In this document: in pieces, positions 1 through 64,000 of the stretch
Layout: each line of letters begins with the position of its first letter
Position numbering within the stretch: position 1 is the stretch's first letter
Made by a program: the position numbers and the translations under genes
Notes under the pieces: generated by a model
Database searches by the model: none
Seen by the model: the letters and a program-made list of their open reading frames with translations, nothing else
Told to the model about the DNA's origin: nothing
Source: Paramacrobiotus metropolitanus
Taxonomy: Eukaryota > Tardigrada > Eutardigrada > Parachela > Macrobiotidae
DNA length: 64,000 nt
Assembly: GCF_019649055.1 (NCBI RefSeq)
Contig: NW_026570276.1
Span: 372,001-436,000 of the forward strand
Reading direction: 5' to 3'

Positions 1-31
1 GTTTAGCGTTCTTACCTAAAAGATTAGTGAA

Positions 32-222
32 TCATGCCTTTTCTGGAACTGCTGGTTGTTCGGAATCATCGCCAGGCCCAGGAACAGTTAATTTGGACAA
101 AGGCAGTACTGATACAATGCGCGTGAATGATTTAATACTGCTTCCGGAGTAAGCGTTGAACGAAAAAGTTCCTATAAAGCAATGTGCGCCGGTCCCGCGC
201 GCACATCGACAAACATTGCTAT
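32..222 (-). other. possible exon of the transposase-like gene or a neighbour
   Basis: An open minus-strand segment is preceded by a good acceptor (ttgcttgcag just above 222) and ends at a stop near 32. It encodes a short Cys-rich stretch starting SNVCRCARGTGAHC followed by a Ser/Thr/Pro-rich tail. The Cys spacing is loosely like a SWIM zinc cluster, which is often found in transposase-derived proteins. It lies downstream of the transposase-like exons on the same strand, so it could be a terminal exon of that gene, but I could not join it in phase. It may equally be chance. Confidence 0.2.
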
Positions 223-403
223 CTGCAAGCAAGGCGCGCAGTGCAACCTCGAAGTCTCTAATAGTTGAATATAGTCCAGGTGGGGACTTTATTTTTGCTT
301 AGATGTTAACCTGTTCCTTCCAATTGATATCAAAGTTATACCGCGGAGAACGTTTGCTCCTGTAGCTGAAGCAGCATGGGAGTTTTTATTTTTGTCACTT
401 GTA

Positions 404-776
404 TTAGCGAGTCAAGATGTTGAGGCCCATTCTACAAAACTTATCTGCAAAGTGTAGGTCTACGGTGCTCTCGCCAGTGGTAACCAACGTCGGACAATTT
501 TGAGACCGCTGATAACTGAAGGTCGCTTACGCCTGCTGCCCATTTGCTTGACGCGAAAAAATGTAAATAAATGAACTAGGTAGTTGACTCTGTGTGTTAC
601 TTTACATAACTTAAGTTTTTGTAGTATGTGAAAACATGGTATGATCTTGACAAAAACGGGCAGTAAAGCATAGTATAGCCAGTAAATAAAATTTTCTAGT
701 AAATTTCTGCATACGTCACAAGATTGTGCTGGCAGATAGCCCTTTTAAAACTGTCTATATGACAATGCATTGTTGT
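404..776 (-). other. candidate 3' exons of the transposase-like gene
   Basis: Two pieces downstream of the last secure exon (987-1209) look coding. At 776 a strong acceptor (acttttcag) opens a frame reading TTMHCHIDSFKRAICQHN, which resembles the segment that follows in KDZ-like proteins. However, it needs phase 0 while the previous donor leaves phase 2, so a microexon is missing or the gene has an indel. At 515 another acceptor does fit phase 2 and reads on to a TAA at 404-406, including TVDLHFADKFC. Only one of these may be used. The gene may also continue past the left edge of the window. Confidence 0.3.
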
Positions 777-986
777 CTGAAAAGTTTTTGAATTTAGTTG
801 TAGTGAAACGGAATGCCATTTGTCGTTAGTATCAGTCAGCCCGTTGGTGTCAGATTGATACTATTTCTGGGTTAACGATGTTACGATATCGTCTGGTAAA
901 TTTAACACGGTTCCGCGACTATATTACTCATGCCAGGCTTTTGGTGGTCAAGCTTTGTTTGTCGAGCAGCGGTTAAGTTTTTGTAC

Positions 987-3900
987 CTGTAAATTGGAGC
1001 AAAGCTATAGACGTGTCCCGTTGGTCCAACTAGAAATAAGTAGCCACGGCTATATAGGTGCCCTCGCTGATTTTGGCCCTTGTTCTTTCTGCAGCTGACT
1101 TGCGGATCAAATTTTCGGCAAGCAGTCTCCGGGGAAGCGTTATCCATTTCTCCACTTAGGAGGGCATTAATGTCCGACATTGCTTTAGATTTTAGCATAT
1201 TCGAGACCCCTGGAACGTATTCACCACTTGATTACAAAGAAGATTTTTGGTTAATTTGCCTAAAACGTACCTGCCATGTGAATGGTGATATGTTCACATT
1301 GTTCTTTTATGGCGGACTCCAGATGTTTATGTTTAACGCAGTGCAGACAGGTGCCGTCTGGTTCGTTTGTACATACATTCGGAAAGTTCAGCAATGGAAT
1401 ACTCTCCACAATATTCTGAAACAGTCCCAAGAAGATGTAATTGTACTTTACTGCCTCCTGAAGTTTTTTAAGTAAACGGGGTAGATGGTTAAGGTGTTTA
1501 AATAAAATAAATATTTGTTATCGTAGTAGCTGGTACTTCGCACCCACCAGAACCTCAGCGATGCAGTGTCTGAAACCAGCTTTCCATATTCCGTCCATGA
1601 TGATCACCCTTCCACACTGTCGCGCAATGCACGCAGGGGTGCATTTATGTCTGTACACGGTGGAAAATATCGCGTCCATTCTCTTGTGCAAGTACTGCAG
1701 AATACCCTTTTTCTCATCGAAGTTGAATAGCTGACTATCCTGTTCCCGAATGTCGCTTTCAATCTCGTGCCGCATGAAAGTGGCCGCCACTGTCTTCCGA
1801 GAGAAAACTGTAAATTTTAATTATCTGTGTTTAATTGGAAAGCATTTCCAAAACGAAACTGAAATAACCATACAAAATAGGAGAAACTCTGCCGACTAAG
1901 CCGTTGGTTACCGGTACTTAATTTCACCGAATATATTTCGTATACTGAACGCCCTCCCTTAACCAATGACTGGAGTTGACTTTAAAATGCCAAATGCATG
2001 AATCAGTAAAACACAGCAAGTAGTTAACTGCAAAAAATACCATACAGTAGACAGTGCCCAGTTGTACAAACACTAGTATTATTTACAAGTTTGATGTAAC
2101 GGAATTGTGAGCAGTTCTTCTTTCTACACCGCCTCCAGTCCATAGCTTAAATGTATCTCTTTATAAAGTTAAACCAGGCCAACATTTTAGCACCGGTGAA
2201 TGGCGTGGCCATTCAGGTGGCCAAGAGTGAAGGTTCAAGAAATTCGTTATTAAACAAGGTGCGCAAATCTGAATTTGCCATCCTTGAAGGTTCCAAAATT
2301 GCGCAGGGTAACGAACGAAATCGGATGCTTCGGCTTTCCTGAACAACAGATAATTCGATGACCGACACAACGGCGAACAGAGACGAAGTCTCCATCCCGA
2401 ATTCGACCTACTGTTTTCTATACCGTGTCGTTTTTCTAGGTTTCCTATTCTATCTGAAACTTTTTTTGCTGTCTCTGGTTCTTAAAATGTTATAGTGTGT
2501 TAGGTCGCTCTCATTGCGTCGATATCGTGCGGCCGTTTGATATTGTCACGCTGTCTGCTTGATGTGTGGAGCAGCCGCCCTCGGTGGCTGCTGGTATAGA
2601 TTTCATGCATTTCCTATGGAAATGCTCAGTTTATTGCATCCTTGTTCCCTTATTTCTGTATTTTTCCCTATTTGGGCAATAAACTCTTTTTTTGTGGGAG
2701 ACCCATGTTCTCTCACACCCAGATTTACCTGTATTTGGAAGGGGGTGTTAGACCTTCCTTCTGACAAATGGCGCTCCTGGCAAAAAAATGTACCAGTCTG
2801 ATGGAGACGTAGCCTGCCCTGTGGGGTCTTGGATGCCGACAGGGACCTCGTCAGTTCCCCATCAGATTTCCCCATACCCGTGGACGTATGGTGGCCAACC
2901 TATGGACGGAATTTATCCCAAAACCCATTACTACTCCGGACAAGAACACCCGATCCGGTTTGCACCATCTTATGCCTCCTGTGGATATAGCAGTGATCAC
3001 TCCGCTCTACGACATGAGCCTGCTGCTAATAATGGCTACAACAGCCACTCAAGCCCCGGACGTTCTTTCCAATCGAAGAAAAAGGTGTCAGACACCTTTG
3101 CTAACATTCCTGTCCAGACATTTTGGACTAGCGCGGCACTAGAGAGCGAAGAGGAATTCTGCAGCGTCTGCGATTCTGAGCACCCAGACAGTCGACTGCC
3201 AGCGAGCTACAGAATACTCGCTTCATCGCCAGCCAGCTACACAAGGGAGCAGCTGGAGCAGTTGCTGGACGAACTGCTGGAGGAAAACGAGATCTACCGA
3301 TCTGAAGCAGTTCGACTGGAGAAGGAACGCAACTACTACGAGGAGTTGGCTGAAGACAGGAGAGCAGCTCTGGAACGTCTGGAAACTCGGCGCGCACCAC
3401 GACGCCCCGTACAGCTGCACTGCGCAACGCAGACCGATACAGTGCGCTTTGCAGTTGAGCCATTCCCTGCCAAACGCACCTGTACAGTGATTCCCCATCG
3501 CGATGAGGGAATCATTCTGGACCGGAGCACCAGTGGCGATAGTAGCCCGACACTGCCACTTTCCTCTGTGACGGTGCTATCAAAAGCAGTGGAGGCCATC
3601 TTGCCCGTGACCGAGCCTGACCGGATCGACACTGCCGATCCCCTCGCACTCCCCCAGGACGCTGCCACAGCGCCTTGCTGTTTTGACAGCCCTCGCCACT
3701 GCGGAACAACTGAAAATAAAACGGCATTAGCTGCCATTGCGCCCGTTCGCCCGAAGAAGCGCGTCGCTGCCGGAGTCCGTCGCTGTACACCAGCCACAAA
3801 ACTAACGGCACACCGTGCCGTTCATCCTGCCCCAGTGCCAAAAAACGTCCAGCGGCAGTAACTCGAGGCATTACTGCTGCTTGCCGAAGTCGAAGCCCTC

Positions 3901-6679
3901 CGCTTAGCCGTACCTCCATACAGCGTAGGACGGCTGGACTGGATAATCGCCATTGGCACATGGCCGACGTAGCAGATGATCCTGCACCGTCGAGGGTGGT
4001 GAAGGACCCGGACAAGGCTGGCGATGTCCTGCGCAAGGTTACCAAGGGCTGAATCAGCCCTTCTACGCATCCTGCCTTCGCCGACATCACGCTGCCGGAC
4101 AAGCTGGAGTGCGCCATATGGCGAAAGAGTTTATTTGTTGGCCTGTTACTTTTTTCCTTTTCTTCTGTTTTTGTTGAAGTATTACCTTTGCTTTTTGTTA
4201 CGGGCTGGGGGCAGCCCTTTTCCGACGGAGGGGCATGTGTCACGCTGTCTGCTTGATGTGTGGAGCAGCCGCCCTCGGTGGCTGCTGGTATAGATTTCAT
4301 GCATTTCCTATGGAAATGCTCAGTTTATTGCATCCTTTTTCCCTTATTTCTGTATTTTTCCCTATTTGGGCAATAAACTCTTTTTTTGTGGGAGACCCAT
4401 GTTCTCTCACACCCAGATTTACCTGTATTTGGAAGGGGGTGTTAGACCTTCCTTCTGACAATATCGTCTTCTCGGTGTTAGTTAACATTATATCGGTAGG
4501 CGGAGAAACATCGACGGTACTTTTATCGTAACTTACACGAATCCCATTTGTACGTCTGCCGCATAGTTTCCGCAATTCCGTCGTATGTCGCGTGGTTAAA
4601 CAGTCTGCAAAAAAAACGTTAGAATTAGCGACTGTTGGTTTTTGTACAAGCTAAAATTACGCAAGAGTATTGTTGAAAGACCACATTCCGCATATTTGGT
4701 GCCTATTTATCAGGTGTTTTACTATTCAAAAATCAAGAACGTTCTCTAAAGAGTGCGCTTCCGTAAGGCGGCTCGGAAATTAGCACTGCAATCAGTATTA
4801 AAAACAGGATCTATGGTACGCGCGCCTGAGATCTCCATAACTGAAACATTTTTTCGAAAAATCGTCTGGAATCTGAGTCAGTTGATTTTCGTTTAAAATT
4901 CCTTCGACCAGAACCCTGCCGGCGCGATGCCGGAAACGATGACCGTCACGCATTAAATAATTTGTCTACATGCAGTACTTACCAAACGTAGTTAGCGCAC
5001 TAGTTAAGCCTTATAACAAATAAATCATACTTATTTTCGTGCAGCACCAAACAAAACTCGTCACAAGTTAACTTCTAGGCTTTTGTTGTCCGCACTTTCG
5101 TGCGCTATTTCAGGATTACAACGATACGGTGTATTACAAGTACGTAAGTTTATCGAAATGCTGGTTTTTTTATAAGACCAATCACCACACGTCCAGCACT
5201 CGCTAGAGCTGGATTTAGTAATGCAAGGCTTCGCAGTGGTTCACCCCAGTTTTAAACATCTCCTCGGAGCGAATACACAATGATGAACGTTTATTTTTGA
5301 AAAAAAACTCTTAATATTCATTCTCGTATTTCATTAAGCGTTGTGAACAGGCTAAACCTAGAATGCGTCTCAGTTTGTTGAGCACTAAATTAGCGCCGCT
5401 AACACGATCGAGCAAAGTTGACAAACAGATGCAATTCCGGGAAGAATATAAGGGGCTGGCAGCGTTTGCTCGTTGCCGCCGTCAGCCGGCTGGCGTTTCA
5501 CGTTGTGGCAAAACACGGTGCTTACATACCCCGCCAGATTTTACTATATGTACAGCCGCAACGTCATACTCCAGCCGGGTCACGACAGATACAAGACCTT
5601 CTTGCCCAAGCAATTGTCAGCTCCTTTTACATCCAAGTAACTGTTGCAGTGTTGAGAGAGCACTGAAGGAGTAAGTGACTAGCCGTAAGCTACCATCACT
5701 GCATAGTACTGAAGTATGAAAATTCGCTCGATTAGGAGTCAGCGATATCTGCGACCGCTGTGAAGTGTCCACTGTACTGTGAGCAAAATTGAGTTGTGAC
5801 CGAATTTCTAACCCTAGCTTTTTAGTGACACTAGAAGGCATTTTATAAGAACAGATTCGGAGTAAGACGGCTTCCCACTGCCTTGAATGCACTCACATCT
5901 GGTTCACGATCTCAAGTGCAAACTGCCGACAAACGAAGACCTTTTGCGAAACGTCCAGGTAAGGCTGACCGGTGCTGTAAAATGAGTAGGTCGAGGTTCG
6001 ATGATTGGTCCAGGAGCCACAGGAATACCGCGACTTGCATCCTCTGCACCTCAAAGTTACCACTAATGCGGGCTTGGTTTTTCCTGCTCCGCTGAAAATT
6101 GTTGCCTGAAAGCCAGAAAATTATATTCTCATTTATATAAAACTAAAATGTAAATCAAAAATAAAGAGTGGCAAGATACTTACTGTAGTCGGTTTGCGAT
6201 GCCAAGATAAAACTCGCAACATTCCCCTGTGTCGGCCAATTTTCCACCGACAGTTGTTTTGACAGTGTAAAACCGGAGGGCAAAGCACTTCCACTGGAGC
6301 GGTGTATGGCTGATCTTCAAAAAATGATGGCGCAAATCGTTGAAAGTCGCGTGCGAAGCTTTGTGTCTGAGAAGTCGAGAGGCTCATCATTTCGGCAATA
6401 ACCTGTGTCGAAATACAAGTCAAACAGTGACTTTAAATTACATAAATATCTGACTCGACAACTTTTCACGAAAGACAAAATTTAATAATGCTAAAACTCT
6501 GGCATCTGGGAACTAGATCCTATAGGCCTTAATACCTGCATCCGCTTCCCAGATGGCATTGTCTTTGGCACAAAAGCACAACACGCTTTAAATTGTTCCA
6601 GATTCCGAAAACCGTACTTGGTAACCAAATACCCGCATGCCTCGCGAGAATCCGCACTGAATTCCAGTGTGCTAGCCAT
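987..6679 (-). CDS. KDZ-like transposase-related protein, split gene (3' end unresolved)
   Basis: Seven minus-strand exons join in phase: 6679-6536, 6402-6184, 6105-5897, 4604-4537, 1807-1548, 1457-1271 and 1209-987, about 437 codons. All introns are GT-AG. Exon 3 has paired cysteines (CRGCKSRYSC). Exon 5 has C-x3-C then VIIMDGIWK with Asp285, followed 10 residues on by Cys. Exon 6 has VCTNEPDGTCLHC and a KHKH. Exon 7 has SRGYLFLVGPTGHVYSF. This order (Cys cluster, Asp-Gly-x-Trp-Lys, second Cys cluster, Gly-rich strand) is what I recall from KDZ (Kyakuja-Dileera-Zisupton) transposase-like animal proteins; I assign the family by motif, not by search. The start ATG at 6679 is provisional: an open segment beginning FEYFRNSLCADV behind an acceptor at 6770 suggests another 5' exon. 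Intron 4 carries an LTR element. The reading frame is clean over seven exons, which argues for recent function. The catalytic domain is incomplete in this window. Confidence 0.55.
2544..2766 (+). repeat. 5' long terminal repeat
   Basis: Left copy of the 223-bp LTR, TG...CA bounded. It contains a polyadenylation-type AATAAA (within GCAATAAACTC), which would serve the transcript in the right copy. Confidence 0.9.
2769..2783 (+). other. tRNA primer-binding-like site
   Basis: TGGCGCTCCTGGC starts two bases after the left LTR. LTR elements carry a sequence here that begins TGG and pairs with the CCA end of a tRNA. The tRNA was not identified. Confidence 0.55.
2788..3861 (+). CDS. gag-like structural protein of the LTR element
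   Basis: A 357-residue ORF fills most of the interior. The N-terminal 100 residues are rich in Pro, Tyr, Ser and Gly. A predicted coiled coil spans about residues 150-200, where EQLEQLLDELLEEN and following heptads are rich in Leu, Glu and Arg. The C-terminal half is Ala/Pro/Thr-rich and basic. There is no CCHC zinc knuckle, and no protease or polymerase motif. Position between LTRs and the coiled coil suggest a capsid-like self-assembling protein. I do not recognise the sequence family. A short in-frame ORF (3960-4052, 30 codons) follows before the purine tract; its role is unknown. Confidence 0.6.
   Translation: MYQSDGDVACPVGSWMPTGTSSVPHQISPYPWTYGGQPMDGIYPKTHYYSGQEHPIRFAPSYASCGYSSDHSALRHEPAANNGYNSHSSPGRSFQSKKKVSDTFANIPVQTFWTSAALESEEEFCSVCDSEHPDSRLPASYRILASSPASYTREQLEQLLDELLEENEIYRSEAVRLEKERNYYEELAEDRRAALERLETRRAPRRPVQLHCATQTDTVRFAVEPFPAKRTCTVIPHRDEGIILDRSTSGDSSPTLPLSSVTVLSKAVEAILPVTEPDRIDTADPLALPQDAATAPCCFDSPRHCGTTENKTALAAIAPVRPKKRVAAGVRRCTPATKLTAHRAVHPAPVPKNVQRQ
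4224..4233 (+). other. polypurine tract
   Basis: GACGGAGGGG lies four bases before the right LTR. This is the usual place of the primer for plus-strand DNA synthesis. Confidence 0.55.
4238..4460 (+). repeat. 3' long terminal repeat
   Basis: Right copy of the 223-bp LTR, one visible mismatch to the left copy. The ATAT target duplication follows at 4461. Confidence 0.9.
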
Positions 6680-7508
6680 GACGGCAATGAAAACTCAAGA
6701 GTTGAAACTTCCTTCACTTCTGTTATGTCTGCCACATCAGCGCACAAACTGTTACGGAAGTACTCAAACCTACAAGATCAATATAGAAACAATTTTCAAT
6801 GTGTGTTGCTGAGATTACAAATGGAAAAGCCTTGCCGAACACAACGAAATTCGGAGAGAATTCTGGAAGAGTACTGGTACACGCGCGTAGTATACGAGTA
6901 CTGGCGAATTTCAAAAGTTAAAAGGTTTCTACGAGCAGCCTTCATATTACCGGCACCAAGGCAGCAACCAGAACGAAAATTTGGGCGGCTCTATAACTTT
7001 CAGCGTGTTCTGACCTCACTATTATACCCAGTTGCATTTTGCACCAGTTGCGGCAGAGAAGAGCGTATAGCCAAACCCACCCGCTTTGGCAAATATCCAT
7101 TACAGTATGTGCAGTGCTTAGCAAATGAAGGGTGCTACCAAGCCGGCCAATAGAACGGCTTGTTTGACCGTAAAAATTTCATTGACACAATTCTCTCACG
7201 CGCGCGTTTACGTCTCGGTTCAAAGAGCAGAAATTTGTTTTACAACCTGAAATTTTTTTTCGAAGATATTTGCAAATTGCTACTGATTTGTTACAACAAA
7301 TTAAAATTTACAAAAAAGCACGCCCTTTTTAAAAAAATCCTCTGGTCTGAAGTTCTCAGTATGTGTTGAACATACTCTCAAAATAATGGATTCATCGGTA
7401 ATTGCTGCTTTTTCATTCGCCGTCACGCTTCTGTTTAATTGATTTTTGATGGTTTCTCTGGGTTATTTGCATTGGATTACAGAATTTATTATATATAATT
7501 TGCTCTAG
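6680..7508. promoter_or_regulatory. spacer between two divergent genes, probable bidirectional promoter
   Basis: The space separates the minus-strand transposase-like gene (start near 6679, possibly 6770) from the plus-strand ATPase gene (start 7509). It should hold both promoters. I see no clear TATA box or known element. A 186-codon plus ORF overlapping it (6593-7153) looks like noise, because part lies antisense to exon 1. Confidence 0.35.
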
Positions 7509-10500
7509 ATGAATTGCGACTACTCCTTCAGTGTGGAGAATGGAAAAACATTTAAAGTAGCCGTTCCTCGAACGGACGACCCGGGCAAGAGAAAGGTGTT
7601 AAGTTGTGCAATAACCATTAAAGCGATAGTCCTTGGAGATGACTCCGACGCTGACGGCGGTTACGTCATTGAAGTTGACTGCGAAGATTTCGGAAAATTG
7701 TAAATATGTCCAGGTTTTTCGTTGACCCTGTTATACGGCTTCGAGATTTCTACGTGCTGCAATTGTTTTACGGTTTGTTTCAGTGACGGATTCTTACCCA
7801 GCACGGCGTGGCACTCAGCTGAAAACTTCCGAAACTCCCTTAAAAAGAGCTGCAAAGGATTGCCTGCTATTTTTTGCAAACTTAGCCAAACCGACTTGCA
7901 GGACTATGGAGAATCTCTGACCTCCGACTTCATCAGGTGAGATAAGGGCTACATACTTGTGCTTAGGGCGCAATCCTAAGCGACGTTCTACCGCCGCGGT
8001 TGTACAATGATTGCAGCGTTCAGTACCATGTTTCTGGCACTATCTGCTAGCCGTTAGCACCATAACTACAACAACTTTTGTTAGGTTCTGTAAATATAAA
8101 AATGTGTTGTTTCAGGAAGGCCAAAGAAAATGACGAACCTGTGTACCGAAAAAGAGTCACCCGTCACGGTCGCCAGGCTGATCAAGATGTAGTCGTTTTT
8201 GGTGAGGAAACCGCATTCCGTTTACTCCCCGACGGTTTTTGGAAGAGAGTTAAGGTTTGCGAAACTGAATACATTTGGATCCCCGGCGCCATCCCCGAAT
8301 TATCAATTCCGGAATCATTTCCAGCGGACTTCGATGCATTCAAATTCATCGCTTCCTTTTTGCCGAAGAAAGCGCTTTTCGGGTTCATCCTTGCTTTAGG
8401 TATGACAAATTACATAAGAATCCACATTTTTTATAAAAAATGGTCAGCGCAATCGTGTGAACTTTTCTTTTGTTCATGCCTCAGTGTGCTCTTACCACAG
8501 CGAACTAACGTATCCGCCCTTCAGCAGACGTGCCATTGCATGCTCGACATGATGGCGCCGGCAATTTTAAGGAGTAAGCAAACAAAGTGCCGGATTTCAA
8601 AACAGCGCTATGTTAACATTGTACTAGCAGTTTCCAGGGCGGAATGACCTTTCACTAGCGGTGGACAAAGAACGGCTGCGCCTGAATGTGTTTGAATACG
8701 AGCTGCGCTTTGCTGCTAGTTGGCAGTCTTCTGACGCTGCACACTGCTGGTACAATGTAAACAAACGGCTGCTGCGAATTTCTAACTATGACACCACATT
8801 ATCCAAGTCGCGTTGTCTTTACTAATAGGTTAACATTGGTAGAATGCGAACTGATATACCTCCGTTATGCTTCCCGACAATTGTTGACAGATATTTTTCG
8901 TTGATTGACGCTCTTTGTTGATTGAAAAACTAAGATCGTAAATTCGGTTTTGTAGAAGACCGCTGCAACATTTTTAGCACAAACTGCTTTAATCAAAAGG
9001 CGATCGATTTCTCAAACTAGGAAGTTTGAGACCGCAAAAACCGAGTTTTTTATTTTTTTTTTTAAACTCATTTTAATGCTGTAAACGGCACCCAAGGTGC
9101 ACCAGGACCACCATATTATAGGATATAGCCATTGGTACCCGTTTTTTAATCCGTTTCACTGTAAAGAGTTCTTTTCGTTTGGTTAATGCTTGCATCTCAG
9201 TTTTTTTGTCTGCCTATGAGGCTATGACTTCATTTAACGACGCAATCTTTCTCGCAGTTAATGTTTATATAAAGAATTATTGGCAATAATCGCGGAGTTT
9301 CCGCAAAAAAATCGGTAATATGTACTCTACCGGAAGACTGTCATTTTAAGTACTCGCACAAGCAAAATAATGTTGTTACGGGTTGCTACGGTTGGCGGCC
9401 ACTGAGAATATTTTTAATGGCTGCGCTGACCGACGAACGGACTCCACGAGTTACATGGGTGTGAGTATCTATGCATATGGTGGCGGTGACCGACAAATGG
9501 ACATCGCCTTTTACTTTAGCGCTGAACATAAAGGACCTTCGCTACGCTTCGGTCGATTAGCGGTCGGTTTCTCAACTTTGTTAATGTTCTCACTTCTCAG
9601 AGGTTTCTTTGGTTCAGCCGTTTAGAAGCTGCTTGGGGTTATAATCTGGGCAGTGTTCTTCTTAGTTTTCTTAGGTTTTTGTAGATTAGTGATACCTTGT
9701 CTTTAGTTTTTACGTTGTCTCACAATTTTTAATGAACATTTCATAGAATTTTTTGTCATAGAATTATCGTCAGCACTCTGTCTGTGTTAAGTAAACTATG
9801 TTAATTTATACGTCGGTTAACTGTTATTCTAATAAAGCCGTCAGCCTAGCCGTCAGCAGAATGTCAAAAACCATCGCTAGTTGCGATAATCGTTATCCTG
9901 CAGACTTGCATCAAATTTTAAAGCGCGCAGCGACTACGGTAGTATGCTCACATTGGGTTATCACTGAGCATACAAATTAACAAAATATTGATAAATCTTG
10001 CAAACACAGTCCGGAGTTACATTCGAATATTTTAACAGTTTATCTGATAAAATATGATTAGGCGATCAAACGCCCTGATGTCAGTACAGCTTGTGGCTAA
10101 TACGGAACAATAAAGCAACAAAAATAAGTATTCTAACCTAAGTAACGTTACAACTACCAACGTCGTTTTCATTCTTGATTTCAATGACAGTTCTTTTTAA
10201 AAATGAGAGCGTAAAATGTCAGACCTTCTAGTACTATGCGATATACAATAACTTTAACAGCGCTACTTCACAATAACTTTATGCAGTGCTAAATAATAAT
10301 AATAATTTGTAAAAAATCTAAGAACTCATAAGACAATAGCATCTAGAGCCTTTTTGAAAAGCTTCTGCGAGCTAACTCATCACAGACTAACACTGTCCTA
10401 TACACCTAGTGCCTCGTTAACCTTTATCATGAAAATAGCATTTAAGTTTCCACATGTTGCTTTTTTAGGAGCCGCTTACGGCGGGTTCCATTACGACGTC

Positions 10501-13500
10501 ACGGTGGAAAACTTCCTCAGGATGCCAGCGGTACTTTTGTATGGGGAAACAAACTGCGGAAAATCTTTTACTGCTAGCATGGTTTTGGAAATGTTCGCAA
10601 CGGGAGCTTCAAAATTGTATGATTTGAAAACGATAACGCTGGCCGGACTGCGGGAACTGATCACCAGTCAAGCATTACCTGTGGTTATCCACGACCCTGC
10701 CAGCCCAGAAATTGTGAAAATGGCCGTGGAAGATACATACGAAAAAAAAGCTTTAGCAAACTACAAAGAACGACGCTGTCCACGAACGTCAGCTATAGTA
10801 ACTCTAAACGCTGATGCGCTGAGTGACTTCCGTAATTTCGATAAGTAAGTACGAGTCAATACTTGGTTTCCATTTACCTTCCAGCTAGACGATATCTATC
10901 TTGTAGCCTACGGGGAATGTCTCGTTGCGTGGTGATCCCGTTCCTTGAAGAAATTCCAGAAAGAGATGCCGAGTCCCGCGTTCGTGCTAAAGGGCTTTTC
11001 CGCTTCGTTTCTCAGTACGCAGTTAAACTGCTACAGTGCGGTGACACGGATATTGCTGCCGTCGTTAAATATCACAAGTCGATCTATGATGAGGTGTTAG
11101 AAAAACTGCAAGATTATGGCCTGGAACAGTCAAGGCAAAGGATTGCGTTCAACATTGCACTGGTTTATGCCTATGGATGCAAAGTAAGACTATGAAATCT
11201 TAATGTTTCTAAACCTATGAGACCGACCTTTTAGTTTGCCCAGAGCGCAAGCTGACACGTTTGGAACAAAATAAGTACAGTACACATCCTCTGACCTATT
11301 AGCTGCATTAGCCGTATCTAATTTGCTGAGGCGGAAGCCAAATCCTTATCGTGCGGATAATAACGGCGTGAGAGTGCCGATGCTGTTCGCATGTGGATAT
11401 TCTACGCTTACATTGGGAAGAAGTTACGGGGGTGTGAACTACAGTCGGCGCAAATATCCGAACGCAACCAGTAACTAAAACCAAATTCTGAGCAGACGCT
11501 AATCAATGATCCAGCGTCCGCCGTAAAAAAATCGAAAAGTCGCCACCAAACCGAGAAGAAGCCGCACTCGCAAACTTAAGTTGAACTTATTCTAATCGGG
11601 CAATCATCTGTTTCGACCGCATCGTAGCCGCACTATTTTATGTCACGCTTACATTGAATCGTTTGTCCAACTTTTTGGCTTTTGTCGACCGGAGCGAAGC
11701 GAAGTTCCTCTATGTTCAAGAGAACCGGAATTTTGTCGGTCACGTCGGTCATGTCGGTCAGGGTTCAATAAATTTAAATGAAATATGGTAGAACACACCA
11801 AAAAACGTTATAATATTAAAAATATTTTTGTATAAAAAAAAATTCATGTTTAAACAGTTTTAGAACAAACTCAGCCAACAGTTTATAAAACTTGGTTTCC
11901 CCCTTCGCTCCGGTCTTTTAGTGCAAGCCAACAGAGGTGCACTTTCCTAGTATAATGCTCCTTTCAGGACTTTTCAGCAGATAGGTTTTGAATATTTTTA
12001 AAGCTTTTTTTGCTTTAGTTTCTTTGGTTTTTCGGTTGTTGCAGTCAAAGCTTGTAAGTTGATGGCAGAAGTTTAATTTTATTAGCGGTTAGTTAGGGCC
12101 GACTGGGCAGAACTGGCGTGCATCAGATATTGTCATAGCGTCTGAAGTGCTATAAAACCAAAGCTATAACATCAGCTAAAGACTTTCGAAAGAAATACAA
12201 TTTATAGAGGTCCCATTTATCTAAAACCTGAAACTAAAAGTCACCGTAGGCTGGGATTTCAGTGTAATGAATTTTATAACTCTCTCAACAACCACATTCA
12301 CTTAGAGCTTGCGTATGCATGCCCGCTACTGATAGGTGATTTGGCAGTTAAACGAGATAGGCTGGGTGTCGCAGCGCAGTTTCCAGCTTTGTGCATACTT
12401 TAAGCTCTTGGTACGAGAAATGAATTCGAATCGTTATTTCCAGAAACGCTTGTAATCGTAGTATATAATTTATACCACGTTGCGTAATGGTAAAATTTTT
12501 AAGCAACTGCCGGTACATACTTTACTTGACTACTGTAGTTTTTAGTACTGTTTGTGCATCGTGTAGGTTTTGGAAGTGGTGGACCCCGCTGGATGTGTGG
12601 ATCTAGCCGAATTTCGCGCTTTTGTGCTACGGGTAGTTACCAAGGAGGCTGCTAAATGGCAATCAAAGCCAGAAACCAAAGCCAGACATGTCCAACCACG
12701 AACGCCCCTTTCGCCGGATACCAAACAGCAACATGTTTCGTCCGCACTCGCTACCATCAACGCAGTCATTGAAGAAGCTCTGAAAACCTGCGACGAAGAA
12801 ACGGTGCGTTCTATATAATAGCGTGCTCTGCATCGAAAGGTGTAACCAGCTGTAATTCGTTTAAACATAATTAAGTAACGCCTTAAATGCAAAGCTCCTA
12901 ACAATGACGAACAAACCACTGCAGACGTGGCACGCGATACTAGGGACTGAACTCACTAAAACTAGCAAAGTAGCATTCCGGAGCAATTATCTGAAAGATT
13001 ATGTTTGGATATCCATTATCCAGCCATTGATTGAAAAGTCATTATCGCTTCAACTGCAGTCATGTTAGTATGCCAGCTAAGTGTCGCTTTTTGAAATAAC
13101 ACAAAATCAATTTACCAACATATTATTTCTAAGTTTCATACGATTATTACGGTTATTTCTGATTTTCATACGGTCGATACTGCGTGCACAAGAAACACGG
13201 GCGTTGGCTGCGTGCACGAGTGCTTGAAAGGGATTTCGCTGGCTGCGTGTACTAGGATTGCAAACGGGTTTTTGCTGTTGGCGCGGCAATCTTTGTTTAA
13301 GCGTCAAAACTTTTGGTAAAATTTTGTTTAAAGTCGGTTTTTGGATTCCAATATGACAGCGGGAACGAATCGCGTAATTGATAATCCATTGAAATAAGAT
13401 CAGGGTATCCTTGGTTGTGATGCCTTAACAACGTTAAAGTGCAGGAAATTCGCAGCAAAAGCTTTGAAAATAAAAAGTCCTCAAATAAAATTTCCCGGAT

Positions 13501-16500
13501 GTTTTCGATTCGGCATATATTTTAGCTGCAAGCGAAAACAGAGTTGTACTTTCACTTGTAAGAAATAAGAATAACCATGAAACACAAACAAAATATTTTT
13601 GCTTTTAGGTGCGGAACAATGTTAAGTTTATCCCAGGAAGGTCAAACACTGGACTTTCCTTGGCATTCAAACAAGATGGAATCGAAAGTTATTTGAGAGC
13701 CAAAGGCAAAGATGTTAATTTCTTACAACCGTACGTGCGGACGTTACGCTTGGTTCCACACTCTGATACTTCGCGAGACGTAAGGCTTGGTGGTCGGTCG
13801 CTGAAGGCATCCGCGGTTCCTGCGGAGATTATTTCCGAAACTGTTAAATCACTGCTGAAGAAAATTGGTAAGCGTTGAAAGCTGCAATCATACCATTGTG
13901 ACTCAACACCCTGTGCAATGCACATATTCTCTGTGCAATGGTCATACGAACATACATACGTGTACATACATACGTGCAATGTGCAGTGTACATACGAACA
14001 TTTTGTCATATGAAATTTACGTATACGAGTAATATTCCGGCTCTAGTTTTTAATTAACAAGCTGCTGATACTGCTTCGCTAAAACTAATTATTCAAAAGC
14101 ACATGTTTTTCGGTTTTGCAGGGATTACAGAAGGAAGCACTTCTGTTCCGTCTGATGCAAAGGAAACGCTTGCATCCATCTCTGAACCCCAGTTATCCGT
14201 CTCGGCTGATACGATTAGCGAGGACAGGTCTGAAGGCGCACAAAGTACCACTCCGGCGCCGTGACCGTTCCACCTGCTGACGGTTCTGGTAAATCGGTAA
14301 CAGAAGCACCTGATGGTTCGAAGTCTCAGGTAGACGAAGGCAAGTATTTTTTCGCGTTGCTTGTTATATCTATACTGCCCTTCTAATCGAAAAACCATTG
14401 TTTTTAGAGCGCGAGAGCAGCGCGGCAGGAAAATCGTCAGCCGATACCGCTAGTACTAGTTCGCAGTTGCCCACTTCTCAGGTTTCTTATGCCGTTCCAA
14501 TTTCGGATCAACTGCCCTCGCCGCCCCGTGCTGCGGTTTCTCAAGGCATGAAGTCACAAATAAATATTTTTGAAAACCTTAACTTTTGTTAATTTGTCAC
14601 TGTATAGTCCATATTAGTAATATGGCTACAGAATTTTCAGCACGGTAATGTTGTAATAGTTTCTACGGCTTTTTTGATAGATCTGGCAAATGTTGGTGGG
14701 CTGGACGCTGCCACAAAAAAACGAGCAAAGCGAAAGCGTACAGGAGAATCAAAAGGTAACCTTTAAAACTGCTAAGTTGATTTTATTTTCATGATAGTTA
14801 CCAACCGGCAGCATATATTTTAAAAGGTTTCATTGCTGTTAAACCAGCAACAATGATAACTGATGACAAACATGTTCCCTTTTTATGTGTGTTCCTTCGA
14901 AATTTTCAGGTGTGTTAGCTATAACGCGCGGAAAGAAGCCGAAAATTGAAGTGACGTCAAAGGGACAGGAAATGTTGGTACGTGTTCTGTATGTTCGAAA
15001 AATGTTTAGGGAACGGAAATGACAAGTCTTTCATAACCAAATATTTGAAACAGACAAACGGTTTCAGTATCAACAAACGGTAACAACGGTTTTAATATCA
15101 ACGTCGCAGTAATTTGATTCCTCGTTTTTGGCTCATTTTACGTATATCATTCCATATTTTGCTCGCCCGTTAGTAGCGGCAGACCCAGTCGACTTTTAGA
15201 CGCGTTCTGTCTGTCCATTTATCCAACTTAATGTACAAAAATCTCATTAGCAGACTTTCGCCAGTGGACTTGAGCCGGTGGCAAAATTAATAGCTTGCGT
15301 TTGCTGTCCACCGGTAAAATAGTACTCTTACAGTTGGGTTCCTTCTGACCGCAGACAGCGTGCATTGTTAACCCTTGAGTAAACAATGCTTCCTTGAAAA
15401 TTCAATGTGACTGTGGACACTTATTACCTCCAAGCGCCTCGCATACAGGTTCAGTGTGCGTGTTAATTTTGCCACCGTCATAAAAGTCGATCACCGGACT
15501 TGCTTTCTATTTGCTTTTCCCCACTCTAAAGTCTTTACTTATTAAAACCAAAATAATACTGTAGAAATCACAGAAAATCGAAACTTCTGAAATCCGTGTA
15601 CAGGGACGACCGGTTCTTGTGCAGTCTACCGGACCAGTTCCCGTTGATTCTTCTGTTTGCTTAGGAAGATTTAGTGTTGTTTATGCGTCACGAGTTGATA
15701 AGCCAAGTTTATTATGAAAAGGAATAATTTTTGTAAGCTTCATTCCGTTATGACACGGTGAGCTAAATATACTTAAAAAAATGAGAAAAATCAAAGTATT
15801 CACTGAATGCTGCTCGTAATTTATCCGTGCAGACGGTGCAGTTTACCGTAATTATCGAAATAAAGGGACCCCCGCATTACATGCTCCCCCGTTATTAGAA
15901 CCCACCCTTCCGGTCATTTGAAAGTTATAAAAACCCCTCAAACAGACGCCCATGGCCTTAACTACGTGAGATGCTCAAGTAGCCCAGCATGAACAGCCAA
16001 GCATGAAATGTGTCGACATCTCGGGCAGCAAATGGCATTTGAATGGGTTTGAGACTTTTTGTTTATTTAGTCCCCTTTTTGTTTTTTTGTTCAGGGAAAA
16101 TTCGTTTTGTTTTTGCGTTACAACATCTCAAATTTTCACTGAAAAGTAATCGTTTCGTTTTATAATCGTTTCGTGATCGCTTTCCTGAAAAGTGTGAGCT
16201 AGAAGCACGAAAAAAATTTTTTGAGAAAAATAGAATTATCTACTGAGTTCTGCTCGCGAGAGTGGCGGGCATTATGATTAGTATTAGGGAAGAATGTGAA
16301 GCGAAGAACCAGATCTGTGACGGATGCAGAATGGCGGAAAGACTATGATACGCTACCAGCGATTGTTTAGTAACTTTTGATGATCAACAATAGGCATTAA
16401 TCGTTAAGAAACCACCTATAAATAAATGAAAGTGCTAACTTTACACCGAGTTAACTTTACACCGAGTCGCGTATCTGCAAAGTCTTCCCCACCGACGCTT

Positions 16501-16959
16501 TTGCAATAGCTCAGTCGCGAGAGCTGATTTACAACGTCCCGTTTTCTGCGGTCATCCTTACAAAAACCTTGCGGCGCAATACGGATTCATGGACGCGAGA
16601 AAACTTGCTGTCTAACCGTATGATCCCGTAGGTATTGCTTGTTGAATGATGTGTTAGGGGTATCTTAATCGCATTTCAAAATCAGTAACTAATTTAAACC
16701 GGAGCAGAATGCTGCAGCAGCATTTATCAACAGCATGAAATTTGTCGTAATCTCAAGTAAGGAAGGTGCATTTGAGAGGTCTTAAAACAGTTTTTTTTAG
16801 TGTTCCTTGTGCGCGTGCGATATTGATTTGGACGCTCCAGGAGTAGGATGCATGGTTTGCAAGCTATGGTATCATCTGAAGTGCCAAGGAATAAAACGAC
16901 AACTGTCAAGAAAAGCGGAAATTTCTTACAAGTGCTCTGCCTGCAAGGGAGACACCTGA
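7509..16959 (+). CDS. P-loop ATPase with C-terminal PHD finger (13 exons, 791 aa)
   Basis: Exons: 7509-7699, 7784-7936, 8116-8399, 10469-10844, 10907-11183, 12567-12803, 13609-13867, 14122-14244, 14304-14339, 14408-14545, 14681-14755, 14910-14977 and 16801-16959. Every junction keeps phase, total 792 codons. Walker A is GETNCGKS (235-242). A hydrophobic strand ending Asp285 (VVIHDP) fits Walker B. A sensor-like strand ends TLN323, and SR341 may be an arginine finger. This layout resembles DUF927/superfamily-3-helicase-like ATPases. Residues 593-692 are Ser/Thr/Pro-rich. KKRAKRKR (704-711) is a nuclear signal. Residues 740-791 form a full PHD finger: C740, C743, C756, C759, H764, C767, C784, C787. 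I infer a nuclear, chromatin-bound ATPase. It is divergent to the transposase-like gene. The last junction (1.8-kb intron) is the weakest; without it the protein would end at TGA 15020-15022. Confidence 0.7.
8400..10468. other. large intron 3 of the ATPase gene
   Basis: A 2.07-kb GT-AG intron joins ...LALG to AAYGGFHY in phase 1. It contains a poly-T run near 9050 and no convincing coding sequence. An ATG at 10354 in frame with the next exon lies inside the intron and is not a start. Confidence 0.6.
11184..12566. other. intron 5 of the ATPase gene
   Basis: A 1.38-kb non-coding stretch. It includes GTCGACCGGAGCGAAGCGAAG at 11682-11702, found inverted at about 26890-26911, and short GTCGGTCA direct repeats near 11740. 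No gene seen. Confidence 0.5.
14978..16800. other. intron before the PHD exon
   Basis: A 1.8-kb stretch without convincing coding sequence. It contains a small inverted repeat (15276-15477). If the intron is not spliced, the upstream exon would run 14 codons further to a stop at 15020. Confidence 0.45.
15276..15477. repeat. short inverted repeat, possible MITE remnant
   Basis: CGGTGGCAAAATTAA (15276-15290) is repeated in reverse complement at 15463-15477, with weaker matches outside. No target duplication found. Confidence 0.35.
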
Positions 16960-17400
16960 GATGCAGAAGCCGTCAGAAGCAGAAAGATTGAAATGTTTCT
17001 TTTTCAGTACAGCGTTTACATTCGCTTCTGTTGAGCTTATCAGATCGAAACGAATCCGAAAACGGCTTTGCAGCGTTTGCTTATCGAGTTTTTATGCTGA
17101 TTTTTGTTGGTTTTTCGAAATGCTATATCTTATACAGCGAATGACGCATATTCTTTAACATTTTTGCATTTTGGAATTTTGGTAAAGATGCCTTATACTT
17201 TTGTAACAATGATAAGAGAATATGGTGCAGTCCAGTTGTCTGAAATTTCTACGAACATCTTTTACTTATATCTGAGAAAAAGCGAAATTTATAAATCATT
17301 GCTGTCCTCAACACATGCGGTTCTCTGAATTTGGACCTCCTCAGATCAGAATCAAGTGCACTTCCCAACTTTAAGTCAAACGCATCCTGGCAACGCAGCC
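16960..17400. other. intergenic, no feature seen
   Basis: AT-rich sequence between the PHD exon and the satellite array. Short ORFs only. Confidence 0.4.
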
Positions 17401-18527
17401 GTGCAGATGCATCGCGGCTATATACAGGCGTCGCGGCCATCGCGGCGTCCCGGTAGGCATGCTGCCATGTCGTATCTGCAGTATCGCGGTATGTCGCGGT
17501 TATATACAGGCGTCGCGGCCTTCGCGGCGTCGCGGCAGGTATGCCCACCTAGCATATGCAGTGTCGCGGTGCGTCGCGGTTATATACAGGCGTCGCGCAC
17601 ATCGCGGCGTCGCGGTATGCATTCTGGCATGCCGTATCTGCAGTGTCGCGGTATGTCGCGGTTATATACAGGCATCGCGGCCATCGCGGCGTTGCGGTAG
17701 GCATGCTGCCATGCCGTATCTGCAGTGTCGCGGTATGTCGCGGTTATATACACGCGGCAGGTATGCCCACCTACGGCATATGCAGTGTCGCAGTGCGTCG
17801 CGGTTATATACAGGCGTCGCGGCCATCGCGGCGTCGCGGTAGGCATTCTGGCATGCCGTATCTGCAGTGTCGCGGTTATATACAGGCATCGCGGCCATCG
17901 CGGCGTTGCGGTAGGCATGCTGCCATGCCGTATCTGCAGTGTCGCGGTTATATACAGGCGTCGCGGCCTTCGCGGCGTCGCGGCAGGTATGCCCACCTAC
18001 GGCATATGCAGTGTCGCGGTGCGTCGCGGTTATATACATGCGTCGCGGCCATCGCGGCGTCGCGGCAGGTATGCCCACCTACGGCATATGCAGTGTCGCG
18101 GTGCGTCGCGGTTATATACAGGCGTCGCGGCCATCGCGGCGTCGCGGTAGGCATGCTGCCATGCCGTATCTGCAGTGTCGCGGTGCGTCGCGGTTATATA
18201 CAGGCGTCGCGGCTATCGCGGCGTCGCGGTATTCTGCCATGCCGTATCTGCAGTGTCGCGGTATGTCGCGGTTATATACAGGCGTCGCGGCCATCGCGGC
18301 GTCGCGGCAGGTATGCCCACATACGGCATATGCAGTGTCGCGGTGCGTCGCGGTTATATACAGGCGTCGCGGCTATCGCGGCGTCGCGGTATGCATTCTG
18401 CCATGCCGTATCTGCAGTGTCGCGGTATGTCGCGGTTATATACAGGCATCACGGCCATTGCGGCGTCGCGGCAGGTATGCTCACCTACGACATACGCAGC
18501 GTCGCGGTGCATCGCGGCTATGCCGGG
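17401..18527. repeat. 82-bp GC-rich satellite array, about 13.5 units
   Basis: The marker TATATACAGG recurs at 17419, 17501, 17581, 17663, 17805, 17877, 17949, 18113, 18195, 18273, 18355 and 18437 (variants at 17745 and 18031). Spacing is mostly 82 bp, with shortened units of 60, 72 and 72. Each unit is built from many TCGCGG hexamers. Two subtypes interleave: one with GCATGCTGCCATGCCGTATC, one with GTATGCCCACCTACGGC. The array is far richer in GC and CpG than its flanks. Because the unit length is not a multiple of three and has few stops, long ORFs appear in several frames; I do not treat them as genes. Confidence 0.95.
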
Positions 18528-19487
18528 TGTTAGATTGGTCCGCGACGAGACAGTGACAGTGGCGTATAAGTTTGGTACAGATTGAGCCACTTCTGTAGAA
18601 TAACTTCGTGGCGGTCTCCCACGTGAAAGCAAGCTTAAAGAATTCGGGCAGAGTAGCACCGTTAGCGGAAGACGGCAAACGACGCAAAATTGCTTTTCTA
18701 GAAGAGAATGGGCGTTTCCAAATTACTTTTTACCGACTCACAGTCGAGACGCTTTGGCACACTGGGAATGACCACCGCCAAAACGATGCGTTTTAAGGGA
18801 AGTAAAATTGGCGACACAAGCGGGAAGCCTTAAACTGCAGCCTTCCCGAGACAACGCATAATTCGTTAAAATACCGTAGATTCGGCCGTTCGAAGATAAC
18901 TGGATACGCGACTAAAGGTGCTAAATTTTTGAAACACCTAAGATTTTGGCTTTTGTTTAGCTGGCTTTTCAAAGTTCACAGCATTTTAATGGTAATAAAA
19001 GGGCATACTTTTTGTTATATGAAGTTAATATTACCGAATAAACATCATGAAGTAGACTTTGATTGATACCGGGGAAATAAGCCTTAACACGGATCAGAAA
19101 AACAATTGCACGTACTGTGTTGAACGCTAGGCCAATTCTCTTATAACATCACCGCTAAAACTTTCTTTGCTACAACTATTATTAAAGCGCACATGTCCAG
19201 TGCAACGGTGCAGCTCATACACCTGTAATGTCTTGATGGACAGCTTACGATACTGCCACATCCGTTTCGCGTTGCAGCATGGCAAGGTCGGCGAACGCTC
19301 GACCATGTACTGCCGCCGGTTATAGTATGAAACTCAGTATGGGTTACGTAGTTTACAGTGACGATTATAAGCTTTAAAGGCGCTGATTAAATTTCTTTGC
19401 TGTGTTGTTTTTTTATGGCCGCTAAACATATCTCTTAAACAAAAGCATAGTCCAATCGAAAATTCTCCATATCGCGTTGATGAAACC
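18528..19487. other. intergenic, upstream of the lipocalin gene
   Basis: No convincing gene. It should contain the promoter of the lipocalin gene; no element recognised. Confidence 0.4.
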
Positions 19488-22400
19488 ATGTTGAAGTCGT
19501 GCACGGTTTTTGTCTGGCTTATTGGTTCCCGTGAGTATCCTAAGAAAAATTTGCGCTGTTCACTTGCACCTGCGTTGCTAGGGCTAATTAGCGTGATCTT
19601 TTAATATCCTAGTCCAATTGAATCGTAGCTTGGCTGAACGAGAGTTCTGCCAAACACAGTGGCCGGTCGCGATTCCGCCATCCACCGAGATCAACGATCC
19701 TCAACAGGTAATCGATTAAAATTAATTATAAACTAGCCTTCATATTAATACGAGTACTTCTACTCCTACTCGTAGCTACCTACTCGTAGCTACGGTAGTA
19801 ATTTTTGCAAGAAAATCTACCCTGCGCTAAACGCTAAGCGCATAATTCGGCTGTGCGCCCCCGATTTTTTGGCGTAAAGATTTGTGGTTAATTATATTGT
19901 AGTAGGAAATGGCTATTCTCACCACCCTGACACCACCTTTGGCTATTGTCACCCCCTTTCACTCCGTTTTGACTATTCGCACCCCCTTTTTCTAAATAAT
20001 TTTTGCACCACCTTTGGCTGTTCCAGCCCCTTGATGGCTTTACTGCGCTCGGCTATTCCAATCTGTTTTCAATATACATACTTCTTCTAAATTCTTCACA
20101 TTTAGTCATAATTCACTTTCCTGTTCAGTTGCGACAAAACAAAGTTCGAATAAAACTGTGCACTATTACGGTGGTCGACTGGTCGGTGATTATTCTGTTC
20201 GTATAGCAGTGCTGCCAGCAAAAAAAAACTAGTGCCATTGTCAAAAATTGTGGTAACAAGCCTTCCGACATACGGAGCGCAAAAAAAAACAATTTTATCA
20301 AACGTGTTTTTGAGATTTACGAAAAGTTTTAAAAACTATGCAGTAAAATAACATTTCCTATGAAGAGGTGGGAATAGTAAAAGTTAGTGTTGGTTTCATT
20401 TAAAAAAGGTAGTGGGAATAGCTCAAAAGCGGTGAAAGGTGGTGACAATAGCCAAATGGTGGCTGCGAGGCGGTGGGAATAGCCACACCCTATATTGTAT
20501 GCATATTTGTGCATCATGATGTACCGGTACAGAGTGTATGACCGGAATTGTTTATCTGCTTTATGTCCATTACTGTGGCCTAGGGTAGAAGATATACTAG
20601 TAAGTCTTGCCCTGGTTGTCGGGGTGCACAGCCATTACCTAATTAATTTTGATAGTTGATTGCAGATCACGGGTACCTGGTATATGTATCGGGAGAAAGC
20701 CCAGTTCAGCTCAGTCACTCCATTCAATCAGCACATAGAATGGGATGTCATTACGCAGACGGTTGATACTTCAACTAATCAATCAGCGTGGGCCGTGACG
20801 GCTCAGTTCAGGTTGAGCGCGGTTGTAGGAAATCGGACATGTCAAAATCATTTCTGGACAGGACTGTATACGGTTGACGGGCGCATGGTTGGAACGATGG
20901 CGGCAACGGAGGATAATTTTCTTATGAGTAAGACAAGGAATCAAAAACAATTAACCATGCATAAACGTTCCTGAACAATTAACCATGTTTAAATTTTCTT
21001 TACCTGATCGTCGCATTTGTGTACAGGGGAAGTTGATCTTAATGTTTTATATCACGACTACAAGAAGCTCCTGGTAGCGTACGGTTGCAACGGTCCCAGG
21101 TTAGACGGAACTTGTACAACCCCGCTCGTTATGGTCCAAGTCCGAGGAAACCCTTTCGATATGTCGGCAACCGATATGGATGACCTGGACAATATTCTGA
21201 ATACGGTGTTCGCTGCGTACTGTATCACAGCTAACGATATCCCGAAACAACGATTCGACCAACGCCCTTCGTGCCCGTTGACATTTTTGCCGGATTGCTC
21301 TGCCAAAGACAGGCAGGGCCTTCGTTCGTTGGGCAATTACACTGCGTTGAATCCCTCTCCCGACTGTCGGCTACCGAACTTCATCGACAGTGAAATCCTG
21401 CTAGATCCAGCGGAGGTAATGTACGTACAGCCGAGCAAATCACTGGGCGGGCGACATACCCGTTGGACAGCAGAACATTTCATTAAAATAATATACTTAC
21501 CAGTTAGTGACACAAGGCCACTGTTAGTTGAACAGGGCCTCTATATCGGGGATGGCTTCTAATTCAGGGACGGTTGTTATTATTATTTCTGGCGTAAACA
21601 TGGCCGACGAAACTTTCGCTCGAGGTTTACTGGATTTTTCTAGTGCTAAAAGAAAAACGATTGTATTAATGCTTTCTTTAAGGTAGTAAAATGTATAAAC
21701 GGTTATAAAGTGCGTAATACGTTATTTTAATTTGTACTACTGTTTACTATCTTCGGCTGTGCATTTCAGGAAGGGTTGCAGCTTGCTATAATTTTATGAG
21801 GGTTCGCCCCAAGGCGTTTCGGGGATGGGTTTCTAAATCGCGAAGAGCCGCTGATTGATCAAATTTAATACAGTAATACGTTAATAAAGAAACCAAAGAA
21901 AATTCATATTTAATATTTATTGCCTTCCGGACGTTTTAACTAGCGAATGTACAGTACAACGCGTGCCTGATAATTCTTAAGATTTCTCGTGAAAAGTCCG
22001 ATTTCCGAATTTATATTCCGGTATTTTGGCTTACAGCTTGCCGGTTCATGGGAAGGATATGCTGCTCATGGTTTAGCAGAACGTGGTTTTACTTTGGATT
22101 TTAAATGGCATACCATCGGGACCAGTTGGTCGGCTTCTCCTAACACCACCTCACAAGTAATGTGGATGGAGTACATCTATCGAATTTTAACCGGTGGCAT
22201 CCATGAAGCTAAATGTTGGTATGGTTATTACGTCGGTGAAGTGCACAGCAATGGGCGAATGAACGGTTTGTTCTTCGAAAAAGGACCCGGTTCGATTGAT
22301 CAGAGACGTATGATGCATGTTTGCTGTATGATTAAACCCATACTGTGAGACCTGTTAACGTTATTGTATTGTAGGAATTCTCAGCTTGAGTACCGTGTAT

Positions 22401-22733
22401 CACGACGCCAATTTCACGTTGCTTTATGGCTGTTTGGTTCCCAGTCCGGTGACGGGCATTTGCAGTTCCTGGTGGCTGCTGGGAACAACACACGGCCGAC
22501 GATTGGATGCCATGTATGATCCGGTGATTGACACTTTTCTTAACAAGTACGGGTCGTGCGGCGATGCCAAAGGGTTGAATGCTCGCCAGCAAATTGTGAC
22601 GAATCCGTGTTTCTTCGGAGCGGCGAATGACATCTTCGAAGCGTATAATGAGACGTGCCTACAGTCATCTATTAAGGGGCTACACGAGAAGGTTGTTGTT
22701 AATCCGACTTCCACAATACCAGTGCCCTATTAA
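19488..22733 (+). CDS. secreted two-domain lipocalin-like protein (6 exons, 472 aa)
   Basis: Exons 19488-19530, 19613-19707, 20666-20927, 21027-21415, 22037-22307 and 22375-22733 join in phase to 473 codons. The first exon encodes a signal peptide (MLKSCTVFVWLIGS). Domain 1 opens with the lipocalin Gly-x-Trp motif, ITGTW (47-51). Domain 2 opens with LAGSW (264-268). Each domain later has a strand of the type VLYHDYKKLLVAYGC / TVYHDANFTLLYGC, the conserved mid-barrel region of lipocalins. Both domains start with a phase-0 intron just before Gly-x-Trp and have a phase-1 intron at a matching place, so one arose by duplication of the other. A role in binding a small hydrophobic ligand is known for the family and inferred here. 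Alternative: two separate genes, with exon 4 ending in an intron to a short exon near 21770 and an unseen start for copy 2. A MITE sits in intron 2. Confidence 0.65.
19902..20490. mobile_element. 589-bp MITE related to the MULE at 56.4 kb
   Basis: The left end begins GTAGGAAATGGCTATT and the right end, read inward, GGGTGTGGCTATTCCC. Subterminal copies of GGCTATTGTCACCCCC-like units repeat inward from both ends in opposite orientation. A 9-bp target duplication TATATTGTA flanks it (19893-19901 and 20491-20499). No ORF. Ends match the MULE at 56361-57906 in reverse orientation, so it is probably mobilised by that family. It lies in intron 2 of the lipocalin gene. Confidence 0.85.
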
Positions 22734-23585
22734 GCGCAACGCGTTGAATATTCTATGAACGCCACACTAAACCTGTTTAAGACAATAATGCCCCAATTTA
22801 GTAATATTTTCTAAATACTGTGAAGGTGAATTGTGAACTTTTTATTTTTTTTTAGTGTTATCTTTTTCATTTCATGTGCTTCCCAGTTCCCAGAATCCAT
22901 GACCTTTCTACAAGTTAACGTAAGCGGTAACTATCACCATCACGTACAGCGCTTATCACCGTAGTGATAAGCGCAGTGGTTAGTAAATTCTTCACAGCCT
23001 ACGCGCTTCCTATTAATTCATAGGTTCTGCTTCTGCTTTTTGTGAGGTTTTCTTACAATTGGTAAGAGTTCTTTTCTCGAATCTAATGTTTTGTACGTAG
23101 AACCCAGATATTCAGGGTTATTGAACGGTACCTAGACATCAACTACATATATTCAAAATTATGCTTTCTATCGCTGTTTGTGAATTGTGATCACTGCACT
23201 TTTATTATTAACTGGAAATAGTTGAGAGGTAAAATTAACAATTGTAAGCCAGGGAAAACGGCTTAAACAGCTCGTGCAACAGAAGAAGACAGCCAAATAA
23301 GCACAGAACCGTTGTACCACGTACTGCCTCTGCAAGGTTCGCCCCCTTTTGACTAACCCACACTGCGGCAATAGCAATACCAACGTAACATAACAACACT
23401 CGCTTGACAAAATCAGCAGTATAATAACGAGTTCCGATTCGCTAAGATACTTCAATTGAAGCCCTGAGCACGGGTCACATAATCAAAATTGTTATGCTAC
23501 TTGTATGAAAGCGCATGACAAACATACACGTAACACGACACAAGCTTTTTCGAACGGCGCCTTTGCGCGTGTCATGATGGGATTC
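22734..23585. other. intergenic, no gene seen
   Basis: AT-rich spacer between the lipocalin gene and the convergent receptor gene. Contains a short palindromic stretch CTTATCACCGTAGTGATAAG near 22955. Nothing else recognised. Confidence 0.4.
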
Positions 23586-24620
23586 TTAGCTCCTATTAAG
23601 GGTGCTGTTTCGTTCAACATCTACAGTGTTAGAGCGGGCTGTAAGGTTCTCAAGCGAAATATCCGCATTCTGGGAACTCCTTGTGCCCGGCGCGACAGGC
23701 ATGGCTATGATGAAGAACACAATCGGATCACTTATGGCGGAAAAATAAAAAATAATGGAAAATATCATGTTTCCCAGTGCTGTTCGCGTAAAGAACCACG
23801 AATAGAACACAGAGGGCATCCAGGTTACAAGAACGATCAAGGCCATCAGGGAAAACAGCAAAAACTTGCGTGATCGTCTTTCTCTGCGCATCATTATAGT
23901 GCGCCTGGTTTGTGAGGTAGAATGGTCAATTACGATAGCAGGAATAACTGAAACATTCTTTTCCGAACGGCGCTTTCTCCACAGAACATACGGGCACGAC
24001 GCCACAATCAGCCAGGGTAGCGGCATCGCGGAATAGTTGGCCAACTTGACATACAGCGGTAATTGACGCAATACCAGGGCCCGACTATCTTCACAAGAGC
24101 CGGCATCGCGGTAACCGGACAGCGCGATGACCACCCCCGGTATCCGCATTATAGCGTAGACAGCGGCGCAGACCAGACAAATCATGACAGCGGCTCGACG
24201 GTTGTGATGGCGCCGGTACGCGATGGGCCAAGTGACGGCCCAAATGCGATTCAAGGCGATGAGCACGTGGCCAGCCGTTGCCACAACTTGTACAACCCAC
24301 TCTTGTGCCGTTTTCAGGGCGCACAAGGAGAGCGTGCCAGCGGGATCACGGCCAGCGGCCGCAAGACCTCTGCTTGGGAGCATCATAATCATGGAAATAG
24401 ACTGCAGGAACAGCAGCTGTATGATGTAAATGTTGAACGGTGTGCGTAGTGCCGGATGATACAAATAGTATCCCAACACCAAAAAGGAGAGGATAAAGGC
24501 AATCATGTTCTGAAATAGTAGAATAACTGCAATTATTGTATCGAAATTAGATGGACTCCAGAAAACTGACGGCGGCAGCAATGCCGAACCGTTATTATCC
24601 AAAGTATGGTTAACAGGCAT
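23586..24620 (-). CDS. rhodopsin-type GPCR, family 1 (single exon)
   Basis: One uninterrupted ORF of about 344 residues. I chose the ATG at 24620 (MPVNHT) rather than the upstream ATG at 24689, because the paralogue at 27.5 kb aligns from the same point (MTANHT). Hydrophobic segments fit seven membrane helices. N-terminal NHT is a likely glycosylation site. The TM3 end motif is LNRIWAVTWP, so Asn replaces the acidic residue of D/E-R-Y. TM7 has SDPIVFF in place of NPxxY. The third loop and tail are basic (RRERRSRK). The family is a divergent class A receptor, probably chemosensory or peptide-sensing; ligand unknown. Tandem paralogue of the gene at 27531. Confidence 0.88.
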   Translation of the reverse strand: MPVNHTLDNNGSALLPPSVFWSPSNFDTIIAVILLFQNMIAFILSFLVLGYYLYHPALRTPFNIYIIQLLFLQSISMIMMLPSRGLAAAGRDPAGTLSLCALKTAQEWVVQVVATAGHVLIALNRIWAVTWPIAYRRHHNRRAAVMICLVCAAVYAIMRIPGVVIALSGYRDAGSCEDSRALVLRQLPLYVKLANYSAMPLPWLIVASCPYVLWRKRRSEKNVSVIPAIVIDHSTSQTRRTIMMRRERRSRKFLLFSLMALIVLVTWMPSVFYSWFFTRTALGNMIFSIIFYFSAISDPIVFFIIAMPVAPGTRSSQNADISLENLTARSNTVDVERNSTLNRS

Positions 24621-25463
24621 CTTTCCTAGAACTGGATTATAAAACTTGTTTACAGCTGCATGAAGCATTCGAACGGCATTGAGCTGCACGGTTTAGCGGC
24701 CGTGCTTTCTTGATGCAATATACTTGGGCAGTCGGGCATAATTTTATTGCACCATCCGGTTGCGTATCTATAGCGTGACTGCTTGAAGAATGCCGGATCA
24801 GTAATATTCCGTCCCTTGGGTCACTAATCAATACTTTCTATATATCGAGCACTACTGTGGCGCAAAAATTATCTTGAACATACGGGATTTTGCGGTCACT
24901 TTACGTAAACAGCAACTGAGGTCTGAGACAAAGAATCTACGGGTAAACGACGGCTATTTCAAGCGGATTACCGGGAGCCGGATCAACAATTGCTGGGAAT
25001 TACAAAGAAAATGAGATAATTCCCGTGTGCGCACATGAGCAGTCGCTAATACCGCTTCTGATAAGCTCTAATTGTTTGGTTTATCACAGTGTCCCCAGCG
25101 TTGCATTGTGATTAACTAGTACAAAGAACATATCGTCACTCGTAGAACCATTGCACTTGGATGGATACAGGTTTCTGGATTCAGGTTTCTGGACGTTGCA
25201 TTATCAAGCGCTTGAAACCACTGTACGCAATATGCTGTTGAGAAGCAGTTTTAACTGGTTCAACCCCATTAAAAGCAGAAATAAACCGAAAAACTTAAAA
25301 GTGAGTATCGCAATTTGCGATTTTAGTAGGTACGCCAATGGTTGCCTCCTGGGCATGGCAGTGTGACGTCGTTTCGCTGCAAAGTTTTTGCAGATATTTA
25401 ACTTTTTAAATTCGTTTTACCAAATGAAAAGCGGAGCCATAATAGAGCATGCACCTTGTACGA
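24621..25463. other. intergenic, upstream of GPCR at 23.6 kb
   Basis: No gene seen. It should carry the promoter of the minus-strand receptor. Confidence 0.4.
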
Positions 25464-26070
25464 TGACGTCATGGTAGAGAACACGCACAGTGAGACGCAG
25501 TGGGCAACCCCTGCGGGTTCTGTGTTTTTCGAAACTTTCAAATTAGTACAATCCCTTCGTACTAGGGCTCAAAAAATGCGGAAAAAAATTTGAAGTTTGG
25601 AAAGTGAAAGTTGGTAAGCAAAAAGTTGCTATACAAACGAAAAGTTTACGATTAACGTAATTCTGGTTTACCATAGAGGTCTATGAGGCAGTCTGCCTTA
25701 GCCCTCTACGCTAAACAAAGATCTCTTGTTTTTTTTATCTGAATTGTTTGACCGTTTTCATTGATTGATTAAATTTTAATTGTTTCGTTTTGGTTGACTG
25801 ATCAGGTTGTGGTCGCTTCGTTTGATCACAGATCAAGAACCAAGGATTTTCGTTTAGCATGGAGGTCTCTGGACTGGCAAACCACCTCAAAGCTTTCGTT
25901 TCCTTGACAGCGTTTGACTTGTCAGTTTTGGTTTACAAACTTAGATTTTTTTCTGCATTTTTTGAGCCATAGTACGAACGGATTGTACTAATCTGAAAGT
26001 TTTGAAAAACACAGAACCCGCTGGGGTTGCCCACTGCGTTGCACATTGCGTGTCACATAGCGTGACGTCA
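25464..26070. mobile_element. MITE-like element with about 125-bp terminal inverted repeats
   Basis: The left arm (from 25464) contains GACGCAGTGGGCAACCCC, GGGTTCTGTGTTTTTC, TTAGTACAATCC and GGCTCAAAAAATGC. The right arm ending near 26070 has the same order in reverse complement, with a few mismatches. Both outer ends carry TGACGTCA. No ORF in the loop. Mismatches suggest moderate age. The exact target duplication is unclear because TGACGTCA is itself a palindrome. Confidence 0.75.
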
Positions 26071-27530
26071 CGCCAGTCGCTGGAATACCTTAAGGTTTAG
26101 TAATATTACGGCGGAGCACTTTCTGTCTGCATTCATATTAAAAACGGAGAACAAAGTGTCGAGGCAAGGGTGTTAGAAAAACGTTATCGCTAGACCAAAC
26201 TTTTTTAATTGCAACGCACAAAGCGGCTTTCGCGTCGTTGCCTTCATCTTTCGTTTTGTGGGAAACAGGCTGGCTGAGCCCATCCGTACATTGTGGAACG
26301 TCAAACAGTTTATTGAGATTTCTTCCCGTAATTTTGTTTCACTGATCTTTGATACATACAACAAAAACTGTGATGTGCAGAAACTTTTGTTAGTAGTTGT
26401 TACATTTCATCGAGGACAAACGTTAATTTTTTATACAAAAAGAAAGATTTTGACGAAAATGATAACAGAGCCTAAGAAAGGTCGAAATTTCATTGATAAA
26501 ATAGCTCCACTCAGCAGCTCAGCAGTGGTTGCACAAGTTATGAAGTAGCAGCGCTTCGACATCGCCGATGCGAAATGCATTATCAGCTTTGCCATTTGTT
26601 GCTGAATGACGTGAGAGGTAATCTGCCAATCTCGGAGCTGTGAGAGCTTTGACCGCCCTGAAATGTGCTATTTTTCGACGTCCCATAAAATATTTAACCA
26701 AAGAAATTGAGTTGCTTAGGTTTGCATAAGCACACAAAACTGAAATTTTACCGGATGGCACTTTGGTTAAAAAAATTGCAGTAGTTAAGCAAAAAGCCAT
26801 CCCCACCTCTAGGGGATAAGGAATGATGACGTAAGATAGAAGTTACCTTCCACTTCCGGGACAGACAGATAACTTTCTGGTTTTGTTGAACTAGTTGAGC
26901 TTCGCTTCGCTCCGGTCGACGGCAGTTTTTTGGTGAGCGCCACCTTAGAGGAAAGTTTTCCTCAGGAAATGGTGACTCGACGAAAAGTGCGGATGCGAAC
27001 AATTTTCTGCCGTCAGTTTTCTCCACTCAGTTATCTTAGCCTTATCGATGCGAGCAGAACGTTTGGACATCCGGACCTTTGAATTGGCATGTGATTCTTG
27101 GGTGAGATGTTCTCATCTGTACTCTTATAATGTATAAAAATTTAACCGGGCAATTTGGACGGCATACAAAATTTAACCATTTACGGTATCTTGTAAGTTA
27201 TAACACCGTCGACGGCACAAGAATGCAGTTCGATTTGCATTTTGCTTGCATCGCAAAGAGTCGGCTTTACGAGAATGCTTTACGACGGTAGCAGGAAGCA
27301 TCCCAGTCATTTTTGCAGTAGATTGTACATACATGATGATTTGCTGTCCTAACTACGTTTGTTTGATTTGATCTGGGCGCAGTTTCTTGTATCTCGCAGC
27401 TGGCATTTCAGATTCTAACCGTAGTCAGTATCAAGGTACAGAGTGTAAGTACTTGTAAAAACAAACATACCTTATTACCATAAAATAACAACAAATCATC
27501 AAATTAAATACCAATAGAATCAATGTATTG
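26071..27530. other. intergenic, no gene seen
   Basis: Contains an inverted copy (about 26890-26911) of CGACCGGAGCGAAGCGAAG, also at 11.7 kb. Short ORFs on both strands resemble nothing I recognise. Confidence 0.4.
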
Positions 27531-28529
27531 CTAGTTGCGTCCAACAGCGACTGTATAAGAGCGAAGTGTCTGGTTCTCTGGCGGAACATCCGGATTCTGA
27601 AACCTTCTTTCACCGGAAGCAGGGATCCTGGCAATAAGGAAGAACACAATAGGATCGCTTATGGCAGAAAAAGAGAAGATAATAAAAACTATCGCACTCC
27701 CCAGAACCGTTCGCGTAAAGAACCACGAGTAAAACATGGAAGGCGTCCAGGTTACCAGGACGATTAATGCCATCAGAAAAAACAACAAAAAGTTTCTTGA
27801 TCGCCTAGGGTAAGCACTTAAGCGTGACACAGCATGCCCAGCACCGTTTAGCGGACTGACAGTTTTTTGTGCTGAGCGGCGCTTTTTCCACAGAACATAC
27901 GGACATGTAGCAATAATAAGCCAGGGCAGCGTTACTGCCGAATAATTGGTAAATGCCATGTACAGCGGCAGAAGGCTCCATAGGAAGATCCGTGTATTCT
28001 CACAAGAAGCTGGATCGCGGTAGAAAGAAAGCGCCACGATGACACCCGGCATTCGTACCACAGTAATAACCACGGCGCTGATAATACCGATTGTGACAGC
28101 GAGGTTACGGTTGTGGTGTCGCCGATAGGAAATCGGCCAAGTAACGGCCCAGATGCGATTCAGGGCGATGAGCACGTGGCCGGTCGTTGCCACGATTTGC
28201 ACGACCCAGTCTTGGGTCATTTTCAGCGCACATAATGCGAATGTTCCGGCGGGATGACGGCCAGCAGCCGCTAGACCTTTGCTTGGTAGAAACAAAATAA
28301 GGGAGATTGACTGAAGAAACAGCAGCTGTATGATGTACATGTTGAATGGCGTGCGTAATGCCGGATGATACAGGTAGTATCCCAACACCACGACCGACAG
28401 AATTAAAGCGATAATGTTCTGGATTAGTGCTATAATTGCTCCTGCCACTTGAAAATCAGAGGGACTGGAGAAAACAGAAAGGGACAAGGTAGCGGAACTG
28501 TTCACACCTGGGGTATGATTGGCAGTCAT
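27531..28529 (-). CDS. rhodopsin-type GPCR, family 1 (single exon, tandem paralogue)
   Basis: About 332 residues from the ATG at 28529 (MTANHT); an in-frame ATG at 28559 is less conserved. It matches the receptor at 23.6 kb along its whole length, including HPALRTPFN after TM1, LNRIWAVTWPI at the end of TM3, CPYVLWKKRRS in loop 3, and SDPIVFF in TM7. Most differences fall in the N-terminus, loop 3 and tail. The reading frame is intact. Same strand as its paralogue and no introns, so tandem duplication is the simplest origin. Ligand unknown. Confidence 0.88.
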   Translation of the reverse strand: MTANHTPGVNSSATLSLSVFSSPSDFQVAGAIIALIQNIIALILSVVVLGYYLYHPALRTPFNMYIIQLLFLQSISLILFLPSKGLAAAGRHPAGTFALCALKMTQDWVVQIVATTGHVLIALNRIWAVTWPISYRRHHNRNLAVTIGIISAVVITVVRMPGVIVALSFYRDPASCENTRIFLWSLLPLYMAFTNYSAVTLPWLIIATCPYVLWKKRRSAQKTVSPLNGAGHAVSRLSAYPRRSRNFLLFFLMALIVLVTWTPSMFYSWFFTRTVLGSAIVFIIFSFSAISDPIVFFLIARIPASGERRFQNPDVPPENQTLRSYTVAVGRN

Positions 28530-29854
28530 TTTCCTGCAGATTTTTGTCCGACTGCCCAAAGATGTGCTTTCGTAGTAAGGGTCGTAATGGGTGAATGCTA
28601 GCGACTGTAAATAAAAAGTTTAGAGCCAGAAAAGGAAAATAACTGTTTGACTCGAAGTGGCCGGCTTTTCTCGACGTATGTACTATTGCGGCTAGTAATT
28701 GCTCGATTCAACTGAGCAAAAATCTAGTGTATACTTACCCGTACACTCCCACCGTTCCTTTCATAATCAATTCACAAAGAGCGCAAAGCGACCGTGATGT
28801 TAAGATTATTTCCGTGAACATATCTGTATTCCGCTTGGTAGTCGCTTACGTACAACCTACGTAATTGCTGTCACTGGTTTCAGGCAAACAAAGGAGAGCA
28901 GAACGGATGACCGAAGGCGATATGAATAACTGCGGAAACTGGAAAGAGCTCATCTGGATCTGGAACTAATCACTCGTAACAAAATCTTGTGCCTGCACTA
29001 GTATAATTATCAGCAGCGCTACAGTTAGCCGTAAATGTTAAAGGTTATTATGGTAAACTGAGTATTGATGCATTGAGGACATCAACACTCAGGTAAACTG
29101 AGTGTTGATGTCCTCAATAAGGAAGGAGCGTAAATTTTCTCGCGAGCGTTAGGCATCTCCCTGCGAAACGATTTTTCTTGCCTAGTAACTTTTTTGACAT
29201 TAATTGTTCTAATAATCTTTACCAGTCAATTTACGGTTTATTTCTAAGCAATTTAAATTGCGAGTACTTCTAGCACTCTGCAATGTCTGCGCCTTCCATG
29301 TCTGCAACCAGTTACGGGACTGGATTGGCTCCGAAAACGATGTCTCCATAGTCGGTCGCGGACCATCTTTAATTCCGAAGGATTTTAATTTAGTGCTGTA
29401 TTTTAGTTTGAACCGAACCGCGAGAGAGCGAAAGCAACCAAAACGATCTTTCAAATCCCTGTTTTAAAGTCAGCAATAAATATAGAAAAGCAATATTTAC
29501 AATGTTCAGTAATCAATCCTAATAAAATAATTAATAATATCAAATAGTCTTTAATTTTTTGGCTTTTTGAAAGGTTGGATTTAAATTTTATTTTAAAAAA
29601 TCGACTTTTATTCTCTTTCTTGTTTGATACTCATTTTTCCACATCATCGTTACCGGTCGACCAGCCTAACATTTTAAGATTGTTGTCCATCCGGTAACCT
29701 TTCTGTAATTCTCATTCCAGGCTGCAAGTGGATTTGTTTTCTTGCAATTCATCGCCACTCCACATTCCACATTCCACACTCCACAGCCGCCTAAATGCGA
29801 CTAGCCCCAGCAGCAAGCAAAATCGGAGACGTGGAATTACAGCTGTGAATCTCC
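28530..29854. other. intergenic spacer
   Basis: No gene seen apart from a perfect hairpin at 29073-29117. AT-rich, with short ORFs. Confidence 0.4.
29073..29117. repeat. perfect 19-bp hairpin
   Basis: TTGAGGACATCAACACTCA (29073-29091) and its exact reverse complement (29099-29117) are separated by 7 bases. TAAACTGAGT also occurs just before and between the arms. Could fold as a stable RNA or DNA stem; no known family. Confidence 0.7.
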
Positions 29855-30020
29855 GCAACGCGGTATAAACATTATTCTGCTGGGTAGCACCACCTCGCGG
29901 CACAAAACCTTCCAAATGTGCAATGTCGCTATGAATGGTACCGTCGGACTGAAAAAAAGCCGGCACTTCCATGACGAATGTGGCCGATAACTTTATCAAT
30001 CTGGTTCTACTTGCTTGATC
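29855..30020 (+). pseudogene. fragment of GPCR family 2, last exon
   Basis: The plus strand matches the TM6-TM7 part of the family 2 receptors: NIILLGS, then KTFQMCNVAMNGT, then in another frame MTNVADNFINLVLL before a stop. Intact members have NIILLSS, TFQMCAVAGNSS and TNMADNFINLMML. At least one frameshift and a stop, and no upstream exons nearby. A decayed copy. Confidence 0.75.
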
Positions 30021-30490
30021 AAGGGAAGTAACACTTTCACTACGGTTCGCTAAATGAACATTCTCAACATGTTCGGCACTGCACATCGTACACGGGATAT
30101 TCGATATTTTCCAGAGAATCACAGCTTCTTCGTGCACAAAGAAAGATTTAAATCACTAAAATGATACATAGTAGATTTGAAATTACATTGGGAGAGGTCG
30201 ACTCCTTTCTGTAACCGATGCGCGGCCGGTAACGGGCAAAGCGCGTAAAAATTAGCAATAAGTCAGCGAAAAATTTCAAACACATCCCAGGACAAGCTCG
30301 TTTGTGTGCCCGAAAAAAACTGAACGTCGAAGTGCAAATGAAAAAGCCATTTTCAGTTATTCACGAATGTGGCAAATTGGCAATTAAATGTGATCTCGTG
30401 ACCAAAAACCAATTTTTAGGTTGGATGTTTGTTTCTGGGAGTTTTTGTTAAAAAACACAAAACGTTTTTGTAGAGCTGTTTACGCATGTG

Positions 30491-30869
30491 GTTTGGGTTA
30501 TGGTTGCGCCTCGATATCGAAGCGCAGTGGTTGCACGGACGGGTAAACTGCATGATAACCCGTCCCACAATTCTGATTTACTAATCTGAACGTTTACCTG
30601 CTTACGTCACGTTTTTTACGCGACTTCGGCTTGCGCGTCGCGTAAGCCGGCCTCTCCCAGCCATACAAGCATATTAATGGTATAGGTCAATTGCTCTGTG
30701 TAAGCATTACGCGACGCGCAAGCGGCAGTCGGGTAAAAAAACGTGACGTCACGGCGCGTAAGCAGGTAAACGATTTGATTGGTAAACCAGGATTCTGGGA
30801 TGGGTTTTCAGCTTACCCGTCCGCGTAACCGTTGCGCTTCGACGTCGAACCGCAACCGTTACCCAAACT
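30491..30869. mobile_element. foldback MITE, about 380 bp
   Basis: Almost the whole stretch is two arms of about 150 bp in inverted orientation. Matching blocks include GTTTGGGTTA / GTTACCCAAAC at the tips, CGTTTACCTGCTTACG / CGTAAGCAGGTAAACG, and TTGCGCGTCGCGTAA / TTACGCGACGCGCAA near the centre. Arms differ at several positions. No ORF. CpG-rich relative to surroundings. Confidence 0.75.
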
Positions 30870-31124
30870 ACGAGTAACTCGGAACTCTCCTGCACAGATC
30901 AACAAAATTTTTGTTTGTCTGAACCAAAAGTGCATCCAGCGACCCAGATTCACACTTCTAAATTCAGGATCAACTTTTTTGACATAGTACCACATTAAAG
31001 CATCAAAAATAAATTTTTCCGTTCCACTTCAGTTTTTCCGTTGTTCAGTTTCTTTCTTGGCACGGAAGCGTACTCGCCTTACGATTGGACGATATTTTTT
31101 TCGCTGAGTCATGGATAGATTTTT

Positions 31125-31190
31125 ACGCGTTTCTTTATTACCCGACGCGCAACGGTTACCCAAAAGCAATTGACCTATACCAATATAACT
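31125..31190. repeat. fragment related to the MITE at 30.5 kb
   Basis: CCCGACGCGCAACGGTTACCC and CAATTGACCTATACCAATATA match, in reverse, the centre of the neighbouring foldback element (GGTATAGGTCAATTGC). Probably a broken second copy. Confidence 0.5.
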
Positions 31191-31559
31191 GTATGCCCCA
31201 GCCTCTTCCGTTCTCGTAGTTTTTGATAGATACTTGGGTAAAGCGGGTTTAAACTGGGGAATGCGCAATGTGAACTCGTGTCAATCGCCTAAGCAATAAT
31301 GTTTTTGAACGGGTGATGGTTTGAGGCTGTTTCCGGCCATGCTTGGTATAGCTTCCCAAAGTGGGTAAAGTTCCGGGCTTACCTTCGGCGTTCTTGCTTT
31401 GAATAAATAGTACTAGTTAGTTAACCACAGAACAACCTACTGTGAACTCTACACTTCGTACTCTATCTGTACAAGTGGAGTACACTTCTTGTTTAGGCAG
31501 TTTAGCTGGTTAAGCAAGCATTGAGAAACTATATATTCTCGGTTTTTGCTCGGTGCGCA

Positions 31560-31735
31560 GGCTGTTCGCAATTTGGTCATTTTTAATAAAACATATGTTG
31601 GATACATTATTGCTGCGTAAGTATTAATAGTGCGACATGCACAATGAATCACGATGATTAACTGTGGTAATATGGCTAGACTGGCAGCACCAATGTCGGC
31701 TAAAATTACTGCCGCGAGCACATCTTTGGTTTGCA
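31560..31735 (-). other. possible GPCR helix fragment
   Basis: A minus-strand open stretch behind an acceptor-like CTGCAAACC encodes two hydrophobic segments: DVLAAVILADIGAASLAILP and TINTYAAIMYPTYVLL. The second resembles a TM7 with MYPTY in the NPxxY place. No other exons found. It could be a relic or chance. Confidence 0.25.
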
Positions 31736-32201
31736 GTATATGGGCGTGCGTTTGTACCGTTTGCGTTATACGTTACAGTTCTTTGCTGCGCTGAAAGTTT
31801 TTCTGCGGTAAATCTGTGATATTATTTGACTTTTCACACATTAATTTCTAACTGTGCCAATGCAGAATGAAGGTAGCATCCCGTTCGTTGCAATTCGCAT
31901 TTTATGATTTTGTATCCAACATGATTTGATTGATTGCCCAAGACAGTTTTGTTCTTGTGATACGGCGATTAATTATCCCAGCATTGACGGACTAACAGTA
32001 GCCGCAGGACCCAATCTGCTGTAGAACAGGTTGGTTTCTTTACACCGCAAAACGCGGTACTTCAATGGAAATATAAATTTTATATCCAGTGCACATTTAG
32101 CGGATGCTATATTGAAAGTGTCTGGGTAGATCTACTGCATATATACCATTCTGCAGTTCGACATCGACGCTCCGCGGCAGAATATACATCAGTCCCGTGA
32201 A

Positions 32202-34036
32202 ATGAATGTCAGCTGGGACAGAGTGCACAATGCGACCGAAAACATGTACAGTGAAAAGCAGATGGATAAGGTAAATTACGCTTGTGCCTGGGTGTATGTC
32301 GGTCTGTTGATCCTGTGCACGGTGGGCAATGGGCTGAACCTGGCAGTGCTACTGCGCAGTATCCACACGTGGAGAGCTTCCGCGTGCCATTATATGATCA
32401 CCATCGCTATCACCGATCTGGGCGCTCTGTAAGTGTTAAATGATTCCAAACGTACGTTTCATACAGTGAACTGTCTCAAACGCCCGGGGAGTACCTAAAC
32501 GGTTGCGGAGAATTTAGTAACTAACTCCAATTTTGCATAAACTATGTACCCATTTTTTGTTGCATTTCCAATATTAGTATGAATCACACGCTTGAGAGCG
32601 GTTGTCTGCTATTTCTGTTTGAGAGAGAAATTTTTGTGGTCAAAAGCTTTTGCATAAGAGTTCTGTCTTTGTGATCGGACGTGTTTGTCTCACTGAATTT
32701 GTTGTATACGTTTAGTACGATAGTATGTTGTTCTTTGATAACTGATTGGTAAAATTATGCAACTCGACGCACTGCAGGTGGTTGGCGCTGCCTTTCTTCC
32801 TGCACATGCTCAGCCAAGGACGGGTTGAATATGCACCATCGATTGAGTTCGGGATTGTGCCCTGGCTGGATGACGTCAGCATGTGGCTGTCCGATTGGTT
32901 GGTTTTCATTATGTATGGCGAAATTCGAAACAGCTTTGCTGGGGCTTTTCTCCACCTCAATCGAGGCGAAACCCTGTCACTTCTCAAAACACGCATAACT
33001 TTTGCAGGGTGTTAGTGGCATTTTCTTGGGAACGTCTCCTAGTGATCATCAGTCCCTTTCGTTTCCAATGGCTACAGAGAGTCTCTGTGGCGCGGATAAA
33101 CATCCTCATTCTCCTCGTCTTGTCGCTGGCTATGAACATGTTTAATTTTGTGGTCAACTATGAAGGTCCGCATTATCACTTGATCGGCGCACGGTATGGC
33201 GCCGATGCGACAAGCGGTGAATCTATGAAATGGTTCCGGCAGTGGCATGTACTCCACGAAAAAGCCAAAGTAACCACTACAGAAATAATTTTGCACAACA
33301 CAACAATCATGTAGTTATCTGACTCCGTTGAAGTAGCATCCATCACTTGTTTTCACAGCATTTTCCTCGGTAGAGCGCCGTGACTGATAATTATTCACAC
33401 TGCACATAATTTGACTTTGAATATTCTGTTTGTTCTTCTAAGCTTTTTTCTTTAAAATTAATTTTTGTGTTTTGCTTGCTCCTTGATATTTAAATTATGG
33501 CATTTTGTTTTCAGATTATAGTGCGGCTGATGACCTTCCTGTTAATTCTTATTCCCAGCTGCACGCTGATTCTCTTTCTGGCAGTTCACCGTCGCTCCCT
33601 TGTCGCCAAAATGCGCGTGGCCCAAACCGCAGGCAACAACGAACGGAAAACGAAGGCCGGCATCAACATGAACAGCGCCGCTTCACAGAAAACCTTTAAC
33701 ATTATCCTGCTCAGCAGCGCCATCCTATATTTGATTACCCGCGCACCCAACACTTTCCAGATGTGCGCAGTCGCCGGAAACAGTTCCATCGGTCTGTATA
33801 ATCTCGACACTTCCGTGACGAATATGGCTGACAACTTTATCAACCTGATGATGCTGGTGGGGTATGCCATGACGTTCTACGTGTACCTCCTCATCGAACG
33901 GCAATATCGACACCGTTTTATGGCGCTTGTCGTACGCCCAATATTGTCCTGCTGCAAGCTAACGCTACATAATCGAAAGGATAATCACGTCCAAGGTGCG
34001 AACTCTACGATAACAAACTCCACAATGGTTGTCTAA
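32202..34036 (+). CDS. rhodopsin-like GPCR, family 2, gene A (4 exons, 376 aa)
   Basis: Exons 32202-32428, 32778-32897, 33008-33269 and 33515-34036 join in phase 2, 2, 0. Exon 1 holds TM1 (LLILCTVGNGLNLAVLLRS, where GN matches the class A Asn of TM1) and TM2 (SACHYMITIAITDLGAL). Exon 2 holds loop 1 and the start of TM3. Exon 3 holds the TM3 end with FSWERLLVI, so Trp-Glu-Arg stands where D/E-R-Y is expected, then TM4. Exon 4 holds TM5-TM7 and the tail, with LSSAILYLITRAPNTFQMCA in TM6 and MTFYVYLL in place of NPxxY. N-terminal glycosylation sites (NVS, NAT). No frameshift. Ligand unknown; a chemoreceptor role is inferred from the tandem cluster. Confidence 0.85.
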
Positions 34037-35415
34037 TGTCGCTTTTCCTTCTTTCGGGTTTTTTGAAGTTTGAGCACTCCTCGTTTTGTTTGGAATATTC
34101 ATGGGAAAACCAGTATTTCTGCTGCAGAAATTGTTGACGCTGTCCATCTGCATTTAAATTCTGTACCTACTCTAGAAATTGGGCTTATTTTATTTTGTTT
34201 ATCTGAAATAGATTTTTCACTACATAAACTGTTGTCTGTAAGTAAATGCATTGTCATTGTTTTGTTATTTCACATAGCACTTCTGTAACCCGTTAGGGTG
34301 TTTGTTCTAGACTGGTATGCTAGACAAAAAACCGGTCGTTAATTGCACGTGGACAGTATTATTGCTGAAGCGCTCGATTATCATGCATAACTGCATACCA
34401 GAGTCTGCTGATTCCGGGCGGTATTTCCGCTGCAGGTGGTTTTCGTATGACATGATTTACAGCGTATTTGGAAATAAGTTGTTTCGCAGCTTTCAGTTCA
34501 GCACTTACAGAGTAGCTACTTGATAATGGTCAGCTGAATATCAAAAAGCACGATTGTGCCGGACGAAATGGAGCTGATCCGCATGCTGATCAGCTAGAAT
34601 TATTATAGCACGTATATATCTGTATAGCTTCCAGAATCCTTCACGAAATCACGATCTGTTCTGACACTTCATAAATCATAAATTATTACTGCTTAAGCGC
34701 TTGCCAGAAAGCCGGAATTCTCTCCAGAAAACCGACCCACATCCCAGCGATTGCAAAACATGATGATTACCAGAAGGAAAATATTACCACGAGTAAACCT
34801 AATGTTGCGTAAAAAACAGCGGTCTCAATATTTTTTTTAAGAACTATCACTATTTTTCTCGGAATAGCTAAGGCAGGTGTTCCAGAAAGTCAAGGTGCAG
34901 TGTATGTCCAAGGTTGGCTGGGAATTTTACAAAGCCGTAGCTGAGAACAGACAAGGAGAAGCACGGCAGACAGAATTTCGATGCCGTTGATGCAACATTA
35001 GATAGATTTTTCACACAGTGTGGATAGTGAAGTCGTCAGATAGCAAAGCTCTGCCTTCTGTTCGTAATTCATCTAAAAATTCATAAAAAAAATTGAAAAC
35101 CAGAGATAATGCAAAACAATCAAGTCGCCATTCTCTTTCTGTTTTCGAATGCAGAGCATGCAGTATGTGAATATGTGAATGTGGCTACATCCATTATATA
35201 CTGTGTCTGTGTAAGCGTTTCGAAAAATTTTATTTAGGCCATATTCCAAAGAATTCGTCAGCTTATAACTGTCGTATAATTTGTCGTATCTAATGTGTAT
35301 TATAAATTGCACAGTGTTAGTGTTCACACACTAAACCAAGCACCATCGCATATTGTGGGGCATTTTCAAGATGAGCCTTTTCTATGCTGTACATTCGGCA
35401 TCTTCGGCTTTTCAG
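34037..35415. other. intergenic spacer
   Basis: No gene seen. Exons 1-3 that would belong to the decayed exon at 35.4 kb are absent. Confidence 0.4.
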
Positions 35416-35833
35416 ATTGCTGTGCAGCTGCTGACCTTCCTCTTTATTCTTATTTCCAGCTGCACCCTAATTGCCTTTCTCGCCCCCCATCGCCGCTCCA
35501 AAATCAGTAAAATGCGCGTGGCTAACGCAGCCAACAGAGCGGAAGCTTCCAGAAAACCCCCCCCACGAATGTCGCAGCATGGCGTTACTGCCATCCTCCA
35601 TAGCAGCGCCTGTCTCTATCTCGAGCGCACCACACACGTTCCAAATGTGCGCCGTGGCCATCAACGATACCAGCTTTCGCTACGACGCCCACGATTCCGT
35701 GAAGGTCGTTGCCGATGCCTTCATCCACTTTGCCACCTCTATGCGTTGAACTTTTATGTGTATCTTAATTACTACCGAGAGACAGTGTCGACGGCGTTTC
35801 GTTGAGCTGGTTTCTCGTTCACTGCTGCTGTAA
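35416..35833 (+). pseudogene. GPCR family 2, isolated decayed last exon
   Basis: It begins behind an acceptor (cttttcag) with IAVQLLTFLFILISSCTL, the TM5 of the family. The frame then shifts: TFQMCAVAIND reads in a second frame, LNFYVYL in another, and RRFVELVSRSLLL in yet another before TAA 35831-35833. At least three indels. No preceding exons. Clearly dead. Confidence 0.85.
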
Positions 35834-37491
35834 GTAGCACCGCGGCCCGGTGCTACGTCTCCAAACGGAGGGTTAAAGCATCAGTACAACCACCGCAATT
35901 TACGCAGTCAACATCTTTATAACATCGCTAAATTAATTTTTCCATAGAGAAGAGAAATGGATCGGTGCATGGTATTAATTTTATAAACGTCCAAGAAAAT
36001 TCGCACCTTTGTGCACCCCAAAACACGTCTTGTATTGTTCGATATACGATTTTTTGTGGCTAAATAATTTGATTATTTCGGCTTGAAACCGCTTGTATCA
36101 CTTGAGTCTTAGAAGATATGGAAAAACTATGAGGGTCATGCACGTATTACCCGATCCCCTGGAAACTTTGTTGAAGTTATTCAGGTTTGCACACTTGGAA
36201 CACTTCCATCTTTGCAGACAATTGGGATCTTAGGGTAGGCTATTATTTACTTGTACAAGTGTTTAAAGTAGAGGGAGGGAAACAAAAATATCGCGTAACA
36301 GGTTATAATATTTAAATATGCACGGCAAAGAAAATCAAGGCCAATTTTAACAAGTCATCGTTACCGCTGCGTAAAATGATCAGGAGAGCCTTCAATTTAA
36401 TGAATCTATAAAAGTACATGTACACTGCATCTGTGTGTTTCCATGCATTGTTAGTGGGGATTGCCCCATTAACCAAGAAAATATTAACAATACTTGAGTA
36501 TGAAACTACTAAATTATTGACGTAGATCTGCTGGATGACTGGTCCGAAAACAAAAAATCATTTGAATACTGCAGTAAAAGATCCCTACACGGCTTCTGGG
36601 GGGTTTTATTTTTATGTTTTCAAAATTACTGTAAGCCGGCACTTGAGAGACATTACAGGAAAAATAATTATTGTCTCTAGCACTGACCAAGCAATAAATA
36701 TTTCGGAGCAGTTGTTATAATTGGCAGATGTCATCGAATATTCCACCATAATTATTTGACTGATAACTGCAACGGGAAGCCTCTTTTATATTGTTGCGGC
36801 CGATTTATTCCGCGCAATTAACACGGAATTTTAAGCCTCTTAAACGGTCTTATCCTACCTGGAATAAACCTTATCCCACTGAGCTGTGCACGTGTATGTG
36901 GTCGCTCTCGCACCACTAACTTGGTCCCCCAGTGTGCCGTAAGTGGAATAGCAGCCCGTCTGCCAAACATTTCCTAGGTATAATATTAAAGGATTATTTC
37001 TGATCGAAACATTCATCCCGCTGCTTTCGAAACAGGACATCTGACAGTGGGTGCAGTAGTGTGGTACTAGTGCGCGGCATCATTTCCATTTATCGTGTCA
37101 TCTGGACCATGGACTGTCAAGCGTGTACAACAAGAATCATTTGTAATTGTGCGGTAATCCGTGATTTAAAGTCCCAAAAGAATATAATTGGTTATTAATT
37201 TTTCAGTATTTAGGCAAATCTCAAAGATCCCATCAGCAGCACTTTGGGTCTACTCTGTATTCGCTCTATACGCAGCGCGTCGGATTACTTCGGGCACTTG
37301 CGAACACTTCCGCCAGCATTCATTTCGGCCACCGCTCGTTTCGTCTCCCACGAGTGCATCCGGGACACAAATTTTCTTAGTTTTCTTATGTTTTTTTTAG
37401 ATCTTTTATCTTTTCTTAGGTTTTCTTACTTTCAACGAGACTTGTTCGCTAGACACTGCTAATCAAGTACTAATAGCACACAAATTTCGCC
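35834..37491. other. intergenic, upstream of GPCR gene B
   Basis: No convincing gene. AT-rich; short ORFs only. Confidence 0.4.
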
Positions 37492-39182
37492 ATGGACAAC
37501 GCTACAGCTGTGTTTACCCCGTCAGCACCATTGTCTAGCGTATCCAGCAATCATATTATGAGCATGCTCAATGAAAGTCATGCAGGGGAAGAGGAACATA
37601 TACCCAGGATGTGTGTTGACCATTGTCTATATACCAACCGCCAATTGCGCGACACTTACCGTTTATGTCGAGCTATGTATTTCGGCTTGTTGGTCCTGTG
37701 CACCGTGGGTAATGCATTGAATCTGGTGGTTCTTACACGCAGTATACCTACATGGAGGACATCGGCCTGCCATTACATGATCGCCATAGCTGTTGCTGAT
37801 ATAGCAGTATTGTAAGCCAGCAAAAAAATTTCATATAATTTATTCTACTACTTATATTTCTAACGGTTTTTCCTATATCGATCGCTTTCTTTGCATTATC
37901 AAATTATGCAGAAATTTAAGCCCGTATTGGGTTAATTGCACAATACTCAGAATCTGTACAGAGTGTTTTACTCAGTTTCCTTTGCAGATGGCTAGGTTTA
38001 TCCAGCTTCTCATCAGATCAACAGTTAATGGAGGTTGCGGTCGGGCCCGCACGTACGCTCTTTGTTCCATGGTTTTCGGATGCTTCAATGAGCTTATCCG
38101 ATTGGTCAGATTCTCGAAAAATCAAAACTGCGAGATTTTGCATTAAAAAGTTACCTTTGTAGGATCCTGGTCGTCTTCTCTTGGGAGCGGCTGCTGGTGA
38201 TTGCGAGCCCCTTCCGCTTCGGATTTCTGCAACGCATTTCCACGGCGCGTTTAATCATAGTCGTTCTCGTCATCTTTGCACTGGCATGCCACATGTTCGA
38301 TTTTGTAACTCACTACTTCCCGTTCATGCACAAATTTTACGGCTACATCGTCTCTGATCCAGAATGGTTTGTTCCATGGCTCAAAATAAACTATCTCGGG
38401 CTGGTATGTACATATATAATAAGTTTACCTTATCGTGCACAGAGTTACCTAATTGCGTAATAAAATGAATAAATAAATCATTTTGAATTATTTTACAAAA
38501 TAATTATGCAATTTACTCCTTTTATTTGTTTCAATATAATTTACAGAGCGTGACTAAAGTTGAGATGTAATATACCGACGACGACGTACGTACTCGTACA
38601 TTAAAGCTATATGTGATGCTTGCAAAACACGTCGATCGTGTCGTACTAGATTCTCATGATAATCTGTTGTATTTGCAGATAATCGCGCGTATTCTGACAT
38701 TTGTGCTTATCGTGATTCCCAGTGTATCTCTGATTATCTTCCTGTCTCGTCAACGACAATCTGAATTTGGTCAAATGCGCCGCTTGCAGAGAACCAACAT
38801 CGAGGCAACCGCGGCGGCTTCCGCTAACAAAGCTTTATCGCAACACGCAACCAATGCCATCTTGCTCAGCAGTGCACTGCTGTATTTCCTCACGCGCACT
38901 CCAAAGTTTTTCGATTTGTGCACCCAGGCGCTACCGTACGGCCTAAACTGGATACTATTCCAGGATCCGAGTATACGTCGTCTCATGGAACCAATTTTCC
39001 TTGTAACAGCTTATATGGGATATTCGATGAATTTCTACGTCTACCTGTTAACCGAGCGTCAGTACCGACAGCGATTCATTGAAGTTATGGTTCATATACT
39101 GCGACATCTATGTTTCGCCGCAATCTCTACGAAAAGTGGCAAACTGCAACTTCAAAATGCGGAAATGGAAGCAAAAATGTAA
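37492..39182 (+). CDS. rhodopsin-like GPCR, family 2, gene B (4 exons, 393 aa)
   Basis: Exons 37492-37811, 37988-38104, 38163-38403 and 38679-39182, same phases as gene A. It is the most divergent intact member. The N-terminus is longer, with several Asn-x-Ser/Thr sites. TM1 is LVLCTVGNALNLVVL and TM2 is SACHYMIAIAVADIAVL. The TM3 end is FSWERLLVIASPFRF. TM7 is MNFYVYLLTERQYRQRF. The exon 2 donor reads GATTG|GTCAGA; it proves the unusual donor position used across the family, because no other GT is available. Intact frame. Ligand unknown. Confidence 0.85.
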
Positions 39183-40130
39183 CAGGCGACCATCCAGCAG
39201 CTTTAGAATTGCTGTTTTTGCAATGACACTGCTAATATCCCACCGGAGAAAACATTATTCAGAAGGAAGCAAGGTGTCATTTCACGTTGAAAACAACCTG
39301 AAAGAACCATCCTGACCAATATGAGTATTCCCAATTTTCTTACGCTACGGAAAGGTCGGCTGCATACAGATGTTCACTGCTTGTGCCAATCTATCAACGA
39401 TTTACAAATGTTTCTGTTAATGCCGCTTGGTCCATACAAATGAAACATTATATCGTGTTGTGCTTAATTGAGGCCGGTTTTTTTGGCGTTATGCACCACT
39501 CGCTGTTTCCATTTGCATTTTAGAATTTTATGGGTTAAACTATGTTGATAATCCTAGTATTATTGTGCACAGGTCTGTCTGTTGAGCATGCTTGTATGAG
39601 TTCTGTCTGTATTAGAATATTCCCATTCGGCTGGCTAAGTAGCGTCAAAAGTTTACATTAAGGACTGTCATGCAGTTCCTTTTTTACTTACCAGCTCCCT
39701 GTTTAGTTTACACTGTACTCGTAAGACCTTATGTTGCTAAATTTGTTTGATGCTACTGCGTTATTTTGGAAACGCTTAAGAAATATGACAGAGAAACAAA
39801 AGTTGTCGCAAAGAAACATTGACACATGAGAGCAAAACTAAGTTTCATTTTATAAAATACGTACATGAAACGGAAAGCGTTATGGTAAACCTCTAAAACG
39901 TGCGACAAATTACTCTAATGGGCCATGCTCAGTTTGTAGTTTACAAAATGTGTTCTCTCCGATTAAAAGAGATATATACAATACATAATTATAACATTAT
40001 CGAGTCTGGCATGGGAGCTTCCGCATGACTTCAAATCACGCTTAAATAGGCCACTGTAATAGCGACAGAGTATGTTTACGCCGGCTGTACTGGAAAAACC
40101 GGAAGAAACATTCACCCGGGAGGGCCACAC
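39183..40130. other. intergenic, no gene seen
   Basis: AT-rich spacer with no recognised feature. Confidence 0.4.
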
Positions 40131-40873
40131 TATAGGGGGAATTCAGTGTCGCACTCTACATCTCCCCTGTACTGCTCCAGTCATCCGTACGGACTTTCAC
40201 GTCATGGCTGAACAGGGCTTTTAAAACGCGCCACATTTATACCTGCACATTGATGCAGGTACATCTACAGTGCAAATTTTATTAATTTATTCATTTTACT
40301 AATGCGGATTGCATATCCATCGAAATATTAATAACGAACAAAACTTTTGAGATGAGGTTATCAATTAAAATTCGAATTGTACTGAGTTCTTAACAATTAT
40401 TAACATTATTGTTGGAAAAACAAATGCTGTGGACATCCGGCGCGTGACGCAGGTGGCACCGCCCAGTGTGGCACCGTGATTTGGCTCACGTTTTGAGAGT
40501 TTTCGAAATCTTCCAATCTTTTGATTTTCGATTTTCGGGCGAAAAAGTGGTTTCTTCTGGGCAACTTTGGTTGCAAAATGAAGAATAAGTTACGGGAATC
40601 ATTTTAAGTGATAAATGTTCCGTTTTGAACCAGATTCGAGCACACTTCAGGGATTCTGCCTGTGCGACGCACAACAAAATTCAAATTCTGCAGTGATTGC
40701 AGCACTTGGTTGATTATCATTGTGCCGTACGCCGTATGTACAGTACTTGCATTAATGTGCAGGTATAAAAGCAGCGCTTTGAAAACCCCTGTTCAGCCAT
40801 AACGTGGCAGTCCATACGGATGACTGGAGCAGTACAGGGGAGATGTAGGGTGCGACACTGAATTCCCCCTATA
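40131..40873. mobile_element. MITE-like element with about 130-bp inverted repeats
   Basis: The left arm starts TATAGGGGGAATTCAGTGTC and the right arm ends with its reverse complement. Shared inner blocks include CATCTCCCCTGTACTGC, GTTCAGCC and TACCTGCACAT. Ends are flanked by TATA, so a TA-type target is likely. The loop has no transposase. A 63-codon minus ORF inside is not convincing. Confidence 0.75.
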
Positions 40874-41372
40874 TGTACAAGCTAGGTATGCCAACCGTAC
40901 ATTCATTTGTTATAGCGGCCCACTAACACACGGATCCCTACGTCTACAATATTACTGAAATTTAAGACTGTAGCAAACTGAAAACTTGATCATTGTGCAG
41001 CACATTGTAAGCCACCGGAGCATCAATCCCAAACAAATTCTGCTGGTTATTACTAGTCCATATTTAACGTCGTACTGCGTACTGAAGCGGGAAATCTGTC
41101 GGCATTTCGTCTCCCTGATCACAATGCACCGTTTAATCTTAAATATTCATGACTAGTCACTACCACTGCAGCTCGCAAAGGATATTGAGAATAGCCCTTG
41201 CAAAATTGATGATTCCAGTTTTTCCATCAGGGCTCATAATTACTTATCGCTTATCGGTATCCCAGCATTGCTTTACTGTTGTTTAAGTACATACTATTCT
41301 TAAATAGCACTCGATCTTAACAGTTTACTGTAAACACATGGCATGTGATGCACAGAAGCAATAACCAAAATT
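40874..41372. other. upstream region of family 3 GPCR
   Basis: No feature recognised; should hold the promoter of the gene starting at 41373. Confidence 0.35.
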
Positions 41373-42660
41373 ATGCAAGAAACTAGAAGACCGATGTTGC
41401 CGCTGAATTTATCCCAAGAAAACTTAACAAATCAGACAAATATCTGGAGAGCCCATCGCAATGGAATTCCAAAATATCCGATTGCTGGCGATAACCCGTA
41501 CACTCGTTGGCTGGGTCCTTGGTTTACGGTGACTATTATACTGATTATTTTTGGGACGATCTGTTTTATTGGTCTGATTGGTATCATAATAAAGAAACGC
41601 CAGTTTCGGACTGGCTGTCACTTACTGATTCTTCAGCTCCTAAGCATCGAGTTAATAATGACCTTCACGATCAATCTAATCATTGCACTAAAAGACTTCT
41701 ATTTGTTGCGTTTAACGGCGTACGGATGCAACGTTACCGACCAGCTCGGTTTCGTGTTGGTCGCGGTGGGACAATGGACATCCCTTTTCTTAGCCATCAA
41801 TCGCCTCATCGCGCTGTCGTATCCACGCTACTATGCACTGCATCTGAATCGTACACCGGTTGTGATTACCATTGGCTGCTTAACTTGGCTGATTCCCATC
41901 GTCACCTGCATTCCGGTATTGCTACCGTTTGTTAACGGATTGAGTTTGTCGCTGTGGCAGACATGTACGATTCAACCAGTGTCAGCCTCTGGACGGAAAA
42001 CTCTGACAGGTGTGATGACGGTTTGTGTTTACTTCCCGTTGGTTGCCTCGCTGCTGATTTACGCCACGCTGTTGCTACGGTATTCGCGGCGAATTCGTAG
42101 TGTTAGCATGATCGATACGGTGCCGGGTGCGGTATCCACGCGATACCGGCGCCGCCTGCAGATGGCTGTGACGCTACTGATGGCTTCGATGTGGTACCTT
42201 TGCTGTTTCCTCCCGCACTGTACACTCTCCTCCATTACGGCGGGATTCTACGCATCGCATCTGCGTTTACATCTGTGGATGCGGACGCTGTATTTTATGG
42301 CCAGCATCGGCACACCGGTATGTGTATTTCTTTTACTACGTTAATGATCCCATACAGACAGATTCCTGTTGACTTTTTATAGCCGTTTTGTAGACGTTTT
42401 TGTAGACAGATAAATTTTATAAACGTTGCTGATTTTTACATCATTATAAAATATGATTATTTTTTATGATCACATAATGTGATCATCAATGGTGATTCAC
42501 ATTTGATGTATTTTGGAGGTATGGTTCGAACTTGTAGGTTGTTTTCTTTGTGGTGGGCAAAGACTATCGCAACGGCCTGCGCGACCTGTGGAACTGGACT
42601 CGGAACGGCATTACTACAGTGTTCAATACGATGAAGCAAACTTTAACTTTCAGCGGCTAA
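41373..42660 (+). CDS. rhodopsin-like GPCR, family 3 (2 exons, 355 aa)
   Basis: Exon 1, 41373-42317, and exon 2, 42538-42660, join in phase 0 between CCG|GTATGT and TTGTAG|GTT. Exon 1 covers the N-terminus (NLS, NLT and NQT glycosylation sites) and TM1-TM6. Exon 2 completes TM7 as GTP-VVFFVVGKDYRNGLR and a tail with NWT. The TM3 end is INRLIALSYPRYYALHLNR, with Asn in place of Asp/Glu of DRY. GTPVVFF replaces NPxxY. Without exon 2 the ORF would end GTPVCVFLLLR, giving an incomplete TM7. The Asn-Arg motif and Pro-Val/Ile-Val-Phe-Phe TM7 suggest a distant link to family 1. Ligand unknown. Confidence 0.85.
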
Positions 42661-43430
42661 ATAATCATACAGATACGCGCAAAACTGAAAAATATGAGTG
42701 AAACTTAAATCTTCCCCGTACAGGTGAATGCGGTGATTTCAGGGACATTTTTTCGTCGGTCGATCTTGAATTTTGTGATAAATAACTCGTTTGCTCTTTC
42801 CTTTGACAGACAATTTATCGGCATAGTAACAAATGAAGGAAAGCGGTGAAACGATGTAGTAAGCGAGACAGCTAGGTTTCGTGGTTAATACGTAATGATA
42901 TTACGAGTATATTAGTCATCCGGTGTGATATGCATTATTCGATTTCTTTATTGCGGTTTGTGTGCTTCTGCTTATGCCTCTGCGCTTACGGCCTCAGTCG
43001 TACAACGGTACTCGAGAAAGCATCTACATTGTTTCGTTGTTGTCTGTTTTAACAATAGAGTAGGCTTTATTTAGGGTGCTTATTACCCGATTTAACGTCA
43101 AAATGCGTTGGTGATATTACTCGACTTCCGCTTAAGTCGGACACGTAGCCGAAAGACAGACGTTATGTCGCTGAAAATAGCACATATGTGTGCTTATTTC
43201 CAGTCAATCATAAGAAGAAGCTCCTTTCTAAGAATCATCACTCCGCAAATTTAACGATGTTCAAGACAATATTCCGTTGTTGATTCGATTTACATATACT
43301 GCACTCCTTCTCATGACTGCGTACGACAGCAGGAACTAGTCTGATCAGCATCATCCGATCACCGGTCTAAATAGCACCAGCTGGAACGCACATATTGAGG
43401 ATGCACCAGCTGCTCATTTTCGGCCGCATC
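42661..43430. other. intergenic spacer
   Basis: Near 43150 it has GTAGCCGAAAGACAGACG, related to the conserved block upstream of GPCR genes D and E. No gene. Confidence 0.4.
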
Positions 43431-44130
43431 ACAATGCTAATTACTCCCAACATGACATATATAGCAGTGCCCAGATTGATATGCTAATAGTATCTTTGCC
43501 TGCCTTTGGGCGTCCATGTTGATCCTCTGCACCATCGCCAATGCGCTCGATATAGTCGTACTGTTGCGCAGCGCAAAAACGTGGAGAATGTCCGCTTGTC
43601 ATTACATGATCGCCACCGCCGTGGCTGATTTGGCATCTGTGTAAGTGCATCATTCGAATGGTTGATTAGATTCAAAACGTTTTTTAAAATGTTTGCCAAC
43701 ATATAAAGTCGATGTTGTAGGTGGTTGACATTTCCGTATCTCCTTTCGCTGGTGACCCATGGACGGATGCAGCTTTTACACCTTCAGTTGCTTTCGGTTT
43801 GGTCCCGTGGATAGATGACACATGCATGTGGTTTTCTGATTGGTTAGTAAAAGAATTACTGTAGAAGCAATCTTAGAAATAACTTAATAACAGACCTATT
43901 AAACTTAATAACAGACATACTAAATTTTGCACGAACGTTTATTTTACAATCGACGGACTGCCTCTTTTGCATTTGGTGACCGAACTTGATGAAATTCTTA
44001 CACTGCAGGGTTCTGATGGTGTTTTCTGGGAACGCCTACTGGTGATCAGCAGCCCACTGCGTTTCCGCGGCTTACAGCGTGTATCGAAAGCGCTTTATGG
44101 ACGTCATTGTCCGGCCACTGTTATCCTGTT
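43431..44130 (+). pseudogene. GPCR family 2, gene C, frameshifted and lacking its last exon
   Basis: Three exons are recognisable. Exon 1 (about 43431-43640) has NYSQHDIYSSAQID, then after a frameshift LILCTIANALDIVVLLRSAK and SACHYMIATAVADLA. Exon 2 (43721-43842) is 122 nt instead of 120 and shifts frame before SVAFGLVPWIDD. Exon 3 (from 44009) has lost one base in the codon run for FSWER. After about 44130 similarity stops, and no exon 4 is found. Splice sites are still in place (donor GTAAGT after exon 1, GTTAGT after exon 2). A non-functional relative of genes D and E. Confidence 0.85.
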
Positions 44131-46271
44131 GTTCTGCCACACTGCCCTTGCCCGACAAAGAAATCTGTCAAGTGGAAGACTGCAATCCTGCCAACTCAAC
44201 GACGACGGTATAATGCCGAAAAATGCTTAAATTCTTGGTTTTGCAGAACCCCTGACTTCATAACTAAGCAGATTTTTCCCGGCAGGAACACGCACAAACT
44301 TTCTCGTACTTGGGAAGTCACCAGAGCTAAAAAATCAGATATTTATCCATTTTTCTCCACTGTTTTTAAAGCGTTAAAAACTGCCTGTTCATGTTGTCAA
44401 GCTCAGCAGAGACATGATGCTGTTGTTCTGTCTGCCGTAGTGATTTTCTTAAGCATTTTTGAATTTAGGCATTAGATTTTCGTCTTTATGGTACTCTGTA
44501 TATACCGGGTGGCGCAAGAAAATGGCCTTCTCCCGTTTTTGTATCTTTCTCGCTTACCACTCACCATACGGCATACAACTTGGTATCATTTGATAGATAA
44601 TTTTGTTAGCTACCAAAATCAATAAATCGTTTTTCAGAAGAATATAAATGTACATGTACATGTACCCTGCTCATGTACAAAGGTGACGAGTGAAATCACG
44701 TCAGAATTAGTTTTGGCCCAGTTTGAAAAACACGAAATTGAGTGCCACTTCTCTCCCGTACGAACTATTCAAATTTTTTCGACTGTGTTATTTGAAGAAG
44801 AACTTAGTTTCTTGACAGAAAAAAAGCTGTTTGCATGGTGCACTTACTGGGGGAGTAATACAGTCAACATACTTTGTGACTTTTCCCAACAAATGTCGGT
44901 TTTTTATCTGGCATTTTTTGGTATTTTCGTTAGAATTTTTTTGCTGTACGACAGGCTGCAACGGAATTTATCTATTTTGCTGATAAATGTAATGTAGTCA
45001 AGTCATTGCCCTTACAAAAGAAGTTTTAACTACATAAGTTTCTGAGAGGCTGATGAGAGAATTTCTTTCAAAAAGTGTGCTTGCGGATTTCGCGAGAGGC
45101 AAAAGTGCGGTCACTCAGTTGTTCCGCTTCTTGTCTAAACGCGGTCGCTATGATGCCGTGGCTTTATACACTAAAAAATCCAGAAAGAACCCCTCTAACC
45201 GAAATATTAACGTGACATGCAGTAATCCATTTAGTTTGAAAACAGCAATTTTCAGTTAAAAATGGGCATAAACTCGGGATTTTGCTTCCGGGCCAACTTC
45301 CAGCTCCACCCGATTTTTAGAAAAGATTTATCAAACCCTCAAACTTCTATTTGACGTCAGTTTGATTTCACTTCTGTATGCTATAAGCGTTGCTCTTTCC
45401 AATGAATCTAATTTATCGTCAATCAGATGTTGTTCGGACCTAGGACACCACGGTGAACAAGAAGGCCGTTTTGTTCAGCCACCCGGTAATTGCATGCATT
45501 TTAATATTCTGCCAAAAAATCTTGTTCTTGTTGGTCTCGCTAGGCTGTTCATCACCACAGTTGAAAGGATTTACGCCATAAACTGTGAAGTTCATTTTCT
45601 GTGCGCTGCTGATTATCAAAACACCGGTGTTCCAAATGAATGACACTATTCCGCTTACACCTCTCGTACTTATACCTTCTTTATTATGGCGTCATATATG
45701 CCGGAAATGTCTGTTTCACGGCGTACTCTGTAGAGTGCGTATCGCGGTATTGTGCACGCGCTGCTGTCTCATCCAGCTGATCATTCACCGTCGTTTGATA
45801 CCTTCAGATAATATACAACTGCGTGGGTGTCATGTGATGTGACCAACGTGTTTAACCGCATCTTTACCAGAAATACGTAACTTTACGAATGTTTACCTCG
45901 TTGAACGATATGCAGACGATACCGTAGCAGAGAGGCGTATTATAAAGTGAGGCAATTCCTGAGGCGAACGTAAGCGCGTGAATGGAATGTCGTGATATTA
46001 GTCATTATGTATGATTGTGCACTTTTCCTCACTCGTATAGCTAACAACTCACTAGTTGCCAATAAGTGGGGTATTGTACTTATTAACGTTTGCACGTCTA
46101 CGCATAACGCGAGCAACCGGCAATCTGGGCGGTACTAGTGGAGAACCGTCGAAACTAGCTCTATTTATTATCAGCTGCAGCAGTGCACATACATAGTTTT
46201 ATGGTGTTGTTTGTTTCCCGGATTACCGAGAAACTCGATGGAAGTTTTGCTGTTTTTGCGAAAAATTGTAC
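44131..46271. other. intergenic, partly duplicated at 53.9-54.6 kb
   Basis: No intact gene. A stretch at about 45525-45650 is clearly related to 53985-54115, and 45955-46010 to 54567-54620. So the spacer was duplicated together with the receptor gene downstream. Short ORFs here are not supported. Confidence 0.5.
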
Positions 46272-46400
46272 GTGGTAGCCGAAAGGCAAACGTCGCAATG
46301 AAAACATCTACTTCAGCGTACCGTTGAACCGCCACGCTACTAGTAGCTCAGAAAGTATGAGCAAGTTCAACGCGTTGCGGCTTGCGTGATATCCACGAAC
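46272..46400 (+). promoter_or_regulatory. conserved upstream block of GPCR genes D and E
   Basis: GTAGCCGAAAGGCAAACGTC starts about 178 nt before the ATG of gene D. The matching block (GTAGCCTAAGGGCAAACGCA) lies about 176 nt before the ATG of gene E, and a third copy near 43150 precedes pseudogene C. CAATGAAAA follows in D and E. It may be 5' leader or a promoter element, or just homology left by duplication. Confidence 0.4.
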
Positions 46401-46450
46401 AGCAATGGTTTAAAAATGTGTATTGTGAAATTACACTGAGATTGATTCTT

Positions 46451-49400
46451 ATGACAGAATATTCCGGTCAAAATCAAAATGAATCCCGCCATCAGGCCAG
46501 CGATGCAAGTGGCAGCAGCTGGCTGACTTACGCCTTGGATACCACAGTTGCGACTGCGAGTATTCCTCAGAACTCCAGTTATTCACACGATGGGATATAT
46601 AGTGCCGCCCAAATTGACACTGTTAATTACATTTTTGCTTGGATGTATGTTTGCCTGTTGGTTCTCTGCACCGTTGGCAATGGGCTGAATTTAACTGTGC
46701 TGCTACGGAGTGTAAAAACATGGAGAATGTCCGCTTGTCACTACATGATCGCCACCGCCGTGGCCGATCTGGGTTCTTTGTACGTACAACCTCGTATCAT
46801 CAATACGAGGAGAAAGCTAATATCTTCGGTAGCGCAGTCAAAATCCCGAGTCATTTCGAACACTTGGCCCATGCACATTTGACTTTAACAGCCAACCGAA
46901 GAAGGCTGTCAATCCTCTTAACTTGACCGTCCGCCGTGGACAGGTGCGCCAATCAACACCGTTCTAGCTAAACGGAGACTGGCAACCTCCTACGGTTGAC
47001 TGCTTAGTCAAATCGTGCATGCGCACAGTCAGTGCCACAGTGTTCGAAGAGTCTCAGGAATTTGAACGCGCTACCGAAGATATTAGCTTTCTCCTCGTAC
47101 CCGGTGGTCCAACAGAATTGCGGTCTGTTTGATCAGGTGCGCTGGGTCCGTCCAGGGTTTGATTGGAACCACGTTGATTTCCTTCAAAAGAGCACGAAAG
47201 AGTTCATACAAAAGTGTAGTTTAACCAAAGTTTAATAAAGGTTTGAAATTTTAATAAATAATTTTTGAAAACGGGTAGAGTTTAAAGGTGTCCAGAAACA
47301 AAAATTCTTATTTTTCTGTTTACAAGTTAGAAATTGCACTGATCCAGCAAAGTCCGTTAGAGCGTGACACTTTACTGATTCCCGTAGAGAGATTGATCCG
47401 CGTTTTTTAACTGTAAAATTTTTGACGTTCTGCTGAACGTGGCGGCTAAAGAAACGGGAAGATTAAAAACTCCGCTCAACTGAATTTCGTGAAATTCGAA
47501 GGCACACTTTTCGAAACCAGTTCTCATGCCAGCACTTCAAAAGCTGACCTGGGTCTAACCTATTACCTAAAGGGCATTTACTTAGGTACGATTACCAGTC
47601 TAACCGGCTTTTTTCGTTCCACTCTGTGATGGACAAAAAATGGTAACTAAAAATGCTTAAAAAAGTAATTGAAAAAAGACAAAAAAACTTGGTGCATAGT
47701 GTTTGCTTGGTGCATAGTTTTTCCAGCGCATGCACCGTACCAACAGGTCCTTTGTTTATTAAAGGAAGATGTCGTTCTTTCAACGAAAAAACTGAAAAAG
47801 GTTGAAGATATGGTACGGGGAAAAAGGGAGATGAAGTTTTAAGGTCGGAGAGCTGGGTCACAGTACATTTCCATATGATTTCATTCGGCACCACTGCTAA
47901 CGAGATGCTTTCGATTTACGATGAAACGTTTTATTGTTTTTGGTAGCTAATAAAATTGTCTATTAAACGAGTCTAAGCAGTATACAGTCCAACTTACGAT
48001 GAAACGTTTTATTGTTTTTGGTAGCTAATAAAATTGTCTATTAAACGAGTCTAAGCAGTATACAGTCCAATTTACGATGAAACGTTTTATTGTTTTTAAT
48101 AGCTAATAAAATTGTCTATTAAACGAGTTTAAGCAGTAAGCAGCATACAGTAGGAGGTTCTCGAGAAACAAACCAAAAGCGGAGACCGCCATCTTGTTGG
48201 GCCACCTGTAAACTGGACAGTTATCAAATTGTGATAACATACTGCGAAGTTTTGACGAGACTTACAGCTGGCAAATCCAAAAATCGAACTTGGGCACAGC
48301 AGACACAAAAACAAGACCGTGCTGTATTTCGCTGACTACGAGGACCATTGGGTGCTGTGAGCAACCCCTTGCACGATTGGCCGTAGCTCGAAACGCTACT
48401 GACATCACAGTCAAATGCAAACGGCTTAAATTTAGCCGGGTGTTCATCGCAGCCTAATCGTGCAGGGGGTGTTCACAGCACCCAATGGTCCTTGTACACC
48501 ACTAGATAGCTTTTTTTACCACGTGAAATTATCGCAAGAATTTCCTTAGCCACATGACACATCCGAAGAAGACCTGGCTTCCATGATTTTCCGAATATTT
48601 CGACGAATTATTTAATAATTCAAATTGCGTGGCAGGCTTGGTATCAATTCCCTCAAATGTGTGCTGCGGTTTTTTCAACTTTTTTGTCGAAATGTAGTAC
48701 TTCCGGTAGAAAAATATGAAAACGTTTAAAAACATTTTGCAACCAAAATGTTTGTTACTCACAGTGCCACTAGTGAGTACGTGCCTGCTTAAGTGTTTGT
48801 ATTGCCAAGCTCATCCGGGTGGATGCAAAAATAGCGTCGTACGACGTATTACGTTGACAAATCGTATTACGTTGACAAATCAGGCTGCGTTAGCGGTAGA
48901 TTAAGATGACACTCATAGGCTGCGTCAGCGGATTCGCTTTGAAGCATATTATAACTCACCACCGTCACAGAATTTATCATAAGAAACTTTACTTTGCAGG
49001 TGGTTCGCGCTTCCGTTTTTCTTACACCTACTAAGCCGAGGTCAGACTGAATACACACCGTCGGTTGCTTTCGGCATTGTCCCATGGATGGATGACGCCA
49101 GCATGTGGCTGTCCGATTGGTTGGTAATACCCTAATATTATTTAATATTACTGGTTCGTCCTTTGTCATTTAATGCTGGCATGGACAATGTTTGTCTACG
49201 AGGAGCATTGTAGACACGGGCGTTAAGGAAAGTGGCCCAGTACATGGTGTCAAAGCTGGGATACGTACACTAAAACTTTCGCTTTCGCGCACTCCGAATG
49301 CTTTTTGAAATACTGTATGTCAATCTAAAGCTAAATGATTTGAACACATTGTTCTGAAAACCGTTTTCGCGCGCAACGCCCGGATGCCGAGTTATGGCGA

Positions 49401-50933
49401 ACTAAATGGGCGAAACGTTTAAATGCGTTATTGCGTACTAAAAGCCGGTTATTGCCCGATCCCCTTGAAACTTGCTATAAAAGACACATGGCCATAAAGT
49501 CGAAAGTGAACCAATATCAGATTGATAGAATCTTTTTCCGACTTTAAAATGAATTTCATTAATTTTAGAACTCATTTTTAAAATTACGGGAATGTGCTAT
49601 GAACCTGAAACTGGTTCGCGTTCGACTTTGTTGGCATGTGTATTTCCCAGCAAAGTTTCAAGACGATCGGGTAAGAACCAGACTTTTGGTCCGCAACAAT
49701 GCGTTCAAACTTTTCATTTATTTTATTTCGCCATATTTCGGCAACCGGATGTTTCGCGCGTAAGCGATTTTCAGAACAATTCATACGACTCTTTCAGTTT
49801 TAGGATGACATAAAGTATTGCTAAAAAGTCATTTGGAATGCGCGAAAGCGAATGTTTTAGTGTAAATATACCATTTTTGACACCATGTACAGGGCCATTT
49901 TCCTTAAATGGCAAAGCAGATTATGTATCATCATACTAAGACAAATTGCCGCACCTTGTGATAATACTGCAAGCATTCTCGCAGCTTATTTTACAACTGA
50001 TTGCCTGTTGCAGGATACTTGTAATGTTTTCATGGGAGCGTTTACTTGTTATCCTCTGTCCGTTTCACTTCCGCAGCCTGCAGCGTGTAACCGTGGCCCG
50101 CATTGCCATTCTCATCTTGCTGGTGCTGTCGCTGTCATTTAATATGGTTAATTTTGTGGTTAACTACGAAGATCCACATAACCACATGATCGGCGCGAGG
50201 TACGGCTTCGATTCTGACGGATCTTTATCTTGGATCCGGCAATGGTTTGCCTTCCACGCAAAAGCCATGGTAAAGCATCCACTGTCTACCCACTTGAAAA
50301 TGAGAAAAAGTATCGGCTGAAATTCGGCAAATTCTGCGTTCAAAGTTTCTTCAGCGACATGCTCTGCAGTGGCTGTAATTCGGTATTTTAATCAATATCT
50401 ATACTTCGTACTTCTATTCCTTGTTTCAGATTATTGTGCGTCTGCTGACTTTTTTATTAATCCTTATACCAAACTGCATTCTCATCGGTTTCCTGGCATA
50501 CTATCGCCAAACGGAAATCAACACAATGCGGGTTACTCCTAATGCCCGTAAAGAGTCATGCGTATCGCCGACTAGAAGCGCCCAGAACAGCATTAACGTC
50601 ATATTGCTCAGCAGCGCCGCATTGTTTTTGATAACACGCGCGCCACAAACGTTTCAGATGTGCGCTGTGGCAGCCAACAGCAAAATCGGGCTGTATAATG
50701 CCGACGATTCCGTTACGCATATCACGGATGATTTTATCAATCTCGCTGTGCTCATCGGTTATACCATGAATTTCTACGTGTACCTCCTTACCGAGCGTCA
50801 GTATCGAGAGCGTTTCATGGCGGTCGTTGTTCGCCCACTGTTTTCCTGTTGCGTTAGAACACTGCCATGGCATGACGAAGAAAGCTATGGCGTGGAAGAG
50901 TGCAGTCCCACCGCCTCGGCGACGGCAGTCTAA
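46451..50933 (+). CDS. rhodopsin-like GPCR, family 2, gene D (4 exons, 402 aa)
   Basis: Exons 46451-46779, 49000-49119, 50014-50269 and 50430-50933, same phases as gene A. The start is the ATG of MTEYSGQNQNES; its counterpart in gene E aligns. N-terminal glycosylation sites NES and NSS. TM1 VLCTVGNGLNLTVLLRS, TM2 SACHYMIATAVADLGSL. TM3 end FSWERLLVILCPFHF. Loop 2 EDPHNHMIGARYGFDSDGS. TM6 LSSAALFLITRAPQTFQMCA. TM7 MNFYVYLLTERQYRERF. Exon 4 is nearly the same as in gene E. Intron 1 is 2.2 kb and contains a 78-bp tandem repeat. A longer exon 3 beginning at 49991 is open here but has a stop in gene E, so I prefer the short form. Ligand unknown. Confidence 0.83.
47916..48149. repeat. 78-bp tandem repeat, 3 copies
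   Basis: TTACGATGAAACGTTTTATTG begins copies at 47916, 47994 and 48072. The first two are almost identical; the third has a few changes (TTTAATAGC for TTTGGTAGC). Lies in intron 1 of GPCR gene D. Confidence 0.9.
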
Positions 50934-52054
50934 CGTCCTACCGTTTTTACGGTGCTGGACAGAGCCACCAGAGTCCAGAATAGGTTTTTGCACTTTTTGA
51001 AGTATTAACTCCTTTGACTATGGTGCTACAGTATTTTCAGATTATCCTACATGTTTGCATTAAGCTTATTTCGATTGCGCGAAGCCATAAGTAACATTCG
51101 GATACTTGTTTAGTACTGCCGGTTTGTGCTTCATTTCACTTACCGAGCGCAAGATTACCTCCAATCTGTTCGAACCTTTGCAAAAATAAAATCATCAACC
51201 AAGGAAGGTCGAAAAATGTTGGAAAAAAACCAACCAAAAATGAAATACACGATAAAAACGGTGAGCAAAAATGCGTCTCTGTTTCTTAGCGGCGATATCA
51301 ATTAAAAGGATACAGTACTCTGTATACATATACAGTATGCAGTGATGCACTATAACCCTGGCTGCTGTGCATGATGATAAGGCCGGGGTATCAGCAGTGT
51401 TGCTTTATTTAGTAAAAGTAAATAGTAAACCTTACTTATTAAGCCGTTTTTGCCTTTTACTAATTAAGTAAAAAGTAAGTAAGCAGCAAAACGGAAAAGT
51501 AAAAGTAAAGTAAAAGTAAGAGCAGCCGAGGCTTCAGAAGTAAATAGTAAGTAAAAGTAGGAGGCGCGAAACGGGAATAGTTTAATTAGTAAAGCAGTCT
51601 TTTTACTAAGCGTCCGCAACAGATAAAAGTGACGGGCATCATCAGAATTCTGCTGAACATGCTTTTTTCCATAGCAGTTACGTTTGGCAGTACAGGTTTT
51701 CTTCTGAAGCGCTAAAATTTCTGCACTGCAGACGCCTTCAACCGTTTAGGTGGGTGAGTTACGTGACTGCCAGGCGTATTAGCTAGTGCTGCTTCACTGC
51801 AACGGATACGGTGTAATGACTTTTGCTAATTTTTGTTAAAAAAATAAGTACTGTAATTTTACACAGAACCAAATTGCTTCATTGAAACAAATTTCTGAGC
51901 ACAAATTGAAATTAATCGGTGTGCACACTGTCGCATAGTACAAGCAGTTATTTTTGTTTTAGATACGTAATATGCTTAAGAAATGAATAATTATGGAAAA
52001 ATTGGAAACTTTTGTTGCGTACTGCGATTTTTCGCAAAACACGAACAGTAAATA
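50934..52054. other. intergenic with an AGTAAA-rich simple repeat
   Basis: About 51409-51600 is a loose array of AGTAAA, AAGTAAG and related units. The rest has no recognised feature. Confidence 0.6.
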
Positions 52055-53086
52055 CTACCCGTACGGTCGTTCGGTTGGCCACCTATAGTAAGTGAATGGG
52101 CGATGGTCGTTCAAAGTGGCCACCTTGAATTACAATTCCCATGAATCGTTTTTCTTCCGGTTTTTTTCTTTACCCAGTTAAGAATAACGTACCCTTTACA
52201 GAGTACTTGAAATTTTTGAAATATCTTGAACCGTTTTCTTGCAATTGCGTCGTTAAAAAAACAATGACGAAACACTTAAGCCACGCCACGTGAGCCACTG
52301 CACTACACCATGAATACTGCAGTCACCGCCAGACATGTGCGGCTGCGCATGGTAATTTTCAGATGCTTGTACAATTAAATGGATTTTTGTTAACTTTTAA
52401 TTAACTGATTTTTAAGTGTGGGGTCCACAGCAAAGGGTTGGTTGGCTGGGTTTGTTGTTGTCCACAGCAAAGGGGCTGAGGAACTGTTAGCGGCGAGAGA
52501 GAAGATAAAAAAAAGCGACACCGAATGCCAAAGCAAAGCGGTCCCAGTGCATATCGGCAATTTTTTGTGTTCACTAACCTGTGATTTTTTGTTTTTACCT
52601 GTATCTACTAACCTGTGATTAATTTTCGTTTGTCGATTTTTCTGGGATGCTTTTGGTTTAGGGTTTCCTAATTTATTAGAATTTGTCAGTCGGATGCACT
52701 GGCGTAGCTCAACAAGTTTTCAGCTACATTTATCTTTACTTGCACGATTTTACCACTTTCACTGTGTCACATGTGTTATTTACACAGCGACAGCGCAGCC
52801 GCACATGTCTGGCGGTGACTGCAGTATTCATGGTGTAGTGCAGTGGCTCACGTGGCGTGGCTTAAGTGTTTCGTCATTGTTTTTTTAACGACGCAATTGC
52901 AAGAAAACGGTTCAAGATATTTCAAAAATTTCAAGTACTCTGTAAAGGGTACGTTATTCTTAACTGGGTAAAGAAAAAAACCGGAAGAAAAACGATTCAT
53001 GGGAATTGTAATTCAAGGTGGCCACTTTGAACGACCATCGCCCATTCACTTACTATAGGTGGCCAACCGAACGACCGTACGGGTAG
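52055..53086. mobile_element. 1032-bp foldback element with 294-bp matching arms
   Basis: The left arm 52055-52348 starts CTACCCGTACGGTCGTTCGG. The right arm 52793-53086 is its reverse complement, the same length and with no difference that I could find by eye. The 444-bp loop holds short ORFs only, no transposase. Both flanks are AGTAAA-type simple repeat, so the element probably inserted into that array; no clear target duplication. A diverged copy of the outer arm lies at 54215-54300. The match between arms means recent origin or recent homogenisation. Confidence 0.85.
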
Positions 53087-53260
53087 TTTACTAGTAATCA
53101 CTTAGTTAGTAAAAGTAAGTAAGGTTACGATAAAAAAAGTAAAAAGTAAGTAAAAGTAAGGAAGAAAGATTATGAAAAGTAAATAGTAAAGTAAACAGTA
53201 AAGTCAATAGCCAGACGAAAAGTAAAAAGTAAGTAAGGTTTTGGGGCAATAGTAAATACA
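53087..53260. repeat. AGTAAA-rich simple repeat, right flank of the foldback element
   Basis: Many AGTAAA, AAGTAAGTAAG and TAGTAAAG units. With the array at 51409-51600 it probably formed one array before the foldback insertion. Confidence 0.8.
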
Positions 53261-54927
53261 ACACTGGGTATCAGATGCAACTTTATGTTTTTTATTTCTC
53301 AATATGTACAAGGCGAGCTTCGCTCAACAAATATAATCAAATGAAGAATTTGTCCCAATTAACGTGGGAAGGGACTGTGCACCAGATGCAACTTGTTGGG
53401 ATACTGTGGCCGTTTCTTCCGTCCACGCTGGCTCGACAAAAGCCGGAAGTGCCGCTCAACTGACTGAAAACAGTAAGCGACGAAAGTACGCTTTCGTCTA
53501 GGGTTTGGGATACTTTTTAACCCTCTGGCGGTCGAGACGCTCGGGACTTTTGGAACAGCGATTGCGTAACTAATTCGTTTTGTTGGCCGGAAGATCTGTG
53601 ATGCTACAGAAGAACCTCGGTCTACGGCCATTTTAAGACAGCGATTAAGTCTGTAGTAAGAAGGAATGCAGAAGCTGTTTGGGTACTTAGAGCGCACGTC
53701 ATAAGATCTTGAATGACATCAATAATTCAAAATAACACCTTTAATAAGTATCATGTCATAAGTACAAACGTAGTACTGGAAACATTTATAACAGAAACAC
53801 CTCCTCAATGCTATCTTGATCGGGATCAATAATTGGGGTGTTTTTGGGGTAACTTTTCAACGTTAAAAAGTTTTAATCATTTTAATTACTGTAAATCTGC
53901 AAAAGCATACCGATACTACAGATATATGTGCACTGGTTGATGTCGAAAAACAGAGTGCACCATAATACTCTGCCAAAAAAACAATAGTCTTCTTCTTGTT
54001 GGCCTCGCTAAGCTGTTCGTCACTGCAGTTCGAACGATTCATGCCACAAACTGTTAAGTGCATTTTATTTCTCGCGATGATTATAGAAACACCTGTGTTC
54101 GAAACTAATGTCGCTGATTTCTTTGCAACGCAACCGCCAAAAAGCAGTTCGAGCTTTTTTGAAAATTTCACGCGCGCTGTGAAGGGTACATCTTGCTAAA
54201 TCGGATGAAGGAAGAATCCGAAAGAAAACCGGTTTGTGGAAGTTTCTGTTTTACAAAGTGGTCCACTTAAACGACCATCGTCCATTCATTTGCCGTAGGC
54301 CCGTAGTGATCCACTTAAGCCATAGGAATGGTGTACACGTTGCGCTTTCCGCTGTCGCATCCAGTCTTCTGGTGTGATACGTAAGCGTCAATGAATCGCT
54401 TCAGATAGGTATGTAACTCCGTGGTTGTATCTTGTGGTCAATGTTCAACCGCATCTTTGCCAGAATTACGTAACTTTTAGGAATGTTTCAGTCCTAGAAT
54501 GCCTACCTCGTCGTGTTACTATTATTAAAAATGGTACCGTTGCAGAGAGGCGTAAGTCAGACAGTTCCTGAGGCGAATGTAAGCGCGTGAATGGAATGTC
54601 GCGATATTTATCATTCTGTGTGATTTTACTCTTTTTCGGTGATCGACTGAGCGTAGAGGCGGTATAGTAATGTGGTTTTATGGTGTTGTCTGTTACCCGG
54701 CCCCTCGAGAAACTAAATGCGGCATTTGCTAAGTTTCTACGGAAAATCGTACATGGTAGCCTAAGGGCAAACGCAGCAATGAAAATAAAGCATCTGTTGG
54801 TAAACCGCTACGCTACTTACTCACAATTCTTAGTAGGGGCAAGTTCAGCGCATTGCGGCCCGCATGATATCCGACGAACGGTAATGTTATAAAATTATGT
54901 TGTAATATTACGCTGTGATCGATTCTT
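53261..54927. other. intergenic, duplicated upstream region of gene E
   Basis: It has homology to 45.5-46.4 kb upstream of gene D, including the block at 54752-54785. A relic of the foldback arm (ACGACCATCGTCCATTCAT) lies at 54215-54300. No gene. Confidence 0.5.
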
Positions 54928-57900
54928 ATGACAGCATATTTCGGTGAAAATCACACAGAACCCCGCTATCTGGTCAGCGACCCCAATGTCAGCAGTTGGC
55001 TAACTTACGCTTCAAATATCAAAATTGCGAATTTTCATCAGAACTCCAGTTATTCACACGAGGGAATATACAGTGCCGCCGAAATCGACAATGTCGATTA
55101 CGTTTTTGCTTGGATGTATGTTTGTCTGCTGGTTCTCTGCACCGTCGGCAACGGGTTGAATTTGACTGTGCTGCTGCGGAGTGTGAAAACATGGAGAATG
55201 TCCGCTTGCCATTACATGATCGCTACCGCCGTGGCGGATCTCGGTTCTTTGTACGTACAACATCGTCCAACTTGGACAGTTTTTTAATTATAATAAGGTA
55301 CAGAGTACTACGAAATATTTTATCCTGTCAGAAGCATAAATCTTAACTTAGAACAACGGTGGGAAACATGAAGGAATGATCGTGCTGCAGCTGCACCACT
55401 AGATAAAGTTTCTATCCGCGTGAAAACGCATGATTTTTTTTAGTTTGATATCTAAAGATTTCCATAAATTTCCCGACATTTTAAACAGTTAATAATTTGC
55501 AATGCTGGGGCTCGGTATTAAGCGGAATTTCTACTCGTTTGCACCCCTCTTGCTAGAAACAATGCCATGACGGACTCGTGAACAATTCCATAGTGTACGT
55601 TACTGCTTTTAATGCTCAAAACATTTAACAAAACCGATTTAAACTCAAAATATGCCCGCAATAACCGGCTCTTGCGAAATCGCTCAAAAAGTTTAAAAAT
55701 TCATACGCGTCAAATAAATCAGCTATCTACCCAAACTTTATGAATCTTTCAAGTATGCTGAACCTACAAATGACGTACATTCTGAACCAATATGATGATG
55801 TAATCTTAAAAAACAAAGATGCAGCGAATTTTAAAATATTTTAAACTCGTATAACTCGGTGAATTTACTTCGGATAACCTTTATTTTGGTTTAGAATGTG
55901 TACAGTGATTTACTTCATAAGATGCAGTTGTTAAACGTAAAATCGGAGAAAACGCTGAGTTATTTGATCCGTATTTGTAACTTTGAGAAAATCAACTTTT
56001 TGTGTTGGGCCAGATAGGCCGGAGAGCAGAGTTATTCTTGGTGCGACTGCTTCGTATTCTGTTGTGTCATGGCCTCATCAGGTCACATATTGTTCAGCTA
56101 AGCAGGAATGGCTGAGCAGGAATCTCTATCGATTCCTGTGTAGTTTAATATGGTCTAATTTGAGTAGAAATTCACCTTAATTCCAACAGGGACGTGCCGG
56201 GGATTTTTTTCTCCAAATGCTGTGCTTCTCGTGATAGCCATACTTCTACTGTGAAAGCTTAAGCATTTTGCACTGCATTGTATAGCAACCAGCACGTTCG
56301 TACTTCGTATTACATTACGTTGAACAGTTCAACTTGAACACTACATTTACATTTTTTATTGGGTGCGACTATTGTCACCCCCTCACCCCCTTTTGACTAT
56401 TGTCACCCCCCCTGCATCCCCTTTTGGCTATTGTCACCCCCCTTTTTTAAATAAAATAAACACCCCCTTCGACTATTGTCACCACCTTTCACACCCCTTT
56501 TGACTACTGCCACTCCTGGTGCCGTTTTTATAAGAAATTGTTGCTAGGGTGACCTTTCAGCCAGCTTAGTAAAAGTATCTTAGAGTACTTTGGTAGCAGA
56601 ACTGCATAAATATGCATAAAGTACCCAATGTTGTGGTTTTTGTATGCTGCACTAATTTGTGAATTTTGCCAGTTTATTTCATTTTGTACTAACGGACTAG
56701 TCTTGTGAATTTTGAGAAGTTTTTTGTGGTAATTTATATCTGCACTAATCTGTACTAATTAACCTCATGGAACAAGATAAAAGCGATGATGAGCAAGATT
56801 TTTCTCCGGACGATGGACCACCGAAGGAAACGTATTCCTCGTGGGCTGAGTTCGAGAAAGTTTTCGGTGATTACCAAAAAACCACCAACCAGACTTTCGT
56901 CATTGATCGATCGAAAAAGTTGCCAGAAAATGATCCCCAGCGCAAGACTCTAGTTTACAAATCAGTGAAGTTTGACTGTGTACGCCACAAAGCCCACACG
57001 GCAAAAACCACGGGAGAACGACCGTTCCAACACACACGAAGGGCCGAATGCTGTGCCACGCTAACCGAAGCAGCGCGGATAAAGGAAAAACAGCTTGTGA
57101 TTACGAAGGTAAACCTAAAGCACAATCACCCATTAAGCCTCGAAGGTTGGCAGAATCTTCCCGAGAACAGGAGACTTAACGATGAAGAGACGAATACAGT
57201 AAGAGACATGATTCATTCACGTGTACCTGCTGCTGCTATTGCGGATCAGATGCGGAAGCAGACAGGGAAGACAGTCCTAACAAAACAAGTGCATAATATT
57301 CGAACAAAGATGGATCAAATATCCCGTGCAGGTAAACGCGCGAAAAATTAATGCCAAACAGTGTGACATTGAAAGGACGTTTTTAGGAAAAACCGAGGAA
57401 CAGATGCTGGACAATGTACTGCAGAAATTACGTGAGAAAGATCCCGATGCTTCAGTACACGTTGAACTGAGCAGTGATGAGGCCCCTAAGATTTTGGCTG
57501 TTGTTATCGTGACCGGCCCCATGAAAGCCAGCTTCGAGGCCAATCCTTCCGTTATATTCTTGGACGCGACGTACAAACTTAACCGAGAAAACTATCTTAT
57601 GTATGCTGCCGTGGTGGAGGATCGGAATGGGCGTGGGCAGCCTATTGCATTCGGCTTCCTGGCATCCGAAAAAGCGGAAGTATTACGAAGTTTTTCCATG
57701 CATTCCAGCGGTTTCATACACGGTGGGAAATGAACGAGGTCATTTTCGTTGATAAGGATTACGGCGAGATTGCGGTGCTCGGAGAGATGTTTCCGGAATC
57801 GCGTGTTTAATTTATTTAAAAAAAGGGGGTGACAATAGTCGAAAGGGGGTGCAAGGGGGTGACAATAGTCAAAAGGGGGTGCAAGGGGGTGACAATAGCC

Positions 57901-60900
57901 ATTTCCTTTTTTATTTTTATTTCATTGAAACGCGGTAACATCACAGTTATAAACAGTTAATCATAAAAACAAAATTTCGTTTAATGACGCCGCTCCTTCC
58001 ATTGTTCCGAGCACGGAAGCGGCGTTTCCTCGCTGAATTTCCAGTGACATTCGCTGGCGGAGAAATTCGTGCGAGCGTGGCTCTCCCGTGTGCTGCTGAA
58101 GCCGCTTGGCGATTTCTTTCACTTACGGGTAGCTGACTTTCCCCATGGACCAAGTGTTTCGAAAGCCAGCGGTGCGAAGATATATCTACCCTCCAGATAC
58201 AAATAAAATCGCACTTTCTTCTCTTCCGCTTGTGCGGCAGCGGATCCTGCTGTCGTTGAAGTTGTTCGCAGATGTGACATAGCGACAGTGTCCACACATG
58301 TCACGTCCCATGCCAAGCACATACCGCGTTTCCAAGCGAAGGTGGTGCACTTACATTGTACGACGAAGCGACATTTACATTGTACGACTAGTACTCGTAT
58401 ACGTGATACACTGATACGTGATTCGTGTCCTTACAAGCATCCGGGTGGATGCAAAAATAGCGCAGAGTATAAGGCCACAATGCGGTCAGTACTGATACAT
58501 ATACTTCGCTTTGTTTCTCATTTCGACCGTTGTCAGAATACAGTTTCACTTTCCGATCACCCTCCATTTAAAGGGTACATACATGGTATCAGATTCGTGT
58601 ACCACTGTACATGCACGAAAATTTTCTTTTTCGGGCACTCCCAATCACATATTTTTTGCTTTGTTTTATGACATTCTGTAGCCAGATGATTTGTATAAAC
58701 TTGCGTGAAAAGCGTTTGTGAGCGCAACATCGGGTTCGCGAGTCATGGCTGTTAAAAAATTCAGAAAAAGTTTAAATGCATTCAGGTGTCCCACAAACTC
58801 ATTATGGACAGATCCCCTTTAAATTTTGCACAAAAGTGAAGGTTTTCCTGCGTGTAGACGAATTTGGTACCATGTACCGAGTCACTTCCTTCAAGTTTGC
58901 CTGCACTGGCCTACACAAAAAAAATAACTGGTTTTAATTTAATTGAATAATTACCGTAAAAATAAAAATTTATTCCGGCTTTGTGAAAGACACTGGTCAC
59001 TTAAGTTTTGAAATCTTCGATTCTTCGAATTTGATTAATATATAATAACATTATTTGCTTTGATTTCTTTGATGGGCAGCGTTTTTTTAGCTGATTTCTC
59101 TTTCAGTACTGGCTGAAAGCTGGCGCTGTCTTGGGCTGGCTGAAATAGCTGGCGCTTTCAAATAACAGATTAAGCACAGGATAACAAATTAAAAAAATAA
59201 TCATATAACTGTGAAGTGATAAGCAGTCCACGAAACGAACAATACTAGAAGTATACTTCTCAATACAGTATTAAAATAATTTTACGTGATGGGGAAAAAG
59301 AATCTGAAACTGCAGTCAGCTGTCACTAACCACGTAGGCGCGCACTGCAAGCGGGTGAACAGAACGTGACAACGGAAGGAATGCAAAACAAAGCGAAGTA
59401 AGCATGTACCTAAGACTGATGATCAGCGACACCGCAGTGTCAATGACTCAATACACTATAAGTCCCAACTGTCACTGTATTCCTCATAATGCATTTTACG
59501 TTTCAGGTGGTTCCCGCTTCCGTTTTTTTTACACGTACTAAGCCGGGGCCAGACTGAATACACGCCGTCGGTTGCCTTCGGCATCGTTCCATGGCTGGAT
59601 GACGCTAGCATGTGGCTATCCGATTGGTTGGTGAATGTCTTATCATAATACAGTATGTAAATCTGGTTGGTTTCGTGCTTTGTAATCTTACGCCGGTGTC
59701 GACAAGGTTTGTCACGACAAAAGTTGCTTCGACACGGCGTTCAATGACAAAACAAGGTTTTACTGGGGTGGTGCACCGCTTTATGCTAGCAGTAATATAA
59801 GACCGAAGAGAAACAGCTGTACCGCTTGTGCAAATATAAATTATTATAAATAATATAAATTATTGCTCACAGAGAATCTCTTTCTAATATATTTCTAAAA
59901 ATTCTCAGTGCGTGACCGACGGGACAAAAGGTCCTTTTGTTTGAACATGGAGGACCTTCGTCCACTTCGGTCGATAATACTAGAGATACGACTAATTGTT
60001 GTGCAAGCAGTGCAAGCATTTTTGTAGCTTATTTAACACCCGATTGCCTGTTTCAGGGTACTTGTAATGTTTTCATGGGAGCGTTTACTTGTTATCCTCT
60101 GTCCGTTTCACTTCCGCAGCCTGCAGCGAGTAACCGTGGCGCGTATTGTCATTCTAATCCTGCTGGTGCTGTCGCTGTTATTCAACATGATCAATTTTGC
60201 GGTTAACTACGAAGAACCCCACAAACACATGATCGGTGCACGGTACGGCTTCGATTCCGATGGATCTTCGTCCTGGGTCCGACAGTGGCTTTCGTTCCAC
60301 GCAAAAGCCAAGGTACGCATCCACCTTCTCGCCATACGAGAAAATATCGGCAGAAATTTGACAAATTCTCTCAAAAGCGCAATGTTACTTCAGCAACTTG
60401 CCCTGCACTTTTTTCGAACATCGCAGAAGCAATAAATCGGTGTTTTAATCAATATTTCTCGTCCTTAGATTAGTGTGCGCCTTCTGACATTTTTATTAAT
60501 CCTTCTTCCCAACTGCGTTCTCATCGGCTTCTTGGCATATTCTCGCCAATCCGAAATCAGCAGGATGCGGGCCACTCCCAACGTCCGTGAAGTCGCATCG
60601 TCGACGAGAAGGGACCAGAACAGCATTAACGTCATATTGCTCAGTAGCGCCGCACTGTTCCTGATAACGCGCGCGCCACAAACCTTTCAGATGTGCGCTG
60701 TGGCAGCCAACAGCAAAATCGGGCTGTATAATGCCGATGATTCCGTTACGCATATCACGGATGATTTTATCAATCTCGCCGTGCTGGTCGGTTACAGCTT
60801 GAATTTCTACGTGTACCTACTCACCGAGCGACAATATCGAGAGGGTTTCATGGCGGTCGTTGTCCGTCCACTAATTTCCTGTTGTATAACAACACTGCCA

Positions 60901-60966
60901 TGGAAAGACGAAGAAAGCTATGGAGGGGACGAGGGCAGTCCTACCGTCTCGACAACGGTAGTCTAA
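54928..60966 (+). CDS. rhodopsin-like GPCR, family 2, gene E (4 exons, 398 aa)
   Basis: Exons 54928-55250, 59507-59626, 60057-60312 and 60469-60966, with family phases 2, 2, 0. All motifs of gene D are present: VLCTVGNGLNLTVLLRS, SACHYMIATAVADLGSL, FSWERLLVILCPFHF, TRAPQTFQMCAVAANS and LNFYVYLLTERQYREGF. Intron 1 is 4.3 kb and carries a MULE transposon and a reverse transcriptase fragment, so correct splicing is not certain. The region just before exon 3 matches gene D, where it is open, but here has TAG and TAA. This fits intron status. The frame across all four exons is intact. Youngest duplicate of gene D by eye. Confidence 0.8.
56361..57906 (+). mobile_element. MULE-type DNA transposon, decayed
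   Basis: The left end reads GGGTGCGACTATTGTCACC, the right end inward GGAAATGGCTATTGTCACC. Both ends are arrays of CACCCCCTTTTGACTATTGT-like units pointing inward. A 9-bp target duplication TTTTTTATT flanks it (56352-56360 and 57907-57915). This length is typical of Mutator-like elements. The inner gene encodes a truncated, frameshifted transposase. The element lies in intron 1 of GPCR gene E, in the sense direction. Its ends match the MITE at 19.9 kb. Confidence 0.9.
56767..57810 (+). pseudogene. MULE transposase, frameshifted and 3'-truncated
   Basis: The first part (56767-57351) has an acidic N-terminus and a FAR1-like zinc/DNA-binding region: C at FDC, a second Cys pair at ECC, and NLKHNHPL with the usual His-x-His. 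The frame breaks in an A-run near 57345 and continues in a second frame (57360-57690) with VIFLDATYKLN, the first catalytic Asp of MULE transposases. A second shift near 57690 leads to a third frame with EVIFVDKDYGE, the second Asp region, and a stop at 57808-57810. The final catalytic Glu region and the SWIM finger are missing. So it cannot make active transposase. Confidence 0.85.
57961..58322 (-). pseudogene. non-LTR reverse transcriptase C-terminal fragment
   Basis: The minus strand encodes the tail of a retrotransposon polyprotein. It has CVDTVAMSHLRTTSTTAGSA, then YLEGRYIFAPLAFETLGPWG, and after a one-base frame change VKEIAKRL, FLRQRMSLEIQRGNAAS and a stop at 57961-57963. The Glu-Thr-Leu-Gly and Ile-Gln-Arg-Gly-Asn-Ala signatures are typical of the C-terminus of such polymerases. 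The catalytic domain is absent. It starts 46 bp after the MULE target duplication. Confidence 0.8.
58323..59506. other. rest of intron 1 of GPCR gene E
   Basis: It includes CATCCGGGTGGATGCAAAAA near 58440, also present near 48815 in intron 1 of gene D; this confirms the introns are related. No gene seen. Confidence 0.5.
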
Positions 60967-61905
60967 TGAGAAAACGTTTAACGGTACACGGCAGTGGTAC
61001 CAGAGTAGACCTTTGATTTTTCCATTAGCTGCTTCGACTATGATGCCTCACTGTTTCCAAATTCGCTTGTATGTCAACCAGCTGCATTATTATGTTTACG
61101 TTAACGTTATTTCGATTTCGCGAAGCCATAAGAAACATTTGGGCACTTGTTCAGTAGTGCAGTCTTGTGTGTTTCGTTTCCGTTACCGAGCGGAATCTTT
61201 GGAAAATTAACTTTATCATGTAATAAGCAGACGTGAAATAATGCTGGAAAAAATGAATCAAATAATCATGAACTCCATGGAAAAACAATTACAGTGAGCA
61301 CTGCTCCGTCTTTGTTGCTTAACAACGATAGCAAACAAACCGGTTGCAACACCAGTTCGTCGGGAAAGAAACTTCTTACTACAAAGATCAAAATAATTCA
61401 ATGTGGTGAATCAGACTGCCGACAATATTTGCTTTATCCGGCGTGCAGCTCCAACGACGTGATTTTCAATGGAATTCCATAAAGTCCGCAAGCTGTTCCG
61501 ATAATCGTTTCCGACCATGAAGAAGATTACCTAGCAAAGGGGCCAGGAACGTCAGTCAGTCATCCTTAATAACTGCGGAGCAAAGCGCAGATAGGCTTAT
61601 GAAAGTAACGTGGTTTAGAATCCCAAAATTTGGGTGCGCACACTTAAAAGTCAACCTTTCGTTTTCGTGCCCTCGCAATGAGTTTCCGTATTGTTTTCTG
61701 ACATTCTCTAGCGAAACATTTATTTGTATTGGCCTAAAAACCGATTGTGCGCACAATATCCAAATAGGAGCGAAAGTTTCGAAATTAATGTTACAATTTC
61801 AGAAAAAGGGAGGAATTCTGGTTCGGTACTTAGGCGGTCTTATAATAATTCCCGTTTTTCAGCAAAACTTTGAAGAAGACAGGTTTATTGTCAGGGAATT
61901 CTTAC
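60967..61905. other. intergenic between convergent receptors
   Basis: No gene seen. The region just after gene E resembles that after gene D (TTTCGATT..CGAAGCCATAAG..). It should hold exon 2 of the minus-strand family 3 copy, but none was found. Confidence 0.45.
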
Positions 61906-62691
61906 CGGTGTTCCGGCGTAACCTAAGAAGTAAACAGACCGTATCCATTGAAATGAACGCAGATGCGCCGCATAAAATACTGGAATAACCGCCGAGAAGG
62001 TGGAGTACGGTAGAAAGCACAGCAGATACCATACCGAAGCAAATAACAGAGTGTACGAAACCTGCAGTCGACGGCGGTAACGCGTGGCTTCCCTTGGCAG
62101 CGTTACCCTCGTACTGGTCTGTCGTATCCGGCGAAAATGTCGTATTAGCATAACAGTGTACAGCAGCAGAGTACCGGCTAACGGATTGACACCACAGCGC
62201 GGAGCGTGGGGAGGACGGACCGCGTCTCGGGATGAACCATGCAGATCTGCCATGACATTATTAAGCCCGTGGAAGGAAGAAATTGCAACTGCAGAATGGA
62301 ATGAGCCAGGATAATGCTTCAATAATTATCATAACTGCATACGATTCAAATGCAGTGCATATAAATGTGGGAGGGACAATGCAATGAGACGATTGATAGC
62401 CAAAAGCAACGATGTCCACTGACTCACAGCGGAAAATATTAAAGCTGCTTGCTCAACGATACCACATTCATTCAACGATAGGTGAAATAGTCCGAACTCG
62501 GGTAGGATAAACAGCGGATGAATGACGGATGTCATTACGAGCTCCGTACACAGGAGTTGCAGAATCAATACTTGACAGCCATTTCGATAACGACCTTTTT
62601 TGATAATACTAATAATGAGGCCGATTGTCAATATTGTGCCGATAATGAAGACGATAACTGTTACTGCAAACCAGGGAATCAACCAGCGCAT
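61906..62691 (-). pseudogene. GPCR family 3, frameshifted copy
   Basis: It aligns with the intact gene at 41.4 kb. 62691-62329 encodes TM1-TM3 with RWLIPWFAVTVIVFIIGT and LLAINRLIALSLPHLYALHL. The frame then shifts near 62340, reads SWLIPFCSCNFFLP (TM4), shifts again near 62270, and ends near 62165 before resuming as LLLYTVMLIRHFRRIR to TM6 and GYAGTP. The donor after GTP (GTAAGA, 61905) is kept, but no exon 2 for the rest of TM7 was found. The N-terminal extracellular stretch is also lost, with a stop just upstream of the first Met. Recent pseudogene: membrane segments are still well preserved. Confidence 0.82.
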
Positions 62692-62970
62692 TTTGCATTG
62701 TAATCAATGGCGTAAGTCCAGGTTTTGGTGGCATTTTTATGCCCTTTAAAGAGATTGTCATTTGTTATGTTCACACAGTACGCGTTCATTTTCGATAACT
62801 AGGAAATTCTGTTGCAAAATGGTGCTGATACAATGCGAGTCGGCGTGACATGTTCCTGAATTCTCCACAAAGCGTTTCTTTCCTAAACAACTCTTTCAGT
62901 ATTTACCATTAATTTGGCAGAGTACCGTTATTTATGGATGAACGGATGCCACCAGCTTCTTCCACTTGAT

Positions 62971-63026
62971 CACGCATTCCAAGGGCAATGAGCGAACTCA
63001 CGCATTCCAAGGGCAATGAGCGAACT
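62971..63026. repeat. 28-bp perfect tandem duplication
   Basis: CACGCATTCCAAGGGCAATG plus AGCGAACT occurs twice in a row (62971-62998, 62999-63026). Confidence 0.9.
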
Positions 63027-64000
63027 ACCCTTTAGAGATCTACATCGCAGTACTGATATACTATGTTTGTCAGATCCGTGTATTGTGTCGTGTGTCTGCA
63101 AGTTTCTTTGAAATGTAGGAATCGACTGGGTGCAGTCAAACTAATTATTCTCTGAGCAATCAGTATTGCATAACGGCGCTTGTGTTCCATATAGAACAAT
63201 GAAAATTGCCCCGACATTGCAGCTTTCTGCAGCAAGCGCAACAAATACAGTCATACAGAGCATCACACCAAACCGGCCAGCAGGTGCGGCTCACTTCACT
63301 TCTGCCACTCCCTATCGTGTTTGCAGTATTACACTTTTATTTCTGCTATCACTCGAAGACGACAACAACTCAACTGATGACAAATAACATTGCTATGTCA
63401 ATAAGAGAAACACTATTGCTGCTAAGCGGACATTGCACAGAAAACCTTCAACATAATTATAATCGCGCGACATAAAACTTGTATCAACTCGTCATACAAC
63501 ATGTACTGTTGTACGTTCGTAACACTCCCAAACCATACTCTAGTCTTTTACGGGGCATTCGAATCAGAAAAAATTTCTGTTATTTTGGAACCCTCGCGGC
63601 TCTGATCATACGGGGAAACACATGCAAAGCAAATTTTCTAATGTAGCGTTGTAATATAGAAATTCAACGTGGAAATGCCGCCAGTATTCTTGACATGGTT
63701 GAATGTGGTGGTACTTCCAATGAGCTGTTCTTGATTTTTAAGAAATGTTACCCCTTCACAATATTTAACGGAACCACTTCAAATTTACCCTGTAACAATT
63801 CCTGCAGAACAAGCCCAGTAATATAAGGGTGGGTCTTCAATTCGAAGCAAACCTAAATTTTGAAAATCGTATTTAGCTCCTTTCACGCTGCTCGACGCCT
63901 ATAACTCAAGGGAAACCAGTGAACAAATACTCCTCATAAGACGATTGCAGTCTACCGAAGAAGTACTGTATGTGTACACATTAATGTTTTAAAACGTCAG
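63027..64000. other. intergenic to right edge
   Basis: No gene seen. Short ORFs on both strands without recognisable motifs. Confidence 0.4.

Follow-up and report, generated by a model that had tools for sequence, protein, structure and literature searches.

A divergent transposase-ATPase gene pair as the two halves of a KDZ-group DNA transposon family in the genome of the tardigrade Paramacrobiotus metropolitanus

Eukaryotic cut-and-paste transposons are usually viewed as one-enzyme systems. A DDE transposase with a dedicated, adjoining P-loop ATPase is known from Tn7-type elements (TnsB/TnsC) and from Tn5053 (TniA/TniB). Within the Kyakuja-Dileera-Zisupton (KDZ) group of DNA transposons, an HMG-domain protein is reportedly encoded as an extra gene. 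The available portion of one account describes TET/JBP as extra genes in KDZ elements and an 8-bp target duplication for Zisupton (PMC12730594), and excerpts of another give KDZ1 of C. neoformans a length of about 11 kb and 8-bp duplications (PMC12810828). The Zisupton elements of Pristionchus pacificus are likewise animal KDZ transposons, multi-exon, with 8-9 kb cores bounded by terminal repeats; they differ from the family described here in having two transposase gene families, no partner gene mentioned in the accessible parts of the report and no target duplications detected (PMC9297572). The word ATPase is absent from the text of that paper, and the literature searched, which did not extend to the founding KDZ papers, yielded no ATPase partner for any KDZ element.

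Here we analyze a stretch of 64,000 nucleotides (the window) on contig C56 of the P. metropolitanus genome, in which C56:365946 corresponds to window position -6054; similar labels designate other contigs, or the copies on them, in the same genome. A rhodopsin-type receptor gene met among these sequences likewise indicates an animal. The original prediction for this locus had posited a transposase-like gene with Cys clusters and an Asp-Gly-x-Trp-Lys motif, diverging across some 0.8 kb from a P-loop ATPase gene with a nuclear signal and a PHD finger. Both genes were borne out (Table 1): the minus-strand gene (hereafter T) has Cys clusters and MDGIWK, and the plus-strand gene (A) has a P-loop (GETNCGKS), a basic stretch resembling a nuclear signal (KKRAKRKR) and, at the C terminus of its product, a PHD finger. 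Their starts are separated by about 0.8-1.1 kb, conservation of T on its 5' side reaching about 6664 and A opening with an ATG at 7509. Our results support their interpretation as the two halves of a KDZ-group DNA transposon family in this animal genome. The transposase had been taken to end at position 404, which is incorrect, as its catalytic exon lies beyond the window (C56:371011-371442, window -989 to -558). The T exons of the window align with those of related copies, and the MDGIWK, CYDNICQL and AAEQTFAWL motifs are conserved across the aligned T copies; these may represent the catalytic Asp-Asp-Glu motifs of an RNase H fold, a role inferred from sequence motifs alone. In A, related copies that reach exons 1-7 retain the GT/AG borders of these exons, and later borders are approximate. 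The expectation of clean frames in most exons did not hold throughout, since A exon 8 carries a frameshift when set against related copies.

Table 1. Features of the transposon copy in the window.
Feature	Position in window	Strand	Support
Transposon portion within the window	1-18595		Inverted subterminal arrays on both sides; inverted terminal motifs
T exon SRGYLFLVGPTGHVYSFAPIYR	983-1203	-	Aligns in related copies; catalytic exon follows, outside the window
T exon IPLLNFPNVCT...	1266-1420	-	Aligns in related copies
T exon with MDGIWK (first catalytic Asp assigned from the motif alone) and a C-x-C cluster	1544-1811	-	At least 35 genome matches, including itself
Nested LTR element (1.9 kb) inside T	2544-4461	+	Two 224-bp direct repeats, 99.6% identical
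T exon HATYDGIAETMRQTYKWDSCKL	4529-4610	-	ORF; kept in C150 and C92
T zinc-cluster exon, CxC5-like	5968-6105	-	Third-position-biased change vs C92; alignment
T 5' conserved part, exact first exon undefined	6227-6664	-	Kept in C150 and C92
A exon 1 (ATG)	7509-7699	+	ATG in 4/5 copies; GT donor in 5/5
A exon 2	7784-7936	+	Comparison with related copies
A exon 3	8116-8399	+	Comparison with related copies
A exon 4: Walker A GETNCGKS, PVVIHD, TLN	10469-10844	+	At least 30 genome matches, including itself
A exon 5, ATPase continued	10907-11183	+	At least 16 matches; related copies
A exon 6	12567-12803	+	Comparison with related copies
A exon 7	13609-13867	+	At least 16 matches; related copies
A exon 8, reading frame disrupted in window copy, 3' border approximate	14122-14343	+	Related copies
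A exon 9, borders approximate	14407-14560	+	Related copies
A exon with nuclear-signal-like KKRAKRKR	14681-14756	+	Related copies
A exon	14911-14977	+	Kept in C150 and C92; C121 and C7a stretches stop short
Terminal A exon with PHD finger and stop codon	~16801-16960	+	PF00628, 24.3 bits (cut-off 24.0); kept in C150 and C92
Right subterminal tandem array, ~82-bp unit	17412-18521	+	Inverted counterpart at about -5999 to -4773
Right terminal inverted repeat	18560-18595	-	Match to inverted left-end motif

The proposed KDZ assignment of the transposase holds for the family, if narrowly. The T protein of C58, from the young subfamily, passes the Pfam KDZ model (PF18758) with 26.7 bits against a cut-off of 26.6, and a direct genome search with this model returned three matches among seven candidates scored, at C65, C129 and C515, all over the cut-off and none in the window or in C58. 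The catalytic exon of the window copy remains below that cut-off (17.8 bits) and was detected through the C58 exon, with which it shares 48% identity. In addition, the C58-family counterpart of the CxC5-like exon of the window passes PF18718 (27.0 bits, cut-off 26.9).

No family above cut-off was identified for the ATPase part of A, and nothing matched beyond the P-loop. Residues of the putative ATP site (Gly, Lys, Pro, His, Asp, Pro and Asn) are invariant in all 13 aligned A exons; C58, C41, C110 and C74 carry Trp in place of the second glycine of Walker A. Membership of the TnsC/TniB/MuB group was considered and rejected: TniB gave a best E of 0.014, in 5 of 23 members, the window exon reached 13.0 bits against the TniB cut-off of 22.4, and the hhalign match to MuB (46.6%) was confined to the Walker A region. 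Searches for the ATPase in phages yielded nothing convincing (best E 1), and none of 41 pattern matches in viral contigs was confirmed as a relative.

A C4HC3-type finger recurs after A, on the same strand, in the window copy and in C150, C92, C7b, C50, C4 and C58. The PHD model PF00628 is passed by the fingers of the window, C7b (31.4 bits) and C65 (32.7 bits); that of C58 misses its cut-off of 24 with 21.8 bits, that of C50 gave no PHD match, and the C4HC3 pattern was not found in C53. The presumed aromatic-cage Trp, assigned by motif only, is present in the fingers of the window, C150, C92 and C65 and absent from those of C7b, C58 and C50. No Kelch match was obtained in six A stretches of the window (exons 1, 2 and 8-11 left out) or in four of C58.

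It had been stated beforehand that the pairing would be refuted if homologs of the two genes were never neighbors. In the host genome, the only one surveyed, an A gene lies within 12 kb of 24 of the 54 T clusters found, where 0.32 would be expected if A clusters were evenly scattered, and the orientation is divergent in all 24. Both cluster counts are lower bounds because the genome search scores the best candidates only; the 24 paired T and 42 A clusters include matches to A exons 5 and 7, without which they become 22 and 36, and some T clusters rest on single short matches (e.g. C17, C132 and C8). Furthermore, the 24 pairs do not represent 24 independent events, as several paired copies are recent relatives (C58, C138, C137, C130 and C103, with A exons 99-100% identical, and C50 and C4, 98% identical). 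Eighteen of the 42 A clusters lie outside any divergent pair. Extra same-strand A fragments were detected nearer to T than the divergent A at C56, C7 (2.30 Mb) and C92, and farther off at C9 (865 kb). C65 presents a tandem arrangement, in the order P-loop, PHD, T; its P-loop, first noticed on visual inspection and later recovered by profile, is degenerate and scores weakly (16.1 bits, E 1.9e-4), the P-loop finder detected no standard Walker A there, and profiles of A exons 1, 2, 3, 5, 6 and 7 gave nothing convincing. No A was found within 12 kb of the remaining 30 T clusters, nor, at C129, in the 4 kb upstream of T; either KDZ elements can exist in this genome without A or these are decayed copies.

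The pair is also mobile. Four near-identical C58-family copies of 9.2-10.9 kb (94-99.6% alike in aligned pieces) sit in differing flanks, and all four present terminal inverted repeats and exact 8-bp duplications (ACAACATG, ACGAAATC, AAATTATT and ACTTGGCG). A deletion derivative at C53 likewise has terminal inverted repeats, with 23 of 30 terminal bases matching, and an exact 8-bp duplication (TCAGATTG). The window copy spans about 24.6 kb (about C56:365946-390595, window -6054 to 18595), with a GGCTCAATCGGTACCAAACTT-like terminal motif in inverted orientation at both ends; its outermost bases were positioned by analogy with C53. These ends lie about 6 kb to the left of position 1 and 1.6 kb to the right of 16960, and not immediately outside the two genes, where terminal repeats flanked by an 8-bp duplication had been anticipated. 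Such duplications are present in five of the six copies with both ends examined, the sixth being the window copy, at whose two ends none was found; C50 and C4 were left out of this count, the stretches analyzed being too short to reach their right ends. The LTR element nested in T contains one ORF (2752-3861), which matches no family above cut-off and is called gag-like by position only, and is flanked on both outer sides by ATAT.

To what extent the two genes have evolved under constraint was estimated from one exon of each, without a neutral control. Over ten pairs of five window-clade copies, dN/dS was 0.02-0.08 for A exon 4 and 0.12-0.24 for the MDGIWK-bearing exon of T, which shows purifying selection on both exons. 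T and A also co-diverge at the level of protein distances: r is 0.98 for the 13 paired copies, stays at 0.98 once redundant copies are removed (leaving 9) and is 0.95 among the 7 closest.

Given the linkage, the KDZ match and the terminal repeats with 8-bp duplications, the transposon branch of the original prediction, which had left open a two-gene transposon or a domesticated pair, is right, and domestication is not needed. We consider it probable that this is a two-gene transposon with A as a partner of some kind in transposition, a reading that admits a helicase and excludes mere cargo. T, with its CxC zinc clusters, would be a transposase of the DDE/RNase H type, responsible for cutting and joining the terminal repeats and for generating the 8-bp target duplications. 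A would be a P-loop ATPase of the nucleus that, in most of the branches examined, ends in a PHD-type zinc finger. With the genes back to back, a single region of about 1 kb could drive both. The ATPase of A would assemble on DNA or on T and might provide a nucleotide switch that controls engagement with the target or activation; its finger might tether the complex to chromatin. In the absence of protein data, contact between T and A, ATP hydrolysis, target choice by A and histone reading are all inferred. A more specific proposal, which we can advance only tentatively, is a chromatin-aimed eukaryotic counterpart of the Mu/Tn7 machinery, in which a KDZ transposase is joined by an ATPase target selector whose PHD finger places insertions at nucleosomes with particular histone marks, an independently evolved parallel of RAG1/RAG2 with an added ATP switch; under this proposal, H3K4 methylation would be the mark for the branch that keeps the aromatic cage.

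Alternatively, A could be a passenger that helps the element to persist, for instance against chromatin silencing, without taking part in transposition, as may be the case for fungal TET/JBP. The TET/JBP genes of fungal KDZ elements are thought to aid escape from methylation, according to the part of the source available (PMC12730594), and both the chromatin-type finger of A and the 30 T clusters lacking a detected A are compatible with such a role. The linkage is nonetheless deep, with T and A still paired between branches in which identity over the tested exons has fallen to about 23-30% (A) and 30-43% (T), and the stronger constraint on the A exon than on the T exon fits a core function better than cargo. 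We regard a cargo role as unlikely, without dismissing it.

It is less plausible still, though conceivable, that A is a viral or plasmid replication-type helicase (SF3/D5-like) that copies the element, its movement being coupled to replication. Walker A variants (GPRNTGKS in C420 and C4, GPRNAGKS in C50), weak matches of 5 of 13 A exons to a phage primase family (best E 0.0019) and an hhalign match to phage P4 alpha (30.9%) point in this direction, but that alignment is limited to the Walker A region. Moreover, the DUF927/SF3 relationship suggested for the ATPase was not recovered: no such model figures in the list of 18 Pfam families that 23 members yielded with E allowed up to 10, in a scan where HMMER filters drop most weak matches, nor in single-exon Pfam scans of A from the window and C58.

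A domesticated host gene pair of transposon origin could account for the purifying selection and for the few copies per subfamily, but as a general explanation it is hardly credible, being contradicted for the family by 24 divergent pairs at separate places, by the four near-identical copies with differing flanks and 8-bp duplications, and by A itself, which carries lesions in three of five compared copies. That T and A are chance neighbors is ruled out by the excess of pairs over the 0.32 expected and by their uniform orientation.

The family shares with known KDZ transposons (PF18758, CxC) its transposase family, CxC zinc cluster, terminal inverted repeats, 8-bp duplications and similar size, and differs from them in its second gene, an ATPase-PHD gene lying back to back with the transposase. 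The arrangement is reminiscent of both bacterial Mu/Tn7 and the RAG1/RAG2 recombinase. Phage Mu (MuA/MuB) likewise combines a DDE transposase with a dedicated, adjoining P-loop ATPase; Mu, Tn7 and Tn5053 are, however, bacterial and lack a PHD finger, and A falls under the TniB cut-off and aligns with MuB only around Walker A. RAG1/RAG2 and RAG-like Transib (TransibSU) likewise comprise an animal DDE transposon with a separate PHD-bearing partner, the Kelch-PHD protein RAG2L, but the Transib transposase is not KDZ, the duplications are of 5 bp, and the RAG2 partner is a propeller protein for which the portion of the source available describes no P-loop (PMC4411706). A transposase clade that has kept a dedicated ATPase at its side across deep branches would offer a natural setting in which to ask whether eukaryotes, too, evolved target control by an ATP switch, and the PHD finger makes a direct prediction of where insertions should fall. 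The T-A system would then join RAG1/RAG2 as a second example in which a transposase has a PHD protein as its partner.

The minus-strand transposase gene (hereafter T) and the plus-strand P-loop/PHD gene (hereafter A) recur in the host genome as a divergent unit. Including the query in each case, and as lower bounds given that only the best candidates were scored, at least 35 matches were obtained for the T exon carrying the DGxWK motif, 69 for the T catalytic exon, 30 and 31 for A exon 4 with two different queries, and 16 each for A exons 5 and 7. Clustering of the T and A exon matches yielded at least 54 T clusters and 42 A clusters, with A located within 12 kb of 24 of the 54 T clusters, against 0.32 expected if A clusters were evenly scattered. 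All 24 pairs presented divergent orientation, with 0.8 to 8.6 kb separating the matched exons. No A was found within 12 kb of the other 30 T clusters, and 18 of the 42 A clusters belong to no divergent pair. Some pairs are recent mutual copies (those on contigs C58, C138, C137, C130 and C103, and likewise C50 and C4), and the 24 pairs are therefore not independent events. At C9:864816-891426, two inverted element copies form a palindromic pair with nearly identical A exons (dS 0.012).

The C58, C138, C137 and C130 copies constitute a young subfamily, with 94-99.6% identity in aligned pieces and lengths of 9.2 to 10.9 kb, C138 being lengthened by a 1.2-kb insertion. Their flanks differ, their ends read GAGAGTTTAACCCGTTTAGGGTAA and CATAGATTAACCCGTTTAGGGTAA, and all four are bounded by exact 8-bp duplications. 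These begin with the base A in every case, so that a 7-bp duplication next to a fixed A cannot be excluded; a target preference is also possible. A 6.4-kb derivative, C53, presents the duplication TCAGATTG; the 5' portions of T and A both seem to be missing from it. Overall, five of the six copies examined have an 8-bp duplication. The two-gene transposon proposed in the original prediction is hence supported by the repeated divergent pair and by near-identical copies with different flanks and 8-bp duplications: the pair moves as one element.

In the window copy, mutually inverted tandem arrays of a ~82-bp unit lie at about window positions -5999 to -4773 (negative positions being left of the window) and 17408 to 18521. 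Inverted copies of a terminal motif, similar to the terminus of C53, were identified directly outside both arrays, delimiting an element of ~24.6 kb. The 8-bp target duplication looked for at this copy was not found, and the insertion is therefore old or rearranged. The element also contains a second A fragment, 51% identical, at C56:367935 (C56 being the contig of the window).

Features of the window element (window positions unless a contig is named)
Feature	Position	Strand	Remarks
T gene	right limit about 6664	-	conserved coding blocks
T conserved coding blocks	~6100; 1807-1544; 1420-1266; 1203-983	-	from related copies
T catalytic exon	C56:371011-371442, outside window	-	from genome match
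LTR element in T	2544-4461		1.9-kb; 224-bp repeats 99.6% identical; ATAT at both outer sides
A start	ATG 7509	+	twelve exon blocks, up to PHD finger
A end	stop near 16958	+	after PHD finger

The description of a minus-strand KDZ-like transposase gene back-to-back with a plus-strand P-loop/PHD gene was right; its limits required correction, as the T catalytic exon falls beyond the window. T is a KDZ transposase on the strength of narrow profile passes, obtained in C58 for the catalytic exon (PF18758, 26.7 bits; cut-off 26.6) and for another exon (CxC5, 27.0; cut-off 26.9). The window catalytic exon reaches only 17.8 bits for KDZ (cut-off 26.6). A direct genome search with PF18758 returned three places above cut-off (C65, C129 and C515), which did not include the window or C58.

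The LTR element within T harbors a single 369-aa ORF, gag-like by position, with no polymerase gene noticed, and is a recent, probably non-autonomous insertion. In the related copy C150 (fetched stretch L031), the KDZ catalytic exon is split by a ~1.1-kb insertion, mariner-like by eye, whose inverted ends begin CGAGGGTTACTCGGAAAGTAA. A RING and SNF2-type helicase gene remnant lies at window positions -3249 to -1882 (fetched stretch L025:4751-6118) and also in C92 and C150; it adjoins the T 3' end in the large subfamily, with a related match at C25:518128. It scores 19.9 bits for Helicase_C (cut-off 23.5), RING models are also under cut-off, and stops occur within the matches of C92, C150 and C25. 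It is perhaps a captured host gene. Elsewhere in the window, positions 56749-57730 encode a MULE/ZSWIM-type transposase (MULE, 34.0 bits, cut-off 27.6; ZSWIM1-3 RNaseH-like, 57.8, cut-off 27.2). A rhodopsin-type 7TM receptor gene cluster comprises ORFs at 23589-24692 (42 bits for 7tm_1) and 27534-28619, with similar ORFs at ~32-34, 37-39, 50-51 and 60-61 kb; all but the first were assigned by eye.

The GT/AG borders of A exons 1-7 are kept in the related copies C121, C7a, C150 and C92 wherever the stretches cover them. Those of exons 8-12 are approximate, and the last exons lie beyond the C121 and C7a stretches. Exon 4 encodes GETNCGKS, PVVIHD and TLNAD, and KKRAKRKR lies in a downstream exon. 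Across 13 aligned copies, the P-loop domain keeps a Gly, Lys, Pro, His, Asp, Pro and Asn without exception; the second Walker glycine is replaced by Trp in C58, C41, C110 and C74. By its sequence, A is a putative ATPase of unsettled class. Searches of Pfam, NCBIfam, PHROGs and PDB sequences gave no family above cut-off, similarity being mostly to Walker A; the top PDB match, midasin (E 2e-5), arose from summed repeats (best single match E 4.1), and hhalign gave 30.9% for P4 alpha and 46.6% for MuB, in the Walker A part.

Downstream of A, and on its strand, the window, C7b, C50, C4, C150, C92 and C58 carry a C4HC3-type pattern, whereas none was found in C53, the deletion derivative; the survey left out C121, C7a, C138, C137 and C130. 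The finger passes PF00628 in the window, within the last A exon (24.3; cut-off 24.0), and in C7b, misses it in C58 (21.8) and has no PHD match in the profile scan of C50. The Trp ahead of Tyr/Phe/Ile-His, presumably that of an aromatic cage, is present in the window, C150, C92 and C65, and absent in C7b, C58 and C50. A has a conserved ATP site, predicted from sequence, and carries a zinc finger in most of the branches examined.

Over the ten pairs of five window-clade copies, Nei-Gojobori dN/dS lay between 0.02 and 0.08 in A exon 4 and between 0.12 and 0.24 in the T exon; the three T pairs outside this set with a value gave 0.08-0.09, and dS was saturated in most deeper pairs. In each gene, the exon tested is thus under selection; the ratios were obtained without a neutral control. 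T and A protein distances correlate over 13 paired copies (r = 0.98), over nine non-redundant ones without C138, C137, C130 and C4 (r = 0.98) and among the seven closest (r = 0.95).

In C65, an exon-3-like ORF, a degenerate P-loop ORF (GDTRCFKS; 16.1 bits and an E of 1.9e-4 with 15 kb searched), a helical ORF, a PHD finger (32.7 bits, stop directly after) and T with KDZ follow each other on one strand, so that the partners seem to remain together even in tandem. The ATPase identification here is weak; the exon-3 and helical likenesses were judged by eye, and profiles of other A exons did not pick up either ORF. In C129, no A was found in 4 kb upstream.

As far as the available parts of the literature searched extend (including PMC9297572, PMC12062965, PMC11071193, PMC12730594, PMC10045372, PMC12810828, PMC9926710 and PMC4411706), no KDZ element with an ATPase partner was found, and a two-protein KDZ entry may exist in Repbase. 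The word ATPase is absent from the main text of PMC9297572, PMC12062965, PMC12730594 and PMC12810828. PMC5718144, the only paper in which transposase, ATPase and KDZ were found to occur jointly, falls outside this scope. A could also be cargo or a helicase. Our inference is that A works together with T. MuB and TnsC are nucleotide-controlled target or activation factors, and by analogy A could play such a role. Its finger, in turn, may tether the complex to chromatin and might also guide target selection, the tethering being inferred by analogy with RAG2, a Kelch-PHD protein that partners a Transib transposase (PMC4411706).
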